A stretch of DNA of 64,000 nt from Peptoniphilus duerdenii ATCC BAA-1640 (GTDB lineage: Bacteria; Bacillota; Clostridia; Tissierellales; Peptoniphilaceae), in NCBI RefSeq assembly GCF_000146345.1, contig NZ_GL397071.1, positions 1,423,591 to 1,487,590 on the forward strand, in the 5' to 3' direction. The translations under genes were made by a program, and so were the position numbers. This document shows positions 1-64,000 of this stretch, in pieces; position 1 is the stretch's first letter; each line of letters starts with the position of its first letter. Below the pieces are notes generated by a model, which was not told the DNA's origin, did no database searches, and was given only the letters and a program-made list of their open reading frames with translations.

Positions 1-40
1 AAATCTATCGTCTTTTTTTATTACAAGAAAGGAGGTTAAT

Positions 41-331
41 ATGAAAAAATTAGATCAAATAAGACAAGAGTCAAAAGAAATAAAAGATAAAATAGATGAT
101 ACAGAAAAAAGATTAAGGCAACTAAAAAATCAAGAACAAAAGATATTAAAACAAGATATAGTAAAAAGAAGAAAAGAAAGAACTCATAGACTCATAACAA
201 GAGGAGCAATCTTAGAAAGCCTTATAGAAAATGCAGAAGAACTAACAGATGAAGAAATAAAAATCCTACTAGAAGAAGCAACAAAGACAAAAGAATTTAA
301 AAAAACACTAAGACTAATTGGAGAAAATTAA
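41..331 (+). CDS. DUF3847 family protein
   Basis: This 96-residue, highly charged protein is predicted to be largely helical, with a coiled-coil N-terminus rich in Lys, Glu and Gln, and matches the DUF3847 family. The family is found next to MobA/MobL relaxases in Firmicute mobile elements; its function is unknown. A strong ribosome site (GGAGG) precedes the ATG. The T-run of a terminator-like hairpin, whose 5' arm lies before the window, ends about 20 bases upstream. A shortened second copy lies at 16009-16113. Confidence 0.8.
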   Translation: MKKLDQIRQESKEIKDKIDDTEKRLRQLKNQEQKILKQDIVKRRKERTHRLITRGAILESLIENAEELTDEEIKILLEEATKTKEFKKTLRLIGEN

Positions 332-680
332 AATAATAAGCAGGAAGATTTTTACAATGAGTATATTGCATAACTTATTTTATTTGAAAGTTTCAAGAAA
401 TATCTGAAAGAATACTTAAGAGAAACCAAGATCTTAAATATATTCAAACGGAAATTAAAAGTTGCTAATATTAGGAAAGATAAAAATAACCTTTACAATC
501 AAATATTAGAAATACGAAAATAAGTAGAGCAAGCAGATAAAGTTAAGACTTGCATAGAGCATTTACTGGAACAAGCAAAACGACTATCACAGGTAAAGAG
601 GAATGAGTTAGACCTATAAAACTAAGTGAAAAAATGGTATAATTGTATATAATTATTTGATTTTGGAGGTGTTTAAATTT
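332..680. other. Gene-free stretch with coding relic and promoter
   Basis: No intact gene is visible. Bases 524-619 keep an open frame without a start that ends Q-V-K-R-N-E-L-D-L, which looks like the C-terminal relic of a helical protein that I cannot name. Bases 635-643 read TGGTATAAT, an extended -10 that would serve the NTF2-like gene starting at 681. No good -35 box is present. Confidence 0.4.
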
Positions 681-1100
681 ATGAATGAAAGAGAAAAAAT
701 CATTCGTTTATGGTTTGATATGTGGCTCACACAACAAGACTTAGGTATAGATGATATTTTTTTAGATGATGTAATTTATATTGAGTGCTGGAGTCCTAAG
801 TATGAAAATTGTCAGACAGTAAAGCACTGGTTTAATGAATGGAATACAAGAGGAAAAGTGCTTGCTTGGGATATAAAGCAATTTTTTCATAAGGATAATC
901 AAACTATTGTAGAATGGCACTTCAAAAATAAAATGAATGAGGGGAAAGTTGAAGAATTTGACGGTATTTCTTTGATTGTTTGGACAGTCGATAATAAGAT
1001 AAAAGCATTGAAAGAGTTTGGCTGTAATTGTAATAACTACAATCCTTACAAAGAGAGTGAAACACCATTGTTTAGAGATGAAAAAGTGAATTGGTTTTAA
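681..1100 (+). CDS. NTF2-like (SnoaL-like) protein
   Basis: The 139-residue protein has the pattern of the NTF2/SnoaL fold: an N-terminal helix (REKIIRLWFDMW), then Trp-rich strands with W-S-P-K-Y, W-F-N-E-W and V-E-W-H-F. The fold forms a cone-shaped pocket in small enzymes and binding proteins; no catalytic residues identify a reaction. The ATG at 681 was chosen because GGAGGT at 665-670 is well placed; an upstream TTG at 657 overlaps that site. A second NTF2-like gene follows 11 bases later, so the two are probably co-transcribed cargo of the mobilizable element. Confidence 0.7.
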   Translation: MNEREKIIRLWFDMWLTQQDLGIDDIFLDDVIYIECWSPKYENCQTVKHWFNEWNTRGKVLAWDIKQFFHKDNQTIVEWHFKNKMNEGKVEEFDGISLIVWTVDNKIKALKEFGCNCNNYNPYKESETPLFRDEKVNWF

Positions 1101-1110
1101 GGTGATTACT

Positions 1111-1479
1111 ATGGATATAGATAGATTTTTCAAAACAGTTTTATCACAAAATGCAGAAGAACTTAGGAAATTTTTTCAAAAAAATGCCGCTATAAAATGG
1201 CATTGCACAAATGAGTTATTTACCTTAGATGAGTATATAAAAGCAAATTGTGAATATCCAGGAAACTGGAATGGAGAAATAGAACGAATCGAAGAAAATG
1301 CAAATACCATTATTCTGGCTTGCCGAGTCTTTCCAAGAGATAATAGTGAGTCTTTTCATGTAGTAAGCTTTATCCATCTTAAGGATGATTTGATTATTGA
1401 AATGGATGAATATTGGTCTGATGATGGAATAGCACCAGAATGGCGTAAGAAAATGAAAATTGGGAAACGCATTAGGTAA
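1111..1479 (+). CDS. NTF2-like (SnoaL-like) protein, second copy of pair
   Basis: The 122-residue protein starts with a helix followed by the segment A-A-I-K-W-H-C-T-N-E and ends in M-D-E-Y-W-S-D-D-G, the usual terminal strand of SnoaL-like proteins. It is diverged from its upstream neighbour and is not a recent duplicate. The ATG at 1111 is preferred over a GTG at 1102 that lies within the ribosome site AAGGTGA. Substrate and role are unknown. It sits between the other NTF2-like gene and a SAP-domain gene in one probable operon. Confidence 0.7.
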   Translation: MDIDRFFKTVLSQNAEELRKFFQKNAAIKWHCTNELFTLDEYIKANCEYPGNWNGEIERIEENANTIILACRVFPRDNSESFHVVSFIHLKDDLIIEMDEYWSDDGIAPEWRKKMKIGKRIR

Positions 1480-1501
1480 ATTGGTTTAAGGAGATAAAAT
1501 A

Positions 1502-2056
1502 TTGATAGAAAGTAGACCTGAGTTTGATAAAATCACATCGTTTTATGAGTTTAATAAATACTATTGGTATCATGAAGAACTTTCACAGATATGCAAGTCA
1601 TTAGGATTAGAATACAGAGGTACAAAACAGGAACTCAATTATATTATTGAGCAGTACTTTAAGGGCGATTTGATTAAAAAGTCATCAATAAAAAATGAAA
1701 AGAAACGAGTAGAAACTATTACCTTAGATACTCCATTACTTGAATGCGGGTTCTCCTTTAACACACATTTCAGAGAATATTTCTCAATTTTAACAGATGT
1801 TTCGCCATTTAAATTTACTGCTGATATGGCTACTGCATGGAGAAAAGTAAAAAGAGAAAATGATTTGAGTTTTACAATTCAAGATATGCTAAAAGTTTAT
1901 TATGGGAAATCAAATTATGCTAAGTATGACAATTCGATTTGTCAATGGAATAAATTTTTAAAAGATTTCTGTGCAGACGAAAATAGTTACAACTACTCAA
2001 ATAAATTAAAAGTAGCCTCTATTCTTTGGAAAGAAGTCAGAAATTCAAGAAATTAA
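1502..2056 (+). CDS. SAP domain / DUF6434 protein
   Basis: The 184-residue protein has an N-terminal SAP-like helix-turn-helix (about residues 25-50, with L-G-L-E-Y-R-G-T-K-Q-E-L), a basic linker, and a C-terminal DUF6434-type domain (about residues 75-182, including F-N-T-H-F-R-E-Y-F and the W-N-K-F-L-K-D-F segment). SAP motifs usually bind DNA or RNA; the DUF6434 role is unknown. The start is a TTG preceded by AAGGAG. It is the last gene of a three-gene cargo cluster with the two NTF2-like genes. Confidence 0.7.
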   Translation: MIESRPEFDKITSFYEFNKYYWYHEELSQICKSLGLEYRGTKQELNYIIEQYFKGDLIKKSSIKNEKKRVETITLDTPLLECGFSFNTHFREYFSILTDVSPFKFTADMATAWRKVKRENDLSFTIQDMLKVYYGKSNYAKYDNSICQWNKFLKDFCADENSYNYSNKLKVASILWKEVRNSRN

Positions 2057-2169
2057 AAAATTTATTCAAAGAATCTTTTGACTGAATATGCCTATAAAAT
2101 AAAAGAGTATTGCAAGTAGGATATTCTTATCTTACTAAACTAACAATTCAATAAAAGCTAACATGAAAG

Positions 2170-2199
2170 CAGTAAATCAAAAAAGGTTTACTGTTTTTT
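2170..2199 (+). terminator. Intrinsic terminator before a gene stub
   Basis: A hairpin with arms CAGTAAATC and GGTTTACTG (one G-U pair) is followed by six T. It lies 28 bases before the start of a 17-codon reading frame with a strong ribosome site. Confidence 0.6.
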
Positions 2200-2227
2200 A
2201 TTTGTCTAAAAGCGGAAAGGAGGACTT

Positions 2228-2281
2228 ATGGAAGAAAAAAGAGATATAAAAGAAACACTAAAAATAATGAGAGAGAATTAA
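2228..2281 (+). pseudogene. 17-codon stub with strong ribosome site
   Basis: AAAGGAGG precedes an ATG opening a 17-residue frame (M-E-E-K-R-D-I-K-E-T-L-K) that stops at a TAA. The good ribosome site and leader terminator suggest a real gene that was truncated by deletion, but a functional micro-peptide cannot be excluded. No family is recognisable. Confidence 0.3.
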
Positions 2282-2300
2282 GCAAAATAAAATAATTAAA

Positions 2301-2452
2301 TCTCCCTTAGATTTTCTAAGGGCGCAATTATACACCCTAAAGGGTGCTTGCGTCCTGCGGAGCCAAACCCTTGCAGGGAGCAACAACCATTCGCTTTTTA
2401 AAAGTCAAGGGTAAATAAACTCGCTAACGCTCGCCCTTGACTTTTAAAATTT
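2301..2452. other. Putative oriT of the MOBQ relaxase
   Basis: Three inverted repeats lie just upstream of the relaxase gene. The first has arms CCCTTAGA and TCTAAGGG (2304-2322) and runs into TAAGGGCGCA. The second is CACCCT-AA-AGGGTG (2333-2346). The third has perfect 16-bp arms at 2396-2411 and 2434-2449. An inverted repeat abutting a TAAGkGCGC-like sequence resembles nick regions of RSF1010/pIP501-type (MOBQ) origins, which read TAAGTGCGCCCT. Position and sequence agree, but nicking is not proven. Confidence 0.5.
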
Positions 2453-2470
2453 GAAATGAACAAAACAATT

Positions 2471-2520
2471 AAGCCGACATACTGAAACAACAAAAATTAA
2501 TTCAGTAGTCGGCTTTTTTA
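2471..2520 (+). terminator. Terminator ahead of the relaxase gene
   Basis: The arms AAGCCGAC(a)TACTGAA and TTCAGTAGTCGGCTT pair with one bulged base around an A-rich loop, followed by a T-run. It sits about 95 bases before the relaxase start, so it either ends upstream transcription or attenuates the relaxase operon. Confidence 0.75.
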
Positions 2521-2615
2521 ATTCTATCATTTCAAAACGCTCATTCACAAAGTGGATATAGAAAATCTATTAAGCCTCCACCTAAAACAACAAAGAAAGA
2601 AAGGAAGTGATAAAA

Positions 2616-4250
2616 ATGGCAGACAGTTTTCATTTTTCAGTAAACATAATATCAAGAGGAAAAGGAAAAAGTGCAGTAGCAAGTGCAGCATATATAAGTG
2701 GAGAAAAAATAAAAAATGAATGGGATGGAGTAACCCATGACTATATAAGAAAAGAAAAAGTATTAGTAAAAAATATAATATTACCTGATCATATACCAAA
2801 AGAATTTAATGATAGGTCTACCTTATGGAATAAAGTAGAAATGGCAGAAAAAAATTCTAATGCACAACTAGCAAGACAATTCATAATAGGACTACCAAAA
2901 GAATTAACTTTAAGTGAAAATAAAAACCTAGTCGAAAGATTTATAAAAGAAAATCTAACATCACAAGGAATGATAGTAGACCTAGCAATTCATGATGAAA
3001 GTAGAAAGGGAAATCAAAACATCCATGCTCATATAATGACCATAGTAAGACCAATAAATGAAGATGGAACATGGGGTCAGAAAAGTAAAAAAGAATATAT
3101 CTTAGATGAAAAAGGAGGAAAGATTTTAAACAAAAATGGAAAACCAAAGACAAGAAAAGTAGAACTAACAACCTGGAATGATAAGGGCAATGTAGAAAAA
3201 TGGAGAGAAAATTTTTCAGACCTTTGTAATGAATATCTAGCAAAAAACAAAATAGAAAAAAGAGTAGACCATAGGAGTTTTAAAAGACAAGGCATAAAAC
3301 AAATACCAACAATACATCTAGGAGCAAGTGCTAGTGCAATGGAAAGAAAAGGAATAAGAACAGAAAAAGGAGATATAAATCGTGAAATAAAAAAACAGAA
3401 TGAACTATTAAAAAACATAGGCAATGAAATAAAGAAAATAACATCATGGTTAGCAGGCTTCAAAGATAAGCTAAAAGAATCATATAGGGAATATAAAGAC
3501 CAAAGTAAAAAGCAAATTGAAAATGAATCAGGACTCTTTAACCTCTATGAATATTTAAGCTTCTATCAAGAAATGCAAGAAAATAATAGAGCTGAATTAT
3601 CATTTTATGGCAAAAGAAACAAAGCAATCTATGATCTAAAAAGATATGCAAGTGGAATAAATTATCTAAGAGAAAACAAAATAAAAACCATATCAGACCT
3701 ACAAGGACATATAAACACCCTAAGAAGTAAAAACTCTGAAATATATAAGATCATAAAAGAAAACAGTCAAAAGATAGAAGACCTTAACAAATGCTTAGCC
3801 TATGCAAAGACTGTAAGAAAAACAAAAGCAACCTACCAAGAATATGAAAGCAAGAAAATATTCAAAGAAAGCTTCTACAAGAATAATCAAAAGGAAATAG
3901 ACCAATATATAAGGGCAAGAACCTTAATTGAAAAAATTAGTGGAAAGAAAAATTTAAGAGAAAAAGAATGGTTAGGAGAAATTAAAAACTTAGAAGATGA
4001 AATCAGTAAATTAAATACAGAGTCAGAAAAAATAAGGGAAAGATACAAGGAAATAAATCATATTAAATATGCAGTAGAAGTAGTCAATGAAGAATATGGT
4101 ATCGACTTATCAATAGAAATTGACAAGGCAATCAAGAGAGGAGAAAAAGAAAGTATCATAAAAAAGATAAAAGAGTATAAGCAAGATAGTGATAACTTTA
4201 ATAAAAAAAGACAAATGACCAAAGACTATTACAAAAATCAAGAAAGATAA
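2616..4250 (+). CDS. mobA: MobA/MobL family (MOBQ) relaxase
   Basis: The protein (544 residues) would nick oriT, bind the 5' end through tyrosine and pilot the strand during transfer. The N-terminal 240 residues hold the MobA/MobL domain: the A-A-Y-I-S-G segment with probable catalytic Tyr26, a conserved E-rich helix (N-A-Q-L-A-R), and the metal-binding histidine motif N-I-H-A-H-I-M near residue 140. The rest is coiled coil. The ATG at 2616 follows AAGGAAG; a GTG at 2607 overlaps that site. Near the C-terminus lies K-E-S-I-I-K-K-I-K-E-Y-K, a motif shared with PcfB, the SNF2 remnant and the SSB-like protein. Confidence 0.9.
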   Translation: MADSFHFSVNIISRGKGKSAVASAAYISGEKIKNEWDGVTHDYIRKEKVLVKNIILPDHIPKEFNDRSTLWNKVEMAEKNSNAQLARQFIIGLPKELTLSENKNLVERFIKENLTSQGMIVDLAIHDESRKGNQNIHAHIMTIVRPINEDGTWGQKSKKEYILDEKGGKILNKNGKPKTRKVELTTWNDKGNVEKWRENFSDLCNEYLAKNKIEKRVDHRSFKRQGIKQIPTIHLGASASAMERKGIRTEKGDINREIKKQNELLKNIGNEIKKITSWLAGFKDKLKESYREYKDQSKKQIENESGLFNLYEYLSFYQEMQENNRAELSFYGKRNKAIYDLKRYASGINYLRENKIKTISDLQGHINTLRSKNSEIYKIIKENSQKIEDLNKCLAYAKTVRKTKATYQEYESKKIFKESFYKNNQKEIDQYIRARTLIEKISGKKNLREKEWLGEIKNLEDEISKLNTESEKIRERYKEINHIKYAVEVVNEEYGIDLSIEIDKAIKRGEKESIIKKIKEYKQDSDNFNKKRQMTKDYYKNQER

Positions 4251-4323
4251 GACCTGGTAAAAATATCTTATCCAAGCTATAATATGACCAAACAACTAAA
4301 GGCAGATCTAGGAGGTAATAGAG

Positions 4324-4497
4324 ATGAATAAAAGGCAAGAGCTAATAGATGAACTCATAAAAGCAAATGAAGATGGAACATACAAAACATATAAAAGCAC
4401 AGAAGAAATAAAAGCGATGAACAATGAAGAAGTGCAGATTATATATTCCAACATGAAAAATTATCTATCAGACAAAAGAACACACACAAACTACTAA
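4324..4497 (+). CDS. Small acidic hypothetical protein
   Basis: A 57-codon frame starts at an ATG with a very good ribosome site (AGGAGGTAATAGAG). It encodes a charged, probably helical peptide starting M-N-K-R-Q-E-L-I-D-E-L and ending in T-H-T-N-Y. It lies between the relaxase and pcfB, where ICEs often carry small unstudied genes. The family is not recognised and coding is inferred from the ribosome site and composition. Confidence 0.5.
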   Translation: MNKRQELIDELIKANEDGTYKTYKSTEEIKAMNNEEVQIIYSNMKNYLSDKRTHTNY

Positions 4498-4614
4498 AGG
4501 TGGAAAGGTATTGTAAGCTATTTAAAAGTATAAAAGGTACAAATACCTAAGAAATATATAAAAACATCTAAAATAAGCATTCCACCACCAAGAACAATAA
4601 AATAAAAACAACCA

Positions 4615-4657
4615 AAGGGAAGTATAGAAAAATTAAAACCTATACTTCCCTTTTTTT
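4615..4657 (+). terminator. Terminator ahead of pcfB
   Basis: Perfect arms AAGGGAAGTATAG (4615-4627) and CTATACTTCCCTT (4640-4652) are followed by a T-run. The hairpin ends only 25 bases before the pcfB start, so it can act as a leader attenuator as well as a terminator. Confidence 0.85.
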
Positions 4658-4681
4658 AATTCAAACAAAGGAGAGAAAAGC

Positions 4682-5209
4682 ATGATAAACGAAGAAATAA
4701 GCAAAGAAGCAGGTCAAGCAGCACAAACCATAATAACATACACAATAAAGGCAGCAAAAGAATCAATCAATCTTGAAAAAGAAATAAGAAAAAAGATGAA
4801 TGATACTTTAGAAAAAGCAAACGGAAACCTAAAAAGCCTTATGGGAAATGAAATGAAAATAAAAGACCTCTACAAGAAAGGACAACTAGAAAATATAAGC
4901 ATAGATCAAAGCAATCTCAAAGACTTAAAAAAAGAACTAAACAAACTTGGAGTAAGTTTCTCAGTAATGAAAAACATAGAAAGCCAAAACTATGAAGTAT
5001 TCTTCCAAGCCAAAGACATAAAAGTAATGGAATATGCCTTTAAGCAAGTCATAGCCAAAGAAAATAAAAAAGAAAAAGAAAGTATCCTAAAACAAATAAA
5101 GAAATACAAAGACCTATCCAAGAACAAGGATAAGACAAAAGAGAAAGTCAAAAGGAAAGTAAAAGAAAAAGTAAAACCAAGCAAAAAAGATATGACCAGA
5201 GAAATCTAA
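4682..5209 (+). CDS. pcfB: PcfB family conjugation protein (DUF3801)
   Basis: The N-terminus M-I-N-E-E-I-S-K-E-A-G-Q-A-A is the hallmark of the PcfB/DUF3801 family, named from plasmid pCF10 and normally encoded just before the VirD4-like coupling protein PcfC. The family's core spans about residues 1-130; the remaining tail is Lys-rich and disordered. Here no coupling-protein gene follows, only palindromes and a broken replisome organizer, so the downstream conjugation genes were lost or replaced. The sequence K-E-S-I-L-K-Q-I-K-K-Y-K (about residues 135-146) matches the shared C-terminal motif described in the findings. Confidence 0.85.
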   Translation: MINEEISKEAGQAAQTIITYTIKAAKESINLEKEIRKKMNDTLEKANGNLKSLMGNEMKIKDLYKKGQLENISIDQSNLKDLKKELNKLGVSFSVMKNIESQNYEVFFQAKDIKVMEYAFKQVIAKENKKEKESILKQIKKYKDLSKNKDKTKEKVKRKVKEKVKPSKKDMTREI

Positions 5210-5252
5210 GGGAGTAACGAAAAGTTACACCCTTAAATAACCATAATAACAA

Positions 5253-5316
5253 GACTTCCGAAAAGCAGAAGTCCAGACTTCCGAAAATCGGAAATCAAGA
5301 ATTTCGATTATCGAAA
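5253..5316. repeat. Cluster of three short palindromes
   Basis: Three inverted repeats follow one another: GACTTC/GAAGTC (5253-5273), TTCCG-aaaat-CGGAA (5279-5293) and TTTCGAT-t-ATCGAAA (5302-5316). They share the core TTCCGAAAA/TTTCGA and are regularly spaced. They sit just upstream of the replisome organizer relic and may be initiator- or repressor-binding sites. Confidence 0.55.
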
Positions 5317-5334
5317 ATCAAGAAAGGAGCAGAT

Positions 5335-5508
5335 ATGGCAACAAACAAAAGATATTATTGGATAAAATTAAAAGAAGAATTTTTCACAGATAAAATAAAC
5401 AGAGGACATTGTCCTTAATGAGTTCAACCCATGTCCGACAAGAGATAGAGATAGAGAAAGATATAGAGTTAGATAAAGAGAGAGAGGGAGAGATAGAAAA
5501 TATTTAAT
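5335..5508 (+). pseudogene. Replisome organizer relic (internal deletion)
   Basis: A good ribosome site precedes an ATG encoding M-A-T-N-K-R-Y-Y-W-I-K-L-K-E-E-F-F, the typical N-terminus of phage replisome organizer proteins. The frame stops at 5418. In another frame, bases 5429-5508 encode a Glu/Arg/Asp/Ile-rich linker (E-I-E-I-E-K-D-I-E-L-D-K-E-R-E-G) like the linker of the intact organizer at 6743-7462, with which it shares the DNA stretch GAGAGAGGGAGAGATAGAAA. The winged-helix middle is missing. Confidence 0.65.
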
Positions 5509-5640
5509 ATTTTTGGTATAATTATAGAAATTAGACTTTGAAAATATTATGGATAATTGGCTTAAGAGCTGTAAACTAAATGAAATAAAGAGAAAATGGC
5601 TACAAGTTGTAGCCCCAAAAATATATAGGAGGTGAATTTT

Positions 5641-6654
5641 GTGGCAGAACAAAACAAGGAAATTGTAGTTATAGATGAAACTACAATTAAAAGTAAGATT
5701 TACTATATACGAAATCAAAAGGTTATGCTTGATTTTGAGCTTGCTGAAATATATGGGTATGAAACAAGAGCTTTTAATCAACAGGTAAAAAGAAATAATG
5801 AAAAATTTGATGATGATTTTATGTTCCAATTAACCGATGAAGAAGTATATGAACTTTCAAGATCACAAAATGTGACCTTGAAGAGAGGAACAGGTAGAGG
5901 AAGTAATATAAAGTATAATCCATATGCCTTTACAGAACAGGGAATATATATGCTCATGACTGTATTGAGGGGAGAACTTGCAGTTAAACAGAGCAAGGCT
6001 TTAATACGAATGTTTAAGCAGATGAAAGACTTCATCATTGAAAACCAAGATTTTATCAGCTCAAAGGAATTAGTTCAAATAGCAATTCAAACAAATCAAA
6101 ACACAAATGATATTGCAAGGATAGATAGTAAGATTAACACATTAGCTACTAAAGAAGATTTGAAAAAGGTAATGGATAATTTTATAGACCCGGAAACATA
6201 TAAACATTTCCTCTTGATGAATGGAGATAAGATAGAAGCTGATGTTGCCTATACAAAAATATATAAATCAGCAAAGAAAAGCATTTATGTAATAGATAAC
6301 TATATCGGACTTAAAACATTAGAACTTTTAAGAGCTGCAAGAGATAAGACTCAAATCGTAGTCTTTAGTGATAATGTCAAGAACAAGGATATGCTTACAA
6401 AAAACATCTTAGATGATTTTAGAAAAGACTATCCTAATATAGACCTGAAACTGAAGATAGCAGGTAAAAAATATCACGATAGATATATAGCAATAGACTT
6501 TGGAACAGAAAATGAAGCCTTTTATCTTTGCGGAGCATCGTCAAAGGATGCGGGAAATAAAATATCAAGTATTACCAAGATAGAAGAATCTTCTAAAGAT
6601 ATGTACCATGATATGTTTAGTAAGATGTTAAATAATAAAGACTTAAAAATTTAA
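5641..6654 (+). CDS. ORF6N domain protein with PLD-like C-terminal domain
   Basis: Residues 10-130 form an ORF6N (KilA-N related) domain with the segments V-M-L-D-F-E-L-A-E-I-Y-G-Y and R-N-N-E-K-F-D-D-D-F-M-F-Q-L. The C-terminal part contains K-K-Y-H-D-R-Y-I-A-I-D and G-A-S-S-K-D-A-G-N-K, the arrangement seen in phospholipase-D-like domains that follow ORF6N in Firmicute elements; a full HKD pair is absent. Proteins of this type are usually phage or ICE DNA-binding regulators. The GTG at 5641 is eight bases after GGAGG. The gene is bracketed by a broken and an intact replisome organizer. Confidence 0.75.
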   Translation: MAEQNKEIVVIDETTIKSKIYYIRNQKVMLDFELAEIYGYETRAFNQQVKRNNEKFDDDFMFQLTDEEVYELSRSQNVTLKRGTGRGSNIKYNPYAFTEQGIYMLMTVLRGELAVKQSKALIRMFKQMKDFIIENQDFISSKELVQIAIQTNQNTNDIARIDSKINTLATKEDLKKVMDNFIDPETYKHFLLMNGDKIEADVAYTKIYKSAKKSIYVIDNYIGLKTLELLRAARDKTQIVVFSDNVKNKDMLTKNILDDFRKDYPNIDLKLKIAGKKYHDRYIAIDFGTENEAFYLCGASSKDAGNKISSITKIEESSKDMYHDMFSKMLNNKDLKI

Positions 6655-6686
6655 TATACAAAAATAAAAATCAAAATAATTTACGT

Positions 6687-6721
6687 AAGGCGGTAGAAGT
6701 AAAAACTATCGTCTTTTTTTA
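6687..6721 (+). terminator. Terminator ahead of the replisome organizer
   Basis: The arms GGCGGTAG and CTATCGTC pair with one G-U and are followed by eight T. The hairpin ends 22 bases before the next start codon, and the same TATCGTCTTTTTTT sequence opens the window before the DUF3847 gene. Confidence 0.7.
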
Positions 6722-6742
6722 TTTAAAGAAAGGTAGGAGAGC

Positions 6743-7462
6743 ATGGCAGATAAAAGAATGTTTTCACTAAAGATAGTAGATAGCGACTTATTTTTGGATA
6801 TGCCACTAAGTAGTCAATGTCTGTATTTTCATTTATCAATGAGGGCAGATGATGATGGTTTTGTAAATAATCCTAAGAAAATCATCAAAATTATCGGAGC
6901 TAATGAAGATGACCTGAAAATACTTATTGCCAAAGGTTTTGTGATAGTTTTTGATCAGGGAATTATCGTCATTACTCATTGGAAGATAAATAACTTTATT
7001 AGAAAAGACAGATATAAGCCAACAATGTATATAGAGCAGAAACAACAGCTTTATCAGACGGAAAATGGAGCATATATTTCAGAAGAAAAAGTTGGTTGTC
7101 ATCTGGTTAACCAAAGGTTGTCAAGTGGTCAACCCAGTATAGATAAGGGTAGATTAGATAAGGTTAGTATAGATAAGGGGAGAGAGGGAGAGATAGAAAA
7201 AGATAAAAAGTCCACCCCCATTTTTTATGGAGAATACAAAAATGTAAGGTTAAGCAAAGAAGAATATAAAAATCTTAAAGAAAAATTAAACTCACACACA
7301 GAAATAATGATAAATAAACTATCCAGATACATGGAAAGCAGTGGTAAGACCTATCAAAACCACTATGTGACAATCTTAAAATGGTATGAAGAAGATAAAG
7401 ACAAACTAAGACAGAAAGGTGGAAATAAAAAAATGAACTATGATGTAGGAGAATCTTTATAG
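6743..7462 (+). CDS. Phage-type replisome organizer / replication initiator
   Basis: The 239-residue protein begins M-A-D-K-R-M-F-S-L-K-I-V-D-S-D-L-F-L, then shows a winged-helix domain (about residues 20-100, including R-A-D-D-D-G-F-V-N-N-P and W-K-I-N-N-F-I-R-K-D-R). This is typical of replisome organizers that open phage or ICE origins. A repetitive acidic/basic linker (about 130-155) leads to a small C-terminal helical domain with W-Y-E-E-D. The helicase-loader gene that normally follows is absent. Confidence 0.8.
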   Translation: MADKRMFSLKIVDSDLFLDMPLSSQCLYFHLSMRADDDGFVNNPKKIIKIIGANEDDLKILIAKGFVIVFDQGIIVITHWKINNFIRKDRYKPTMYIEQKQQLYQTENGAYISEEKVGCHLVNQRLSSGQPSIDKGRLDKVSIDKGREGEIEKDKKSTPIFYGEYKNVRLSKEEYKNLKEKLNSHTEIMINKLSRYMESSGKTYQNHYVTILKWYEEDKDKLRQKGGNKKMNYDVGESL

Positions 7463-7556
7463 ATAAAAAGAGGTGGAAAGCCACTATTAAAGACTTTAAG
7501 TCTAAAAAGGTATCAAAGTATGCCAGAGATAATAAAAAGATAAATATGACACTTAA

Positions 7557-7595
7557 AAGGCGATTAGAAAATTAAAAATCTAATCGCCTTTTTTT
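7557..7595 (+). terminator. Terminator ahead of small ORF
   Basis: Perfect 12-bp arms AAGGCGATTAGA and TCTAATCGCCTT are followed by a T-run. The hairpin ends 25 bases before the ATG at 7620. The stretch 7463-7556 keeps an open frame (D-K-K-R-W-K-A-T-I-K-D-F) with no start codon, which is probably the end of a lost gene. Confidence 0.85.
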
Positions 7596-7619
7596 ATTGC
7601 AACAAAAGGGAGAAATTAT

Positions 7620-7781
7620 ATGGAATTAAAAAAGAAAAAACGAAGTGAAAAAATCAACTATGAAATAAAGCGAGTATATGTAGGGAAAAAGCCGATTGAA
7701 GAAGTATTTGAAGATATTATCGAGCATGTAGTCGAAAGAAACTTAGAAAAAGACAGAGAAAACAAACAAACGCAAGCGTAA
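7620..7781 (+). CDS. Small basic protein upstream of recombinase
   Basis: The 53-residue frame starts at an ATG after AAGGGAG and encodes M-E-L-K-K-K-K-R-S-E-K followed by an amphipathic segment E-E-V-F-E-D-I-I-E-H-V-V-E-R. Small proteins of this kind commonly precede large serine recombinases in Firmicute elements. The function is unknown; a role as an accessory or directionality factor is only a guess. Confidence 0.55.
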   Translation: MELKKKKRSEKINYEIKRVYVGKKPIEEVFEDIIEHVVERNLEKDRENKQTQA

Positions 7782-7788
7782 GTATTGA

Positions 7789-7817
7789 TTGACTAAGCGG
7801 GAGTATTTTAGTATAAT
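7789..7817 (+). promoter_or_regulatory. Promoter of the serine recombinase
   Basis: TTGACT at 7789-7794 and TATAAT at 7812-7817 are separated by exactly 17 bases, a near-consensus vegetative promoter. It lies about 43 bases before the recombinase start. Confidence 0.8.
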
Positions 7818-7859
7818 TTAATTATTGAGATAGTCCTGTTTAGAGAAAGGAGATTGAAA

Positions 7860-9479
7860 TTGAGCAGGACTAAAAAATATGTAGCAGGACTTTATTGTAG
7901 ACTATCAAAGGACGATGGAAACTCAGTTGAGAGTATGAGTATATGGTCACAAAAAGTAATGTTAAAACAATTTGCAGAAAGTAACAGTATCGCTATTTAT
8001 GATTATTATGTAGATGATGGTTATTCGGGAACAAACTTTGAAAGACCATCATTTAAGAAGATGATTACTGATATTGAAAACGGAAAAATAAATTGTGTTA
8101 TAACAAAAGACTTATCAAGGTTAGGAAGAAACTATCTTCAAAGTGGAGCATATATCGAAATGTACTTTCCACAAAAGAACATAAGATATATTGCAATAAC
8201 AGATGGTATAGACACATTAAATAGCAATCAAAATGATATTATGCCATTTAAAAACATTCTCAATGAAATGTACGCAAAGGATACTTCCAAAAAAGTTAAA
8301 AGTGCAATTCAAAGCAGAATGAGAGAGGGAACATATATAGGCTCTAAAGCTCCATTTGGTTATCTTAAAGACCCTAATAATAAACGCAGATTAATCATAG
8401 ATGAGAAAACTAAACCTATTATAGAACTCATTTATAAACTGTGTTTAGAGGGTAAGGGTACTCAACTTATTAGCCAGGAGTTGATGAAGAGAAAAATTCC
8501 AAGACCAAGTGCTTTTGTTGAAAATGCTGAAAAGCTTTATGGACTAACAGAAGAAAATAAATATCAATGGTCACATAGAATGGTGTTAAATGTTTTACGA
8601 GATCCAGTTTATTGTGGAAATATGGCAAGAAATAAAAGACCCACCTTATCATTTAAGAACTCAAAAAGAATGTATATTCCTAAAAGTGACTATATTTATG
8701 CTAGAAATACCCACGAGGGAATAGTCAGCGAGGAAGTATGGGAACAAGTTCAAACAATGGTCGATAAGAGGAAGTGTAACAATAAAAAGGGACTCTATTA
8801 TGACAACATTTTTCAAGGACTTGTAAGATGTCCTAAATGTGGTTATGCATTGACACCAAAAACTGATTATAGGCTTAAAAAGAAAGAACTCATAGACTTT
8901 GTTCACTTTTCTTGCTCCACATATAAAAAATATGGGGTAAATGCTTGTTCATCACACAGAATTGAAGCTAGGGATCTATATAATATTGTTCTTGAAGATA
9001 TACAATATCATGGAAGTATGGCACTATCTGCTAAAGAGGACTTTGTCGAAAAGATAATAGAAAAGATTGAAGTAGAAAAAATTGACGAGGGGAAAGAACT
9101 ATCTAACAAGCTGGAGCTTAAAAAGAACCAATTAGCAGAATTAGATAGAAGCTATGAACAGTTATATGAAGATAGGTTAGAGGGAAATATAACCGAAAGA
9201 AACTTCAATCTAATGAATGTGAGCATATCTAAAAAACAAGACAAGTTAATCGAGGAAATAAAGGTCTTAGAGGGCGATATAGAAGTATCTTTTGAAACTG
9301 AAGATAACTACAAAAAATTCATGAATAATATTAGCAAGTACGCTAAGATAAAATCGCTAAACAGATATATTTTAAATCAAATAATAGATAAGATATATGT
9401 CTATGACAAGGAAGAAATAGACGGTCAAATTAGCCAAAAGGTTGAAATTCACTACAAGTTTATAGGTAAATTAAATTGA
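7860..9479 (+). CDS. Large serine recombinase (TnpX/TndX type)
   Basis: The 539-residue enzyme would excise and insert the element through a serine-DNA link. Y-C-R-L-S-K-D-D-G carries the probable nucleophile Ser16; the resolvase domain continues to about residue 145 with D-D-G-Y-S-G-T-N-F-E-R-P and T-K-D-L-S-R-L-G-R. A recombinase domain follows, then a zinc ribbon (C-P-K-C-G ... C-S-T ... C-S-S-H) near residues 325-365 and a C-terminal coiled coil. The TTG at 7860 is preferred because AAAGGAG lies eight bases upstream; a TTG at 7854 is too close. Its stop codon is at the edge of the inserted element. Confidence 0.9.
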   Translation: MSRTKKYVAGLYCRLSKDDGNSVESMSIWSQKVMLKQFAESNSIAIYDYYVDDGYSGTNFERPSFKKMITDIENGKINCVITKDLSRLGRNYLQSGAYIEMYFPQKNIRYIAITDGIDTLNSNQNDIMPFKNILNEMYAKDTSKKVKSAIQSRMREGTYIGSKAPFGYLKDPNNKRRLIIDEKTKPIIELIYKLCLEGKGTQLISQELMKRKIPRPSAFVENAEKLYGLTEENKYQWSHRMVLNVLRDPVYCGNMARNKRPTLSFKNSKRMYIPKSDYIYARNTHEGIVSEEVWEQVQTMVDKRKCNNKKGLYYDNIFQGLVRCPKCGYALTPKTDYRLKKKELIDFVHFSCSTYKKYGVNACSSHRIEARDLYNIVLEDIQYHGSMALSAKEDFVEKIIEKIEVEKIDEGKELSNKLELKKNQLAELDRSYEQLYEDRLEGNITERNFNLMNVSISKKQDKLIEEIKVLEGDIEVSFETEDNYKKFMNNISKYAKIKSLNRYILNQIIDKIYVYDKEEIDGQISQKVEIHYKFIGKLN

Positions 9480-10972
9480 CCACTTCGGACTACTCACCAG
9501 ACCTAGAGCAAAGAAGTGGTAGAATTGTTCGCCAAGGTAATGAAAATGATAAAGTTAATATCTTTAGATATGTAACAGAGAATACCTTTGACGCCTATTT
9601 ATGGCAGACAATAGAGAATAAGCAAAAATTCATATCCCAAATAATGACAAGCAAGACACCTGTGCGTGTTGCTGAAGATGTTGATGAAGCAAGTCTATCT
9701 TATTCAGAAATTAAGGCTTTAGCTACTGGTAATCCTCTAATTAAAGAAAAAATGGATTTAGATAACGAAGTTACAAAACTAAAAATGCTGGAAGCAAACT
9801 ACAAGTCTAATAAATATAAGCTTGAAGATAAGGTAAATAAAATTTATCCTCAAAGTATTTTAAAAACTGAAATGGAGATAAAGGCAGTTAAAGAAGATAT
9901 TGCAAGTGTTGAAAAATTAGGAGAAGGAGATAGCAAATTCACTTCAATCAGTCTTGGGGCAAATAAAATTTTAGATAAGAAAGAGGCTGGAGAGAAGCTA
10001 TTAGAAGAAATAAAAAAGGTAAAGATAAATGATAGCAAGGTTATTGGTAAATATAGGAATTTAGACTTACAAGTTTCATATAACTTTATGACTAATACTC
10101 ACACCTTTAAACTTCTAGGAAAAGCAGAATACTTCGGAGAGTTTTCAAACTCTACTGATGGTAATATAACAAGGCTTGATAATGCAATTGAAAAAATGCC
10201 TGCAAGACTTGAAAGGTTGAATCAAAACCTTGAAAACTATAAAGAATCTTTAGAAAATGCCAAAGTAGAACTGACTAAACCATTTGAAAAAGCAGATGAG
10301 TTAAGGGATAAGACACTAAGACTAGCTGAAATTAATAAACTTTTAGATATGGGAGAAGTGGAAGAATTAGAAAACCAATCACCATTATTAGAAGATTTAA
10401 AAAGGGCGATAGTTGATTATTCTAACTATGAGTTTTCAGAATCTAATAGCTATGAAGACTTTGACAAATTATATCCTGATTTAAGCCATATAGGACTTGC
10501 CTATACAGAAACACCTGATGGTAAGCATTCGATTCAATATGAGGTAAATTTGGAAGAAAAAACATGGACTCAGTATGTAGACAATGTAGCTATTAGAACA
10601 GAATCTTTTGTAGAGAAAGATATATCCAACTCACAAGCTATTAAAGATATGACCGAAGCTATAAAGATGTCTAGTTTTGATGATCTGGTATCAGTAGATG
10701 AAGAAGATTTAAAACAAGCACTGGGCTTAGAAATAGATGATGACGGAAACTTCTATGATCCACTAGCAAAAGATCTTGATAATGATGGAATACCAGATAG
10801 GTATGACAATGATTTTAAAGATAGTGATTACTTTGAATCAACTTATGATGTAGAGGATAATCTTCACACAAGGGAGGAGAAACCATCAATATTGGGACAA
10901 ATATCAAAATTCAAATCAGAAGAAGAAAAAGATAAAAATCAAGAAAAAAACGAAAAAGGACAAGAAAGGTAG
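9480..10972 (+). pseudogene. C-terminal remnant of SNF2-type helicase gene
   Basis: The frame opens with P-D-L-E-Q-R-S-G-R-I-V-R-Q-G-N, helicase motif VI of the very large SNF2/methylase-like proteins of Firmicute ICEs, followed by their conserved A-Y-L-W-Q-T-I-E-N-K-Q-K-F region. Everything N-terminal is missing, replaced by the serine-recombinase element. A D-L-D-N-D-G-I-P-D-R-Y-D-N-D segment near the end resembles a calcium-binding loop. The tail holds K-P-S-I-L-G-Q-I-S-K-F-K, the shared C-terminal motif. Translation of the fragment alone would need a fortuitous TTG at 9476. Confidence 0.85.
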
Positions 10973-11015
10973 AGGAGGGCGAAAGGCTCTCCTTATTTAG
11001 TACAAGGAGGAAATT

Positions 11016-11672
11016 ATGGAATACAAAGATATTAGAGAAAACTTAGAAGAAATGATGAATGATAATTACAAGGACTTTATAAAAGCACTTGTGAGTATAG
11101 AAAAAGGTGTTAATGATGAAAAGGCACTTGAAGAAGTCTATGTTTTATATATGATCAAAGACACAACAGGTCTATTAAATGATGACTTTGACTATATGAT
11201 TGATGATATGAAAGAACAAGGTAAGATTGTTGAAAATGTCAGTGACATTGAAGAAAAAGATGATCTTATAAATCTTGTCGGTAATATAGTTGGAAAAGTA
11301 GAAAATCTTGAAAGAGAAAATGCAAATGGAGAAAAGTTCAAGGTAAGCAACTTTTCAATTGTTTCAAAAGATAACGATGGAAATAAAGTTTATACCAATT
11401 GTTCAGCTTATGGAGATAAGACAAAAGATTTAGAGAATCTAAAAAAAGGAGATTTTGTTAAAATATTTGGTCAAGTAAAAACAAGTATTGATAACAACGG
11501 AAAAGAACATAAGAATGTTCGTATTTTATCTTCTAAGCTCTTAAAAGCAAAAGAACAAGTAAAGAGTCAAGACAAGGATAAAAAGTCCATATTAGGGCAA
11601 ATAAAAAGCTTTAAGACAGATGACAAAGCTAAGTCAAATAAAAAACAACAGAGCAAAGGTGCAGAGAGATAA
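11016..11672 (+). CDS. OB-fold SSB-like ICE protein
   Basis: The first 85 residues are acidic and helical. Residues 88-180 resemble a single-stranded-DNA-binding OB fold: G-N-I-V-G-K-V-E-N-L, a V-S-N-F-S-I-V strand, V-Y-T-N-C-S-A-Y-G, L-K-K-G-D-F-V-K-I-F-G-Q-V and K-N-V-R-I-L-S. It probably coats transferred or replicating ICE DNA. The C-terminal tail has K-K-S-I-L-G-Q-I-K-S-F-K, matching the SNF2 remnant encoded directly upstream. AGGAGG precedes the ATG. A partial duplicate lies at 16167-16562. Confidence 0.7.
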   Translation: MEYKDIRENLEEMMNDNYKDFIKALVSIEKGVNDEKALEEVYVLYMIKDTTGLLNDDFDYMIDDMKEQGKIVENVSDIEEKDDLINLVGNIVGKVENLERENANGEKFKVSNFSIVSKDNDGNKVYTNCSAYGDKTKDLENLKKGDFVKIFGQVKTSIDNNGKEHKNVRILSSKLLKAKEQVKSQDKDKKSILGQIKSFKTDDKAKSNKKQQSKGAER

Positions 11673-11677
11673 ATATC

Positions 11678-11707
11678 GGCAGTCTTCGGACTGCCTTTAT
11701 TTTTTTG
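11678..11707 (+). terminator. Terminator after SSB-like gene
   Basis: GGCAGTC-TTCG-GACTGCC is a perfect UUCG-type tetraloop hairpin followed by a T-rich run. The same hairpin ends the duplicate gene at 16568. Confidence 0.9.
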
Positions 11708-11798
11708 TAAATTTGCAGTATTTACTCATATAAATAAGTTTTAAATGCTCTAAGATAAATACATAAGAAAATAAGTCTTATTGATATGAGGTTTATAA

Positions 11799-12293
11799 AT
11801 GAATGTAATTGAAGTGAAAAACATGAGTAAAAATTTTAAAAACAAGAAGCTTTTTAATAATTTTTCTCTAGAAATTGAAGCTAATACAGTCCATGCCCTT
11901 GTTGGTCCTAATGGCGCTGGTAAGACTTCTCTGCTTAGGATACTCACTGGTCTTTATGAATAAGATGGTGGCGAAATTAAGATTAAGGGAAATCATGCAA
12001 TGTTACTTGAAAATGACTATCTGTATGAAGATAAAACTGGGATAGAAAATATTAAATTATACGGTGTGTATTTCGGTTATGGTTTAGATTCTTATCAAAA
12101 ATATTCTGACTTGTTAGAAATTACAAATGATCTGGGTAGAAATGTTTCGACATATTCTAAGGGTATGAAGAGAAAATTATCTTTGTTAATTATTGTAATG
12201 ATGAATAGAGAGATAATATTTTTAGATGAGGTAACTAGTGGGGTAGACCCAATCTCAAGAGTCGAGATAAGAAAGCTTTTAGATAAAAATGCC
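11799..12293 (+). pseudogene. Broken ABC transporter ATPase gene
   Basis: Reading from the ATG gives an ABC ATPase with Walker A V-G-P-N-G-A-G-K-T-S, signature Y-S-K-G-M-K-R-K-L and Walker B I-I-F-L-D-E-V-T-S-G. An in-frame TAA at 11961-11963 interrupts it after residue 54. The 3' part is cut off after R-K-L-L-D-K-N and joined in frame to an HTH gene. No permease follows. Confidence 0.8.
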
Positions 12294-12299
12294 GCACTT

Positions 12300-12527
12300 A
12301 TGTCTCTTATGACACTTAACTATAAACCATTATGGATACAGTTAGCAAAAAAAGGACTAAAGAAAACAGATGTAATAGCTATGGCAGGACTTACAACAAA
12401 TGTTATGGCACAAATGGGCAAGGATAAACCAATAACAATGAAAAACATAGAAAAGATATGTAAAGCTCTAAAATGTACGCCTAATGATATATTTAGTTTT
12501 GAAAATACATTTGAAAGTGAGATTTAA
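12300..12527 (+). CDS. XRE/Cro-type HTH regulator fused after ABC relic
   Basis: The 75 residues match small Cro/C1-like regulators: N-Y-K-P-L-W-I-Q-L-A-K-K-G-L-K-K-T-D, a helix-turn-helix with M-A-G-L-T-T-N-V-M-A-Q-M-G-K, and I-C-K-A-L-K-C-T-P-N-D-I-F at the end. ATG codons at 12300 and 12309 are possible starts, but no clear ribosome site is left because the upstream DNA is ABC transporter sequence. The natural start and promoter may be lost, so expression is doubtful. Confidence 0.6.
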   Translation: MSLMTLNYKPLWIQLAKKGLKKTDVIAMAGLTTNVMAQMGKDKPITMKNIEKICKALKCTPNDIFSFENTFESEI

Positions 12528-12573
12528 AATCAACAGAGATATATTAAAAATACAAAAAATATTATTTTAAATG

Positions 12574-12612
12574 GTCAAAACACTTGACTATTTTTTAAAT
12601 CTATTATATACT
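12574..12612 (+). promoter_or_regulatory. Promoter and operator of the BlaI-like regulator
   Basis: TTGACT (12584-12589) and TATACT (12607-12612) are 17 bases apart. The -35 overlaps an inverted repeat GTCAA-aacac-TTGAC (12574-12588), and a further GTCAA half-site follows the -10. A repressor bound here would block transcription, which fits autoregulation by the BlaI-type product. Confidence 0.7.
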
Positions 12613-12685
12613 CAAGGCGAAGATAGTCAAAGTTACAAAAATAAAAAAATAAATGAAACTGCAATTTACATAGGAGGTAAGATAG

Positions 12686-13108
12686 TTGGAATTTTCAGAT
12701 GGTGAACTACTAGTAATGGAAGAGTTGTGGAAAGGTGATATATTAGATGAAAATGGAGAAATTCAAGCCTTAGCCTTATCAAAAATATTAATGGAAAGGC
12801 ACAATATAAGCAAAACATCTTGCTACACATTTTTTGGAAGATTAGTAGAAAAAGGGGCGATAGCTAGAAGATATCCTAAATATACAATTAGAGTACTTGT
12901 ATCAAGAGAAGATGCTCTTTTGAATAAGCAAAAAGAAGCCTTTCATAAACTTTTTAAGGGATCGCTTTTAAATATTTGCAAAACGTTTTTACAAAACGAG
13001 GAAGTCACAAAAGAAGAAATAGAAGAAATGAAAAAATTAATAGCAAGCTTTGACGAAGAGGAGAAAGAAGACCAAGAGGAAGCTAAGAATGACACTAAGT
13101 CTAACTAG
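12686..13108 (+). CDS. BlaI/MecI/CopY family repressor
   Basis: The 140-residue protein has the family's N-terminal winged helix (about residues 5-75, with L-L-V-M-E-E-L-W-K-G-D and S-C-Y-T-F-F-G-R-L-V-E-K-G), then a dimerisation helix and a very acidic tail. Such repressors are released by proteolysis through an M56 membrane protease. The start is a TTG after AGGAGG. The gene overlaps the BlaR1-like gene by 20 bases. No beta-lactamase or PBP gene is near, so the regulated target is probably something else. Confidence 0.8.
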   Translation: MEFSDGELLVMEELWKGDILDENGEIQALALSKILMERHNISKTSCYTFFGRLVEKGAIARRYPKYTIRVLVSREDALLNKQKEAFHKLFKGSLLNICKTFLQNEEVTKEEIEEMKKLIASFDEEEKEDQEEAKNDTKSN

Positions 13109-14462
13109 TGTTCTTATACTCGAAAAATCTATAAAAAGTCTTTTCTTGTTAGCTATAATTTTCTTAGTTAGACCAATCTTAAATAAAAAAGCCTTTAGGT
13201 CAGCAAGCCTTATTTTGTGGGTAGTCTTATTAATCTATTTAATAAGTCCCTATGAACTTGAAATCGGAATAGAAAGTGTAAAGAACAATAGTATCCTATC
13301 ATATTTGATAGCTTTAACAAATCTTTTTAATTCTTGCTTATGCTGGTTAATAAATAAACTAGGCTATATATTTTTTAAACTAAACCGACTAATAGGTTCG
13401 ATTTTGATTTTTACTTACCTAGGAATAAAAATTTATAAATTCCATAAAGTTATGAAAGGCTCAGCCCTAACTGAAAACAGCCTGTGCAAGGAAAAAATAA
13501 GGGAATTTGGATTGAAAAGAAAAGTAGAGATTTATATCAATAACAATTTAAAAACTCCCCTTACCTTTGGAATCTTAAAACCTAGGATAATCTTACAAGA
13601 TCATATCCTAGCTGATAAAAAATTGCTAGACCATGTTTTGATCCATGAACTAATGCATATAAAGAAATTTCATATCCTACTCAACCACCTGGTAAATATA
13701 TTAGCCTGCCTATATTGGTTCAATCCACTCTTGTGGTTAAGCTTAAAATACCTAGACCAGGACATTGAAATAAATTGCGATAAGCTAGTGGTTCAACAAT
13801 TAGGCGACACAATAAAAAATAGAAAAGAATATTGCATGTCAATGCTAAAGTTATTAGAAATAGGAAGTAATACAAATAATTTAGTTTTAAAATTAAACCC
13901 AAATAAAGAAAGGATACTTATTATGAAACAATGGAAGAAGAAACTTACAGGATTGGTAGTATTTATATCGACATTTACATTTTGTTTGCCAGTATTTGCT
14001 AATGTGGCTGATCTAAATCAAAATAGGATTGATACAAAAGGTGAAATAGTTACTAATATTAACTCGGAATTTGGAGATAGAGTTCAAATAATAAGTGACG
14101 AAGAGTATCAAAAGTTAGAATTAGGAGAAGTATCGAGGACAGGTCTTAGAGCAGCAAATGTTGATGAGAATATAAGATTAAAAAGATTTGATAAGATAGA
14201 CTATGAATTTAACATGGATACCTGGACAGGTCCAGTTCATGATGGTTTTACAGTTAGATTAAAAGATATGTCTTGCTCAGGTGGAATTAAATATCAGGTT
14301 ATTATTGAAGAAGATGGAAAAATTATATATAACAAATTTTTTTCTTCAGACTCAATATTAAAGGTTAAGGCTAATAGAGGAAGTAGATATGTTGTTACGA
14401 TTGATAATGAATCAAATAAAACATTATCAGGAAAGGTAAAGATAAACTCATATGTAAGATAG
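13089..14462 (+). CDS. BlaR1/MecR1-like M56 membrane metalloprotease
   Basis: The 457-residue protein has N-terminal membrane segments, a cytoplasmic zinc protease domain with H-E-L-M-H (HExxH, His186) and the downstream E-I-N-C-D-K motif, then another membrane helix near residue 285. The C-terminal 150 residues are outside the cell and short; the penicillin-binding sensor domain of true BlaR1 is absent, so it senses another signal. It would cleave or inactivate the BlaI-like repressor encoded upstream. The ATG at 13089 overlaps the repressor gene and follows GAGGA. Confidence 0.8.
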   Translation: MTLSLTSVLILEKSIKSLFLLAIIFLVRPILNKKAFRSASLILWVVLLIYLISPYELEIGIESVKNNSILSYLIALTNLFNSCLCWLINKLGYIFFKLNRLIGSILIFTYLGIKIYKFHKVMKGSALTENSLCKEKIREFGLKRKVEIYINNNLKTPLTFGILKPRIILQDHILADKKLLDHVLIHELMHIKKFHILLNHLVNILACLYWFNPLLWLSLKYLDQDIEINCDKLVVQQLGDTIKNRKEYCMSMLKLLEIGSNTNNLVLKLNPNKERILIMKQWKKKLTGLVVFISTFTFCLPVFANVADLNQNRIDTKGEIVTNINSEFGDRVQIISDEEYQKLELGEVSRTGLRAANVDENIRLKRFDKIDYEFNMDTWTGPVHDGFTVRLKDMSCSGGIKYQVIIEEDGKIIYNKFFSSDSILKVKANRGSRYVVTIDNESNKTLSGKVKINSYVR

Positions 14463-14630
14463 ATAGGAGGTGAAATAATGGATTTAAATCCTTTGAGATA
14501 TAGTAATGGCGATTAGTTTAGATGCTATATTCTATAATATAGCTAGAAACAACAGTTGGAAAAATAGATAATATTTGATCTTAATGTCAAATATATTGAG
14601 GTCAGACAAAATTATATGAGGAGGTTAGAA

Positions 14631-15539
14631 ATGAAGAGAAGATTTACTCTATTAATAGCCATGGTGATGCTGTTAACAGCAATGGCAACAAATGTATTTG
14701 CTTCATCAGATCCAAATATTTATATTCATAATCAAATTGTAAAAACGGATGTAGTTCCATTTATTAAAAATGAAAGGACTATGGTTCCTTTGAGGATAAT
14801 TTCAGAAAATCTCGGGTACAATGTTCAATGGAATCAGAAAAAACAAGAAGTAAAAGTATCAGACAGAAATTTAGAAGTAAAGCTATATATTGGGAAGAAA
14901 GAAATAATTAACAATAATCATAAAGAAGTCCTCGATGTTGCTCCCCTAATTAAAAACGACAGAACTTTCGTACCATTACGATGTATTGCAGAAGCTTTTA
15001 ATCAAGTTGTAATCTGGGATCAAAAGGCAAGAAATGTTCATATTACTAGGGAAAAGGATATACCTAGTAACAAAAACGATTATATTGGACGGTTTGTATT
15101 AATTAATAGTATAGATGTATCTAGCTCAAAAGGTGATAAAAAATCTCCAGAGAGTTTAAGAATAGGTGATGTTGGTTTAATTCTTAAAAGTGAAGGGGAT
15201 TATTTATACATTGATCTAATAAAACCCCAAGGAGAAGCAACTGAAGATTGGTCTTTTGCCAAAGGATATGTTTTGAAGAAAGATTGTATTTTAAATCCAA
15301 GACCTAATGAGCTTGATTTGATTTCTAATGTATGTAGATTAAAAAATGGACAAATTAAAGTCCAAGATTCTATAAACGGAGAAACCTACGAGGTAGACGG
15401 AAATAGATTTGCAAACATTAAGAGAAAAGAAAAGAACCAACTATTAATAGAAATGCCTGGTGGTGCAAATAGCGCATGGGTTTCAAAGAACGATGTTGAT
15501 TTTGGTTTAGAGTACTTCACAGGAAATCTTAATAATTAA
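14631..15539 (+). CDS. Secreted stalk-domain (copper amine oxidase N-like) protein
   Basis: A signal peptide (F-T-L-L-I-A-M-V-M-L-L-T-A-M-A-T-N-V-F-A) is followed by two repeats of the stalk domain, recognised by V-P-F-I-K-N-E-R-T-M-V-P-L-R and A-P-L-I-K-N-D-R-T-F-V-P-L-R. The domain is common in exported proteins of Firmicutes and is thought to position other domains at the wall. The C-terminal 150 residues are unassigned. The ATG at 14631 is six bases after GAGGAGG; the ATG at 14616 lies before it. It follows the BlaI/BlaR1-like pair and could be their target. Confidence 0.75.
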   Translation: MKRRFTLLIAMVMLLTAMATNVFASSDPNIYIHNQIVKTDVVPFIKNERTMVPLRIISENLGYNVQWNQKKQEVKVSDRNLEVKLYIGKKEIINNNHKEVLDVAPLIKNDRTFVPLRCIAEAFNQVVIWDQKARNVHITREKDIPSNKNDYIGRFVLINSIDVSSSKGDKKSPESLRIGDVGLILKSEGDYLYIDLIKPQGEATEDWSFAKGYVLKKDCILNPRPNELDLISNVCRLKNGQIKVQDSINGETYEVDGNRFANIKRKEKNQLLIEMPGGANSAWVSKNDVDFGLEYFTGNLNN

Positions 15540-15604
15540 TTTATTTATGGCAAGAGATTTTTGTGAGCGAAATCTAAATACGTTCAAAAGATATTGAGAG
15601 GAAA

Positions 15605-15633
15605 AGCATCTAGAAAATTCTGGGTGCTTTTTT
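15605..15633 (+). terminator. Intrinsic terminator
   Basis: The arms AGCATCTAGA and TCTGGGTGCT pair with two G-U pairs and are followed by six T. It may end the stalk-protein transcript and lies 28 bases before the tape-measure relic. Confidence 0.6.
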
Positions 15634-15660
15634 GATGCCTAAAATTAAGGAGGTGAGATA

Positions 15661-15894
15661 TTGGCAAATAGAATAAAAGGGATAACTGTTGAGATTGGTG
15701 GGGACACTAGCAAATTACAAACGGCTCTAAAACATGTTAATACGGAGATAAAACATACTCAATCAGAACTGCGTGATGTTAACAAACTTCTTAAACTTGA
15801 TCCTGGCAATACTGAACTTATCTCACAAAAGCATAAGCTATTAGTACAGACCATAGAAGAACAATTAAAAAGAAAGAAGCAAAAAGAAATATAA
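15661..15894 (+). pseudogene. Phage tail tape-measure protein N-terminal relic
   Basis: The frame starts at a TTG after AAGGAGGTGA and encodes I-K-G-I-T-V-E-I-G-G-D-T-S-K-L-Q and L-R-D-V-N-K-L-L-K-L-D-P-G-N-T-E-L, the characteristic start of phage tail tape-measure proteins. It stops after 77 residues, whereas full proteins reach many hundreds. No other phage structural gene is nearby, so it is a prophage scrap captured in the ICE. Confidence 0.75.
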
Positions 15895-15956
15895 AATCAT
15901 CATAGAAACATAAATGATATTTCAAAAGACATAAAATTTTAATAATGAAACTTTGA

Positions 15957-15987
15957 AAGGGATAGCAAAAATGTTATCTCTTTTTTT
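15957..15987 (+). terminator. Terminator ahead of truncated DUF3847 copy
   Basis: The arms GGGATAGC and GTTATCTC pair with G-U and are followed by seven T. The T-run, spacer and ribosome site look like those in front of the first DUF3847 gene at the window start. Confidence 0.6.
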
Positions 15988-16008
15988 ATTACAATAAAGG
16001 AAATAAGT

Positions 16009-16113
16009 ATGAAAAAATTAGAACAAATAAGACAAGAGTCAAAAGATATAAAAGATAAAATTGACGATACAGAAGAAAGATTAAGGCAACTAAAAAACCA
16101 AGAAAAAAAATGA
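16009..16113 (+). pseudogene. Truncated second DUF3847 gene
   Basis: The 34 codons are nearly identical in sequence to the start of the gene at 41-331 (M-K-K-L-E-Q-I-R-Q-E-S-K). Homology then breaks inside a run of A, where the sequence switches to a copy of the end of the SNF2 gene (compare 16111-16165 with 10960-11014). This marks a deletion joining two ICE segments. Confidence 0.8.
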
Positions 16114-16166
16114 CAAGAGAGGTAGAGGAGGGCGAAAGGCTCTCCTTATTTAGTACAAGGAGGAAA

Positions 16167-16562
16167 TTGGGAAATATAGCTGGAAAATTAGAAAATCTTG
16201 AAAGAGAAAATGCTAATGGAGAAAAGTTCAAGGTAAGTAACTTTTCTCTTGTTTCTAAAGATGATGATGGAAATAAAGTTTATACTAATTGCTCAGCCTA
16301 TGGAGATAAGACAAAAGATTTAGAGAACCTTAAACAAGGTGATTTTGTTAAAATATTTGGTCAAGTAAAAACAAGCATTGATAACAACGGAAAGGAACAT
16401 AAAAACGTTCGTATTTTGTCGTCTAAGCTCTTAAAATCAAAAGAACAAGTAAAGAGTCAAGATAAAGATAAAAAGTCCATATTAGGGCAAATAAAAAGCT
16501 TTAAGACAGATGACAAAGCTAAGTCAAATAAGAAAGACCATAGCAAAGGAGCAGAGAGATAA
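16167..16562 (+). pseudogene. N-terminally truncated duplicate of SSB-like gene
   Basis: The sequence is a close copy of the OB-fold part of the gene at 11016-11672 and ends with the same tail and terminator; the first 88 residues are deleted. A TTG at 16167 lies three bases after the retained AAGGAGG, so a 131-residue OB-fold-only protein could perhaps be made. The tail keeps K-K-S-I-L-G-Q-I-K-S-F-K. Together with 10960-11707 it forms a direct repeat bracketing about 4.4 kb. Confidence 0.7.
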
Positions 16563-16567
16563 ATATC

Positions 16568-16597
16568 GGCAGTCTTCGGACTGCCTTTATTTTTTTT
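16568..16597 (+). terminator. Terminator after duplicate SSB-like gene
   Basis: This is the same GGCAGTC-TTCG-GACTGCC tetraloop hairpin and T-run as at 11678-11707. Confidence 0.9.
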
Positions 16598-16805
16598 GCT
16601 ATATTTAAACAGATTGTATAATGACGTCATAAGTCGACTTAGGAAAATGTTGAAGATATTATTTTGTTAGTTCATGATTAGGATATCTGGATATATTTAA
16701 ATCAAGAAATCTTGATGTTATATAACATATAATGTCATAAGTAGATGATTATATAGAGGCATCAATAGTCAAAATAAGAATACTTAGAAAAATACAATTA
16801 AGCTA

Positions 16806-16862
16806 TTGACGCCTAATACTATACGACATATAATATAGGCAAGGATACTATATGACATATAG
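16806..16862 (+). promoter_or_regulatory. PadR-operon promoter with two operator palindromes
   Basis: TTGACG (16806-16811) and TATAAT (16829-16834) are 17 bases apart. CTATACGACATATAA (16819-16833) covers the spacer and -10, and the perfect palindrome CTATATGACATATAG (16848-16862) follows 29 bases on, centre to centre. Both share the core CTATAyGACATATA, the usual layout for autoregulation by a PadR dimer. The rest of 16599-16805 has no gene; it holds palindromes ATGACGTCAT (16621-16630) and TAAGTCGACTTA (16630-16641). Confidence 0.75.
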
Positions 16863-16893
16863 CATAATAAGTTTAAAAGTGAGGTGATTGGGA

Positions 16894-17217
16894 TTGTTTG
16901 AAATAGATACTCGAGTTTTGGAGCTATGTGTTTTAATAGCAATCGATAAGGAAGATACCTATGGGTACAAGTTGACCCAAGAGTTATCAGATGAATTTAA
17001 TATTTCAGAATCTACCGTTTATCCAGTATTAAGAAGGTTGCAAAAATCCAATTATCTTGCAACATATAATAAATCCATAAATGGAAGAAGTAGGCGATAT
17101 TACACTTTAACGGATGATGGAAAAAAAGAATTGGAGAAGCAATTAGAAAGCTGGTCAAAGTATAAAAATACAGTAGATGATTTTATTTTGAAAAGTAAGG
17201 AGGGTAGAGATGATTAG
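16894..17217 (+). CDS. PadR family transcriptional regulator
   Basis: The protein (107 residues) shows the PadR winged helix: L-C-V-L-I-A-I-D-K-E-D-T-Y-G-Y, S-E-S-T-V-Y-P-V-L-R-R-L and S-R-R-Y-Y-T-L-T-D-D-G-K, then a short C-terminal dimerisation helix. It belongs to the short PadR subfamily (PadR-s2). The TTG at 16894 is well spaced from GAGGTG; a TTG at 16888 is too close. It heads an operon with DUF1700, a lipoprotein and an ABC transporter and probably represses it. Confidence 0.85.
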   Translation: MFEIDTRVLELCVLIAIDKEDTYGYKLTQELSDEFNISESTVYPVLRRLQKSNYLATYNKSINGRSRRYYTLTDDGKKELEKQLESWSKYKNTVDDFILKSKEGRDD

Positions 17218-17746
17218 GAAATCTTTTTTACAAACTTTGGATAAAAAATTAAAGAAATTTGATAACAGAGAAAGAGAAGAGGCAATTCTATTTTACTCAG
17301 AGTTATTTGATGAAATGAATTTAGCGGATGAAGATCAAATACCAAATCAATATGATGTAAATAAAATTGCTAGGGAATTAAATGTATCTATGAAAATAGA
17401 TAACTGGGAAGATGAAAACAGTTCAATTAAGAAAATTTTTAAAGGGATACCAATAATTACCTTAAGTATTTTATCACTACCAACAATTTTGGTAGGATTA
17501 ATAGTATTCTTGGCTTTATTGTTTACAGCTATTTTTTTAATAGCTGCTACTTATTTCACGGTAATCTTATTGGTTATTGGAACAGTAAAAAATTTCTTTT
17601 TAGGTGGATTCTCGATAGCAAGTTTATGTTTGCTACTGGGAGTAATACTTTTAGTTATTTCAGCAACAGGGATATTGATTGAAATAATTAACCTAATTGG
17701 GAAATTAATAATAAAAAGAATCAAGGAAAAAAACATCAATAGTTAG
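17210..17746 (+). CDS. DUF1700 membrane protein
   Basis: The 178-residue protein has a cytoplasmic N-terminus containing the family pattern F-L-Q-T-L-D-K-K-L and E-A-I-L-F-Y-S-E-L-F-D-E-M, followed by three or four membrane helices from about residue 75 to 170. DUF1700 proteins are almost always paired with a PadR regulator and are thought to take part in membrane-stress sensing. It overlaps the padR gene by eight bases. Confidence 0.85.
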   Translation: MIRKSFLQTLDKKLKKFDNREREEAILFYSELFDEMNLADEDQIPNQYDVNKIARELNVSMKIDNWEDENSSIKKIFKGIPIITLSILSLPTILVGLIVFLALLFTAIFLIAATYFTVILLVIGTVKNFFLGGFSIASLCLLLGVILLVISATGILIEIINLIGKLIIKRIKEKNINS

Positions 17747-17760
17747 AAAGGGGTTTTAAT

Positions 17761-18546
17761 ATGAAAAAGAAATTATGGATCACCTTGGCATTAGGTATAG
17801 TTTTAACTCTTGTCGGATGCAATATGGGAGGAAAGCTAAATCTAAAATTATCTGAAGATGAATATTATATTGACAAAAATGGCTTAGATCCTGTAGTGGC
17901 ATCTAGTTATACAGGAACAAAAAAATTTGAAAAAATCAAAGAATTACAAATTGATACAAATATTACAAATATAGAGTTAATATCCAATACAAGTGAAAAT
18001 TACAATGTAGAGATTGAAAATTTAAAATCAGACTATGTGAGTCCTATAGAGGCCGAAGAAAAAAATGGCGTAATTAGTATCTCTAACAAGCTATTAAAAC
18101 AAAAACCAATAGGAATACTAGACGAAGAATCATCTAAATTGAAATTGGTAATTGAAGGACCTATCGAAAACATAGATAAGATTTCTATAAATGATAGAGT
18201 TGGTTCAATAAGTATTAAGAATGCAACGCTTAAGAATGTAGGCATTAAGGGTAATGCAATCGATGTTGATCTTACTGATTCAACGATTACCAAATTAAAT
18301 CTTGATTTAGAATTATCAGATTTAAGTATGAGTTCTACAAATATTAGTGATAGTAAACTAAATTTAAATAAATCTCGAATCTTTGGAGAAAAAAATGAGT
18401 TTAAAGGAGATAATATATTGAATTTCTCTATTGTTGAAGGCGAACTTGGTTTAAAAAATTATGATGAGATATTTAATCAAAATACGCCTAATAAAATAAA
18501 ATTAGAAGGTAAACTAAATAGATTTGAATTTATCAATGAGAGGTGA
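17761..18546 (+). CDS. Lipoprotein, DUF4097-like beta-repeat
   Basis: A lipoprotein signal peptide ends in L-T-L-V-G-C-N. The mature part consists of short repeating beta strands (for example I-S-I-K-N-A-T-L-K-N-V-G-I and L-D-L-E-L-S-D-L-S-M), like the DUF4097 beta-solenoid family that accompanies PadR/DUF1700 genes. It would sit on the outer face of the membrane. Its role is unknown but probably linked to the adjacent ABC transporter. Confidence 0.75.
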   Translation: MKKKLWITLALGIVLTLVGCNMGGKLNLKLSEDEYYIDKNGLDPVVASSYTGTKKFEKIKELQIDTNITNIELISNTSENYNVEIENLKSDYVSPIEAEEKNGVISISNKLLKQKPIGILDEESSKLKLVIEGPIENIDKISINDRVGSISIKNATLKNVGIKGNAIDVDLTDSTITKLNLDLELSDLSMSSTNISDSKLNLNKSRIFGEKNEFKGDNILNFSIVEGELGLKNYDEIFNQNTPNKIKLEGKLNRFEFINER

Positions 18547-18553
18547 AAAGATC

Positions 18554-19288
18554 ATGAAATATATTAAAGCTGAGATTTTTAGAATTTTTCATACAAGAAA
18601 TTATCTTAAATTTATCTTTGCTATTACATTGATATTACTAGGAAGTATGATTTATTCATCCATAGACTCTAATTCGGGAGAATATTTTGAATCTATGGAA
18701 ACATTTTTAAAGATTGTTAGTATTATAATTTCAATTTTTTTCAGTGTAACTATTTTTAAGAAAAAAGATATAAAAGTAGAGCTACTGTCAATGGGGCTTA
18801 GTAGAAAACGCATATTTGTATGTGATCTTATTACTTTACAAATTTTTACTCTTTTCTCTATAGTAATAATGGGAGGATTGATTTTATTATTCAGTTTATT
18901 AAAAAATCTAGTAGGAGCTGATTACATTGGAAGATCATATATCGGATTTGTCTATTTCTTGATTAGAATGATAGTATTGATGATAAATGTAAACAATGGT
19001 GTCATGGGATTAACTTATTTATTGAACAATGTGGCTCTAGGCATTGCAACTTCCTTTGTTATAATTCCATCAGTTTTTCAAATCGGAATGTATATGACTG
19101 AAGGAAAAATCTACGATGTATTTAATAACCTTCTTCTAATACAACCATTCAAGCTATTAGATTTAGGATTGGCAACAGAGCAAATTGGAAATAGCTTTAT
19201 GAAGACAGTTGGTATTAGTTTTGTTTTTGTCTTTGTAATTTATCTAATAAGCGGATATGTAAGATTTAGTAGAAAAGAAATCAATTGA
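18554..19288 (+). CDS. ABC transporter permease
   Basis: The 245-residue protein has six hydrophobic segments beginning with F-I-F-A-I-T-L-I-L-L-G and resembles ABC-2 type permeases of the BcrB/NatB kind. The ATG at 18554 follows GAGGTG; an earlier in-frame ATG lies inside the preceding gene. It precedes its ATPase gene by eight bases and would form a lipid- or peptide-antibiotic exporter. Confidence 0.75.
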   Translation: MKYIKAEIFRIFHTRNYLKFIFAITLILLGSMIYSSIDSNSGEYFESMETFLKIVSIIISIFFSVTIFKKKDIKVELLSMGLSRKRIFVCDLITLQIFTLFSIVIMGGLILLFSLLKNLVGADYIGRSYIGFVYFLIRMIVLMINVNNGVMGLTYLLNNVALGIATSFVIIPSVFQIGMYMTEGKIYDVFNNLLLIQPFKLLDLGLATEQIGNSFMKTVGISFVFVFVIYLISGYVRFSRKEIN

Positions 19289-19296
19289 GGTGAATT

Positions 19297-20187
19297 ATGG
19301 ATGCTATAGTAAAAACAGATAATCTTTCAAAAAAATATAATGACAAATACGCTTTAAATAACTGTTCACTAACAGTGAATAGAGGAGATATCTATGGTAT
19401 AATTGGTAAAAATGGTGCTGGAAAATCAACACTGATGAAAATTCTCTGTGGAATTACCGAGAAAACTCAAGGTGATTATGAATTGTTTGGAGGGAAGAAT
19501 CTTTCAGAAGGAAGAAAGAAAATTGGAGCAATTTTGGAAAATCCAACCTTGTTTGGTAATTTGACAGGTAAAGATAATTTGAGATATTTTGCCATTCAAA
19601 AAGGCATTACTAATGAGAATACTATAAAGAAATCTTTAGAATTAGTTGGATTAAGCTACGATGATGGTAAGGTAGTTAAAAACTATTCAGTTGGTATGAA
19701 GCAGAGATTAGCTTTATCTGTATGTCTTTTGGGGAAACCGGAACTTCTAATTTTAGATGAGCCTATTAATGGAATAGATCCTACCGGGATAGTAGAAATA
19801 AGGGGCTTATTGAAAAGACTAAATGAAGAAAATGGAGTGACTATTATTATTTCTAGTCATGTACTTCCGGAGTTGGAAAATTTGGTAAATAAAATAGCGA
19901 TTATTAATGACGGTCAAGTGATAGATAAATTAAGTTTGGATGATTTGCATAGCAGAGATTTTAATTATATAGAAATCTACACTTCAGATATTAATAGAAC
20001 TGTAGAGATATTAAAGGAACAAGAAATCTCCAAAATTGATATTCAAAATGGCAGGATTCGAGTTAAAGAAAATATAGAAGACAGTTCAGAGGTTGTTAGT
20101 CTATTAGTTAATAATGGCATAAAAGTCTATGAAATTTTTAGAAAAGAAGAAACATTGGAAGAATTTTATTTAAAGATGATTAGCTAA
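19297..20187 (+). CDS. ABC transporter ATPase, BcrA-like
   Basis: The 296-residue protein has Walker A I-I-G-K-N-G-A-G-K-S-T, signature Y-S-V-G-M-K-Q-R-L and Walker B L-L-I-L-D-E-P-I-N-G, followed by a C-terminal domain typical of drug-exporting BcrA-like ATPases. With the permease upstream it forms a PadR-controlled exporter, likely for an antimicrobial peptide or membrane toxin. The substrate is not determined by the sequence. Confidence 0.85.
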   Translation: MDAIVKTDNLSKKYNDKYALNNCSLTVNRGDIYGIIGKNGAGKSTLMKILCGITEKTQGDYELFGGKNLSEGRKKIGAILENPTLFGNLTGKDNLRYFAIQKGITNENTIKKSLELVGLSYDDGKVVKNYSVGMKQRLALSVCLLGKPELLILDEPINGIDPTGIVEIRGLLKRLNEENGVTIIISSHVLPELENLVNKIAIINDGQVIDKLSLDDLHSRDFNYIEIYTSDINRTVEILKEQEISKIDIQNGRIRVKENIEDSSEVVSLLVNNGIKVYEIFRKEETLEEFYLKMIS

Positions 20188-20253
20188 TTTGTTAATGATT
20201 CAAATTAAAATAACCAGTAAAGCTTCTATGTCATTTAAATATATAGGGAAGAG

Positions 20254-20279
20254 ACAGCTCCACATCAGGAGCTGTTTTT
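20254..20279 (+). terminator. Terminator of the PadR operon
   Basis: Perfect arms ACAGCTCC and GGAGCTGT surround a six-base loop and are followed by a T-rich run. Confidence 0.85.
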
Positions 20280-20296
20280 GCTTTGTGTAATCATGA

Positions 20297-20506
<210 letters not shown>

Positions 20507-20757
20507 TGGAAAATACCTTGTGGAAATATATTTATAGTAAGAATGATAGGGGTGTGTAGACAGAATAGATATTTGGAGTTGTGTGGACAGGATGGCTTAA
20601 AACATAAAGTAAAAGATAATAGATACTAATAAGGGATATAGTCTGAGAAAAACATTAGAAATGCAATATATTTGATAAAGTGGTAAAATATAATTAGTAG
20701 AATGCTTATTATGTTATCAATTTTTTTAAATTGCGTAATAAAAAGGGGTGTGTAGAG

Positions 20758-21609
20758 TTGAATATAGTTGAACTAAAAGATATTGGTAAAAATTATGGGA
20801 AGAAAGTTGCCTTAAAATCGGTGAACTTACAAATACCAGAAGGGATTTATGGTATCTTGGGAAACAATGGAGCTGGTAAAACAACTCTATTACGTATGAT
20901 AACCAACGTAATGAAACCTTCGACAGGTGAGATTCTTTGGAATGACAATAATATTATGTCCATTCAAGATGCGTATAGGGATGAAATAGGATACGTTCCG
21001 CAAGAGTTTTCAGTTCATCCTGCCTATACAGCAAAAGATTTTTTATCTTACATAGGAGCGCTTAAAGGATTAAGAAATCAGGAATTAAAAACGAGAATTG
21101 AGGAGGTCTTGGATTTTGTTAACTTGTCTGATGTGGCAGATAAAAAGGTGTATAGTTTTTCAGGGGGAATGAAGCGTCGAGTTGGAATTGCACAAGCGAT
21201 ATTAAATGATCCGAGCATTCTAGTTTTAGATGAGCCAACAGCAGGATTAGATCCAAAAGAAAGAAATAGGTTTTCCAACATTATCAGTAAGATGAGTAGT
21301 GAAAAAATTATTTTATTTTCTACACATATTATCTCCGATATTGATGCTATTACCTCGAAAGTAATTCTTGTAAACAACGGTGCAGTGAGTGGCATTAAAA
21401 AGGTTTCTGAATTGGTAGATTCTATTCATAATATATACGAGATTACAGTTAATACAGATACCTTTGAAGAATTAAGAAAAGATATTTTTATTATACGTAT
21501 TAAAGTAATTGATGGGGGGATGATTGTACGCTATCATGGGCCAAAAATTGAAGGGGCTACTGAAGTCAATAGTAATTTAGAGGATTATTTTATTGTAAAA
21601 GGAGATTGA
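20758..21609 (+). CDS. ABC transporter ATPase
   Basis: The 283-residue ATPase has Walker A I-L-G-N-N-G-A-G-K-T-T, a Q-loop in Y-V-P-Q-E-F, signature F-S-G-G-M-K-R-R-V and Walker B I-L-V-L-D-E-P-T-A-G. It starts at a TTG seven bases after AAGGGGTG. Two large membrane proteins follow in the same operon, and together they form an ABC-2 type exporter. Similar three-gene sets are found with peptide antibiotics and their immunity; no substrate is evident here. Confidence 0.8.
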   Translation: MNIVELKDIGKNYGKKVALKSVNLQIPEGIYGILGNNGAGKTTLLRMITNVMKPSTGEILWNDNNIMSIQDAYRDEIGYVPQEFSVHPAYTAKDFLSYIGALKGLRNQELKTRIEEVLDFVNLSDVADKKVYSFSGGMKRRVGIAQAILNDPSILVLDEPTAGLDPKERNRFSNIISKMSSEKIILFSTHIISDIDAITSKVILVNNGAVSGIKKVSELVDSIHNIYEITVNTDTFEELRKDIFIIRIKVIDGGMIVRYHGPKIEGATEVNSNLEDYFIVKGD

Positions 21610-21610
21610 T

Positions 21611-22819
21611 ATGAAAGGATTAACAAGGTTAGAGCTTAAAAAAATCATACATAGCAATAGTGCCATATTGCTTGTTATTTTTTTTCTTATCATACTATCC
21701 TCCATTGTCTCCATATCAAGTGTCGATATTATAGACAACAATGGTGAATTTTATAGTGGTATAGGTGGATGGAAAATATTATCAGAACAAGCCAAAGTTT
21801 CGGATGGATATGTCACCAAAGAATACATGCTTAAAGAAAAAGAACGTTATGATAGAAGTAATGGGAAACCATATATCGAAGGAACTCGAACAGAGGATAG
21901 GAAACTTGGATTAAAATTAGTCTATCCACAAGATTTTCTATTCATGACGTTAAATGCTCCCTATGGACAAGATATTTTAACGACCTATATAGACATGAAT
22001 TTGACAGAACAAGAAATGGAAGATTTTTATGTTAATTGGCCAAAGACAGTTATTGAAGTGCTTAAAAGGACAGAAACGCCGTATTCTGACCAAGAGTATA
22101 AATTAATATATTCCAAAGCGAAGGCGGTCGAAGAACCTTTCTATTATGCGTATAATATGGGGTGGCAGGCGTTTTCGAATTCTTTAGAACAGACTTGGTG
22201 GGGTTTTGCGATTTTTTTAAGTGTCCTCTTTGCATCTGCATTTCAAAAAAATTCAACGGTAGGCATGAGTGAAATTACGCTTTATAATCGAGAATCAAGA
22301 AAGAAATTATATGGTCATAAAATATTCGCTCAATTGCTATTTGGAGCAAGTATATACTTAATGTATATTTTATCAATTCTTCTAATTGTAGGTGTTATTT
22401 ATGGACTTCACGGTTGGAATTCGTCCATACAATTTATTGATTCAATGAATATCTTTTCTCTCAAAGTATGGCAAGGGATATTATTTAAGATAGCAGTAGG
22501 GTTACTAGCTACGTTTATTTATGTATATTTTATATCCTTTTTATCTTTGTTATTAAAAAACGATAAAGGAACAATTGTAGTATTTACTTTATTAGAAGTG
22601 TTGTTAACATATAAATCTAATTGGCTGGCTAACACTTCTGAAGTAGTATTCAATCTACTTCCGCAAAATTTTATTCGTGGGATATTGAGTACGAATAAAC
22701 TTTTTTTTATAGGAGATCAGATAGTTCCGTATGGGTTTGTAACAATAATGGTTGGCTGTCTATACATTCTTATTCTCGAATTTGCTAGTAAATGGTTATT
22801 GAGAAATTATTATATTTAA
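21611..22819 (+). CDS. ABC transporter permease subunit
   Basis: The 402-residue protein has one N-terminal membrane helix (L-L-V-I-F-F-L-I-I-L-S), a large extracellular region of about 150 residues, and five or six further helices from about residue 195. This one-plus-five layout is typical of ABC-2 permeases with a big external domain. It begins one base after the ATPase stop and is followed by a second, diverged permease. Confidence 0.7.
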   Translation: MKGLTRLELKKIIHSNSAILLVIFFLIILSSIVSISSVDIIDNNGEFYSGIGGWKILSEQAKVSDGYVTKEYMLKEKERYDRSNGKPYIEGTRTEDRKLGLKLVYPQDFLFMTLNAPYGQDILTTYIDMNLTEQEMEDFYVNWPKTVIEVLKRTETPYSDQEYKLIYSKAKAVEEPFYYAYNMGWQAFSNSLEQTWWGFAIFLSVLFASAFQKNSTVGMSEITLYNRESRKKLYGHKIFAQLLFGASIYLMYILSILLIVGVIYGLHGWNSSIQFIDSMNIFSLKVWQGILFKIAVGLLATFIYVYFISFLSLLLKNDKGTIVVFTLLEVLLTYKSNWLANTSEVVFNLLPQNFIRGILSTNKLFFIGDQIVPYGFVTIMVGCLYILILEFASKWLLRNYYI

Positions 22820-22832
22820 GGAGGGATCAGGA

Positions 22833-23918
22833 ATGAAAAAGTTAAATACACTCCACAATGAAAACTTAAAAACGCTCTTAAGAGAAAAAATTGTTTTTGT
22901 TTACGGAATAGCCATTATCTTCATCATCCTATCCGGCCTTTTCAGTGTCTCAAAAGAATATTTATATCAAGAAAATATGGAAATTAGTGATGGAACAGAA
23001 TGGAGATTTTTTATTGAAGATACTAAATTGTCTAATGAATCAATTTCTACAATGATAAAAAAATATATAGATGCTGATGTCTCCGAACGAAATACGATTG
23101 ATGTTCAAGATCAGTTTATTGTAGAGAAGATAAAAAGGGTATATGGGGAAAATTGGAATACTCTTGAAAATGCCAATAAAAAGTTTTTTGGTGAAAGGGC
23201 GAAACTTATTGAATCACAAGATTCAGGAAAAACACCTACTTTACAATCATTACAAGATGGTTATGTCGAAGGTTGGAAAGTTATCGATACGCTTTTCCCA
23301 CAAACACTTTATGTAATATGGCTATTTATTATGCTCATGTCAATCCCTATTTACCATAAAAGTAAAAGATCGGGATTTCATGAAATAAATATCAGCACAA
23401 AATATGGAAAAGACCAAATTAATAAAATCAATTGGATTAATGCCTATGAACTTTCAACTGGTATGTTCATCTTTGGGATCGTACTTCTTTACTTATTTGT
23501 TTGGAGTAGGTATAGCCTAAATGGATACCATCTAAATATTCAAACAATACCTAAATATTTTTTAGCAACGACATCCTGGAGCATATATAAAACATTTATA
23601 ATGCAAATCCTTATTGCTTATATAGAAACACTTGTCATAGTAAATATTAGTTTAATTATCAGTATTCTAAGTAAAAGCGTCAAAGTGGGTTATGGTCTAA
23701 TGGTTTTATTGGGTGCATGGCAGTTTACTTTGTTGAAATTATTTAGAAATAAGAGTCATATGATTTTCGTTAACTACTTACCTTCTGAAATTTTTAAAAT
23801 TGAAAATTTCATCTATGTGGGGATAAAACTGGTGTTATTTCTCGTCTTATTATTTTTGATAAGTGAGTTGATCCTTTATGGATTTATTAGAAAAGTTAAA
23901 GAGCATGAATATGTATAG
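22833..23918 (+). CDS. Second ABC transporter permease subunit
   Basis: The 361-residue protein repeats the layout of its neighbour: one N-terminal helix, an external domain of about 110 residues, then five helices from about residue 155 to the end. It is probably the heterodimer partner of the 21611-22819 product. AAGGAGG precedes the ATG. The operon ends at a strong hairpin shared with the converging gene. Confidence 0.7.
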   Translation: MKKLNTLHNENLKTLLREKIVFVYGIAIIFIILSGLFSVSKEYLYQENMEISDGTEWRFFIEDTKLSNESISTMIKKYIDADVSERNTIDVQDQFIVEKIKRVYGENWNTLENANKKFFGERAKLIESQDSGKTPTLQSLQDGYVEGWKVIDTLFPQTLYVIWLFIMLMSIPIYHKSKRSGFHEINISTKYGKDQINKINWINAYELSTGMFIFGIVLLYLFVWSRYSLNGYHLNIQTIPKYFLATTSWSIYKTFIMQILIAYIETLVIVNISLIISILSKSVKVGYGLMVLLGAWQFTLLKLFRNKSHMIFVNYLPSEIFKIENFIYVGIKLVLFLVLLFLISELILYGFIRKVKEHEYV

Positions 23919-24006
23919 TACTTTTTTAATGTTTCAGAGGGCTGAGCATAAAAAACTATTCAATACTCATGAAGGATCGACAAAGTTATAGATAAGTGGA
24001 ACAAAA

Positions 24007-24040
24007 AAAGTAACGGGAGTATATGATGTCCCGTTACTTT
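24007..24040. terminator. Bidirectional terminator
   Basis: Perfect 12-bp arms AAAGTAACGGGA and TCCCGTTACTTT are flanked by A and T runs. It separates the ABC operon from a converging minus-strand gene. Confidence 0.85.
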
Positions 24041-24074
24041 AGATAATCTTATATTTTAAAAATTAAAAAACAAT

Positions 24075-24689
24075 CTATTTCTTAAATAAATCATCTTTAA
24101 TCGAATAGTAATTCCCAACAAATAAAACTTCCCAAACTCCATCAGTATTTTTTTGCATAAGGACATCATCATAATTGCCATCAAGTCTTCGTGCTTCCAT
24201 AACAATCAAATCAGATTTGTCGACATTAGCTATTAACTCGCTATTAGCTCGTGGTTCTCCATAAATTAATTTTTCAAATCTAGGGTCTACTGAAGTGCCT
24301 ACAGTCATTTCTTCAGAGAACTCATCATATTTTGGATAAAGATCAGGATGCTCATCAATGTACTTGCTAAGCCCATTCATTATAGATACAAAATCTTCTT
24401 TTGATCTTTTTGGAGCTAATCCACTTCCAGCGACAAAAGAACCAGCAATTCCATCTTCTTTATATGTCTTTTCATTTTTCTTGCGTTGTTGAGAAATCTT
24501 TTGATCTATTGCAATATCTTCTTTACTTCTATCGAATTCATTCAAGTTATCATTAGACGTTAATTTAGAATTATTCATATTAGACTCAGTAGATTTGATA
24601 TTTTTATAACCTGAAAATTTATTAATAGAAAATAATAGAAGTATAATTACAACGATAAAAACTGGTAAAATAAGATATTTTCTTTTCAT
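24075..24689 (-). CDS. Membrane-anchored hypothetical protein
   Basis: The 204-residue protein has an N-terminal anchor (Y-L-I-L-P-V-F-I-V-V-I-I-L-L-L-F), a Ser/Asn-rich linker and an external domain with G-S-F-V-A-G-S-G-L-A-P-K and D-G-V-W-E-V-L-F-V-G-N-Y-Y. I do not recognise the family. The start at 24689 is preceded by GGAGG on the minus strand; a start further upstream would put charged residues before the signal anchor. It lies alone between the ABC trio and the MOBP genes. Confidence 0.6.
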   Translation of the reverse strand: MKRKYLILPVFIVVIILLLFSINKFSGYKNIKSTESNMNNSKLTSNDNLNEFDRSKEDIAIDQKISQQRKKNEKTYKEDGIAGSFVAGSGLAPKRSKEDFVSIMNGLSKYIDEHPDLYPKYDEFSEEMTVGTSVDPRFEKLIYGEPRANSELIANVDKSDLIVMEARRLDGNYDDVLMQKNTDGVWEVLFVGNYYSIKDDLFKK

Positions 24690-24749
24690 TATTTTCTCCC
24701 CACCTCCAATTACTACATATATCATACTCCTTTATTCTATAAATAGCAA

Positions 24750-24848
24750 TTGAATAGACCAGAAACAAAACAATCAGGTCCTGGATGTCGATGCTCTTGT
24801 AACGGTAGTACAAATTACGCCTACAATGACGATTCAGCTAGAAATTAA
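24750..24848 (+). CDS. Cys-rich mini-ORF, possible RiPP precursor remnant
   Basis: From a TTG the frame encodes 32 residues containing G-P-G-C-R-C-S-C-N-G-S-T and ending Y-N-D-D-S-A-R-N. Three cysteines in C-x-C-x-C with Gly/Ser/Asn neighbours look like the core of a thioether-type (sactipeptide or ranthipeptide) precursor. There is no ribosome site before the TTG, so the true N-terminal leader may have been lost. No radical-SAM gene is in the window. The rest of 24690-25121 shows no other gene. Confidence 0.3.
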   Translation: MNRPETKQSGPGCRCSCNGSTNYAYNDDSARN

Positions 24849-25121
24849 CTGAGGAAAAATCTTTAAAAAAGTGCACAAATATATAGTGTGGTATCTAAGT
24901 ATTAGTGCATAATCAGTCGTAAAAGTAAGTGGACTTCCTATAAATTTTTAATCATGCCACTTATTCTTGTAAACTTTGTAAATATAATTATTGGGATATT
25001 ATTTACAGGTAGGTTCTATAAAACGCACAGTCAAAATAGTCTTGTAGATAGAATAAGAAGTCTAGAATAAAAATTTGTAAATAATTTTAAAAAAGCTATA
25101 AGTTTATCCGCTTATAGCTTT

Positions 25122-26453
25122 TTATCTCTCCACTTCCTTTCCATAATAATTTTCATAGTTTTTCCTATACTGAACAAGTTCAGAAAATTGTTCTTTATTC
25201 AAAGAATACTCTTGCATAAGGGTGTTCTTTTTTTCTTGCAATTCATCGAGTTTCGTTAGTATTTCTTTTGTATTTGGTAGTTTTTTATAGTTTTCTAAGA
25301 TTTCTTTAGCGGCTATTTTATAGACGGAAAGTTCACTATAATATTCTTCTTCAAATTGCCTATCTTCAGGATTTTTTTTGTGGTATTTATAGATTTCATG
25401 ATACTTATTTATAGTATTTATATTTTCCATATCTTGGGATAAACTCTTCATCTCAGTTTCAATTTTCTTTATTTTATCTAACAAATCTTGTCTATCATCA
25501 GCAGATTTTTTGATTAGATCATCGAGTTGTGTAATTGAATTAATTCCCTGTTCTCTAAGCTTAATTATTGAATCAGCCATTGTTTTGATATTATGTTTTC
25601 TTGCCCAAACTTCATAACCTTTAGAGGACTTAGCCTTTGTATTAGTAGATATATTAATGACATTTCCTATTCTTTTTTTAATAGGATTAGCTTTGTTCAT
25701 AATAGCTAAATCTATTCTTTCTTTGATTTTTTCTTCAGTATAATCTTCTCCGATAGTCTTAGCTCTTGTAAATCTTTGCTTATCTTTATGACGAAAAGCA
25801 ATGTGTTTACCAAACTTAATTTCATAATCAATAGATTTCATATTTTCTAAAAACTCTTCCCATGAGTTAGACCTATTAATCATTCTATCTATATCAAATT
25901 GTAGTTTAGACTTCCAAGAATTTCCTTTCTTGTTTTGGTCATATTCGTACCAAGATTTACCTGCAGTTTTATATTTTCTTTTGTAAGCTTCATAATATTC
26001 ATCAATGACTGAAAGCTTATTTTCTTTACATAATTCGTCACTTTGATACCTAATTTTATGGTAAGATTTTTTATTAGATTGGTAGCATTTGCCAGTTTTG
26101 TAATTAACATTATTAAAAATAATATGGTTATGGATATGCCCTCTATCTACATGAGTTGCAAGAACAAATTCATAATCTTCTTTTAAAATTTTTTTACATA
26201 ATTCCATGCCAATTTCGTGAGCTTTTATAGGATCAACCTCTCCTGGTAGAAAAGATTGAATTAAATGTCTAGCTAAAACTGTACCTTTAGTATCATTGTC
26301 TTCTCGTGTTTTCATAAATTGAATATGGGCAGTAGATGGATAACATTTAAATGAAGATACCAAGACTTTTTCATCAGTTTTTTCACTCTTAGTTATATAG
26401 TCTATTGCCAAATTTAGAGTTGATTTTATAGGATGTATTTTTGTAATTGCCAT
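25122..26453 (-). CDS. MOBP-type relaxase
   Basis: The protein (443 residues) belongs to the relaxase/mobilization nuclease family (Pfam 03432). The N-terminal domain contains A-I-D-Y-I-T with the probable catalytic tyrosine near residue 20, the R-H-L-I-Q-S-F segment, and the metal-binding H-V-D-R-G-H-I-H-N-H-I-I-F (about residues 105-120). The C-terminal half is a coiled coil. It starts directly after mobC and is in the opposite orientation to the surrounding ICE genes. Unlike the first relaxase it lacks the K-x-S-I-[IL] C-terminal motif. Confidence 0.9.
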   Translation of the reverse strand: MAITKIHPIKSTLNLAIDYITKSEKTDEKVLVSSFKCYPSTAHIQFMKTREDNDTKGTVLARHLIQSFLPGEVDPIKAHEIGMELCKKILKEDYEFVLATHVDRGHIHNHIIFNNVNYKTGKCYQSNKKSYHKIRYQSDELCKENKLSVIDEYYEAYKRKYKTAGKSWYEYDQNKKGNSWKSKLQFDIDRMINRSNSWEEFLENMKSIDYEIKFGKHIAFRHKDKQRFTRAKTIGEDYTEEKIKERIDLAIMNKANPIKKRIGNVINISTNTKAKSSKGYEVWARKHNIKTMADSIIKLREQGINSITQLDDLIKKSADDRQDLLDKIKKIETEMKSLSQDMENINTINKYHEIYKYHKKNPEDRQFEEEYYSELSVYKIAAKEILENYKKLPNTKEILTKLDELQEKKNTLMQEYSLNKEQFSELVQYRKNYENYYGKEVER

Positions 26454-26454
26454 A

Positions 26455-26811
26455 TTAGTCACCAGAACTTTCTTTTGATTTATTAAGAAGTAGGGAATGG
26501 ATCTGCCATATTTCTCTTGATAATTTTTCTATCTGCTTATTCATTGATTCAATTTCATTTTTGTAAATAACACCAGTTGTATTAGTAGCTTTTGCAATCT
26601 GGTTTATGTTATTTGTTACATTTGAAAGTAGCCATTGTAGGTTTCTAAATGGTTCTAGGTCTACAACATAAATCTCTTTTTCCAATACGCATTTTCTAAG
26701 AAAGTGAGACATAGTTTTACAATTAGCAAGTTTCATTTTCTTTTCAAAAACTTCTTTTTCTTCATCTGTTAAATATATTTTTAGTTGATTATTTCTTTTT
26801 CTATTATCCAT
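26455..26811 (-). CDS. mobC: MobC-type relaxosome accessory protein
   Basis: The 118-residue protein is a ribbon-helix-helix DNA-binding protein: K-I-Y-L-T-D-E-E-K-E-V-F, then M-S-H-F-L-R-K-C-V-L and the family segment N-I-N-Q-I-A-K-A-T-N. MobC proteins help the relaxase open oriT. The start at 26811 follows AGGAGATAT on the minus strand. It is translationally linked to the relaxase gene. Confidence 0.85.
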   Translation of the reverse strand: MDNRKRNNQLKIYLTDEEKEVFEKKMKLANCKTMSHFLRKCVLEKEIYVVDLEPFRNLQWLLSNVTNNINQIAKATNTTGVIYKNEIESMNKQIEKLSREIWQIHSLLLNKSKESSGD

Positions 26812-26843
26812 AGTATATCTCCTTATCATAAATTATTGGGGTC

Positions 26844-26938
26844 TTAGGGTTCTCCCTAACAAGGTAAAATTGATAAAAAAAGAAGCAGTCCATAAAGGTT
26901 CTGCTTCATCAATTTTTCGTAAGTGGGTACTCACTTAC
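26844..26938. other. Putative oriT upstream of mobC
   Basis: Upstream of mobC lie TTAGGG-ttct-CCCTAA (26844-26859), a terminator-like hairpin around AGAAGCAG and CTGCTTC (26881-26917), and GTAAGTG-ggtact-CACTTAC (26919-26938). Clustered inverted repeats just before mobC are where oriT lies in MOBP elements. The remaining 26939-27060 has no gene. Confidence 0.4.
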
Positions 26939-27060
26939 TGTGCTTGCTATTAAAGTTATAAGCGTTAAGCGTTTATTCAGTTTTATTAATTATACCGCAT
27001 TTAAATAAATTAATTAAGAAGTATACGGTAGAGTAGAGCAAAATTTATAATTTGATTGAT

Positions 27061-27111
27061 ATTGAAAATATTTTTCAATTAAGATATAATAAAAACCGAG
27101 GGAATCCTCGG
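27061..27111 (+). promoter_or_regulatory. TetR-operon promoter, operator and leader hairpin
   Basis: TTGAAA (27062-27067) and TATAAT (27085-27090) are 17 bases apart. The perfect inverted repeat ATTGAAAATATTTTTCAAT (27061-27079) covers the -35 and part of the spacer, a fitting TetR operator. CCGAGG-gaat-CCTCGG (27096-27111) forms a hairpin at the expected transcript start and may stabilise the mRNA. Confidence 0.75.
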
Positions 27112-27140
27112 AAAATAATTGAATGATTGGAGGTATTTTA

Positions 27141-27734
27141 TTGAAAGATAAGGAAACAAAAGTTGGTCAAATTAGAAAAAAAGAAATTCGAGATGCAGCA
27201 ATGAGATGTTTTTTGAATAAAGGATTTCAGAATACAACAATGGAAGATGTGATTAAAGAAGTTGGCATGAGCACAGGTGGTGTCTATCATCATTATAAAA
27301 GCACAGCTGAAATGCTTAAAGATTTAATGCTTGATGGAAATCAGTATAGAAATAATTTAATTGATAATTATTTAGAAGCTCACATAGGTCAAGATAAATA
27401 TGAACAGATGAGTGAAATTTTAGTGGATAAGTGTCTACCAGATACAGATATTACTAAGGTTTATTCTCTTTTATTACAATCAAAAAAATATAATGAAGAT
27501 TTAGAAAAGATGTTTCAAGATTTGAAAACAGAAACAGTAAATCAATTAGATTCAATATCTAATAAATTAGGAATTGATTCAAAGATTTTTGAAGATGGTT
27601 TTTTAGTAAATTATATAAATGGAATGATATTAAGCTCGCAAGTTCTTAATGCAAGAGATTCATATGATGAGAATAGGAAATATCTAAAAGATACAATTTT
27701 AAATTATATTTTAGATTTAGAAAAAAATAGATAA
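27141..27734 (+). CDS. TetR/AcrR family regulator
   Basis: The 197-residue protein has the TetR helix-turn-helix: I-R-D-A-A-M-R-C-F-L-N-K-G-F, T-T-M-E-D-V-I-K-E-V-G-M-S-T-G-G-V-Y-H-H-Y. The C-terminal domain is all helical and would bind an effector. The TTG at 27141 is at good distance from GGAGGT; an ATG at 27123 lies before that site. It heads the ECF/ABC/MATE operon and probably represses it. Confidence 0.85.
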   Translation: MKDKETKVGQIRKKEIRDAAMRCFLNKGFQNTTMEDVIKEVGMSTGGVYHHYKSTAEMLKDLMLDGNQYRNNLIDNYLEAHIGQDKYEQMSEILVDKCLPDTDITKVYSLLLQSKKYNEDLEKMFQDLKTETVNQLDSISNKLGIDSKIFEDGFLVNYINGMILSSQVLNARDSYDENRKYLKDTILNYILDLEKNR

Positions 27735-27751
27735 CTAAGGAGGTTTCAGAA

Positions 27752-28333
27752 ATGAATAAAAAATTAGAAGTTAGAGATTTAATTAATGTTGGTTTGTTTG
27801 CAGTACTTGGGTTTATTTTTATGCTAATAGGCTCATTTACAGCTATGGTTCCTGTTTTGATGCCAATTGTTCCCTTAGTACAGGGAATTTTAGTTGGACC
27901 TAGTAACATGCTTTTTTCAACAAAAATTAAGAAGCCAGGAATGCTTTTTATTCAAACAATGCTAATATCTTTAGCTTATGTCATCATGGGTCATGGTCCA
28001 TGGGCACTTTTAACAGGAGCAATTGCAGGATTTATTGGAGAAATAATATTAAAATCAGGCTCTTATGACAGTAAAGGAAAATCTAGATTAGCATTTTCTT
28101 TTTCAAGTCTTTGCACTTTAGGAAACTATGTTCCGATTATCATCTCAAGAAATGAGTATGCACAAGGGCTTTTAAATCAAGGTTATAAGCAAGAATTTAT
28201 TGACACAATGATGAAAGTTATGCCTGATTGGATTTTAATAGTTATGGCTATTTTAGGATTTATTGGTGCTTTTGTAGGTTGTAGCTTAGGAATTGTGTTT
28301 TTGAAAAAACATTTTTCAAAAATTGGTAAGTAA
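27752..28333 (+). CDS. MptD-family ECF transporter S component
   Basis: The 193-residue membrane protein has about five hydrophobic helices, the N-terminal D-L-I-N-V-G-L-F-A-V-L-G segment and the M-G-H-G-P-W-A region typical of MptD-type substrate-binding components of energy-coupling-factor importers. It would bind the substrate in the membrane. The next two genes supply the T and A components, so the operon encodes its own dedicated ECF importer. AAGGAGG precedes the ATG. Confidence 0.8.
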   Translation: MNKKLEVRDLINVGLFAVLGFIFMLIGSFTAMVPVLMPIVPLVQGILVGPSNMLFSTKIKKPGMLFIQTMLISLAYVIMGHGPWALLTGAIAGFIGEIILKSGSYDSKGKSRLAFSFSSLCTLGNYVPIIISRNEYAQGLLNQGYKQEFIDTMMKVMPDWILIVMAILGFIGAFVGCSLGIVFLKKHFSKIGK

Positions 28334-28357
28334 GAATTAGGGAGCGGGTTATTAGAT

Positions 28358-29059
28358 ATGATAAGGATAGATTTTAGAGCAAAATTATTTTTAATGATGG
28401 TTATTTCTTTTATTATGACAATTGGAAATATTCAAAGCCTAAATCCTATATATTATGTATTAATATGTATGCTCCCTACTTTTTTATTATTTTTATCTGG
28501 ACATATAGAATCCGGGATTAAATCAATCATACTTTTTATAATATTGAATATTATAGAAATTAATATTAGGGAATTAAATGATTCTATAATATTATCACTT
28601 ATACACATAGTTATAATTATAATAAAAAGAGTTTTTGCACCTATGGTTATGGGAAATTATATAATTTTAACGACTAGTGTAGGAGAAGCAATTTGTTCAT
28701 TAAAAAAGGTGAAGTGTCCTGATCAGATAGCCATTCCTGTTGCGGTTATGGTTAGATATTTTTATGCAACAAGAATTGAGTATAGACAAATAAAACAAGC
28801 TATTTATTTGAGGGGTATAAGTTTTAGGAAATTTTTAAAGAATCCTATTTTATTAATTGAATATAGGATAATCCCACTATTGATGACCCTATCAAATTCT
28901 GCTGATGAATTGACAGTAGCTTCATTAACTAAGGGTCTTGCTGTCAATCAAAATAGATCAAATATTAGAGAAGCAAAGTTAACATTTGCTGACTATTTAA
29001 TTTTTTTTGTTTCTATTTTAGTTTTATTTTTTTATATAAGAGGTAGAAAATATGCTTAA
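28358..29059 (+). CDS. ECF transporter T component
   Basis: The 233-residue protein has membrane helices in its first half and the coupling motifs of EcfT/CbiQ proteins: A-I-Y-L-R-G-I-S-F near residue 150 and the later A-S-L-T-K-G-L-A segment, both of which contact the ATPase. It overlaps the following ATPase gene by eight bases. It transmits ATP-driven motion to the S component. Confidence 0.8.
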   Translation: MIRIDFRAKLFLMMVISFIMTIGNIQSLNPIYYVLICMLPTFLLFLSGHIESGIKSIILFIILNIIEINIRELNDSIILSLIHIVIIIIKRVFAPMVMGNYIILTTSVGEAICSLKKVKCPDQIAIPVAVMVRYFYATRIEYRQIKQAIYLRGISFRKFLKNPILLIEYRIIPLLMTLSNSADELTVASLTKGLAVNQNRSNIREAKLTFADYLIFFVSILVLFFYIRGRKYA

Positions 29060-30443
29060 AATAAGAAAGCTTGATTTATCTTTTGATGATGAAAATATCT
29101 TAAAAAATCTAAATTTTGAATGTAAAGCTGGTGAAATTACAGTTATTACAGGACATTCTGGATGTGGAAAAAGCACACTATTAAAAGCAATTAATGGAGT
29201 AATACCTGAATACCTTGATGCTAATATTAATGGAGAAATAAAATATAACAGCCTAGATTTACTTAGTAAAAATATATTTGAAAGATCATGTATTATTTCA
29301 AATGTATTTCAAAATCCAAAATCTCAATTTTACTGTATGAATTCCACTGAGGAGTTAGCCTTTCAGCTAGAAAATAGAAATACTGACAAGTCAGAGATAA
29401 TCAATAGAATAAAGAAATACTCAAAACTCTTAAATATAGAATACTTATTAGACAAAAATATATTTGATTTATCTGGTGGAGAAAAGCAAATGATAGCACT
29501 TGCAGCTTGTGCAATTTCTGAAAATGATATTATTTTATTAGATGAACCATCTTCATCATTAGATAATGAATCTATAGAAAGGTTAAAAGAAGCCTTAGTG
29601 AAATTAAAAGAATTAAATAAGATAATAATTGTTGTGGAACATAGATTATTTTATTTAAAAAATATAATGGATAAGCTATGTATTATTGATAATGGGTCTT
29701 TAAATTTATACGAAAAAGAAGATTTAAATGATTATAATTTGAAAGCTATTGCAGAAGGATATGAACTTAGAACATTTAATAAAATAGAGAAAAGTGATTT
29801 AGAAATTAATAAATATTATAAAGTGAATTTATTGGATGATAAAAATAATTTTAGCAATGGAGATTTATCATGTCATAATTTTAAGAAAAAATATGAAAAG
29901 AATAAAATTTTTGACTTTAGTATTTCCTTTAATAAGGGAGTAAATTTTATCATTGGAAAAAATGGAATAGGGAAAAGTACTTTCATTAAATTATTGACCG
30001 GTATTACAAAAGGTCACGGAGATGTATTTGTTAATCAAAAAAAAGTTACAAAACAAAATAAAGAAATTTTTATGGTAATGCAAGATCCTAGCTCCCAGCT
30101 TTTTACAGAAAGTGTATTATCGGAAGTATCAACAGTAAGTGAAGATAAAAGCCTAAATGAAAAAATGTTGGAAAAGATGGGATTATTATCAAAGCTTGAA
30201 AAACATCCTCAAAGTTTATCGGGAGGAGAGAAGCAAAGATTGTTGATTGCTATAGCAAGGCTTAGTAATAAACCTATTATTATCTTAGATGAGCCTACAA
30301 GTGGATTATGTAAACCACAGATGAATACATTAATTAATTTCCTACACGATATGGAGAGAGAAGGAAAACTCATTATAATTATTACACACGATTTTGAATT
30401 TATAAAACACTGTGATGGTACAATATATGAATTTCTAAAATAA
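29052..30443 (+). CDS. ECF transporter duplicated ATPase
   Basis: The 463-residue protein contains two ABC cassettes. The first has G-H-S-G-C-G-K-S-T, L-S-G-G-E-K-Q-M and I-I-L-L-D-E-P-S-S-S-L-D; the second has G-K-N-G-I-G-K-S-T, L-S-G-G-E-K-Q-R and I-I-I-L-D-E-P-T-S-G. Such double ATPases replace the EcfA/EcfA' pair. It completes the importer with the S and T components encoded just upstream. Confidence 0.85.
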   Translation: MLKIRKLDLSFDDENILKNLNFECKAGEITVITGHSGCGKSTLLKAINGVIPEYLDANINGEIKYNSLDLLSKNIFERSCIISNVFQNPKSQFYCMNSTEELAFQLENRNTDKSEIINRIKKYSKLLNIEYLLDKNIFDLSGGEKQMIALAACAISENDIILLDEPSSSLDNESIERLKEALVKLKELNKIIIVVEHRLFYLKNIMDKLCIIDNGSLNLYEKEDLNDYNLKAIAEGYELRTFNKIEKSDLEINKYYKVNLLDDKNNFSNGDLSCHNFKKKYEKNKIFDFSISFNKGVNFIIGKNGIGKSTFIKLLTGITKGHGDVFVNQKKVTKQNKEIFMVMQDPSSQLFTESVLSEVSTVSEDKSLNEKMLEKMGLLSKLEKHPQSLSGGEKQRLLIAIARLSNKPIIILDEPTSGLCKPQMNTLINFLHDMEREGKLIIIITHDFEFIKHCDGTIYEFLK

Positions 30444-30478
30444 AATGCAAATGGATACAATTATGGAGGTGTTAAATT

Positions 30479-32221
30479 ATGAAAGAAAAAAGTCCTGCTG
30501 TAATATTGTGGGAGCTTGCATATAAGGAACATTCAAAGTTAAAAACATCTGTATTTATAGCAAGTATCGGTGTTATTGCCGGAATTGTTCCATACATTGC
30601 TGCAAGCCGTATTTTAGTCTATTTATTAAATGGAATTGCAGATTTCAAGGTCTATTTTTTATGGATGGGAATAGGTCTGTTATCTTATATTTTAAAATCT
30701 GTTTTATACTCTACGGCGTTATCTGTATCTCATAAAGCGACTTTTAGTGTATTGAAAGATATTCGCTTGAGAATGATTGATAAACTTCCGAAGATGCAGT
30801 TAGGAGAAATAATCTCTGTTCCAAGCGGAAACTTTAAGCAGATTATAGTGGATCAGGTTGAAAGTATGGAGAAACCGCTCGCTCACCTGTTGCCTGAAAT
30901 GACATCGAATCTCTTAGGTTCTTTGAGTATATTTATTTACTTATTATTTCTTGATTGGAGAATGGCTCTTTTATCATTAGTATCCATTCCTGTGGGGATG
31001 CTTTTTATGGGACTCGTAATGAAAAATTATGCTGTTCAATATGAAGGATCTGTAAAGGTAAATCGAGAAATGAATTCTGCAATTATTGAGTATGTTAATG
31101 GAATAGAAGTGATAAAAACATTTAATCAAGACAAGAGATCGTACGCAAAGTACAAAGATAAAGTCATTGCAAATGCAAGATACTTTTATGAATGGATGAA
31201 GAGCTGTCAGTTACCTGTATCTTTATCTAAAAACATATCTCCTACTACAATGATCACAGTGCTTCCATTTGGTTGGTATTTCTACATTAGCGGCAGTTTA
31301 AGTGCAGAAGTATTTATATCTGTAATTATTCTATCTTTAGGTATTGCAGGACCTTTACTTGAAACAATCAATTTTGTTGATGGTCTTGCTAAGATAGGGA
31401 CTATTGCAAATTCTATTAACTTAATTTTAGAAGGAAAAGAACAAAAGCATTCTGATAGAGAAGTGACTATCCAGCAATATAATATTGATTTACAAAATGT
31501 AAAGTTTGGATATGAAGAAGAAAAAGAAATTCTTCATGGAATATCCCTAAACATAAAAGAAGGTACAACAGTGGCTTTTGTTGGACCAAGTGGAAGTGGC
31601 AAGTCAACTTTAGCAAAATTAATAGCTGGATATTGGGATAGCATGGAAGGAAATATAAATATTGGTGGACACAATCTTAAGGAAATTCCATTAAAGCAAT
31701 TATATAGTTTGACCGCCTTTGTTTCTCAGGATAATTTTTTGTTCAACGAAAGTATTAGGGAGAATATAAGAATGGGCAATCCAAGTGCCAGTGATAAAGA
31801 AGTAGAAGACATTGCTAAGAAATCGGGTTGTCATGATTTTATTATGAAAATGGAACATGGTTACGATACGGTTGTCGGAAGTAGTGGGAGCCATGTTTCT
31901 GGTGGAGAAAGACAAAGAATATCAATTGCAAGAGCAATGCTCAAAAATGCACCTATTGTAATACTTGATGAAGCTACTTCATATATAGATCCTGAAAATG
32001 AAGTGATTATAAAGCAAGCTTTATCAAAGCTTATAAAAGATAAAACGGTGATTATTATTGCTCATAGGTTATCAACTATAACAGATGCAGAACAAATATT
32101 CTTAATTGAGAATGGAGAGCTTGTTTCACATGGTAAGCATGAAGAACTTATGGAAGATTCTGAGTTATACCAAAAGATGTGGAATGCCCATATTGGAGTA
32201 AAGGATGGTGAAATAAAATGA
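30479..32221 (+). CDS. ABC half-transporter (membrane + ATPase), first of pair
   Basis: The 580-residue protein has six membrane helices (about residues 20-310) and an ATPase domain with G-P-S-G-S-G-K-S-T, V-S-G-G-E-R-Q-R and V-I-L-D-E-A-T-S-Y. It has exporter architecture, but pairs of this type next to MptD-like ECF genes resemble the YbtP/YbtQ and Irt importers of metallophores. It overlaps the next gene by four bases, and the two products should form a heterodimer. Import of a siderophore is a hypothesis from context. Confidence 0.85.
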   Translation: MKEKSPAVILWELAYKEHSKLKTSVFIASIGVIAGIVPYIAASRILVYLLNGIADFKVYFLWMGIGLLSYILKSVLYSTALSVSHKATFSVLKDIRLRMIDKLPKMQLGEIISVPSGNFKQIIVDQVESMEKPLAHLLPEMTSNLLGSLSIFIYLLFLDWRMALLSLVSIPVGMLFMGLVMKNYAVQYEGSVKVNREMNSAIIEYVNGIEVIKTFNQDKRSYAKYKDKVIANARYFYEWMKSCQLPVSLSKNISPTTMITVLPFGWYFYISGSLSAEVFISVIILSLGIAGPLLETINFVDGLAKIGTIANSINLILEGKEQKHSDREVTIQQYNIDLQNVKFGYEEEKEILHGISLNIKEGTTVAFVGPSGSGKSTLAKLIAGYWDSMEGNINIGGHNLKEIPLKQLYSLTAFVSQDNFLFNESIRENIRMGNPSASDKEVEDIAKKSGCHDFIMKMEHGYDTVVGSSGSHVSGGERQRISIARAMLKNAPIVILDEATSYIDPENEVIIKQALSKLIKDKTVIIIAHRLSTITDAEQIFLIENGELVSHGKHEELMEDSELYQKMWNAHIGVKDGEIK

Positions 32222-33951
32222 TAAGTGCCTTAAAGAAAATTTTAGACTTCTCAGGTGATGAGAAGAAAAATGTATACCATTCTATATGGGTAAGTTTCTT
32301 GTTTGCAATTTTTCACATGCTCCAAATCAGTGCAATATACATTATTGTTAAAGCTATTGTTGAAAAAGATATGAGTATGACACCTGCATGGATTGCTTTG
32401 ATACTTCTTGTTATAAGCATAGTTGGCAGAAGTGTTGCAAATTATTATTCACAGTTACAGCAATGCCATGCAAGTTATTTTATGGTGGCAAATAAAAGAG
32501 TTGCAATAGGTGAAATGCTCAAAAAAATACCTATGGGATTCTTTAATGAAAATAATATTGGTGAAATCGTTGGAATTTCTACAACTGTTTTGGAAGATGT
32601 AGAAAATACTGCGGCAATGGTTATGGTAAATACCTTATCTGGTTTTATTAACACAATAATTTTTACAATAATGATTTTGGCTTTTGAATGGAGGATCGGT
32701 CTTATTGTTACAATTGGATGCTTGTTGTACTTATTAATTCTTTCAAAAATGGAAAACAAGTCAAGAAATGTTCTTCCTAAAAGACAAGTGGCATCGGCAA
32801 AATTAGTTGACACTATTTTAGAACAAATAGGTGGAATGGCTGTTATAAAATCCTTCAATTTAACAGGGAAAGGAGATGAAAAAGTCAGAGATGCTATTGA
32901 AAATAGTAGAAAAATAAATCTTGATTGTGAAAAACTGTTTACACCTTATACGATTTTGCAAAATATTCTTTTGGATTTGTTTAGCATTTTGATAATAGGT
33001 GCAGGTATTTTCTTTTATATTAATGGAGAACTTTCATTCTTAAATACAGTTATGACGATTATAATTTCTTTTCTTGCTTTTTCTCAAATAAAATTGGCAG
33101 GAAGTGCAACAACCTCTCTCAGAGTTGTTAGTGGATCTATTGAACAAACAAAGAAGTTAGAGGAATTTCCACAGATGGATATTGATGGAAAAGACATAAA
33201 GCCTACTACTTTCGATATTTCTTTTGATAATGTAGAGTTTTCATATTCAGGCAAAAAAATCCTTGATGATATTTCGGTCAAGATACCACAAAAACAAATG
33301 ACAGCTATAGTTGGAGCTTCAGGAGCTGGAAAAACTACATTTTGTAATTTGATAGCGAGATTTTGGGATGTAGAGAAAGGAGAAATCAGCATAGGTAAAC
33401 ATAATATTAAAGAATATTCATTGGAGTCATTAATGAGACAAATTAGTATGGTTTTTCAAAATGTTTATTTATTTCAAGACACTATTGAAAACAATATAAA
33501 GTTTGCCAAGCCAGATGCTACTCATGAGGAAGTTATAGAAGCTGCAAAGAAAGCGTGTTGTCATGAATTTATTATGAAACTTCCTGAACAATATGAAACA
33601 GTTATAGGAGAGGGAGGTGCAAGTTTATCTGGTGGAGAAAGACAAAGAATATCTATAGCAAGGGCTATGATAAAAAATGCCCCGATTATTATTTTTGACG
33701 AAGCTACTGCAAATGTAGACCCTGAAAATGAGGATAAACTACAGATTGCTATGGAAGAACTTACAAGAGATAAAACTGTAATAATGATTGCACACAGACT
33801 AAAAACCATAAAAAATGCAAATCAAATTCTTGTCTTGGCTAATGGAAAGATAACGCAACAAGGTACACATGAAGAACTTATTCAAGTTGATGGTATCTAC
33901 AAAAAATTTGTTGAAGCAAGACAAGTGGCAGCAAAGTGGCAGTTGTCATAA
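32218..33951 (+). CDS. ABC half-transporter (membrane + ATPase), second of pair
   Basis: The 577-residue protein has the same layout as its partner: six helices, then Walker A G-A-S-G-A-G-K-T-T, signature L-S-G-G-E-R-Q-R and Walker B I-I-F-D-E-A-T-A-N. Both ATPase sites look intact in this pair, so neither half appears to be a silent partner. Translation is coupled to the upstream gene by an ATGA overlap. Confidence 0.85.
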   Translation: MISALKKILDFSGDEKKNVYHSIWVSFLFAIFHMLQISAIYIIVKAIVEKDMSMTPAWIALILLVISIVGRSVANYYSQLQQCHASYFMVANKRVAIGEMLKKIPMGFFNENNIGEIVGISTTVLEDVENTAAMVMVNTLSGFINTIIFTIMILAFEWRIGLIVTIGCLLYLLILSKMENKSRNVLPKRQVASAKLVDTILEQIGGMAVIKSFNLTGKGDEKVRDAIENSRKINLDCEKLFTPYTILQNILLDLFSILIIGAGIFFYINGELSFLNTVMTIIISFLAFSQIKLAGSATTSLRVVSGSIEQTKKLEEFPQMDIDGKDIKPTTFDISFDNVEFSYSGKKILDDISVKIPQKQMTAIVGASGAGKTTFCNLIARFWDVEKGEISIGKHNIKEYSLESLMRQISMVFQNVYLFQDTIENNIKFAKPDATHEEVIEAAKKACCHEFIMKLPEQYETVIGEGGASLSGGERQRISIARAMIKNAPIIIFDEATANVDPENEDKLQIAMEELTRDKTVIMIAHRLKTIKNANQILVLANGKITQQGTHEELIQVDGIYKKFVEARQVAAKWQLS

Positions 33952-33987
33952 GTTATAAAAATATTGAAAACAACTGGAGGAAGTCAT

Positions 33988-35337
33988 ATGGGAAAACAAG
34001 ATATGAAAACACAACTATTAACCAAAAGTCCTAAAGAACTGTTATTTAAGTTGGCAATTCCCGGAATAATCGGGATGATTGTCATAGGATTGTATCCATT
34101 TATGGATGGTGTGTTTGCAGGATGGCTCATTGGTGATTATGCTATGTCAGCCATTAGTGTGTCTATGTCCTTAACGATTATAAATGGAGGAATATCGGCA
34201 TTGATTGGCGTTGGAAGTGCCTCAATACTATCAAGAGCAATCGGAAAGGGCGATAAAGAAACGACAGATAAAATATTCGGGAATTTTTGTTACTGGGTAA
34301 TATTTTTTTCTGTAATTATCACGATATTGGGTTTGGTTTTTGCACCTCATTTTTTAGATTTGGTAGGAGCTAAAGGAAATATTAAAGAACTTGGTGTGAG
34401 ATATTTAAGAATAGTTTTCTTTGGCTCTATATTTGTGAATTTTGCTCAAGCGGGAAATATGACAATGCGTGGCGAAGGTGCATTAAAGCAATCAATGATG
34501 ATTATGGGCGCGGGAGCTATATTAAACATTATTTTAGATCCTATTTTTATGAAGTTGATGGGTGAATATGCGATTGAAGGTGCAGCTATTGCAACTGTAA
34601 TATCTCAAATTGTACAAGCAATATTGACATTCCACTATTTTTCAAAGAAAAGTGCTTTTGTAGGGATCCATAAAATTCAAAAATACAAGGCAATTTATAG
34701 CGAAATGTTCAGTATAGGAAGTTCAGCAATGATGATGCAAATTTTATTTGCAGTACAGCAAACATTTTTGTTTAAGCAAGCCTTTGCGTATGGAGGAGAT
34801 GATTGGGGAATTTTGATGTCTGCTACAATGCGATTATATATGTTTTCCTTTATTCCACTGTGGGGTATGAGTCAAGGCTTACAACCTGTTATTGGAGCTA
34901 ATTTCGGAGCAAAACAATACGGAAGAGTAAAAGATACGATGAAGATTTTTATGTATGGTGCAACAATTCTTGCAGCTGCTTCATGGATACCATCAATGTT
35001 TTGTTCAGAAAAATTACTATCATTATTCAGTGTGAGAAGGGAGATTATTGAAGTTGGTGTTGTAAACTTTAAGATGTTTTATTCAACATTCATCTTATAT
35101 GGAATTATGATTATGACACTTACATTTTTCCAATCCATAGGAGATGGAAAAAAAGCAGGCATGATTGTAATGCTTAGACAGTTAGTTTTATTTATTCCTG
35201 CAATATTACTATTTCCAAAGGCATTTGGAGCGTCAGCAGTTTGGTGGACAGAACCTATCGTAGATTTTAGTATGATTATGTTGGGACTGTTTTTAATGCT
35301 TAATGGACTTAGGAAAATGGGAAAAGACAAAGCATAA
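33988..35337 (+). CDS. MATE family efflux transporter
   Basis: The 449-residue protein has twelve predicted membrane helices and typical MATE features: L-A-I-P-G-I-I-G-M-I near the start and the internal repeat beginning M-F-S-I-G-S-S-A-M-M-M-Q. MATE proteins use H+ or Na+ gradients to expel cations and drugs. The ATG at 33988 follows GGAGGA; an ATG at 33964 lies before it. It is last in the TetR operon and may export an unloaded ligand or toxic substrate. Confidence 0.85.
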   Translation: MGKQDMKTQLLTKSPKELLFKLAIPGIIGMIVIGLYPFMDGVFAGWLIGDYAMSAISVSMSLTIINGGISALIGVGSASILSRAIGKGDKETTDKIFGNFCYWVIFFSVIITILGLVFAPHFLDLVGAKGNIKELGVRYLRIVFFGSIFVNFAQAGNMTMRGEGALKQSMMIMGAGAILNIILDPIFMKLMGEYAIEGAAIATVISQIVQAILTFHYFSKKSAFVGIHKIQKYKAIYSEMFSIGSSAMMMQILFAVQQTFLFKQAFAYGGDDWGILMSATMRLYMFSFIPLWGMSQGLQPVIGANFGAKQYGRVKDTMKIFMYGATILAAASWIPSMFCSEKLLSLFSVRREIIEVGVVNFKMFYSTFILYGIMIMTLTFFQSIGDGKKAGMIVMLRQLVLFIPAILLFPKAFGASAVWWTEPIVDFSMIMLGLFLMLNGLRKMGKDKA

Positions 35338-35428
35338 ATACAAGGACATTTGATATAAAAGCGAAAATAATCAAAAGAGGCTGTAGGTATGGATGCTATT
35401 TATCTATAATGAACGGAGGGAAAGGGAG

Positions 35429-35530
35429 ATGAACAAGTGTATAAGTTACCTTGTAGAATTGAAATGGAATAAAAATACTCCTTTTTTCTATAATTCTTGT
35501 AGTTGTCTGTCTTTACATTTTCTCGTCTAA
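35429..35530 (+). CDS. Possible 33-residue peptide
   Basis: An ATG after GGAGG opens a frame M-N-K-C-I-S-Y-L-V-E-L-K that ends in a Cys/Ser-rich hydrophobic tail (Y-N-S-C-S-C-L-S-L-H-F-L-V). Small genes with similar starts precede the sigma-like gene in related ICEs, but the frame is short and the evidence is limited to the ribosome site. The rest of 35338-35656 holds only the leader terminator of the next gene. Confidence 0.3.
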   Translation: MNKCISYLVELKWNKNTPFFYNSCSCLSLHFLV

Positions 35531-35573
35531 ACAATTAAATATAGTAAAAGAAAGAACGGATTTCTTTCATTTC

Positions 35574-35614
35574 AGAGGACTTCTTATGCCAAGATGCAGG
35601 AGTCCTCCTTTTTT
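35574..35614 (+). terminator. Terminator ahead of sigma-like gene
   Basis: The arms GAGGACT (35575-35581) and AGTCCTC (35601-35607) are followed by a T-run, 43 bases before the next start codon. Confidence 0.7.
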
Positions 35615-35656
35615 GTCTGAAAAACAAATAGACAAAAAAGAAATGGAGGAAACTTT

Positions 35657-36067
35657 ATGGCAAAAGAGTATTACCTTTATGTCAGAGGGCAAAAGGTAAA
35701 AGTCAGTGAAGATATTTATAAAGTCTACTGGCGAGAAAAAGAACACGAAAAGTATTTGGAGCAGGTGGACAAGAAAAACCACTTGCTATTTTTTTCGTCT
35801 CTAAATCACGATGGGAATTTTGAAGATAATCTAGAAGATAAAAATGTTGATGTTGAAAAAGTTGTAGCTACACAAATGATGATTGAAGCACTAAGAAATG
35901 CAATGTCAAAGTTAAATAAGGATGAACGAGAAATAATTGAAAGATTATATTTCAATGATGAAACACTTCGTGCAGTATCAAAGACTCAAAATATATCACA
36001 TACTGCTTTAATAAAAAGGCGAGATAAGATTTTAGAAAAACTAAAGAAATTTATAGAAGAAATATAG
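35657..36067 (+). CDS. ICE sigma-70-like regulator
   Basis: The 136-residue protein has a C-terminal sigma region-4-like helix-turn-helix (L-N-K-D-E-R-E-I-I-E-R-L-Y-F, then T-L-R-A-V-S-K-T-Q-N-I-S-H-T-A-L-I-K-R-R). The N-terminal 60 residues (Y-Y-L-Y-V-R-G-Q-K-V-K-V) are typical of the sigma-like proteins placed before excisionase and integrase in Tn916/Tn1549-type ICEs. It probably regulates excision or transfer genes. Confidence 0.8.
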   Translation: MAKEYYLYVRGQKVKVSEDIYKVYWREKEHEKYLEQVDKKNHLLFFSSLNHDGNFEDNLEDKNVDVEKVVATQMMIEALRNAMSKLNKDEREIIERLYFNDETLRAVSKTQNISHTALIKRRDKILEKLKKFIEEI

Positions 36068-36079
36068 TTTCTGGTTACC

Positions 36080-36128
36080 AAAGAGGGCAAATTTTCCTTT
36101 ATAAAGTGAGGGGAGTTTTGTCCTCTTT
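36080..36128 (+). terminator. Terminator after sigma-like gene
   Basis: The arms AAAGAGGGCAAA and TTTGTCCTCTTT pair with one G-U around a 24-base loop, followed by T-rich sequence. Confidence 0.65.
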
Positions 36129-36502
36129 CTATTTTAAAAGCAATCTAAATAATATTTGAACCTTAACAATTGAATAGACCAAGACAAGACATTAATCATT
36201 TTTGGAGCGTAATAACCTATCCGCCAAGATCTTTCTGCTGAATAATTCGGTAAAACAAGTACTGCTAAGCAAAAAGCAAGGGAAGAAGAAAGGGAGCGAT
36301 AAGTAAGAGTTTGAACATAGGGAGGGATACCCTATTCGCTATGAAGAAAATGAGGATAATGATACTTCTAAGGTTGAAGCCGGCTCATCCTGAACAGAGG
36401 CGGAGGTGAGATTCCTATGTTGCTAATCCAATGCACTTGTCAATGTCAAAAAACTTTAAAAATATTAAAATAAATATTTTAAATATATTATTTGGAGGAT
36501 TT
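36129..36502 (+). other. Non-coding ICE region before excisionase
   Basis: No credible gene is visible in these 374 bases. The base composition is noticeably less AT-rich than the surroundings. ATAGGG and CCCTAT (36317-36335) form a short hairpin. CAATTGAATAGACCA at 36170-36184 occurs again, exactly, at 24748-24762 next to the Cys-rich mini-ORF. Similar sequence precedes xis/int in related ICEs, so it may be a regulatory leader. Confidence 0.4.
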
Positions 36503-36712
36503 ATGATTAATGAAAATATAAAAGTAGTTCGTGTTTGTGAAAAAGCATTTCTAACATTAAAAGAAGCATCTGAATATTTTAATATTGGTCAAGATAAAGT
36601 TAGACAATTAACGGATGAAAATGATTGCGATTTTGTATTATTTAATGGTAGTAAGCGTCTTATTAAGAAAAAGTTAATGGAAGAATATTTAAATAGACAG
36701 TTCTCTATTTAA
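36503..36712 (+). CDS. xis: Excisionase, Tn916 Xis type
   Basis: The 69-residue protein has the winged-helix excisionase pattern F-L-T-L-K-E-A-S-E-Y-F-N-I-G-Q-D-K-V-R-Q-L and ends with R-L-I-K-K-K-L-M-E-E-Y-L-N. It would bend DNA at the ICE ends and direct the integrase to excise. The ATG at 36503 follows TTTGGAGG; a longer frame upstream lacks a ribosome site. It lies just before the integrase gene. Confidence 0.85.
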   Translation: MINENIKVVRVCEKAFLTLKEASEYFNIGQDKVRQLTDENDCDFVLFNGSKRLIKKKLMEEYLNRQFSI

Positions 36713-36730
36713 TCTAAAACTATATATAAA

Positions 36731-36770
36731 ACACGCTTAATGCGGTATAATAATTATAGCGTGTCTTTTA
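36731..36770 (+). terminator. Hairpin with embedded -10 between xis and int
   Basis: The arms ACACGC (36731-36736) and GCGTGT (36759-36764) flank the sequence GGTATAAT, whose TATAAT (36746-36751) is a possible -10 for int, and a CTTTTAT run follows. It could both attenuate read-through from xis and act as the int promoter. Confidence 0.5.
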
Positions 36771-36789
36771 TCAAAAAAGGAGAATTTTT

Positions 36790-38025
36790 ATGGTAAAAAG
36801 ACGCAAAGATAGTAAAGGGGTTGTTTTAAAAGACGGTGAATATCAAAGATCAAATGGCACTTATGAATTTAAGTGGCAAGACAAAATAGGTCGTAGAAAA
36901 TCTATCTATGCGAAAACTCTAAAAGAATTAAGAGAAAAGGAATTAGATATTTTACGCAATACTATAGATGGAATCAACAACGAAGGAAGTAGCTTATCTG
37001 TAAATGATACTTTTAAGCTATGGACAAAGGTAAAAAGAGGTTTAAAAGATAATACCTTTAAAAATTACATCTATATGTATCAACAATTTGTCGAACCGAC
37101 TTTTGGTCGCATTAAACTATCTGATATTAAAAGATCTGATGTTAGAAGTTTTTATAACAGATTAAAGGAAGATCAGGGATTGATGGTTTCTACCATAGAT
37201 TGTGTTCATACTGTCTTACATCAGGTTTTAGAATTAGCAGTGGATGACGAATATATAAGATTTAATCCATCTGACAATGCTTTGAAGGAATTGAAAGTAG
37301 CTTATCGAAATGAATCTCTGAAGAAAAAAGCCATGACAATAGAAGAACAAGTGCTATTTGAAGAATATTTATCTAATAGTGATGAATATAAAAAATGGTA
37401 TCCAATATTCATTGTTATGCTTTGGACAGGAATGAGAGTTGGAGAAGTTACAGGATTGCAATGGGACGATCTAGATTTTGATAATGGTCTTATAAATGTA
37501 AATAGGACTTTGGTATATTATAGTAAAGGTAAAGGATTAAACAATAGATATGCTATTAATACACCGAAGACAGTATCAGGTAAGCGAAGTATTCCTATGG
37601 TTCAAAAAGTAAAAGATGCTTTTCTTATGGAAAGAGAGTTACAAAAGACTTTTGGAATCGAATGTTGTGATTCAATCGATGGATTTAAAGACTTTGTATT
37701 TTTAAATAGGTTCGGAAAGGTTCACAATAATGGAACACTTAATAAAGCTTTAAGAAGAATTGTTAGAGATTGCAATTTAAGTATAATGGATAAAAATAAA
37801 TCGAGCTCTAATGATATTCTATTAGTTCCACATTTAAGCAATCACATTTTCAGACACACCTTTACTACAAGGCTTAATGAACAAAATATAAATACAAAAG
37901 CAATGCAGTCTATTCTAGGTCATTCTGATATTAGTACAACAATGGATATATATGTAGATGCAACAGAAGATTTTAAGATAGAACAGATGGGAGAATTTGA
38001 AAAAGCGATGAAATTTATATTTTAG
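36790..38025 (+). CDS. int: Tyrosine integrase, Tn916 family
   Basis: The 411-residue enzyme inserts and excises the ICE. An N-terminal arm-binding domain (G-T-Y-E-F-K-W-Q-D-K-I-G-R-R-K) is followed by a core-binding domain (about residues 70-170) and the catalytic domain. Catalytic residues are visible in T-G-M-R-V-G-E (Arg), H-I-F-R-H-T-F-T-T-R-L (His-x-x-Arg), L-G-H-S and the nucleophile tyrosine in M-D-I-Y-V-D. It is the last ICE gene and lies next to the metG fragment, which marks metG as the likely target. Confidence 0.95.
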   Translation: MVKRRKDSKGVVLKDGEYQRSNGTYEFKWQDKIGRRKSIYAKTLKELREKELDILRNTIDGINNEGSSLSVNDTFKLWTKVKRGLKDNTFKNYIYMYQQFVEPTFGRIKLSDIKRSDVRSFYNRLKEDQGLMVSTIDCVHTVLHQVLELAVDDEYIRFNPSDNALKELKVAYRNESLKKKAMTIEEQVLFEEYLSNSDEYKKWYPIFIVMLWTGMRVGEVTGLQWDDLDFDNGLINVNRTLVYYSKGKGLNNRYAINTPKTVSGKRSIPMVQKVKDAFLMERELQKTFGIECCDSIDGFKDFVFLNRFGKVHNNGTLNKALRRIVRDCNLSIMDKNKSSSNDILLVPHLSNHIFRHTFTTRLNEQNINTKAMQSILGHSDISTTMDIYVDATEDFKIEQMGEFEKAMKFIF

Positions 38026-38028
38026 AAT

Positions 38029-38107
38029 TTACGACAGCTTACGACAAATTTACGACAATTTGCTAGAAATCTATAGGCACTTATAGAGAGTTAGCAAATT
38101 GTCGTAA
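38029..38107. repeat. Integrase-site-like repeats at the ICE right end
   Basis: TTACGACA occurs three times at about one helical turn (ACGACA at 38031, 38041 and 38052) and once inverted as TTGTCGTAA (38099-38107). The outer copies form an inverted repeat with arms TACGACAATTTGCTA and TAGCAAATTGTCGTA. The position directly after int suggests integrase or excisionase arm sites of attR. Confidence 0.6.
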
Positions 38108-38181
38108 ATGGAAAAGTACCATAAAATAGACTTTTATAGAGATTTAGACAATTATCTAAAGTAGAGGGGATTTTCCCAACA

Positions 38182-38631
38182 ATGAAGCCATTGGGAGCAA
38201 GTAAAGATGCGGAAGGACAAGAAATCTTAGAACCAGAGACAGAAACAATAAAGATCGATCTATCAAAGGTTAAGGTTGAACCATTATTCGAAGACTGTGT
38301 AGACTTTGAAACATTTTCAAAATCAGATTTCAGAGTTGTAAAAGTTAAGGCTTGCGAAGAAGTGCCAAAATCTAAAAAACTATTGAAATTTACATTAGAC
38401 GATGGATCTGGTAAAGATAGAACAATTCTTTCAGGAATAAAAGAATACTATAGCGCAGAATCTTTAGTTGGCAAGACTCTACTAGCTATCACAAACCTAC
38501 CACCAAGAAAGATGATGGGCATAGAATCAGAAGGTATGCTTCTATCAGCAATCTGCGAGTATGATGGAGAAGAAATGTTAAATCTTATAATGTTAAACAA
38601 AAACATACCAGCAGGCTCAAAATTATATTAA
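38182..38631 (+). pseudogene. metG: metG 3' fragment (MetRS C-terminal tRNA-binding domain), copy 1
   Basis: The 149 codons encode the C-terminal EMAP/CsaA-like tRNA-binding domain of methionyl-tRNA synthetase (F-S-K-S-D-F-R-V-V-K-V, K-L-L-K-F-T-L-D-D-G, N-L-P-P-R-K-M-M-G-I-E-S-E-G-M-L-L-S). The catalytic part is absent. The frame stays open upstream as G-I-F-P-T-M-K-P-L-G-A-S, so homology starts just before the ATG. It is intact to its stop and own terminator. A nearly identical piece lies at 49480-49929. The most likely origin is a metG 3' end separated from its gene by ICE insertion. Confidence 0.85.
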
Positions 38632-38648
38632 AGAACACGCTAATTATG

Positions 38649-38683
38649 AAACTGGGGTTTGTTATGAATCCCAGTTTAATTTT
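38649..38683 (+). terminator. Terminator after metG copy 1
   Basis: Perfect arms AAACTGGG and CCCAGTTT are followed by a T-rich stretch. It differs from the terminator after the second metG copy, so the two copies have different downstream DNA. Confidence 0.7.
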
Positions 38684-38694
38684 TAGGGGTATGT

Positions 38695-38976
38695 ATGAGA
38701 TGGATAATTATAATAATTTTATTACCGATAAGATTAGTGTTGAGTTTGCTCATAGCTTTTTTAACCTTCATATTAAGTTTGAGTACTACGTTGTTAAGCG
38801 TAGTATCTACTTTAATTTTTATAATTGGATTAGCTAGCATATTTCAAGGAGATAATCAAATTGTAATTGAAGCACTAATCTTAGCATTTTTATTTAGCCC
38901 ATTTGGATTACCTAAATTAGGTATATATGTTATTGGATTATTAGAATTATTAAACTATACAATAAAATCTATTTAA
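38695..38976 (+). CDS. CD1845-family ICE membrane protein
   Basis: The 93-residue protein is almost entirely hydrophobic, with two or three helices. It matches the CD1845 family of Tn1549-like ICEs (M-R-W-I-I-I-I-I-L-L-P-I-R-L then F-Q-G-D-N-Q-I and F-L-F-S-P-F-G-L-P). Its function is unknown; it is normally encoded among conjugation genes. Here it is a lone survivor directly after metG copy 1, evidence that a second ICE once occupied this place. Confidence 0.75.
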   Translation: MRWIIIIILLPIRLVLSLLIAFLTFILSLSTTLLSVVSTLIFIIGLASIFQGDNQIVIEALILAFLFSPFGLPKLGIYVIGLLELLNYTIKSI

Positions 38977-39002
38977 AGAAAAATAAATATTAGACAATCG
39001 TA

Positions 39003-39037
39003 GACGATAGAAATCAATAATTCTGTCGTCTTTTTTT
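39003..39037 (+). terminator. Terminator ahead of RepA stub
   Basis: The arms GACGATAGAA and TTCTGTCGTC pair with one G-U and are followed by seven T. The layout matches the leader terminators of the first ICE. Confidence 0.75.
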
Positions 39038-39059
39038 ATTTCAAAGAAAGTAGGTAGGA

Positions 39060-39167
39060 ATGAATTTTGATTATTTTTATAATAGGCAATCTGAGATGTA
39101 TAACTTCATTAGGTTGACTATGGTATTAATGGAAGATGAAATTTTTGAGAGCATTTCTATTAAATAA
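39060..39167 (+). pseudogene. RepA_N replication initiator, N-terminal stub
   Basis: The 35 codons (M-N-F-D-Y-F-Y-N-R-Q-S-E-M-Y-N-F-I-R) match the start of RepA_N-family initiators of plasmids and Tn1549-like ICEs. The frame ends where the conserved I-D-A-K-I-L-Y segment would begin. The rest of the gene and of the conjugation module is deleted. Bases 39168-39399 carry no gene. Confidence 0.65.
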
Positions 39168-39195
39168 ATTATTTTGAGAATAAGTTTTGCTTATA

Positions 39196-39245
39196 AAATT
39201 ACTAAAAATTACTAAAAATTATTAAAAATTATTAAAAATTACTAT
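39196..39245 (+). repeat. 10-bp AT-rich tandem repeat
   Basis: TTACTAAAAA or TTATTAAAAA is repeated about four and a half times in tandem. It lies at the junction between ICE relic DNA and the iron-uptake cargo and may reflect slippage. Confidence 0.7.
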
Positions 39246-39399
39246 CTAACAAAAAATAAACGAGCCTTCTTTATTAAAGTTCTTCTATTATATAGGCCAA
39301 TAAAAAAATTATAATATACAAGGCAACATAAGAAAGACAAATTAAAAATATTCTTAATCTTAAAAATATGCTCTTTTAAAAAAAAACTGGAAGAATTGA

Positions 39400-39454
39400 T
39401 TTAAATTTTCGATTTCCTATGTTATAATAATTAGGAAAGTGATAATCAAATTCA
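39400..39454 (+). promoter_or_regulatory. Promoter and candidate operators of feo/FTR1 locus
   Basis: An extended -10 TGTTATAAT (39420-39428) follows a weak TTTAAA (39400-39405) at 17 bases. TTTCCTA (39413-39419) and TAGGAAA (39432-39438) form a perfect inverted repeat around the -10. TGATAATCAAATTCA (39440-39454) matches the Fur consensus at 11 of 15 positions. Iron control is likely from the genes downstream. Confidence 0.5.
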
Positions 39455-39501
39455 AATATTAATTTATTTTAATAAAATTAAAACTAGAAACGAGTGGTTA
39501 G

Positions 39502-39841
39502 ATGCTTAGCTTAGTAATGGCACCCTTAAATGTTATATAAGATTTTAAGGATTAAGTCTTTAGGAGATAGTAATGTAACTGAGTCCCACCTGGCGAATCT
39601 TGGTTTTGTCAAAGATGCAGTTGTAGGAAAATACTACATCGTTAAAAAAATCAATGGTTCTGGTCCTTTGAAAAGAAGGATAATGGACATGGGAATTACA
39701 AAAAATTCAGAAATTTACATAAGGAAGGTGGCGCCACTTGGCGACCCTGTGAAAATTAATATTAGACATTATGAACTTAGCATTAGAAAAGCAGATGCTG
39801 AATTAATTACAATTGAAGAAATAGAAAAGAAGGATGACTAA
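39502..39841 (+). pseudogene. feoA: feoA, frameshifted and fused
   Basis: The ATG at 39502 starts M-L-S-L-V-M-A-P-L-N-V-I like a FeoA protein but stops after 12 codons; the frame continues from 39530 with Y-K-I-L-R-I-K-S-L-G-D-S-N-V-T. The remaining 103 residues contain part of one FeoA domain (L-A-N-L-G-F-V-K-D) followed by a second one (G-P-L-K-R-R-I-M-D-M-G-I-T ... A-P-L-G-D-P-V-K-I). It appears to be two adjacent FeoA genes joined by deletion and then frameshifted. Confidence 0.7.
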
Positions 39842-39842
39842 G

Positions 39843-39971
39843 ATGGCTATTACTATTGCACTTGCCGGCAACCCCAATAGTGGTAAGCCAACACTTTTTA
39901 ACGGCCTCACTGGTTCCAACCAATATGTTGGTAACTGGCCAGGGGTAACTGTTGAAAAAAAAGACTGGTAA
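39843..39971 (+). pseudogene. feoB: feoB, 42-codon N-terminal stub
   Basis: The frame [20 protein letters not shown] is the FeoB GTPase N-terminus, but the invariant P-loop Thr after Gly-Lys is Pro, and translation stops at residue 42 after V-T-V-E-K-K-D-W. The G2-G5 motifs and all membrane helices are missing. With the broken feoA it shows loss of the Feo ferrous-iron importer at this locus. Confidence 0.85.
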
Positions 39972-40041
39972 GTATAAAAAAAATAAACACGTTTTTATAT
40001 TACAATTTTATTAATAAAGATAAATAGAAAGGATGATTAAA

Positions 40042-40437
40042 ATGAGTAGAAAGAAGATTTTAGGATATATTTCTGCTATTATAGGTTTTTTGTTAGTGCT
40101 TGCACCAAAATTTATAACACCCGTTTGTCCTCCTGTGGAAAATGGGATGTTCATGAAATGCCATTGGATGGGAAATATGACTATGGGTATTGGAGCAGTC
40201 ATTTTAGTGTTAGCAATTATTTTTATTGTAGTTAAAGATTCAAAAATATCTTTAGGATTATCTATTTCAAATATAGCAATTGGTATTTTAGAGATACTAA
40301 ATGCTCATGTGCTTATTGGTGGATGCATGAAAGCCGATATGGCTTGCAGAGCAAAAACCATTCCGTTTTGCATATTGTTGTCAGGCATATTGGTTTTAGT
40401 TAATATTTATTATTGTATGAAAGAAAGAAATTCATAA
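40042..40437 (+). CDS. DUF4418 membrane protein
   Basis: The 131-residue protein has four membrane helices and conserved Cys/Met/His positions (P-V-C-P-P, M-K-C-H-W-M-G, G-G-C-M-K-A-D-M-A-C) that match DUF4418. The metal-friendly residues suit the FTR1/P19-type iron operon it opens. The ATG at 40042 follows AAAGGATG. Its stop overlaps the ATPase start (TAATG), so translation is coupled. Confidence 0.8.
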   Translation: MSRKKILGYISAIIGFLLVLAPKFITPVCPPVENGMFMKCHWMGNMTMGIGAVILVLAIIFIVVKDSKISLGLSISNIAIGILEILNAHVLIGGCMKADMACRAKTIPFCILLSGILVLVNIYYCMKERNS

Positions 40438-41141
40438 TGGAATCAATAATTAAAACTGAAAATTTAAGTAAGAGTTTTAAGAGAGGTTCTAATACACTTT
40501 TTGCAGTTAAAAATGTAAACTTTACCTTGAATGAGGGAGATTTTGTCAATATAATTGGCAGAAGTGGTTCTGGGAAGTCAACTTTTTTAAATCTTTTGTC
40601 TGGTTTATTAAAACCGACTGAAGGTAAAATTTTTGCTAAGGGCAAAGATATGAGTGATTTTTCTGATATAGAAATTAGCAAATATAGGAATGAAGTCATA
40701 GGTTTTGTGCCACAAAGTCTAGGAACACTTCCAAATTTAAATGTTTTAGAGAATGTGTCTCTTCCTTATTATCTATTTAAAAGAGATGACTCTGCTTATG
40801 AAAAAGCCGCTATGCTTCTTGATGAGATGGGAATTTTGCATTTGAAAGATGATTTTCCTAGAAATTTATCTGGAGGAGAGCTAAAAAGAGTGCTGATAGC
40901 CAGATCTATGATTAATTCACCGGAACTTTTGATTTTAGATGAGCCTACAAGTGATTTGGATAAAAATACTACTATGGAGATAATGGATTTATTAAAAAAA
41001 ATAAATTCTAAAGGTACTGCACTTATTGTAGTTACTCATGAGCTAGATATTTTAAAATATGGCAATACACTTTGCCAAATGGAAGATGGAAGTTTAATAA
41101 AAAAGGGGGATAGAGATGAATTTATTAAAGAAAAGGACTAG
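40437..41141 (+). CDS. ABC ATPase, MacB/LolD type
   Basis: The 234-residue ATPase has G-R-S-G-S-G-K-S-T, L-S-G-G-E-L-K-R-V and L-L-I-L-D-E-P-T-S-D. MacB/LolD-type ATPases work with FtsX-like permeases, three of which are encoded downstream. It overlaps the FTR1 gene by 26 bases. Together with the second ATPase at 46893 it gives the operon two motors. Confidence 0.8.
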   Translation: MESIIKTENLSKSFKRGSNTLFAVKNVNFTLNEGDFVNIIGRSGSGKSTFLNLLSGLLKPTEGKIFAKGKDMSDFSDIEISKYRNEVIGFVPQSLGTLPNLNVLENVSLPYYLFKRDDSAYEKAAMLLDEMGILHLKDDFPRNLSGGELKRVLIARSMINSPELLILDEPTSDLDKNTTMEIMDLLKKINSKGTALIVVTHELDILKYGNTLCQMEDGSLIKKGDRDEFIKEKD

Positions 41142-42453
41142 CATTTTCGCAATGATAGTAATCATGATTACCCTCACTTTTATGTCTGCTTTTGCAGAAG
41201 AAACAAAGTATGGTAACTGGGTTGAAGTCGCTGATGCTATGTCAGAACATTTACAAAAGGCCGTGGAAGTTTACAAGCCTGGAGATAAGGATGCTAAAAA
41301 AGCAGCCACAGATGCAATTAATGTAGCTTACTTTAAATTCTATGAAAAAATCGGATTTGAAAAAACAACTATGTCTGCAATTTCAGGCCAAAGGGGTTCA
41401 ATGGTTGAACATCAATTTTACAGAGCAAAAAATTCTATCAAAGAAGATGCAGACCCAAAAGAAGTTAAAGATGAAATTGATGCACTTATAACTTATCTTC
41501 ATGAAGATGCTCATACTCTTGATGGAACCTCTGGAGATTCTAAGTCCACTGGTGAAAGTCAAGAAGATGCAAATAGCCTTTCAACAGGTCAATTGTTGGG
41601 AGAGCTGCTAAAAAGATTTGGTACATTTTTTGCAGTTCTTGGACTTACACTTCGTGAAGGACTTGAAGCCATTTTAGTTATAGCTGCCATTGCTGCATAT
41701 TTATCAAAGACTAATAATAGAATTTATTTAAAAGGTGTATATATTGGAGCCTTGCTAGGTATTGTTTTTTCGGCAGTCCTAGCTGGAGTATTTAATATCA
41801 TCGCCAATACAGTGGGAGAAGTTGAGTCTGGAATGGGACAAGAAATATTCGAAGGAATTGGGATGTTTCTTGCTGTTATCGTACTATTTTATGTATCCAA
41901 TTGGATGCTTTCTAAATCTGAAGTTGAAGTTTGGAACAGATACATTAAAAACAAAGTTGAACAATCTGTTTCCAAGGGTAATTATTTTGCCTTAGCTTTC
42001 ACTTCATTCTTAGCAGTAGCAAGAGAGGGTGCAGAACTTATTTTGTTTTTCCAAGGTATGAGAACAGGCATTTCTGATAATCCGATGCATATGTGGATTG
42101 GACTTTTAGTTGCCGCCATAATACTTGCAATTGTATATTATTTAATTGCTAAAGTTTCTGTAAGGCTACCATTAAAACCATTCTTTACATTTACTTCTTG
42201 GCTAATGTTTATACTTTGCTTGTCTTTCTTAGGAAAGGGCATAGGAGAATTACAAGAAGCAGATGTAATTGGCAGAACTATAGTTCCTTGGATGAATGGA
42301 TGGTCTGCTGAAGCTATAGGAATATACGATAGGTATGAAAATCTTATTCCACAAATTATTCTATTAGTAGTAACCATTGCTTCTGTTATTTATCAAAATA
42401 ATAGAAACAAAAAAATTAGAGCTGAGCTTGAAGCCAGCCAAGAAAAAAAATAG
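41116..42453 (+). CDS. FTR1 family iron permease
   Basis: The 445-residue protein has a signal peptide, a periplasm-type N-terminal helical domain (about residues 30-155) and seven membrane helices. Two R-E-G-x-E motifs, L-R-E-G-L-E-A near residue 180 and A-R-E-G-A-E-L near 300, are the iron-translocating signatures of FTR1/EfeU permeases. The order FTR1, P19-like protein, DUF2318 protein, FtsX permeases and ATPase matches the Campylobacter jejuni p19 locus. Confidence 0.9.
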   Translation: MNLLKKRTSIFAMIVIMITLTFMSAFAEETKYGNWVEVADAMSEHLQKAVEVYKPGDKDAKKAATDAINVAYFKFYEKIGFEKTTMSAISGQRGSMVEHQFYRAKNSIKEDADPKEVKDEIDALITYLHEDAHTLDGTSGDSKSTGESQEDANSLSTGQLLGELLKRFGTFFAVLGLTLREGLEAILVIAAIAAYLSKTNNRIYLKGVYIGALLGIVFSAVLAGVFNIIANTVGEVESGMGQEIFEGIGMFLAVIVLFYVSNWMLSKSEVEVWNRYIKNKVEQSVSKGNYFALAFTSFLAVAREGAELILFFQGMRTGISDNPMHMWIGLLVAAIILAIVYYLIAKVSVRLPLKPFFTFTSWLMFILCLSFLGKGIGELQEADVIGRTIVPWMNGWSAEAIGIYDRYENLIPQIILLVVTIASVIYQNNRNKKIRAELEASQEKK

Positions 42454-42462
42454 GAGGGTATT

Positions 42463-43131
42463 ATGTTAAAAAAGAAAAGTTTATTTCTTGTTGTTATGAC
42501 ACTTGTGTGTGCATTAATGTTTACAGCTTGTGGTAAAAAAGAAGATACAAAAGCTAATAATACAGCTAAAACTTCTACAGAAGAAAACACATCAGCTGAA
42601 GGAAACAAGAAAGAAGAAGGAGGAGATGCAAAAGCTGCAGCTCCAGGAGAAGATGCAGGATTCGAAGAATTTCCAATTGGCGATGACCATACTGAAGGAC
42701 CTTTAGTAATCTCTGGTGTATATTTCCAACCAGTTGATATGGAACCAGCAGGAAACTCAATTCCTAAAGAAGAAGCTGACTGCCATATGGAAGCTGACAT
42801 TACAGCATCTCAAGAAGGTTCAACATTAGGTTATGGTGTTGGTGATTTTGTTCCATGGTTAAAAGTAAAAGCTTATATACAAAAGAAAGGTTCAGACCAT
42901 GTTCAAGAAGTAGCTTTCATGCCAATGAACGCATCTGATGGTCCGCACTATGGTGCAAATGTTAAATTTGACGAAGGTGTTGGCGTTTATAATGTAAAAT
43001 TCGAAGTAGCTGCACCAGGTAATGACTACTTACTACACGTAGATAAAGAAACTGGTGTAACAGGTAGATTCTGGACAGAACCACTTGTTGCAGAATGGAC
43101 TGACTTCGAATGGAACGGACCACAATGGTAA
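42463..43131 (+). CDS. P19-like iron-binding lipoprotein
   Basis: A lipobox (M-F-T-A-C-G) is followed by an acidic disordered linker of about 45 residues and a P19/Tp34-type domain (Pfam 10634) with M-E-A-D-I, A-F-M-P-M-N and P-H-Y-G-A-N-V. P19 proteins bind copper and iron through Met and His and deliver iron to the adjacent FTR1 permease. Here it would be tethered to the outer face of the membrane. Confidence 0.85.
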   Translation: MLKKKSLFLVVMTLVCALMFTACGKKEDTKANNTAKTSTEENTSAEGNKKEEGGDAKAAAPGEDAGFEEFPIGDDHTEGPLVISGVYFQPVDMEPAGNSIPKEEADCHMEADITASQEGSTLGYGVGDFVPWLKVKAYIQKKGSDHVQEVAFMPMNASDGPHYGANVKFDEGVGVYNVKFEVAAPGNDYLLHVDKETGVTGRFWTEPLVAEWTDFEWNGPQW

Positions 43132-43167
43132 AATTTTGAAAATTTTTAATATTTTGAAGGGGAATTC

Positions 43168-44451
43168 ATGTTCCCCTTATATGCATTTATGGGGGGTGAA
43201 ATTATTTTAAAAATTTTTATTAAAGTTATGGAGGCGGGAATAGCCTTTTCTCTAATGATTTCTTTAATACTTGCCTATTATACAACTAAAGAGAGCAAAT
43301 ATAAAAAGTATGTTATTATAATTTCTTTAGTTTTAGGGGTAATTGCAGCAATTGTTTCAATAATTATAAGAAATATACCTAATTTTATTAATAGAACAGA
43401 ATTGAATTTCTGGTCTATGGTACCCATAGTTATCTCAGTATTTTTAATATTAATTTTTATGATATTTGAAGATAAGATAAATGCTAAAATTTATGATAAT
43501 TTCATTTCAGCATCGGTTGTTGTTTATCTTGTAGGAATTTGTTTTTATTATTTACCATATGTATTTAACCAATCAAACAAATTTGTATATTATGGCGAAA
43601 GTGCTGTTTCGACTATTGTACTTTTTAGGATTTTAGGCTTTGTTTTTGGGATAATCATGATGATTTTATCAGGACTTGCCATATATAAGTCTTCAGTTAA
43701 ACTTGAAGGTAAAAACTTAAAGATTATTGTTTTTTTGAGCTTGATATGTTCAGGTATAAGCCAATTTAACGTCATAATTCAAAGATTTTATTCTAAAGGG
43801 ATTATTCCTAGAAATGTTAACTTTTTTAGAGTTATTGCATTTATAGCTAATCACGAAAATATGTTTTTATTTGCAACAATGTTAATTATGATAGCTATTC
43901 CAGTAATTTTATATAAGCAAAATATTAAAGTTAATGAAGATTATAGCAATAGGGCTCAGTTAAGAAAAATAAAGTATAGAATGAAGAATAAAAGACATTG
44001 GGCAATTTTTTTCCTTGCCGTTCTATTTATTAATACTTTTTCATTAACGTTTGGAAAGGCATATGCTAATAAGGGACAGGCCCTTTCACCACCTGAAGAT
44101 TATCAAACTGAAAATGGAATGATTGTTATTCCTTTAAGTAGCTTAGAGGATATGCATTTGCACAGATATTTGTATAAGGCAAAGGATGGTGCACAAATGA
44201 GATTTTTCTGCATTAAAAAATCAGAAGGTTCCTATGGAGTTGTACTTGATGCCTGCGAGATATGTGGTCCATCTGGATATTTTGAAAGAGGCGATGATGT
44301 TATTTGTAAGTTGTGCGACGTTGTAATGAATAGGGGTACAATAGGTTTTAAGGGTGGATGTAACCCGATACCTTTCCCATACATTGTCCATGATAAAAAG
44401 ATAAAGATTGCGCCAAAAGATCTTGACGCATTGTCTTATGTATTTAAGTAG
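43168..44451 (+). CDS. DUF2318 Fe-S-containing membrane protein
   Basis: About eight membrane helices precede an external C-terminal DUF2318 domain with C-E-I-C-G (CxxC), C-K-L-C-D and G-G-C-N-P, which bind an iron-sulfur or metal centre. It is the usual partner of FTR1 and P19-like proteins and probably handles redox of iron. The start is uncertain. The ATG at 43168 lies in the loop of the hairpin GGGGAA-ttcatg-TTCCCC. A better ribosome site, GGGGGGTG (43190-43197), points to an ATT at 43201 or 43204. Confidence 0.85.
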   Translation: MFPLYAFMGGEIILKIFIKVMEAGIAFSLMISLILAYYTTKESKYKKYVIIISLVLGVIAAIVSIIIRNIPNFINRTELNFWSMVPIVISVFLILIFMIFEDKINAKIYDNFISASVVVYLVGICFYYLPYVFNQSNKFVYYGESAVSTIVLFRILGFVFGIIMMILSGLAIYKSSVKLEGKNLKIIVFLSLICSGISQFNVIIQRFYSKGIIPRNVNFFRVIAFIANHENMFLFATMLIMIAIPVILYKQNIKVNEDYSNRAQLRKIKYRMKNKRHWAIFFLAVLFINTFSLTFGKAYANKGQALSPPEDYQTENGMIVIPLSSLEDMHLHRYLYKAKDGAQMRFFCIKKSEGSYGVVLDACEICGPSGYFERGDDVICKLCDVVMNRGTIGFKGGCNPIPFPYIVHDKKIKIAPKDLDALSYVFK

Positions 44452-44459
44452 GAGGGCTT

Positions 44460-45743
44460 ATGTTTTGGAGAATAGTTAAAGGAGCGCTTTTTAGACAAAA
44501 GGGAAAGATGGCTCTTATTGCATTTACAGTTGCCCTTGGAGCTTCTCTTGCCACTTCAATGTTAAATACCATGCTCGGCGTTGGAGATAAAGTTAATCAA
44601 GAATTAAAGACCTATGGAGCAAATATTAATGTATTGCCTAAGGAAGCTTCCCTTCTTGATGATTTGTATGGCATGCAAGAAAAAGAGGGACAGGTTCAAA
44701 AATATTTAAAGGAAAAAGAACTTCCTAACATTAAAACTATTTTTTGGGCTTACAATATTGTAGATTATACGCCATATCTTAACACTTGGGTTTCTTGTAA
44801 TAATGATTCTAAACATACTAAGATGGTAGGAACATGGTTTAATAATCATATGGATTTGCCTACTGGAGAATCAGTTGATACTGGTATGATTAGACTTAAA
44901 AACTGGTGGGAAGTTCAAGGCGAGTGGTTATCAGAAAATGATAGCGATTCAGTTATGCTTGGAAAGATTTTTGCAGACAGAAATGGATTTAAAGTTGGTG
45001 ATGAAATCCAACTAAAAAGCAATAATTTAGACAAAAAATTAAAAGTTAAGGGTATTTTCTCATCAGGTTCTGATGAAGATGCATTTATATATTCTACTTT
45101 AAAAACAGCACAAGAATTTGCTGGAGTTACTGGAGTTGTAAATAAAGTTGAAGTATCAGCTCTTACTACACCAGACAATGACTTAGCAAGAAAGGCTGCC
45201 AAAAACCCACTATCTTTAACTATTAAGGAATGGGAAGTATGGTATTGTACAGCTTATGTTTCTGCTATTTGTTATCAAATAACAGAAGTAATGACTGATT
45301 CTGTAGCTAAGCCAATTCGCCAAGTTGCAGAAAGTGAAGGAGATATTTTAAATAAGACTACTCTTCTTATGGTTTTAATTACAGTATTAACTTTGATTGG
45401 TTCAGGCCTTGGTATTTCTAATCTTATTACAGCATCTGTAATGGAAAGATCTAATGAAATTGGACTTCAAAAAGCTATAGGGGCGTCAAATGGAAGAATA
45501 ATTTGCATAATTCTTGTGGAAATAATTTTGACAGCGATATTTGGAACAGTTATAGGTTACGGTGTTGGGTTGCTTCTTACTCAGATTATTGGTCTAACAG
45601 TTTTTGGTTCAGCAATAGCTCCAACAGCTATGGTAGTTCCTATTGTAGCAATACTTATTATTCTTGTTACAATATTGGGTTCAATACCAGCTATAAGATA
45701 CCTTTTGAATTTAAATCCAACGGAGGTACTACATGGCAGATAA
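44460..45743 (+). CDS. FtsX-like ABC permease
   Basis: The 427-residue protein has the MacB/FtsX layout: one N-terminal helix, an external domain of about 230 residues and three C-terminal helices with N-E-I-G-L-Q-K-A-I-G-A, the segment that touches the ATPase. It overlaps the next permease by 11 bases. The operon probably couples ATP hydrolysis to iron handling at the FTR1/P19 complex. Confidence 0.85.
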   Translation: MFWRIVKGALFRQKGKMALIAFTVALGASLATSMLNTMLGVGDKVNQELKTYGANINVLPKEASLLDDLYGMQEKEGQVQKYLKEKELPNIKTIFWAYNIVDYTPYLNTWVSCNNDSKHTKMVGTWFNNHMDLPTGESVDTGMIRLKNWWEVQGEWLSENDSDSVMLGKIFADRNGFKVGDEIQLKSNNLDKKLKVKGIFSSGSDEDAFIYSTLKTAQEFAGVTGVVNKVEVSALTTPDNDLARKAAKNPLSLTIKEWEVWYCTAYVSAICYQITEVMTDSVAKPIRQVAESEGDILNKTTLLMVLITVLTLIGSGLGISNLITASVMERSNEIGLQKAIGASNGRIICIILVEIILTAIFGTVIGYGVGLLLTQIIGLTVFGSAIAPTAMVVPIVAILIILVTILGSIPAIRYLLNLNPTEVLHGR

Positions 45744-46881
45744 ACAAAGTAAAAATAAATTTTACTTAAAAATGATAATGACTTCCTTAGCAAGAAGACG
45801 TGCAAGAATGTTAACAGCACTACTTGCTATAGCTATGGGAGCAACAATTATTTCAGGACTTGTTACTATTTACTATGATATTCCTAGACAAATGGGTAAG
45901 GAGTTTAGGTCTTATGGTGCAAATATGTTGGTAATTCCCACTGACCCTGATAAAAAAATTACTAATGAACAGTTAGATGAAGTTAAATCGTTAATTCCAT
46001 CAGGAAAGCTTGTCGGTCAGGCACCCTATATTTATACAAATGCAAAAATTAATGAACAACCTTATATGCTTGCAGGTACAGATTTAAAGGGAGCGAAAGA
46101 AAATTCTCCATACTGGCTTATTGACGGTTCATGGCCTGAAAAATCGAGAGAAGTTTTAATAGGTAATGAAGTTTCAAAGGCTTTGGAATTAAAAGAGGGA
46201 GATAAAATTATTATAAATACTCCCAAAGTTAATGGAGAAGGTTCTATAGATACTAATTTTGTTGTTTCAGGAGTTGTAACAACAGGTGGTAAAGAAGAAG
46301 AACTTATTTTTATGAGTATTGATGATATTTCAAAGCTTGTTAAAGACAAAGATTTTGATGTCGTAGAATATTCAATTGAAGCTGAACAAAATGAACTTTC
46401 AAAAATAGTATCAAATATTTCACAAAAGGATGGATCTCTAACTCCACAAATGGTAAAAAGAGTTACCGCCTCACAAGATATAGTTTTGAATAAATTACAA
46501 GCTCTTGTCTTCATTGTAACGATAATAGTATTATTCATAATGATGATATGTGTATCCACAACAATGATGGCAGTTGTAACTGAAAGGCGTAAAGAAATAG
46601 GTCTTAAGAAAGCTTTGGGCGCAACAAATTCGTCAGTAATCGTTGACTTTTTAGGTGAAGGAGCATTTTTGGGGGTTTTTGGTGGACTTTTAGGTGTTGT
46701 GTTAGGATATATATTTGCCAATAGAGTAAGTATTTCGGTATTTGCTAGAAAGGTAAGTTTCTTGCCTCTTTTAGTACCTATGACAATTATTGTCTGTATA
46801 GTAATAACTATAGTTGCATCTTTAATACCAGTATCTAAAACTGTTGATATTGATCCAGCTTTAGTGCTTCGTGGAGAATAG
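45733..46881 (+). CDS. FtsX-like ABC permease
   Basis: The 382-residue protein has an N-terminal helix, an external domain and three helices with K-E-I-G-L-K-K-A-L-G-A. It is related to but distinct from its upstream neighbour, so the pair could form a heterodimer. CGGAGG precedes the ATG. It is followed by its likely ATPase after 11 bases. Confidence 0.85.
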   Translation: MADKQSKNKFYLKMIMTSLARRRARMLTALLAIAMGATIISGLVTIYYDIPRQMGKEFRSYGANMLVIPTDPDKKITNEQLDEVKSLIPSGKLVGQAPYIYTNAKINEQPYMLAGTDLKGAKENSPYWLIDGSWPEKSREVLIGNEVSKALELKEGDKIIINTPKVNGEGSIDTNFVVSGVVTTGGKEEELIFMSIDDISKLVKDKDFDVVEYSIEAEQNELSKIVSNISQKDGSLTPQMVKRVTASQDIVLNKLQALVFIVTIIVLFIMMICVSTTMMAVVTERRKEIGLKKALGATNSSVIVDFLGEGAFLGVFGGLLGVVLGYIFANRVSISVFARKVSFLPLLVPMTIIVCIVITIVASLIPVSKTVDIDPALVLRGE

Positions 46882-46892
46882 AAAGGAATTTT

Positions 46893-47612
46893 ATGGATAT
46901 ATTAAAACTAGTAGATGTTTCAAAAATTTATGGTGAACTTAAAGCCCTTGACAATATCAATTTAAGTGTAGAAAAGGGCGAATGGATTTCTATAATGGGT
47001 CCATCAGGTTCTGGTAAAACAACAATGATGAATATTATTGGTGCCATGGATAAACCTTCACTTGGTGAAGTTATTTTGGATGGTGAAGATATAGCAAAAA
47101 AATCACCTAAGGAACTAACAGTTATTAGAAGGGATAAGATAGGACTTATTTTCCAACAATTTCATTTAGTTAATTATTTGAGTGCTTTGGAAAATGTAAT
47201 GATGTCACAATATTATCATTCTATGCCAGATGCACAAGAAGCAATGGAAGCTTTGGCTGCAGTAGGTCTTGCTGATAGAGCCAAGCACTTACCCAACCAA
47301 TTATCAGGTGGGGAACAACAAAGAGTATGCATTGCTAGAGCTCTTATTAATCACCCTACAATACTTTTAGCCGATGAACCTACAGGAAATTTGGATGAAA
47401 AGAATGAATATATAGTTCTTGACATATTTGAAAAACTTCATAATGCAGGATCAACAATTATTGTTGTAACTCACGACCCTGAAGTCGGTGAAGAATCTGA
47501 AAGAATGATAACTCTTGAACATGGTAAAATTTCAAAAGAAGAAAAAATGAAAAGAAAAAGACCAGTTCTTGATTCTGTAAAAAAAGATGAAAAACTTAAG
47601 GAGTTTATATGA
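46893..47612 (+). CDS. ABC ATPase, MacB/LolD type
   Basis: The 239-residue ATPase has G-P-S-G-S-G-K-T-T, L-S-G-G-E-Q-Q-R-V and I-L-L-A-D-E-P-T-G-N-L-D, the last typical of the LolD/MacB subfamily. It lies between FtsX-like permeases. A short Lys/Arg-rich tail follows the cassette. It overlaps the FMN-binding lipoprotein gene by four bases. Confidence 0.9.
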   Translation: MDILKLVDVSKIYGELKALDNINLSVEKGEWISIMGPSGSGKTTMMNIIGAMDKPSLGEVILDGEDIAKKSPKELTVIRRDKIGLIFQQFHLVNYLSALENVMMSQYYHSMPDAQEAMEALAAVGLADRAKHLPNQLSGGEQQRVCIARALINHPTILLADEPTGNLDEKNEYIVLDIFEKLHNAGSTIIVVTHDPEVGEESERMITLEHGKISKEEKMKRKRPVLDSVKKDEKLKEFI

Positions 47613-48034
47613 GAAAAATTTTAAATGTATTAATAATTTTTTCTTTAGGGCTTCTCCTAGTTGCTTGTGGAGGAGATAAAAAAGAAGAAGCTCCAAGTGT
47701 AAGCTATAAGGACGGCACATATCATGGAGAATCTGTCAAGGATGAAAGAGGCGGACTTGTAAAAGTGGATATAAGTGTTAAAGACAATAAGATTGAATCT
47801 TGCACAATGCAAAACATTGATGGAGATGGAAAAGAAAAGGATGAATCTTATGGTCAAAGCCAAAATGAAGGACTATATAAGATTGCCCAACAAGCTATAA
47901 ATCTTGCAAAGTCATACCCAGATAGATTAGTGGAAAAAGGAAGTCCTGAAGGAGTGGACGTTATTTCGGGAGCAACAGAAACCTACAAGCAATTTATAGA
48001 AGCTTGCAACAATGCTCTTGCTGATGCAAAATAA
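47609..48034 (+). CDS. FMN-binding domain lipoprotein
   Basis: After a lipobox (L-L-V-A-C-G) the 141-residue protein carries one FMN-binding domain with D-V-I-S-G-A-T-E-T; in such proteins the Thr of S-G-A-T is the site for covalent flavin attachment by ApbE. An electron-carrying flavoprotein next to an Fe-S membrane protein and FTR1 suggests extracellular reduction of ferric iron before uptake. No apbE gene is in the window. Confidence 0.85.
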   Translation: MRKILNVLIIFSLGLLLVACGGDKKEEAPSVSYKDGTYHGESVKDERGGLVKVDISVKDNKIESCTMQNIDGDGKEKDESYGQSQNEGLYKIAQQAINLAKSYPDRLVEKGSPEGVDVISGATETYKQFIEACNNALADAK

Positions 48035-49236
48035 TGAAAGATTTATACACAGTTAATTTAGCAAAAAAGAATATAGAAAATAAAAAGACAAGGTCAATTA
48101 CCTTGATTTTACTTGTAGGAATTTTAACTTTTATATTATTCATGTCATCATTTATAATTTTTTCTCTTAAAAACGGCATGAAATCTCTATCAGATAGGAT
48201 GGGAGCAGACATTATTGTAGTCCCAGAAGGTTATGATTCCAAAATTACAGGTGCAATCTTAAGGGGAGAACCTAATACATTCTTTTTTGACAAGGATATA
48301 TTAAATAGAGTAAAAAAAATACCAGGAATTGAAAAAGCCTGTGGTCAAGTTTATCTAGCTACACTTTCTGCTGGATGCTGTTCTTTTCCCATTCAAGTTA
48401 TAGGAATTGACTTTTCTGATGACTTTAGCGTTAAACCTTGGCTTGAAAAACAGATTAAAACTCCAATTAAAGCTGGGCAAGTTGTTGTAGGTGCTAACAT
48501 TGTGGGGACTATTAATCATAAGGTTAAATTTTTTAATCAAGAATTTGAGATAAGAGGTAGGCTTGCAAAAACTGGAATGGGTTTTGATAACTCAGTTTTT
48601 ATGACAATAGAAGAAACTCATAGATTAGCCAAGGAATATGAAAAGATAATTAATCATCCGGTGGCAAAAAAAGATGATATATCTTCTATTTTAGTAAAAG
48701 TTGAAAAAAACAAAGATCCAAAAACAATTCAAAAACTTATTAAAGAAGAATTTAAAAAAGAAAAAGTGTATCCTTTATTGCCAAGAAAAATAATGACACA
48801 AGTTTCAGATTCAGCAAAAAACATGCTTGTATATGTGTATATATTGATAGCTTTGATTTGGATACTAGCTTTCTTTATTTTAAGTCTTGTAAATACCTTA
48901 TCAGTTAAGGAAAGGAAAAGAGAATTTGCAACCATAAGGATATTAGGAGCAACAAAGAAAAAACTCAGTGAAGTAGTTCTTATTGAATCTATGCTAATTA
49001 ATGGTACAGGTGCAGTCATAGGTTCTGTGCTTTCCTTTGTTTTAAGTATAACTTTCAATAATGTATTTTCATCACTTTTGAATATGCCTTTTTTAAGACC
49101 GAATATATTCCTTATGATTTTAATGTTAATAATAGTAATAATTGTGGGAACCTTGTTAGGACCAATATCTTCAATTATTGCTATTAATAAAATAAATAAA
49201 GTAGAATTATTATTGATGCAAAGAGATAATGATTAA
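48034..49236 (+). CDS. FtsX-like ABC permease
   Basis: The 400-residue third permease of the operon has an N-terminal helix, an external domain containing C-G-Q-V-Y-L-A-T-L-S-A-G-C-C and three C-terminal helices with R-I-L-G-A-T-K-K. The cysteine-rich external stretch is unlike the other two permeases and may contact metal or a redox partner. It is the last gene of the iron operon and overlaps the FMN-binding gene by one base. Confidence 0.85.
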   Translation: MKDLYTVNLAKKNIENKKTRSITLILLVGILTFILFMSSFIIFSLKNGMKSLSDRMGADIIVVPEGYDSKITGAILRGEPNTFFFDKDILNRVKKIPGIEKACGQVYLATLSAGCCSFPIQVIGIDFSDDFSVKPWLEKQIKTPIKAGQVVVGANIVGTINHKVKFFNQEFEIRGRLAKTGMGFDNSVFMTIEETHRLAKEYEKIINHPVAKKDDISSILVKVEKNKDPKTIQKLIKEEFKKEKVYPLLPRKIMTQVSDSAKNMLVYVYILIALIWILAFFILSLVNTLSVKERKREFATIRILGATKKKLSEVVLIESMLINGTGAVIGSVLSFVLSITFNNVFSSLLNMPFLRPNIFLMILMLIIVIIVGTLLGPISSIIAINKINKVELLLMQRDND

Positions 49237-49261
49237 AATAGGCTATTTGTCAAATTTTGGG

Positions 49262-49350
49262 GAGACTTGTTAACTCGAGTCTCTCTTTTCATTTAAAAAG
49301 GCTCTATGTCAAATATTGGGGAGACTCGTTAACGCGAGTCTCTTTCTTTA
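49262..49350 (+). terminator. Tandem duplicated terminators of the iron operon
   Basis: Two terminators, GAGACTTGTTAACTCGAGTCTC and GAGACTCG-ttaa-CGCGAGTCTC type hairpins, are each followed by T-rich sequence. They belong to a 65-70 base unit repeated twice (from 49241 and from about 49300, sharing TGTCAAAT and TTGGGGAGACT). Confidence 0.8.
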
Positions 49351-49376
49351 TGTAAAAATGAACACATAGACGCTAA

Positions 49377-49479
49377 TTAAGATATCAAAACTAAAATAAC
49401 TAAAAAACCATTAAAAATAAACATAGCAAACAAGACTCCTAGAGTTTTTGCGAAATTTTCCCATTTTCTTATTCCTACC
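49377..49479 (-). pseudogene. C-terminal fragment of unknown membrane protein
   Basis: On the minus strand the frame reads K-W-E-N-F-A-K-T-L-G-V-L-F-A-M-F-I-F-N-G and continues hydrophobic to a TAA at 49377-49379. It has no start codon because its 5' side meets the metG fragment head-on at 49480. It looks like the last membrane helix of a truncated gene. The family is not recognised. Confidence 0.35.
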
Positions 49480-49929
49480 ATGAAGCCATTGGGAGCAAGT
49501 AACGATTCAGAAGGACAAGAAATTCTAGAACCATAGGCAGAAAATATAAAGATTGACCTATCAAAGGTTAAGGTCGAACCATTATTCGAAGACTGTGTAG
49601 ACTTTGATACATTTTCAAAATCAGATTTCAGAGTTGTAAAAGTTAAGGCTTGCGAAGAAGTGCCAAAATCTAAAAAACTATTGAAATTTACATTAGACGA
49701 TGGATTTGGTAAAGATAGAACAATTCTTTCAGGAATAAAAGAATACTATAGCGCAGAATCTTTAGTTGGTAAGACTCTACTAGCTATCACAAACCTACCA
49801 CCAAGAAAGATGATGGGCATAGAATCAGAAGGTATGCTCCTATCAGCAATCTGCGAGTATGATGGAGAAGAGATGTTAAATCTTATAATGCTAAACAAAA
49901 ACATACCAGCAGGGGCAAAATTATATTAA
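49480..49929 (+). pseudogene. metG: metG 3' fragment, copy 2, with in-frame stop
   Basis: This copy begins at the same codon as copy 1 (upstream codons again read P-T before M-K-P-L-G-A-S) and is nearly identical to the stop. It has an in-frame TAG after I-L-E-P, and small changes such as D-G-F-G-K for D-G-S-G-K. It is followed by a different terminator. It is best explained as the older displaced metG 3' end, decaying without selection. Confidence 0.85.
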
Positions 49930-49938
49930 AATTAAAAG

Positions 49939-49972
49939 ATCTTAGCGATTTAATCATTGCTAAGATTTTTTT
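49939..49972 (+). terminator. Terminator after metG copy 2
   Basis: Perfect arms ATCTTAGC and GCTAAGAT are followed by a T-run. This is probably the original chromosomal terminator of metG. Confidence 0.8.
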
Positions 49973-50063
49973 ATGGATTTAAAAGTCTTTAAAAATTGAA
50001 ATTATATTTTCTTAAACGTATAATAAGAATAACAATAAATATTAGTAGATTAGTAGGTGACAA

Positions 50064-51383
50064 ATGATTGAAAAATTAAAAGTTCTATATGATAACAATA
50101 GAAATATTATTAGAATTACAAGATATATTTTCTTATCTTTTATTCTTTTGCTTATAACCTGGTTTTTTGACTATAAAAGCCCGGATTTAAAATTAAATTT
50201 ACCTAATATATTGTTACTGTCTCCAGAAGTTACATCATCATTTTTATCTACCTTAACTGGAACATTTTTAACTGTATCAACTTTTACTTTTACAACAATT
50301 TTAACAGTCTTAAACAAATATTCTGATTCATTTACTCCTAGGATAGTTCAAGACTTTATAGATAAACCAAATGTCTTAAGTCTTTTTGGAGTATTCATCG
50401 GAGGTTTTTTCTATACGGTTCTTTCATTATTTATGATTCAAAATATAGAAAGTGAACAGCCATTAATTTCTGGGACAATTGGAATATTTTATGCAATTGC
50501 TACTATGATATCCTTTATCCTCTTTGTAAAAAGAGTCTTGAAAGACATTAAAGTAGGCAATGTAATTGAAAACTTATATACAAATGCGTCGAGTCTTATA
50601 GAAAAAGAATCTGAAAGGAGACGAGTAGCAGAAAGATTTTCTATTGATAAGTGGGAGTCTTATAAAATTTATGCTAACAAGTCTGGTTACCTATACAGTA
50701 TTAATGCAGACAAAATGATAAATATCATTGAAGACTCAAAGTATGAGATAATTATCAATAAGAGAATAGGAGACTATGTCTTAGAAAACATGTATATAGG
50801 AGATTTGAATGTCTTAGAAAAATTAGATATTGTCAAAGAAGAAAAAGAAAAACTTTTAAAAAAAATATCTGACAACATTATTATCAATGTAAGAAAAAAT
50901 GATACAAGAGACTACCACCATGAAATTACAAATATTGTAGAAATTGCTTTAAGAGCCCTTAGTCCAGGGATAAACGATCCAAACACAGCTTCAGAGTCTA
51001 TTAATAAAATAGGTATTTTGCTAGGGAAACTATTTTCGTCTAAAAATTTTTACCAAATATTAAAAGAAGATGAAAATAGTAAGATAATATATAATAACTA
51101 TTCAGCAAAAGAAGAACTAAGTTTGTCATACAATCAAATTCTTCACTATGGAAAAGATGATCCTGAAGTAGCTAAGGCAATTTTATCAAGTATATTTATG
51201 ATCTATTATGTATCAGATCAGTCAGTCCATGAAGAAATAGAAAAATTCTTTGTATATTGCTACGAAGAATGTAAGGGTGCTATGACAAGTAATGCCTATA
51301 TAGACCAACTTGAAGAAATTTACAAAGAATTTAAAGAAAAAAGAGATGACTCGATGAACAAAGATACGAATGAAAATAAATAA
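50064..51383 (+). CDS. DUF2254 membrane protein
   Basis: The 439-residue protein has four membrane helices in its first 170 residues, including the family segment T-G-T-F-L-T-V-S-T-F-T-F-T. A cytoplasmic domain follows, with I-A-L-R-A-L-S-P-G-I-N-D-P-N-T-A, the most conserved DUF2254 motif. The role is unknown. It stands alone with its own terminator, which suggests normal chromosomal DNA. Confidence 0.85.
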   Translation: MIEKLKVLYDNNRNIIRITRYIFLSFILLLITWFFDYKSPDLKLNLPNILLLSPEVTSSFLSTLTGTFLTVSTFTFTTILTVLNKYSDSFTPRIVQDFIDKPNVLSLFGVFIGGFFYTVLSLFMIQNIESEQPLISGTIGIFYAIATMISFILFVKRVLKDIKVGNVIENLYTNASSLIEKESERRRVAERFSIDKWESYKIYANKSGYLYSINADKMINIIEDSKYEIIINKRIGDYVLENMYIGDLNVLEKLDIVKEEKEKLLKKISDNIIINVRKNDTRDYHHEITNIVEIALRALSPGINDPNTASESINKIGILLGKLFSSKNFYQILKEDENSKIIYNNYSAKEELSLSYNQILHYGKDDPEVAKAILSSIFMIYYVSDQSVHEEIEKFFVYCYEECKGAMTSNAYIDQLEEIYKEFKEKRDDSMNKDTNENK

Positions 51384-51402
51384 GACAATAGTCTTTGATG
51401 TG

Positions 51403-51438
51403 AACCCCAAAATCCAAAAAAGGATGGAGGGGTTTTTT
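51403..51438 (+). terminator. Terminator after DUF2254 gene
   Basis: Nested arms AACCCC/GGGGTT and ATCC/GGAT form one hairpin followed by six T. Confidence 0.85.
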
Positions 51439-51837
51439 AATACAATACTTTTAGGATTAGAAAATAGAAATTGTAAATTGCAAACAATCGCGCCATTAAG
51501 GCACGGATATTAAAGATTCCTTTGGACCGCATAAAAAACCGGTTAAGCCGATGGTTCTGATTTTTGAAAAAATTGAAGAAAGTAAAATATAACTAATAAT
51601 TATTATTACGCTATACGTATTATGGTAATAATTATTTTAAATTCTAAATAAGATATGAGTTTAATAGGCTTAAAGATCCTCGTTAAATAAAATAAATTTA
51701 AATGCTATCCGGATAGCATCAAAAAAATAATATAATTACTAATAAAAATTAAACTTTAGTTAACCTAAGTTAACTAAAAAAATTTTATAAAACCGCTAAA
51801 TTTACAGAGAATTTGAAAAATGTACTTTTATATCGAA
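51439..51837. other. AT-rich intergenic region with palindromes
   Basis: No gene is visible. The region holds an inverted repeat AATAATTATTA/GTAATAATTATT near 51596-51633, a perfect 18-bp palindrome ATGCTATCCGGATAGCAT (51702-51719), and a 22-bp perfect inverted repeat at 51756-51777 built on GTTAAC-ctaa-GTTAAC. The last recurs in similar form at 56576-56597. Both palindromes look like operators for the downstream iron operon. Confidence 0.5.
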
Positions 51838-51887
51838 TAATAATTAATATCAAAATACTTTACATAAAAAATATACTTTGATAGTAT
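51838..51887 (+). promoter_or_regulatory. Promoter of DUF454/ABC operon with Fur-like box
   Basis: TTTACA (51859-51864) and TAGTAT (51882-51887) are 17 bases apart. Just upstream, TAATAATTAATATCA (51838-51852) matches the Fur consensus TGATAATnATTATCA at 12 of the 14 defined positions. AT-rich DNA makes chance matches possible, but the position next to the -35 supports it. Confidence 0.5.
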
Positions 51888-51924
51888 AAAACATATTATT
51901 AATATAAATTATCAGGAGGTAGTA

Positions 51925-52302
51925 TTGAAGTACATATTTTTAATTTTAGGATTTATATTTTTAGGAATAGGAATAGTTGGGATATACCTACCACTTTTAC
52001 CTGCAACTCCATTTTTACTTTTAGCAACTGCTTGTTTTGCAAAAGGATCGGAAAGATTCCACAAATGGTTTATTTCAACCAATATCTACAAGAACAATAT
52101 AGAACCTATAAAAGAAAAGAAAGGTTTAACTATGAAGAAAAAGATAAAAATTTTGTCGATGATTACATTTTTTATAGCAATATCTTTTTATGTAGTTAAA
52201 ATATCCCATGCTAGGATTTGTCTTGTATTAGTCTTAATATTCCACTACATATACTTTTTCGCTAAGATTAAGACTGTGCCGGAGGTAGAAAATGCTGAAT
52301 AA
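51925..52302 (+). CDS. DUF454 (YbaN) family membrane protein
   Basis: The 125-residue protein has the family's G-I-V-G-I-Y-L-P-L-L-P-A-T-P-F-L-L-L-A motif, then F-A-K-G-S-E-R-F-H-K-W and two C-terminal helices. YbaN/DUF454 proteins are small inner-membrane proteins often found with iron or heme genes; their function is unknown. The start is a TTG after AGGAGG. It overlaps the next ABC gene by 11 bases. Confidence 0.85.
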   Translation: MKYIFLILGFIFLGIGIVGIYLPLLPATPFLLLATACFAKGSERFHKWFISTNIYKNNIEPIKEKKGLTMKKKIKILSMITFFIAISFYVVKISHARICLVLVLIFHYIYFFAKIKTVPEVENAE

Positions 52303-53998
52303 AAATCTTTTAAGAGAAATCGGTAGAGAAAAAAACTCGTTATTAATTTTGATATTACTCAAGGTTTTTGAGCTATTTACTAATATAGCTCTTATATTTT
52401 CAATTGGGAATTTCTTAAATGAAATTGTTAAGGGAAATTATTTAGTTAAAGGATTTATATTTCAAATTTTCGCAATTATTCTTATAAAAATAATTATTAT
52501 AAAGTATAACTTTTATATTTCACATAAGATTTCTAATAGAATCAAGAAATCACTTCGACAAAGACTTTTTAAAAAGGTCTATGGATTTAAAATGGAATAT
52601 GGAGAAAAGATTTCTATATCAGAAGTTATAAATCTCAGTGTAGAAGGAATAGAGCAACTAAATATCTTCTATGGAGAGCTGCTACCACAGCTTGTATTCT
52701 CTCTAATAGGACCAATTATGTTATTTATAATTATGTCCTTTGTAAATTTAAAGATTGCTATTGTAGGACTTGTATTCTTACCATTTATTCCAATAGCAAT
52801 TTTTATGGTACAGAAGTTAGCTAAGAGGGTGGTTAAATCTTATTGGAAGTCCTATGCAAACCTAGGGGAAGTGTTTATAGATTTTCTATACGGACTTACC
52901 ACTTTAAAGATTTTCAATGCGGATGAAAAGTACAATGATAAATTAAATGAGATGGCTGAGGATTTCCGAGTTAAGACTATGAAACTTCTCATGGTTCAGC
53001 TAAACAATATAACTGTTATGGACCTTGTCTCATATACTGGAAGTGCAACTGTAATCTATATGACTCTAAAATATTTTTCTATGGGACAAATTTCTATATT
53101 TACAGGTTTTGTATTTATTCTTCTATCTCAAGAATTTTTCAATCCTCTAAGAAGACTAGGAGCATTGTTCCACGTTGCTATGAATGGTATTTCTGCTGCT
53201 ACAACTCTGTTTGAAGTTCTAGAAATAGAAGAGCCTGTGGACGGTTCACAAGTAATAGATGAAGATAGGGTTACTATTGAACTTAAAAATCTAGATTTTT
53301 CTTATGATAAGGAACAAGTATTAGAGAATATAAATCTTACATGCAAAGAAAATGAAATAACCTGTTTAGTTGGGAAGAGTGGCTGTGGAAAATCTACAAT
53401 CGCTAAATTGATCTGCGGCATGCTAGGGAGTAATGGAAAAAATATTTTTTATAATGGTAAGAACGATATAAAATCTGACAGTATAATAGAAAATATCTGT
53501 ATGATTGACAACAATCCATTTATTTTCAGCAACAGTTTAAGATATAATCTGCTTTTTGCAAATCCTACTGCAAGTGATGAAGAACTTATGGATAAATTAA
53601 AAATTGTTGGATTATATGAATATTTTGAAAATCAAGATGGGCTAGATACAATTATAGAAAGTCAAGGGAACAACTTATCTGGAGGACAAAAACAGAGAAT
53701 TTCTATTGCTAGAGCTCTACTTAGAAAGCCAAAAGTCTTGATACTTGATGAGGCTATTTCAAATATAGATATAGAATCTGAAGAAATTATTTTAGATATT
53801 TTATCTAGGCTAAAAAAAGATATGACCATAGTGCTAATAACTCACAGACTTAGAAATACTGAAAACGCGGACTATATATACTTCCTTAAAGATAGAAAAG
53901 TAATAGAAGAGGGAAGTTTTGTAGAGATGAAGGAAAAGGAAAACTTTGGAAATCTTTACAATTCACAGATGGATTTAGAAATGTGGGGTGTCAAATGA
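52292..53998 (+). CDS. ABC half-transporter, first of pair (CydD-like layout)
   Basis: The 568-residue protein has six membrane helices and an ATPase with G-K-S-G-C-G-K-S-T, L-S-G-G-Q-K-Q-R and V-L-I-L-D-E-A-I-S-N. The region between Walker A and the signature is slightly short compared with most exporters. With the next gene it should form a heterodimer. The position between a DUF454 gene and a DtxR-like regulator suggests iron, heme or siderophore transport, not drug export. Confidence 0.8.
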   Translation: MLNKNLLREIGREKNSLLILILLKVFELFTNIALIFSIGNFLNEIVKGNYLVKGFIFQIFAIILIKIIIIKYNFYISHKISNRIKKSLRQRLFKKVYGFKMEYGEKISISEVINLSVEGIEQLNIFYGELLPQLVFSLIGPIMLFIIMSFVNLKIAIVGLVFLPFIPIAIFMVQKLAKRVVKSYWKSYANLGEVFIDFLYGLTTLKIFNADEKYNDKLNEMAEDFRVKTMKLLMVQLNNITVMDLVSYTGSATVIYMTLKYFSMGQISIFTGFVFILLSQEFFNPLRRLGALFHVAMNGISAATTLFEVLEIEEPVDGSQVIDEDRVTIELKNLDFSYDKEQVLENINLTCKENEITCLVGKSGCGKSTIAKLICGMLGSNGKNIFYNGKNDIKSDSIIENICMIDNNPFIFSNSLRYNLLFANPTASDEELMDKLKIVGLYEYFENQDGLDTIIESQGNNLSGGQKQRISIARALLRKPKVLILDEAISNIDIESEEIILDILSRLKKDMTIVLITHRLRNTENADYIYFLKDRKVIEEGSFVEMKEKENFGNLYNSQMDLEMWGVK

Positions 53999-55653
53999 AA
54001 AATTTAAGAGAGAGAAAAGAATTATTAATAGATCTTTTAAATCTTGTTAAGCCTCTTAGTTTACAGATGATTTTTGCAGTATCATTCGGGCTACTAGGAC
54101 ATGTTTTTGCAACTTTGATACCTGGTCTTGGAGCATATTATTTTGGAAAGATCTATATAGGAGAAATAATAAATCTAAAAACGGTTTTATTTATTTTAAT
54201 AACACTTGCGATTTTAAGGTCCTTATTCAAATATACGGAGCAGCTTTTTAACCACTATGTAGCTTTTAAAACTTTGGCAATAATAAGAGATTTGGTTTTC
54301 AAAAGTCTTAGAAGACTCTGCCCTGCAAAGATGGATACGAAGAACAAAGGTCAGCTTATCTCTATAATAACAGCAGATATTGAGCTTTTAGAAGTGTTCT
54401 ATGCCCATACGATATCGCCAGTTTTAATTGCGTTTTTCCACACTCTAATATTTTTTATAATTCTATATAAAATTCATTGGAAGTACGCGCTATGCCTGTT
54501 GGTATTTCATATTGTTCTCGGTATAATTATACCAACACTAACTCAAAAAATTGGCGAAAGACTAGGAGATGATCAAAGAAAAAATTTATCAAATCTAAAT
54601 CTTTCGATTCTTGAAAGTTTAAAAGGGATTAAAGAAGTAATAAACTTTTCTATGCAAGATGAAAGAATGAAGGAAGTGGATAGCTTAACCAGGGATTTAA
54701 ATAGATCTTCTAAGAAACTATCAAACAATATGGGAAATAATTTTGCCACATCTTCAACTATAATTCTTATAGCAAATATAGTTTTCATATTAGTTGGAGC
54801 AAGACTATACATGGCAGGAGAAGTAAATTTCTTAAACTTAATATTTCCAATAGCCATATTTATTTCATCCTTTGGTCCTACATCAGCACTTGCATCACTT
54901 GGTAATAACTTGGTTTTAACCTTTGCTTGTGGCAAAAGAGTTATGTCACTTTTAAGTGAAGCTCCTGCAGTAGATGAAGTTACAAATAAAAATGAAGTTA
55001 GTTATGAAAAAATTGATCTTACAGATGTGGAATTTTCATACGATGACACAGAATTAATAAAAGACTTTAATTTATCCTCTAGATTAAATCAAGTTGTAGG
55101 CTTAGAAGGCAAGAGTGGATGTGGAAAATCTACGGTTCTTAAACTAATAATGAGATTTTTCGATCCTAAAGAAGGCAAAATTTCCTTAAACGAAATAAAT
55201 TTAAAAGATATAAATAGTAGAAATCTTAGGGATAATATTTCATATGTGGCACAGGAAAGTCATCTATTCAAAGGAACAATAAGAGAAAATCTTTTGGTGG
55301 CAAATGAAAGTGCAACAGAAATTGATTTAATAGAAGCAACAAAAAAAGCAAATATCTATGATTTTATCATGTCTTTAGATCATGGATTTGACACAGAAAT
55401 AGTAAAGGATAAGGCGCTACTTTCAACAGGACAGATACAAAGACTTGCCCTTGCTAGGATGTTTTTAAGAGATTCAAAACTATATATTTTGGATGAACCG
55501 ACAGCAAATATCGACGCATATAACGAAGGAATAATCTTAAAGTCCCTATATGAAGAAAAAGATGATAAGACTATCTTTATATCTTCTCATAGGAAGAGTA
55601 CACTTAGAATATGTGATGAAGTAATTAATATGCAAAGGAGCATCAACTCATAA
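53995..55653 (+). CDS. ABC half-transporter, second of pair
   Basis: The 552-residue protein has six helices and an ATPase with G-K-S-G-C-G-K-S-T and Y-I-L-D-E-P-T-A-N, but the signature is L-S-T-G-Q-I-Q-R, with Thr in place of the usual first Gly. That suggests one weakened ATP site, common in heterodimeric exporters. The ATG at 53995 overlaps the upstream stop (ATGA). Its last base overlaps the regulator gene start. Confidence 0.8.
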   Translation: MKNLRERKELLIDLLNLVKPLSLQMIFAVSFGLLGHVFATLIPGLGAYYFGKIYIGEIINLKTVLFILITLAILRSLFKYTEQLFNHYVAFKTLAIIRDLVFKSLRRLCPAKMDTKNKGQLISIITADIELLEVFYAHTISPVLIAFFHTLIFFIILYKIHWKYALCLLVFHIVLGIIIPTLTQKIGERLGDDQRKNLSNLNLSILESLKGIKEVINFSMQDERMKEVDSLTRDLNRSSKKLSNNMGNNFATSSTIILIANIVFILVGARLYMAGEVNFLNLIFPIAIFISSFGPTSALASLGNNLVLTFACGKRVMSLLSEAPAVDEVTNKNEVSYEKIDLTDVEFSYDDTELIKDFNLSSRLNQVVGLEGKSGCGKSTVLKLIMRFFDPKEGKISLNEINLKDINSRNLRDNISYVAQESHLFKGTIRENLLVANESATEIDLIEATKKANIYDFIMSLDHGFDTEIVKDKALLSTGQIQRLALARMFLRDSKLYILDEPTANIDAYNEGIILKSLYEEKDDKTIFISSHRKSTLRICDEVINMQRSINS

Positions 55654-56474
55654 TGACAGAGATGAAATTAACAAAAATGCAAATTGAGTATCTATTATTT
55701 TTAAAGAACAATCCAAGAAAAAGAACGATAACTGACGCCAGCAAATACTTTGATTGTTCAAAAGTAAACGCAAAAAAAATAATGGACAGGATGTTGGTAC
55801 TAGGACTTCTTTATAAAGATACTAACGATTTTCATTTGACGAAGATTGGAGAAAAATTTGCAAATGAATACAATCAAATACTGGAAGATTCCAAAACAAT
55901 ATTAAGACATATACTAAAGATGGATGATGAAGAAGTTTTAAAAGTATCAGATGAACTCATCCATTTAGAAAACCTAAGAGAAATAATAAAAGATTATTCA
56001 TCGCATATAAAAAAGATAGAAAAATTAAAAAATAAGGTAAAAAATGAAGAGCTGCTAAAAGTATATTCCAATACTTCTAGCGAAATTAACCTTACAGTAT
56101 ATAAAGTAAGTGAAAATAATAAAAATTCATTTGTAGAAAATTCCATGGCTATGATGGGATTTGAAAAAGAAGTAGAAATAATAGTCGAAGATGAAGAATA
56201 TCTATGTTTGAAAACTAAGATGATAGAAAAAATACAAAATGGATTTAAGAAAAAATCCATGCCTATATTTTTGATATATGAAGATGAAAAAGGAGAGCAT
56301 ACTATAGATGTAAAGGATGGTATCTTTAGAATTCCTTTAAAAATTATAAAATTTTGGAACAATTTAGGTAGCGGAATCCTACAAGCATCTGTAAATTTAA
56401 AAATAAAAACTCATATAGGATTTGCAGCCCATATAGGGAAAGCAAATTTTGTATTTTCTGTTAACCTATATTAA
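55653..56474 (+). CDS. DtxR-like winged-helix protein with novel C-terminal domain
   Basis: Residues 1-65 form a winged helix (Y-L-L-F-L-K-N-N-P, S-K-V-N-A-K-K-I-M-D-R-M, L-G-L-L-Y-K ... H-L-T-K-I-G-E) like the DtxR/MntR family, followed by a dimerisation-like helix pair with V-S-D-E-L-I-H-L-E-N. The Cys/Met and His residues of classical metal sites are largely missing. Residues 115-273 are an unassigned domain rich in Glu and Lys and ending F-A-A-H-I-G-K-A-N-F-V-F-S. It is the last gene of the ABC operon and a candidate to bind the GTTAAC palindromes nearby. Confidence 0.6.
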   Translation: MTEMKLTKMQIEYLLFLKNNPRKRTITDASKYFDCSKVNAKKIMDRMLVLGLLYKDTNDFHLTKIGEKFANEYNQILEDSKTILRHILKMDDEEVLKVSDELIHLENLREIIKDYSSHIKKIEKLKNKVKNEELLKVYSNTSSEINLTVYKVSENNKNSFVENSMAMMGFEKEVEIIVEDEEYLCLKTKMIEKIQNGFKKKSMPIFLIYEDEKGEHTIDVKDGIFRIPLKIIKFWNNLGSGILQASVNLKIKTHIGFAAHIGKANFVFSVNLY

Positions 56475-56570
56475 TATCAAAATTTTGATGAATATAAAAT
56501 ATAACAATTGTAGAAAGTAGATAAAAAAAGGATTAAATAGAAAACATTATCAATAACATTAATTGAAAGC

Positions 56571-56602
56571 ATAAAAAAGTTAACGTAAGTTAACTTTTTT
56601 TT
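56571..56602. terminator. Terminator or operator with GTTAAC palindrome
   Basis: The arms AAAAAAGTTAAC and GTTAACTTTTTT surround GTAA and run into eight T, so it can end the DtxR-like operon. The same GTTAAC-nTAA-GTTAAC core stands at 51756-51777 upstream of that operon, where it is not in terminator position, so a regulatory role is also possible. Confidence 0.6.
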
Positions 56603-56646
56603 ATTGCAAAAAATCATACAAAAAATAAAAATAAGCTATATGATAT

Positions 56647-56661
56647 TGATATAATTTATCA
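56647..56661 (+). promoter_or_regulatory. Fur-like box over the -10 of the heme operon
   Basis: TGATATAATTTATCA matches the Fur consensus TGATAATnATTATCA closely and is nearly self-complementary. It contains the extended -10 TGATATAAT (56647-56655). A Fur dimer here would block the NEAT/Shp/IsdE-like operon when iron is plentiful. Confidence 0.65.
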
Positions 56662-56683
56662 TCATGACGAGGAGGTTTTTAAA

Positions 56684-58105
56684 ATTAAAAATAAAATTTT
56701 AATTTACATACTTTTATTATTGCTATTTATTCCAAATAAAACTTATTGCACTGGAAGCAATAATAAAGAGAATAAAGCAAATTTAATTAATTTGGAAGAT
56801 GGCTACTACAAAATACCCGTTAAATTATGGCATGCATATGAAGAAAAGGAAAGCATGGGAAATAAAGCAATGGTGCAGGTAGCCGAAATAGAAGTAAAAG
56901 ATAAAGTGGGATATTTGTACATAGGCTCAGGAAAAATGGAATACATGAGCATCACAGCTTCTCTTATAAACATATATTTTCAAAAAGATGACGGGAACTA
57001 CTACCCTGCAGAAGCTGGAGATTTTGAAATGGAAATACCAAAGGAAAAAGATAAGCGTCCCGCTGTATTTAGAACGAAACTTGTAAATATGGATGAGATG
57101 ACAAAAGTTTTTGTAGATCCAAAAGTAGAGCCCATGGGAGACGAACCCATAAGAGCAAGGATAAAACTTGAATATGGTTCTATTGAAAAAATAGATAAGG
57201 ATCAGGCAGAACTCATAAAAAAATTCGAGGAAGGACCTAAAAAACCAGAGTTTGATAGTTCATCTTCTGGAGAAGTTGAAAATAAAAATTTAATTGTAAA
57301 TTATGAACCGGGAACTTTTGATGAAGAGTTTTCTTTCTATGGCAATAAGCTATCCGGAAAAAATGCAGAAGAATATTCAAAAGATTTCGATAAATTAGAC
57401 CAGGTAAATGTATTTAAAATAGAATTTCTTGGACCTTTAGATGAGATTAAGGAAGAAGATAAGAAAATACAAGACAAAAGGAAGAAGATAATTCCAAAAA
57501 AAGAAATGGAGCTTAGACTTCCTCTTTTAAAATTTAAAAAAGAAGATAATTTGGCTTTGTATGATTTTACCAATGGAGAAAAAAAGAAACTAGAATTTAC
57601 TTTTGACAAGGACCACGTAAAAGCGAAGGTTAAAAATCCTGGCGTATATGTATTTGTTAAGAGTGGTGATGCTTTGGTTCAAAATGAAAATACAGAATCA
57701 CCAGAGAACAAATTGCCAATAGAAAAGAAGAATGAAAAGGCGGAGAAATTTTTAAAAACTGTTAAAAAGACAAAACAAAAACCGATATTAAGTAAAACAA
57801 ATAGAACAACAGTTAATACTGAAAATACAAATAATAGTAAGCTATCAAATCCACAGCCTAATGCATCCAGTTCATTGCAAAAACAGATGGATTTAGCAAA
57901 TAAAGAAAATAAAACTCAAAACCTAAATAAGGAAGCTGACACAATACAAGAGAGAGAATACAGTGGACTCATAATATTCATATTAATGGTTTTTTTGGCG
58001 TTTAATATTCTTTCAATATATTTCATTAGAAAAAATCTTGACGCAATTCGAGATATGAGAGAAGAAATACTATTTATAGGAGGACTTAGAAAAGATGAGA
58101 AATAA
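56684..58105 (+). CDS. Membrane-anchored NEAT domain heme protein
   Basis: A NEAT domain (about residues 35-165) is recognised by G-Y-Y-K-I-P-V-K-L-W-H-A-Y-E-E-K-E-S-M-G-N, Y-L-Y-I-G-S-G and I-T-A-S-L. A Lys/Glu/Asn-rich spacer and a C-terminal membrane helix follow. The usual Y-x-x-x-Y heme ligand pair is replaced by V-F-V-D-P-K-V. GGAGG (56671-56675) lies eight bases before an ATT at 56684; starting there gives a proper signal peptide (K-N-K then I-L-I-Y-I-L-L-L-L-L-F). The first standard start, TTG 56720, lies inside that hydrophobic core. Confidence 0.8.
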   Translation: MKNKILIYILLLLLFIPNKTYCTGSNNKENKANLINLEDGYYKIPVKLWHAYEEKESMGNKAMVQVAEIEVKDKVGYLYIGSGKMEYMSITASLINIYFQKDDGNYYPAEAGDFEMEIPKEKDKRPAVFRTKLVNMDEMTKVFVDPKVEPMGDEPIRARIKLEYGSIEKIDKDQAELIKKFEEGPKKPEFDSSSSGEVENKNLIVNYEPGTFDEEFSFYGNKLSGKNAEEYSKDFDKLDQVNVFKIEFLGPLDEIKEEDKKIQDKRKKIIPKKEMELRLPLLKFKKEDNLALYDFTNGEKKKLEFTFDKDHVKAKVKNPGVYVFVKSGDALVQNENTESPENKLPIEKKNEKAEKFLKTVKKTKQKPILSKTNRTTVNTENTNNSKLSNPQPNASSSLQKQMDLANKENKTQNLNKEADTIQEREYSGLIIFILMVFLAFNILSIYFIRKNLDAIRDMREEILFIGGLRKDEK

Positions 58106-59075
58106 AATGACAGCCTTTATCCTAAGCCTAATAATAGGAATTTCAATAGTAAGTAATGTATATGCATATACACAAGAAATTGCAAAGACAACACCATACT
58201 ATAGTCATCCAGTGACAGGTGTTATAGAAGATCCAGGCAACAATCCTGGTATAGGTCAAGGCATGACAGAAAATGTAGTTTCACCACAAGCTCTTGTAGA
58301 AACCACAGACGATGGAAGAATATTTTTAACGGTTAGATATAACCTTGCAAACTATATAAAGAACGAAACTTTTGCAGTTCAAAACTACGGAGACCAAGAC
58401 TTCTATTCTGTATCGGCTGAAATAACAGGACAGACAGAAGAGACAAGAGATTATAGATTTGAAATACCAAGCAAAAATATAGTGGTAAGAGCTACTTTCT
58501 TCGTAGGTCCAATGGGTAGGGATGTAATATTTTACTACACAATTTCGGATTTTGTGGAAGGAAATACAGATTTTGCGACACTTGAAAATGTAAATTCATC
58601 TTCAGCAGAAGAAACTAATGAAACGGTAGAATCTAATCAAGAAACTCAAATAAACAATGTTCCGTCTAAAGAAGAAAGTGCAAGTCAATCTACAATGCCA
58701 AACTTAAAAGGTTTAAAACCAGTAGAAAATAATAGTCAAGTCGGACAGGTGCTAGGTCCACAGACTGAGGGAGAAAAGATAGAACAACATGTCGTAAATT
58801 CAAAATTATCAGCAGGAGACCTAGGTTATTCCCATGGACTTTTAACGAAAGATTCTGAAATTATAAAAAAATTATATTACTCAGAAGACAGCGAAGAAGA
58901 GACAAAAGAAAGAACAAAACCAGGCAAGATTACTATGGCATGCATCTATGGACTAGTAGGACTACTCGTTATTATGACTTCGGCTCTTTTGATTATGGCA
59001 ATCTTATCATTTATTTACAAAGCAAAAGTTGAAGAGGAATTAAATCAAAAAAGGAGTGAAACCTATGAAGATTAA
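58095..59075 (+). CDS. Shp-like cell-surface heme-binding protein
   Basis: A signal peptide is followed by a domain like streptococcal Shp (Pfam 11545): G-M-T-E-N-V-V-S-P-Q-A-L-V-E-T, I-F-L-T-V-R-Y-N-L and A-T-F-F-V-G-P-M-G-R-D-V. A Ser/Glu-rich linker and a C-terminal membrane helix (L-V-G-L-L-V-I-M-T-S-A-L-L-I) anchor it. Shp receives heme from surface receptors and passes it to the ABC binding protein, here encoded next. It overlaps the genes on both sides. Confidence 0.8.
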   Translation: MRNKMTAFILSLIIGISIVSNVYAYTQEIAKTTPYYSHPVTGVIEDPGNNPGIGQGMTENVVSPQALVETTDDGRIFLTVRYNLANYIKNETFAVQNYGDQDFYSVSAEITGQTEETRDYRFEIPSKNIVVRATFFVGPMGRDVIFYYTISDFVEGNTDFATLENVNSSSAEETNETVESNQETQINNVPSKEESASQSTMPNLKGLKPVENNSQVGQVLGPQTEGEKIEQHVVNSKLSAGDLGYSHGLLTKDSEIIKKLYYSEDSEEETKERTKPGKITMACIYGLVGLLVIMTSALLIMAILSFIYKAKVEEELNQKRSETYED

Positions 59076-59982
59076 AAAACTCCTAGCGACAATAATGGCA
59101 CTTGTAATGCTTACAGCTTGTGTAGACCAAAAACAAAGTACAAACGCCCATAAAGGACAGTTAAGAATAGCTGCAACCTCAATGGCAACGGTCTACATAA
59201 TGGAAAAATTAAATATAGACCTGGTAGCAGTTCCAGATTCAAATATAGATAAGATGCCTGAAAGGTACAAGGACGTACCCAAGGTAGGCATGGCGATGAC
59301 ACCGGACATAGAAAAGTTAAAACAGCTACATCCAGACTATGTATTTTCGCCAGTATCATTAATATCGGACTTGCTTCCTAAGTACAAAGCTGCAAACTTA
59401 GACTACGGATTTTTAAATCTAAGTAACATAGATGGAATGTATAAGTCAATTGAAGACCTTGGCAATCTTTTGGACAGAAAAAAAGAAGCCAAAGAGCTTA
59501 TAGAAGACTACAAAAAATTTATGGATGACTACAAGGCAAAACACAGGGATAAAAAAGCTCCGAAAGTATTGGTGCTTATGGGACTTCCTGGCTCATATGT
59601 AGTTGCAACAGAAAATTCATATGCAGGTAGCCTTATTAAATTAGCAGGCGCAGAAAATGTATATGAAGGAACGGACCAACAATTTATAACCATAAATACG
59701 GAAGACATGCTTAAAAAGGATCCGGATATGATTCTTCGAACTGCCCATGCAATGCCAGATGATGTAAAGGAAATGTTTCGAAAAGACTTTGCGGAAAATG
59801 ACATCTGGAAACATTTTAGAGCCGTCAAAGAAAACAAAGTATATGACTTAGATTATAAAAAATTCGGAATGAGCGCAAAGTTCAATTACAAAGAAGCGCT
59901 AGATGATTTAGAAGATCTATTCTATAAAAACAATTACAAACAAAGCACAGGTACAGGAGAAAATTCCAATGAAAAAAAGTAG
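59065..59982 (+). CDS. isdE: Heme/iron ABC substrate-binding lipoprotein, IsdE-like
   Basis: The 305-residue protein has a lipobox (M-L-T-A-C-V) and a class-III periplasmic-binding fold: A-A-T-S-M-A-T-V-Y-I-M-E-K-L, P-K-V-G-M-A-M-T-P-D-I-E-K-L and the second lobe with V-L-V-L-M-G-L-P-G-S-Y-V-V-A-T. The motifs fit IsdE/HtsA-type heme receptors. The ATG at 59065 follows AAAGGAG. The permease and ATPase follow in the same operon. Confidence 0.85.
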   Translation: MKIKKLLATIMALVMLTACVDQKQSTNAHKGQLRIAATSMATVYIMEKLNIDLVAVPDSNIDKMPERYKDVPKVGMAMTPDIEKLKQLHPDYVFSPVSLISDLLPKYKAANLDYGFLNLSNIDGMYKSIEDLGNLLDRKKEAKELIEDYKKFMDDYKAKHRDKKAPKVLVLMGLPGSYVVATENSYAGSLIKLAGAENVYEGTDQQFITINTEDMLKKDPDMILRTAHAMPDDVKEMFRKDFAENDIWKHFRAVKENKVYDLDYKKFGMSAKFNYKEALDDLEDLFYKNNYKQSTGTGENSNEKK

Positions 59983-60958
59983 AGTAGTTTTCATTTATAC
60001 AGTATCAATAATCATATTGCTAGCTCTTACACTCTATTCTGCCAAGACAGGTTCCATAGAAATGACTTTCGGTAAGCTCATAAGGGGACTATTTCTAGAA
60101 TACGATGCAGATGTAGCAACAATATACGATTTGAGATTTCCAAGGATAATAATTGCAATACTAGCAGGAGCAGCCTTAGCCACATCTGGAGTACTTCTCC
60201 AAGCTGTTATGCAAAATCCACTGACAGATCCAGGAATAATCGGTATCTCATCGGCGGCGAGTCTATCTGCAAGTCTAGTGATGATACTATTTCCAAAACT
60301 TTATTATTTAACACCAGCATTTTCGGTTTTAGGAGGACTTCTTGCATATATTCTAATATATTCACTTGCATGGAATGGAGGATCAAACCCTATAAAACTA
60401 ATTCTAGTCGGTGTCGCACTTAACATGACACTTATGGGAATAAACGAAGCAATAAAATCCATGATGGGAGGAAATCTAACAAATGTACAGTCAATAATCG
60501 AAGGCAATGTGGCGCAAAAGACTTGGGCAGATGTAAGGATAATGGCAGTTTACGGAATAATATTTTTAATCATATCACTATTCACAATACGAACGGCAAA
60601 CCTCCTTCAATTAGAAGACCAAACAGCAAAATCACTTGGAGTAAATGTAAATAGAGACAGATTTATTCTGGCACTGATAGCAATAATTTTGGCGTCAGTC
60701 TCCACAGCAATAGTAGGAGTTATAGGTTTCTTGGGACTAGTAGTGCCCCATATAGGAAGAATAATTCTTGGATCAAATCATAAGAGACTCATACCCTATT
60801 CAATGATACTAGGCGCCATCACATTACTATTATCAGATACATTAGGAAGGATAATAGCCTATCCATACGAAATAAAACCATCGGTCGTTATGACAGTGGT
60901 GGGCGGAATATTCTTTATAACATTACTAAAAATAGGAGGGAAAAATTATGGAAATTAA
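59969..60958 (+). CDS. isdF: FecCD family iron/heme permease, IsdF-like
   Basis: The 329-residue protein has nine or ten membrane helices and the FecCD signatures R-F-P-R-I-I-I-A-I-L-A-G-A-A-L-A, M-Q-N-P-L-T-D-P-G-I-I-G and G-F-L-G-L-V-V-P-H-I-G-R. It moves heme or ferric siderophore across the membrane. It overlaps both neighbours by about 11-14 bases. Confidence 0.9.
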   Translation: MKKSRVVFIYTVSIIILLALTLYSAKTGSIEMTFGKLIRGLFLEYDADVATIYDLRFPRIIIAILAGAALATSGVLLQAVMQNPLTDPGIIGISSAASLSASLVMILFPKLYYLTPAFSVLGGLLAYILIYSLAWNGGSNPIKLILVGVALNMTLMGINEAIKSMMGGNLTNVQSIIEGNVAQKTWADVRIMAVYGIIFLIISLFTIRTANLLQLEDQTAKSLGVNVNRDRFILALIAIILASVSTAIVGVIGFLGLVVPHIGRIILGSNHKRLIPYSMILGAITLLLSDTLGRIIAYPYEIKPSVVMTVVGGIFFITLLKIGGKNYGN

Positions 60959-61709
60959 ACATCTATTTTTCTCCTATGGAAAAAATATGGTAATACAAGA
61001 TTTAAATTTAAAAATTGAAAAGGGAAAAATAACGACATTACTCGGTGCAAACGGCTGCGGCAAATCAACACTATTTAAATTAATAACCAGAGTAGAGAAA
61101 CCAAAAATGGGACTGATAACCTTAGATGGCAAAAATATAAAAAACATTGAAAGAAAAGAATTTGCCCAAAAGGTAGCCATAGTTAGACAAAAGAATCAAA
61201 TCTCTGGAGATATAAGAGTAGAAGAATTAGTCTCATATGGGAGAAACCCGTATCTTGGATTTATGCAAAAGCCAAGTAAAGATGACAAGGACAAAATAGA
61301 ACAGGCGATAGAAGTATGCGGTCTAGAAAAAATTAGAAATGAAAAAGTAAACTCTCTATCTGGAGGGCAGGTTCAAAGAGCTTGGATAGCAATGGCAATA
61401 GCTCAGGATAGTGACATATTACTACTAGATGAGCCTACAACCTATCTAGACATAAAGTATCAAGTAGAAATTTTAAAACTAGTAAAAGATTTAAATAAAA
61501 ATCTTGGAAAAACAATAATCATGGTACTTCACGACATCAACCAGTCCATAGAATATTCGGACACAATAGTAGGAATGATGAAAGGAAAAATTGAATTTCA
61601 AGGAAAAGCAAAAGAAGTGCTTACTGGAGAAAAAATAAGTAAAATCTATGATACAAAATTAAAAATCATAGATATAGAAGATAGAAAGTATGTATTGGCT
61701 GAAGAATAA
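60948..61709 (+). CDS. Iron/heme ABC transporter ATPase
   Basis: The 253-residue ATPase has G-A-N-G-C-G-K-S-T, L-S-G-G-Q-V-Q-R-A and I-L-L-L-D-E-P-T-T-Y-L-D, the FepC-like form. It powers the IsdF-like permease encoded upstream. AGGAGG precedes the ATG, which overlaps the permease stop. Confidence 0.9.
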   Translation: MEIKHLFFSYGKNMVIQDLNLKIEKGKITTLLGANGCGKSTLFKLITRVEKPKMGLITLDGKNIKNIERKEFAQKVAIVRQKNQISGDIRVEELVSYGRNPYLGFMQKPSKDDKDKIEQAIEVCGLEKIRNEKVNSLSGGQVQRAWIAMAIAQDSDILLLDEPTTYLDIKYQVEILKLVKDLNKNLGKTIIMVLHDINQSIEYSDTIVGMMKGKIEFQGKAKEVLTGEKISKIYDTKLKIIDIEDRKYVLAEE

Positions 61710-61719
61710 AGGAGGATTA

Positions 61720-62235
61720 ATGAAAGGAATAATAATTTATTCATCCAAGACAGACAACACAAAAAGGATGGCAGAAAAAATATATGAAGCCTTGAAAGAT
61801 GAATATGAAATGACGATCAAAAACATAAGAGATTCACCAGACATAGAAAGTTATGACTTTGTCCTCTTGGGAGGCTGGGTAGATAGGGGAACCTTAGAAA
61901 CACAAACCCGTAAATATTTAGAAAAAATAAAAAATAAAAAGTTGGGTCTATTTGCAACACTAGGCGCCATGCCCGACTCAGAACATGGGAGAAAAGTCAT
62001 TAAGAATTTGGAAGGTTTACTAAGAGGAAAAGAATCGCTGGGTCAATATATATGCCCTGGGCTAGTAGACCCAAAGATGATAGAAAAATTAAAAGGAATA
62101 AAAGGAGTGATAGTACCGAAGAAGATTAAAGAAAAAATGATAGACACAAGTCTTAAATCAAGAAAGGCAACAGAAGAAGAATTATTAAAAGCAGCAAACT
62201 ATTTTGCAAAAAATATAAAACACTTAGCAAACTAA
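61720..62235 (+). CDS. Flavodoxin family protein
   Basis: The 171-residue protein has the flavodoxin phosphate loop Y-S-S-K-T-D-N-T-K-R-M-A and later F-V-L-L-G-G-W-V-D-R-G-T and F-A-T-L-G-A-M-P. In Fusobacterium a heme operon flavodoxin (HmuF) works with a radical-SAM heme-degrading enzyme; a similar reductive role with imported heme is plausible, though no such enzyme is seen here. The ATG at 61720 follows AAGGAGG, ten bases after the ATPase gene. Confidence 0.8.
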   Translation: MKGIIIYSSKTDNTKRMAEKIYEALKDEYEMTIKNIRDSPDIESYDFVLLGGWVDRGTLETQTRKYLEKIKNKKLGLFATLGAMPDSEHGRKVIKNLEGLLRGKESLGQYICPGLVDPKMIEKLKGIKGVIVPKKIKEKMIDTSLKSRKATEEELLKAANYFAKNIKHLAN

Positions 62236-62273
62236 GAGTTAAAAGTAAGACAAAAAAATGAAAGGAGAGTTTG

Positions 62274-64000
62274 ATGAACAAATTTAGAAAAGCAATATCG
62301 GCAACACTTATAGCGTCGATTATGACACCTTCATTAGTAGTTGCACACCCAGTAATCCCAACGCCAGAAAATACTACCATAGTACAAGCGTTAGAATCGC
62401 AATCAGTTACAAGCGGTGTAGAAGATGGAATATACACAGCACCTGTAGAAGTAGCCCATGCGTATAATCCGGGGCAAAAATCCATGGCGAATAATGCAAT
62501 AGAACACACGGCAAAAGTAGTCTACAGAGGAGACAAAGTTACTGTAGAACTTGCATTTAAAGGCATGGAATTATTTGGAATGAAAGGCCATTTGACAAAC
62601 CTGTTCTTTTACAGAGACAACAAAGCTCCGAACGCAGGGGGAGAAGCAGTGGAAGCGAAAGTAATAAAGACACAGTTGGACCCTGGCTTAGACGGTAAAA
62701 AGCATAATTATCCGCAAATATTTAGATACACAATGGACAAAAGCCTATTTGAAGCATCGGACTTCTTATGGATCAAAGTTTGGGTAGATGCCATGGACGC
62801 TTTAGGATTAGAGCAGGGTGAACCAATAACACCGGGCAGAGGAGAGCAAAATGCCAAGATAGTAATAGACAAGACCAAGTTCACAAAAGTTGTTTTAAAT
62901 ACACAAAACTTATCAGATGCAATCAAAGCGGCAAAAGATATAGTTAAAGGCAATAAAAAATTAGAAGAATTTAACATACTTCAAAGTGCAATTGCAGAAG
63001 CTGAAAATGTATTAAAAGAAGCAACAGACCAAGAAGTTTTGGACAAAGAAATAACAACACTTAAGGCAGCGGTAGAAACCTTTAATAGCAGCCCGAACGT
63101 ATTAAAAAAAGAAGCTTTAACCAAAGAAATAGAAACAGCTAAGGCGATAGCACAAGGCAAGAAGACTGATGAAGCATTTAATACACTTAAGGATGCAATA
63201 ACTTCTGCTGAAGGAGTTTTAAATAGTGCAACAGAGCAAACTCAACTAGATGAAGCAGTAACTGCATTAAAGGCAGCAGTAGAAACATTTAATAGCAGCC
63301 CAAATAAAGAATCAAATATAGAATTTGTAAAATATGTGAAATTAAACGTAGAAGACGGTGGACCGGCAGATCCTAGAATAAGAAACATCCTAGATGACTA
63401 TGGACAAATTGTAAAGATAGATGGAGCAGAGCACCTACGTTTAACATATTTATCTATAGATAAGAGAAGCAACAAGCTTGACTATGGAACAAAGCAATTA
63501 AAATATTCCTATGATGAATCCAGTGAAAAAATAGAAGCAACAGGCAAAGTAATAGAAAGTGGCCATAATGCCGGCGAATATGAATTGTCACAAATAGACA
63601 TACCAATAGACGGAAAATCGCAAGTGTATCTGTTTGGCGAATTTATGGCAAGTATTTATAACAATAATAAAATACCAGGAAAAGCAATTGTCAGATTTTC
63701 AGACAGCGACATACAAGGTAAAACACTTGGCAACATAGATGAGTTTATAGTAAGCCAAAAAGGTTTTACACAAAAGGAAGGCACAGAAAAACTTGAATTT
63801 GATGTAGAAAAAGACGGCAAAATATATACGCCATATACATCATTGGAAAAAGGAAAATTTAAAATAATAAATCATGGCTCCGGCGAAATTGCCATAAAGA
63901 TAAAGAGAAACTCATTCTTGCTTGGAGACTTAAGACATATTAAATATACACTTGACGGAACAGAGCCCACACAAGATTCAAAAGATGCAGGTTTTAGAAA
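62274..64000 (+). CDS. Large NEAT/FIVAR surface protein (3' end beyond window)
   Basis: The frame is open to the window end (575 codons). After a signal peptide (A-T-L-I-A-S-I-M-T-P-S-L-V-V-A) comes a NEAT domain (about residues 48-200) with A-P-V-E-V-A-H-A-Y-N-P-G-Q-K-S-M-A-N and D-A-M-D-A-L where Y-x-x-x-Y is expected. Two FIVAR-type helical repeats of about 65 residues follow (each ending A-A-V-E-T-F-N-S-S-P-N), then a second NEAT-like stretch and Y-T-L-D-G-T-E-P-T. It is probably the wall-exposed hemoprotein receptor feeding the Shp/IsdE-like chain. AAAGGAGAG precedes the ATG. Confidence 0.8.
   Translation, partial: MNKFRKAISATLIASIMTPSLVVAHPVIPTPENTTIVQALESQSVTSGVEDGIYTAPVEVAHAYNPGQKSMANNAIEHTAKVVYRGDKVTVELAFKGMELFGMKGHLTNLFFYRDNKAPNAGGEAVEAKVIKTQLDPGLDGKKHNYPQIFRYTMDKSLFEASDFLWIKVWVDAMDALGLEQGEPITPGRGEQNAKIVIDKTKFTKVVLNTQNLSDAIKAAKDIVKGNKKLEEFNILQSAIAEAENVLKEATDQEVLDKEITTLKAAVETFNSSPNVLKKEALTKEIETAKAIAQGKKTDEAFNTLKDAITSAEGVLNSATEQTQLDEAVTALKAAVETFNSSPNKESNIEFVKYVKLNVEDGGPADPRIRNILDDYGQIVKIDGAEHLRLTYLSIDKRSNKLDYGTKQLKYSYDESSEKIEATGKVIESGHNAGEYELSQIDIPIDGKSQVYLFGEFMASIYNNNKIPGKAIVRFSDSDIQGKTLGNIDEFIVSQKGFTQKEGTEKLEFDVEKDGKIYTPYTSLEKGKFKIINHGSGEIAIKIKRNSFLLGDLRHIKYTLDGTEPTQDSKDAGFR

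Follow-up and report, generated by a model that had tools for sequence, protein, structure and literature searches.

The closest described systems are sactipeptide clusters of the ruminococcin C type. According to the report on RumC2 (PMC6779426), its Cys residues at positions 22, 24, 41 and 45 form two pairs that make two hairpins, a RumC2 fragment 28-63 with the second Cys pair is modified without a leader, and the ruminococcin C cluster contains proteases, exporters and predicted immunity genes as well. Two further families of putative sactipeptides are CA_C0660 (NF035954) and Apre_1838 (TIGR04067); in Sarcina sp. JB2 and Anaerococcus prevotii, as in the intact cluster described below, a radical-SAM gene immediately precedes the precursor gene and ABC genes surround it. 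On A. prevotii pAPRE01 and Sarcina sp. JB2 p2, a radical-SAM protein 32% identical to that of the intact cluster described below is followed by an annotated Apre_1838-family precursor, and in Sarcina the next genes encode an ATPase (39% identical to that of the locus studied here), two permeases and an exporter. Another report (PMC4289311) lists Anaerococcus Apre_1837 among putative sactipeptide radical-SAM genes. The terms CA_C0660, Apre_1838 and RumMC did not occur in the part of the literature covered by our search, which is no proof of absence. Protective genes that are retained without a bacteriocin appear in print as orphan bacteriocin immunity genes.

Here, a stretch of 64,000 nucleotides from Peptoniphilus duerdenii ATCC BAA-1640 (the window) was analyzed around a mini-ORF that the initial annotation had likened to a RiPP core. 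This mini-ORF is almost certainly a dead C-terminal fragment of a ruminococcin-C-like sactipeptide bacteriocin precursor gene, from whose cluster two deletions would have taken the producer machinery while probable self-protection genes stayed. The frame is present as annotated: it begins with TTG at 24750, runs over 32 codons (33 from stop to stop) to a stop codon at 24846-24848, encodes NRPETKQSGPGCRCSCNGSTNYAYNDDSARN after the start and contains GPGCRCSCNG and the C-terminus YNDDSARN. Its location after an ABC trio (20758-23918) and an orphan gene on the minus strand was likewise borne out, and the ribosome site described as missing is indeed not visible before the TTG. By contrast, the assertion that C-x-C-x-C is rare by chance did not hold, since six-frame translation of the window yields the motif six times, in two cases within open stretches of just 16 and 12 residues. 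Nor does codon usage set the mini-ORF apart. Its score is equalled or exceeded by 39% of 1825 overlapping intergenic windows without a stop, 12% of 493 coding windows come out equally low or lower, and reading this DNA in the +1 frame gives a higher score than the mini-ORF frame. The 32-aa peptide matched zero Pfam families and, up to E 10, zero NCBIfam models; it had a single weak match in PHROGs (E 0.17), nine chains in the PDB at E 0.9-6.2 that were antibody chains for the most part, a single 10-residue match in phages (E 6) and no match in plasmids, and the DNA at 24050-25110 was unmatched in plasmids and phages. By the window alone the mini-ORF is indistinguishable from chance, and the recurrence of the motif, the neutral codon usage and the lack of a Pfam or NCBIfam family would all suit a chance open frame in intergenic DNA. 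This reading is nevertheless vanishingly improbable and in our view already refuted by a homologous intact gene that has a start codon, a AAGGAGATG ribosome site and a radical-SAM neighbour; it is because of this homology, and not because of the motif, that the mini-ORF is regarded as more than chance.

When 391 genomes sampled from the class were searched, the intact gene turned up in a genome of another family (G844). G844 matched the mini-ORF peptide with an E value of 2.4e-13 (81% over 31 aa) within a 68-codon open frame, and the remaining 22 matches of that search (21 genomes) had E values of 0.0067 or above; pairwise comparison of the mini-ORF with the G844 precursor gave 1e-17. The precursor gene is complete and encodes 62 aa (MLKVRNPYQREIVESEDIAFRAPCMCSTVKQNYTATKQSGPGCQCSCNGSTNYVYNKDSARN), with its ribosome site ahead of an ATG, 38 bp 3' of a SPASM radical-SAM gene. 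The window codons 24765-24845 and the last 27 residues of the G844 peptide are identical at 24 of 27 positions. The initial annotation had proposed an N-terminally truncated precursor and a search for longer homologues beside radical-SAM enzymes and the same ABC trio; both suggestions proved fruitful, as the 62-aa G844 gene, of which the window retains residues 36-62, has both neighbours, the trio with 98.3% DNA identity. The class of the peptide is deduced from weak profile scores.

The G844 cluster spans about 10 kb and includes the ABC trio and the orphan gene of the window at 98-99% DNA identity. With the precursor on the plus strand, the genes run from the ABC ATPase and the two permeases through a 363-aa protein and an ABC exporter of 599 aa to the orphan gene, which lies on the opposite strand; then follow an integrase fragment, a 517-aa radical-SAM enzyme and the precursor. 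The window aligns with it in three blastn blocks, 20396-23950 (98.3%), 23948-24765 (99.1%) and 24764-24927 (97.0%, with G844 rc26182-26345), between which 2816 and 2914 bp of G844 DNA are absent from the window (junctions J1 and J2, Table 1). The J1 gap takes the protease-like gene except 73 nt and the ABC exporter gene except its last 44 nt; in the resulting fusion ORF, residues 1-23 of the protease-like protein are in frame with the last 14 residues of the exporter, the first of which is altered (Y to H). The J2 gap takes the integrase fragment, which carries an rve domain, the radical-SAM maturase, and the start, leader and first CxC of the precursor.

Table 1. Features of the degenerate locus, in window coordinates (rc, coordinates in G844).
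Feature	Position	Strand	Basis
ABC transporter ATPase, complete	20758..21609	+	Pfam ABC_tran 1.5e-34; over 849 nt, 0 substitutions to P. raoultii and 12 to G844
ABC permease 1 (402 aa), complete	21611..22819	+	Sarcina sp. JB2: 25% over 380 aa to first permease, 26% to second
ABC permease 2 (361 aa), complete	22833..23918	+	27% over 167 aa to second Sarcina permease
37-aa fusion ORF from J1, second fossil	23878..23991	+	Sequence comparison
Junction J1, about 2.8 kb of G844 cluster absent	23946..23950	.	blastn blocks stop at G844 rc19633, restart at rc22450
Orphan protein, N-terminal hydrophobic stretch, 204 aa from ATG after GGAGGTGGGGAG	24075..24689	-	In G844 between exporter and integrase fragment
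Promoter-like site of orphan gene, TTGCTA-17-TATGAT, just before J2	24721..24749	-	Consensus match only
First five codons of mini-ORF, chimeric, mostly DNA 5' of orphan gene, not precursor	24750..24764	+	Window 23948-24765 aligns to G844 rc22450-23267
Junction J2, about 2.9 kb of G844 cluster absent	24762..24768	.	blastn blocks stop at G844 rc23267, restart at rc26182
Surviving 3' part of sactipeptide-type precursor gene: residues 36-62 of 62 (CxCxC cluster, tail) and stop	24765..24848	+	G844 homology
Block common to window and Peptoniphilus raoultii KHD4, both gaps included	20394..24927	.	98.7% over 4535 bp

The gaps and the truncated genes are seen directly in this comparison, and we infer that the gaps are deletions. 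The window state would have arisen by deletion, rather than the G844 state by insertion, because three genes are cut at the junctions and fuller clusters occur elsewhere; a counterpoint is that G844 itself carries an integrase fragment within the second gap. A second shortened copy is present in P. raoultii KHD4 (NZ_FMWM01000002.1), which matched the mini-ORF peptide at 88% identity. Among 199 relatives, 31 genomes had matches at E values up to 10, namely 1e-18 for the window genome, 6e-16 for P. raoultii and 0.047 for the next. The four of the weak matches that were inspected were rejected, since two of them (L006, L009) coincide with long genes on the opposite strand and the other two (L003, L004) with long genes read in a different frame. 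Furthermore, the pattern GPGCxCxCNG was found in 19 stretches of the genome contigs and three of the viral contigs, and of these 22 only the P. raoultii copy and an IMG/VR contig with the same allele (L079 and L092) showed further likeness. The P. raoultii blocks end in G844 at the same places as those of the window at both junctions; J1 is identical letter for letter, and near J2 one base differs (24760). From the same block ends and the identical J1, the two copies most likely derive from one already shortened version. Conservation of the mini-ORF in P. raoultii in itself says little, because the copy belongs to a 4.5 kb block at 98.7% identity. The two genomes differ by 13 substitutions in 3981 nt at 20738-24718 and by four in the 99 nt of the mini-ORF (24760, 24790, 24828, 24830), which hit three codons and alter the amino acid in each.

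Homology comparisons place the G844 enzyme near the ruminococcin C maturases. It has PF04055 Radical_SAM at 72.5 bits (cut-off 29.5) and PF13186 SPASM at 22.2 bits (cut-off 21.5), and the best of 73 NCBIfam models was NF035951 RumMC (E 2.5e-109); since its 366 bits lie below the curated cut-off of 720, it is considered a relative of RumMC and not a member. The sole two NCBIfam matches of the precursor, at E values up to 0.1, were NF035954 (E 5e-7, 29.6 of 60 bits) and TIGR04067 (E 2.6e-4, 21 of 45 bits), both below the curated cut-offs of these putative sactipeptide families. In comparison with ruminococcin C of Ruminococcus gnavus (maturases RumMC1/2), the precursors are 63 aa (RumC) and 62 aa (G844) long and both have a CxC followed by a second Cys cluster at the same spacing: of the G844 Cys residues at 24, 26, 43, 45 and 47, those at 24, 26, 43 and 47 keep the RumC2 spacing and 45 is extra. 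Unlike ruminococcin C, G844 thus has five Cys residues instead of four, and the window has only the second Cys cluster and no maturase, so the window fragment would correspond to the second RumC2-type hairpin alone. Precursors of the CA_C0660, Apre_1838 or RumC type have a leader and two Cys clusters; G844 has both and an adjacent SPASM radical-SAM maturase, whereas the window frame has neither this arrangement nor such a neighbour, and unlike the CA_C0660 and Apre_1838 relatives the window is without the producer half.

Only one intact copy of the G844-type cluster was found, and no description of it appeared in the literature covered by our search. The G844 precursor was unmatched in the PDB and, up to E 1, in plasmids; in 113 relatives of G844 it matched, besides itself, one weak hit holding a stop (E 0.005), and in the viral contigs only the shortened IMG/VR copy. 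Its maturase matched 150 of 198 relatives of G844 at E 1e-20 or better, the best after itself being 29% identical, as well as four loci in the viral contigs (23-29%) and 199 plasmid records, in six of which a single place accounts for at least 80% of the query. Two further Peptoniphilaceae genomes (G014, G040), out of 120 genomes searched besides that of the window, share a near-identical cluster with genes for a radical-SAM enzyme (35% to its G844 counterpart), a precursor, an ATPase, a permease and an exporter; P. raoultii was not among the matches of this search and presumably lies outside the sample.

The remaining products of the G844 cluster are less clearly assigned. HLLEH, which we take to be the M16 peptidase pattern, occurs close to the start of the 363-aa protein, but this protein had no Pfam match and nothing better than E 0.3 in the PDB, so that the label protease is a guess. 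The 599-aa exporter has ABC_tran over the cut-off and a transmembrane-region match below it. With regard to the trio, the initial annotation called it exporter-like; it does belong to the same cluster as the precursor in G844, but it is probably not the exporter of this cluster, which had another exporter gene that the window has lost. The presence of a separate exporter, with a trio distinct from it in both G844 and Sarcina sp. JB2 as in bacteriocin self-protection systems, makes a protection system more likely than export. Judged by gene content, the trio and the orphan protein would confer immunity, with the orphan protein as a probable accessory of the trio. The locus thereby resembles orphan bacteriocin immunity genes, but differs from them in that its immunity function is deduced and in that a precursor fossil persists next to the retained genes.

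The orphan gene is in keeping with such a protective role. Relatives of the orphan protein (36-38% identity) occur in G060, G090, G083, G040, G032 and G057, in two other genera, which were the best six of 298 genomes after the window's own and P. raoultii; five related clusters examined contained none. In all six genomes the relative adjoins two permeases and an ATPase homologous to the trio, and these genes come after those for a probable sensor kinase and a LuxR-type response regulator (L052-L057); in the one compared with Pfam (L052), the response regulator was over the cut-off and the kinase weak (HATPase_c, 16.9 of 26.4 bits). CxCxC is absent from all frames of 20-89 aa with a start codon in these six spans, and the six-gene unit may represent a stand-alone response module against peptides. 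Against G844, the three trio genes show pS of 0.050, 0.028 and 0.023 and pN of 0.0045, 0.0031 and 0.0035, which indicates purifying selection over that span. Between the window and P. raoultii the trio differs by five substitutions in 3138 nt, and the nonsynonymous share is 2.5 of 3 in permease 1 and 3 of 5 in the orphan gene; since these changes are few and in the latter two genes largely nonsynonymous, purifying selection on the trio and orphan gene after the deletions is not demonstrated.

Whether the remnant itself is alive was considered from its substitutions and surroundings. A short working gene, in which translation starting at the TTG still yields the C-terminal hairpin and this acts either without modification or after modification by a different radical-SAM enzyme, could account for the frame being open with all three Cys residues in the window, P. 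raoultii and G844, and would be in line with the leaderless modification of the RumC2 fragment and with three radical-SAM matches to the G844 maturase (27-41% over parts) and two SPASM domains in the window genome. The cognate maturase was not found there, the three matches being 27% over query positions 91-488, 41% over 133-272 and 33% over 130-354; the first is equalled in strength by G001 (29%) and P. raoultii (28%) and is thus probably a common SPASM enzyme. This reading is very unlikely: besides the invisible ribosome site, the TTG start derives from other DNA, 23900-25150 holds no plus-strand promoter-like match (four sites, all minus, vs 7.3 expected in shuffles), and the changes are all nonsynonymous, with three nonsynonymous and no synonymous in 78 nt against P. 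raoultii and four and none against G844. P. raoultii and G844 differ over the remnant by one nonsynonymous and one synonymous change, and the three Cys codons are unchanged. These counts hint at drift of the remnant, the changes being too few to exclude diversifying selection.

Alternatively, the DNA might be a regulatory element or RNA for the minus-strand orphan gene, and not encode a peptide, which would be compatible with the remnant being a fossil. The promoter-like site of the orphan gene touches the TTG, ending where it begins, and the remnant lies directly upstream of the site. A regulatory role is still very unlikely, as different DNA occupies that place in G844, and a structured RNA at the mini-ORF was rejected: no RNA family matched, plus-strand folding did not surpass that of shuffles (z 0.32), and the minus strand gave a weak signal (z -0.91). 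It is exceedingly unlikely that the chimeric 32-aa peptide is made at a low level and, as a free second hairpin in cells with an intact cluster, occupies their receptor, maturase or ABC trio; if it did, the degenerate locus would be that of a resistant non-producer which also interferes with producers.

Returning to the fossil precursor gene, we propose that in G844 the radical-SAM/SPASM enzyme, given its relatedness to RumMC, links cysteines of the 62-aa precursor to backbone carbons, that the protease-like protein might help in leader removal, that the MsbA-type ABC protein would export the product, and that the ATPase and two permeases together with the small membrane-anchored protein would protect the producer. 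Two deletions, in an ancestor from which both the window copy and that of P. raoultii descend, would then have taken the maturase and the front half of the precursor, together with most of the protease-like gene and almost the entire exporter gene. Both the trio and the orphan gene stay complete and nearly unchanged, and the 27 codons that remain are without start, leader, ribosome site and first Cys pair. The present role of the locus is likely self-protection without production, and the mini-ORF itself most likely has no present role. This would be an apparently clean case of a producer turned resistant non-producer, in which two defined gaps took the bacteriocin machinery while the genes for probable protection were spared; two genera, those of the window and of P. 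raoultii, carry the same shortened version, in the window beside a relaxase gene. Moreover, the fossil points to an intact RumC-like cluster that is open to testing and to a candidate protection module, the trio with the orphan gene; in other anaerobes, relatives of this module lie next to a response regulator and have no peptide gene. A fossil of 27 codons could thus be read correctly from sequence.

Another family was considered for the peptide. CLI_3235 precursors (TIGR04065; members in G135 and G148) have a similar-looking core, CxCxC followed by a Gly/Asn/Tyr tail, and a different leader. Four shuffle tests gave P values of 0.051, 0.003, 0.14 and 0.042, so that the similarity of the window peptide exceeds shuffles only in part, and of 17 CxCxC frames from AT-rich loci, some of them chosen for likeness to the query, the four that reached the query score were two further CLI_3235 members, the query itself and the P. 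raoultii copy. This assignment was dropped once G844 was found. At L110 and L113 (G135, G148), several differing CLI_3235-like Cys-rich precursor genes occur within one genome, some of them close together.

Some further observations concern the surroundings of the locus and related clusters. More blocks of the window, at 9605-16637 and 24972-26982, match this region of G844 with 92-98% identity; they include genes for a relaxase and a MobC-like protein and apparently represent a mobile element common to the two families. The stretch 16638-20395 is missing from the corresponding place in G844, where its flanks are adjacent; genes for a PadR regulator, HAAS-like and DUF4097 proteins, a permease and an ATPase lie at 16888-20187. 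On A. prevotii pAPRE01 (L221), a minus frame at 17597-18055 beside the Apre_1838 cluster has its first 39 residues identical to an inner part of the window relaxase (25122-26462), and by this identity would be a mobilisation remnant common with the window. On a Paraclostridium bifermentans plasmid (L223, 11923-13478), a maturase relative is broken into two frames next to a putative bacteriocin precursor, which might reflect either a further decaying cluster or an error in sequencing. Near-identical RumC-like clusters of two Peptoniphilaceae genera (L232, L233) lie 3' of an amidase gene (Amidase_2, CW_7); the adjoining genes are phage-like in size and order, the one tested (632 aa) having no Pfam match, and the clusters are perhaps carried by a prophage. 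Finally, the sole Rfam match of the window at the gathering threshold was a pemK RNA (RF02913) at 36356-36420 with 55.6 bits.
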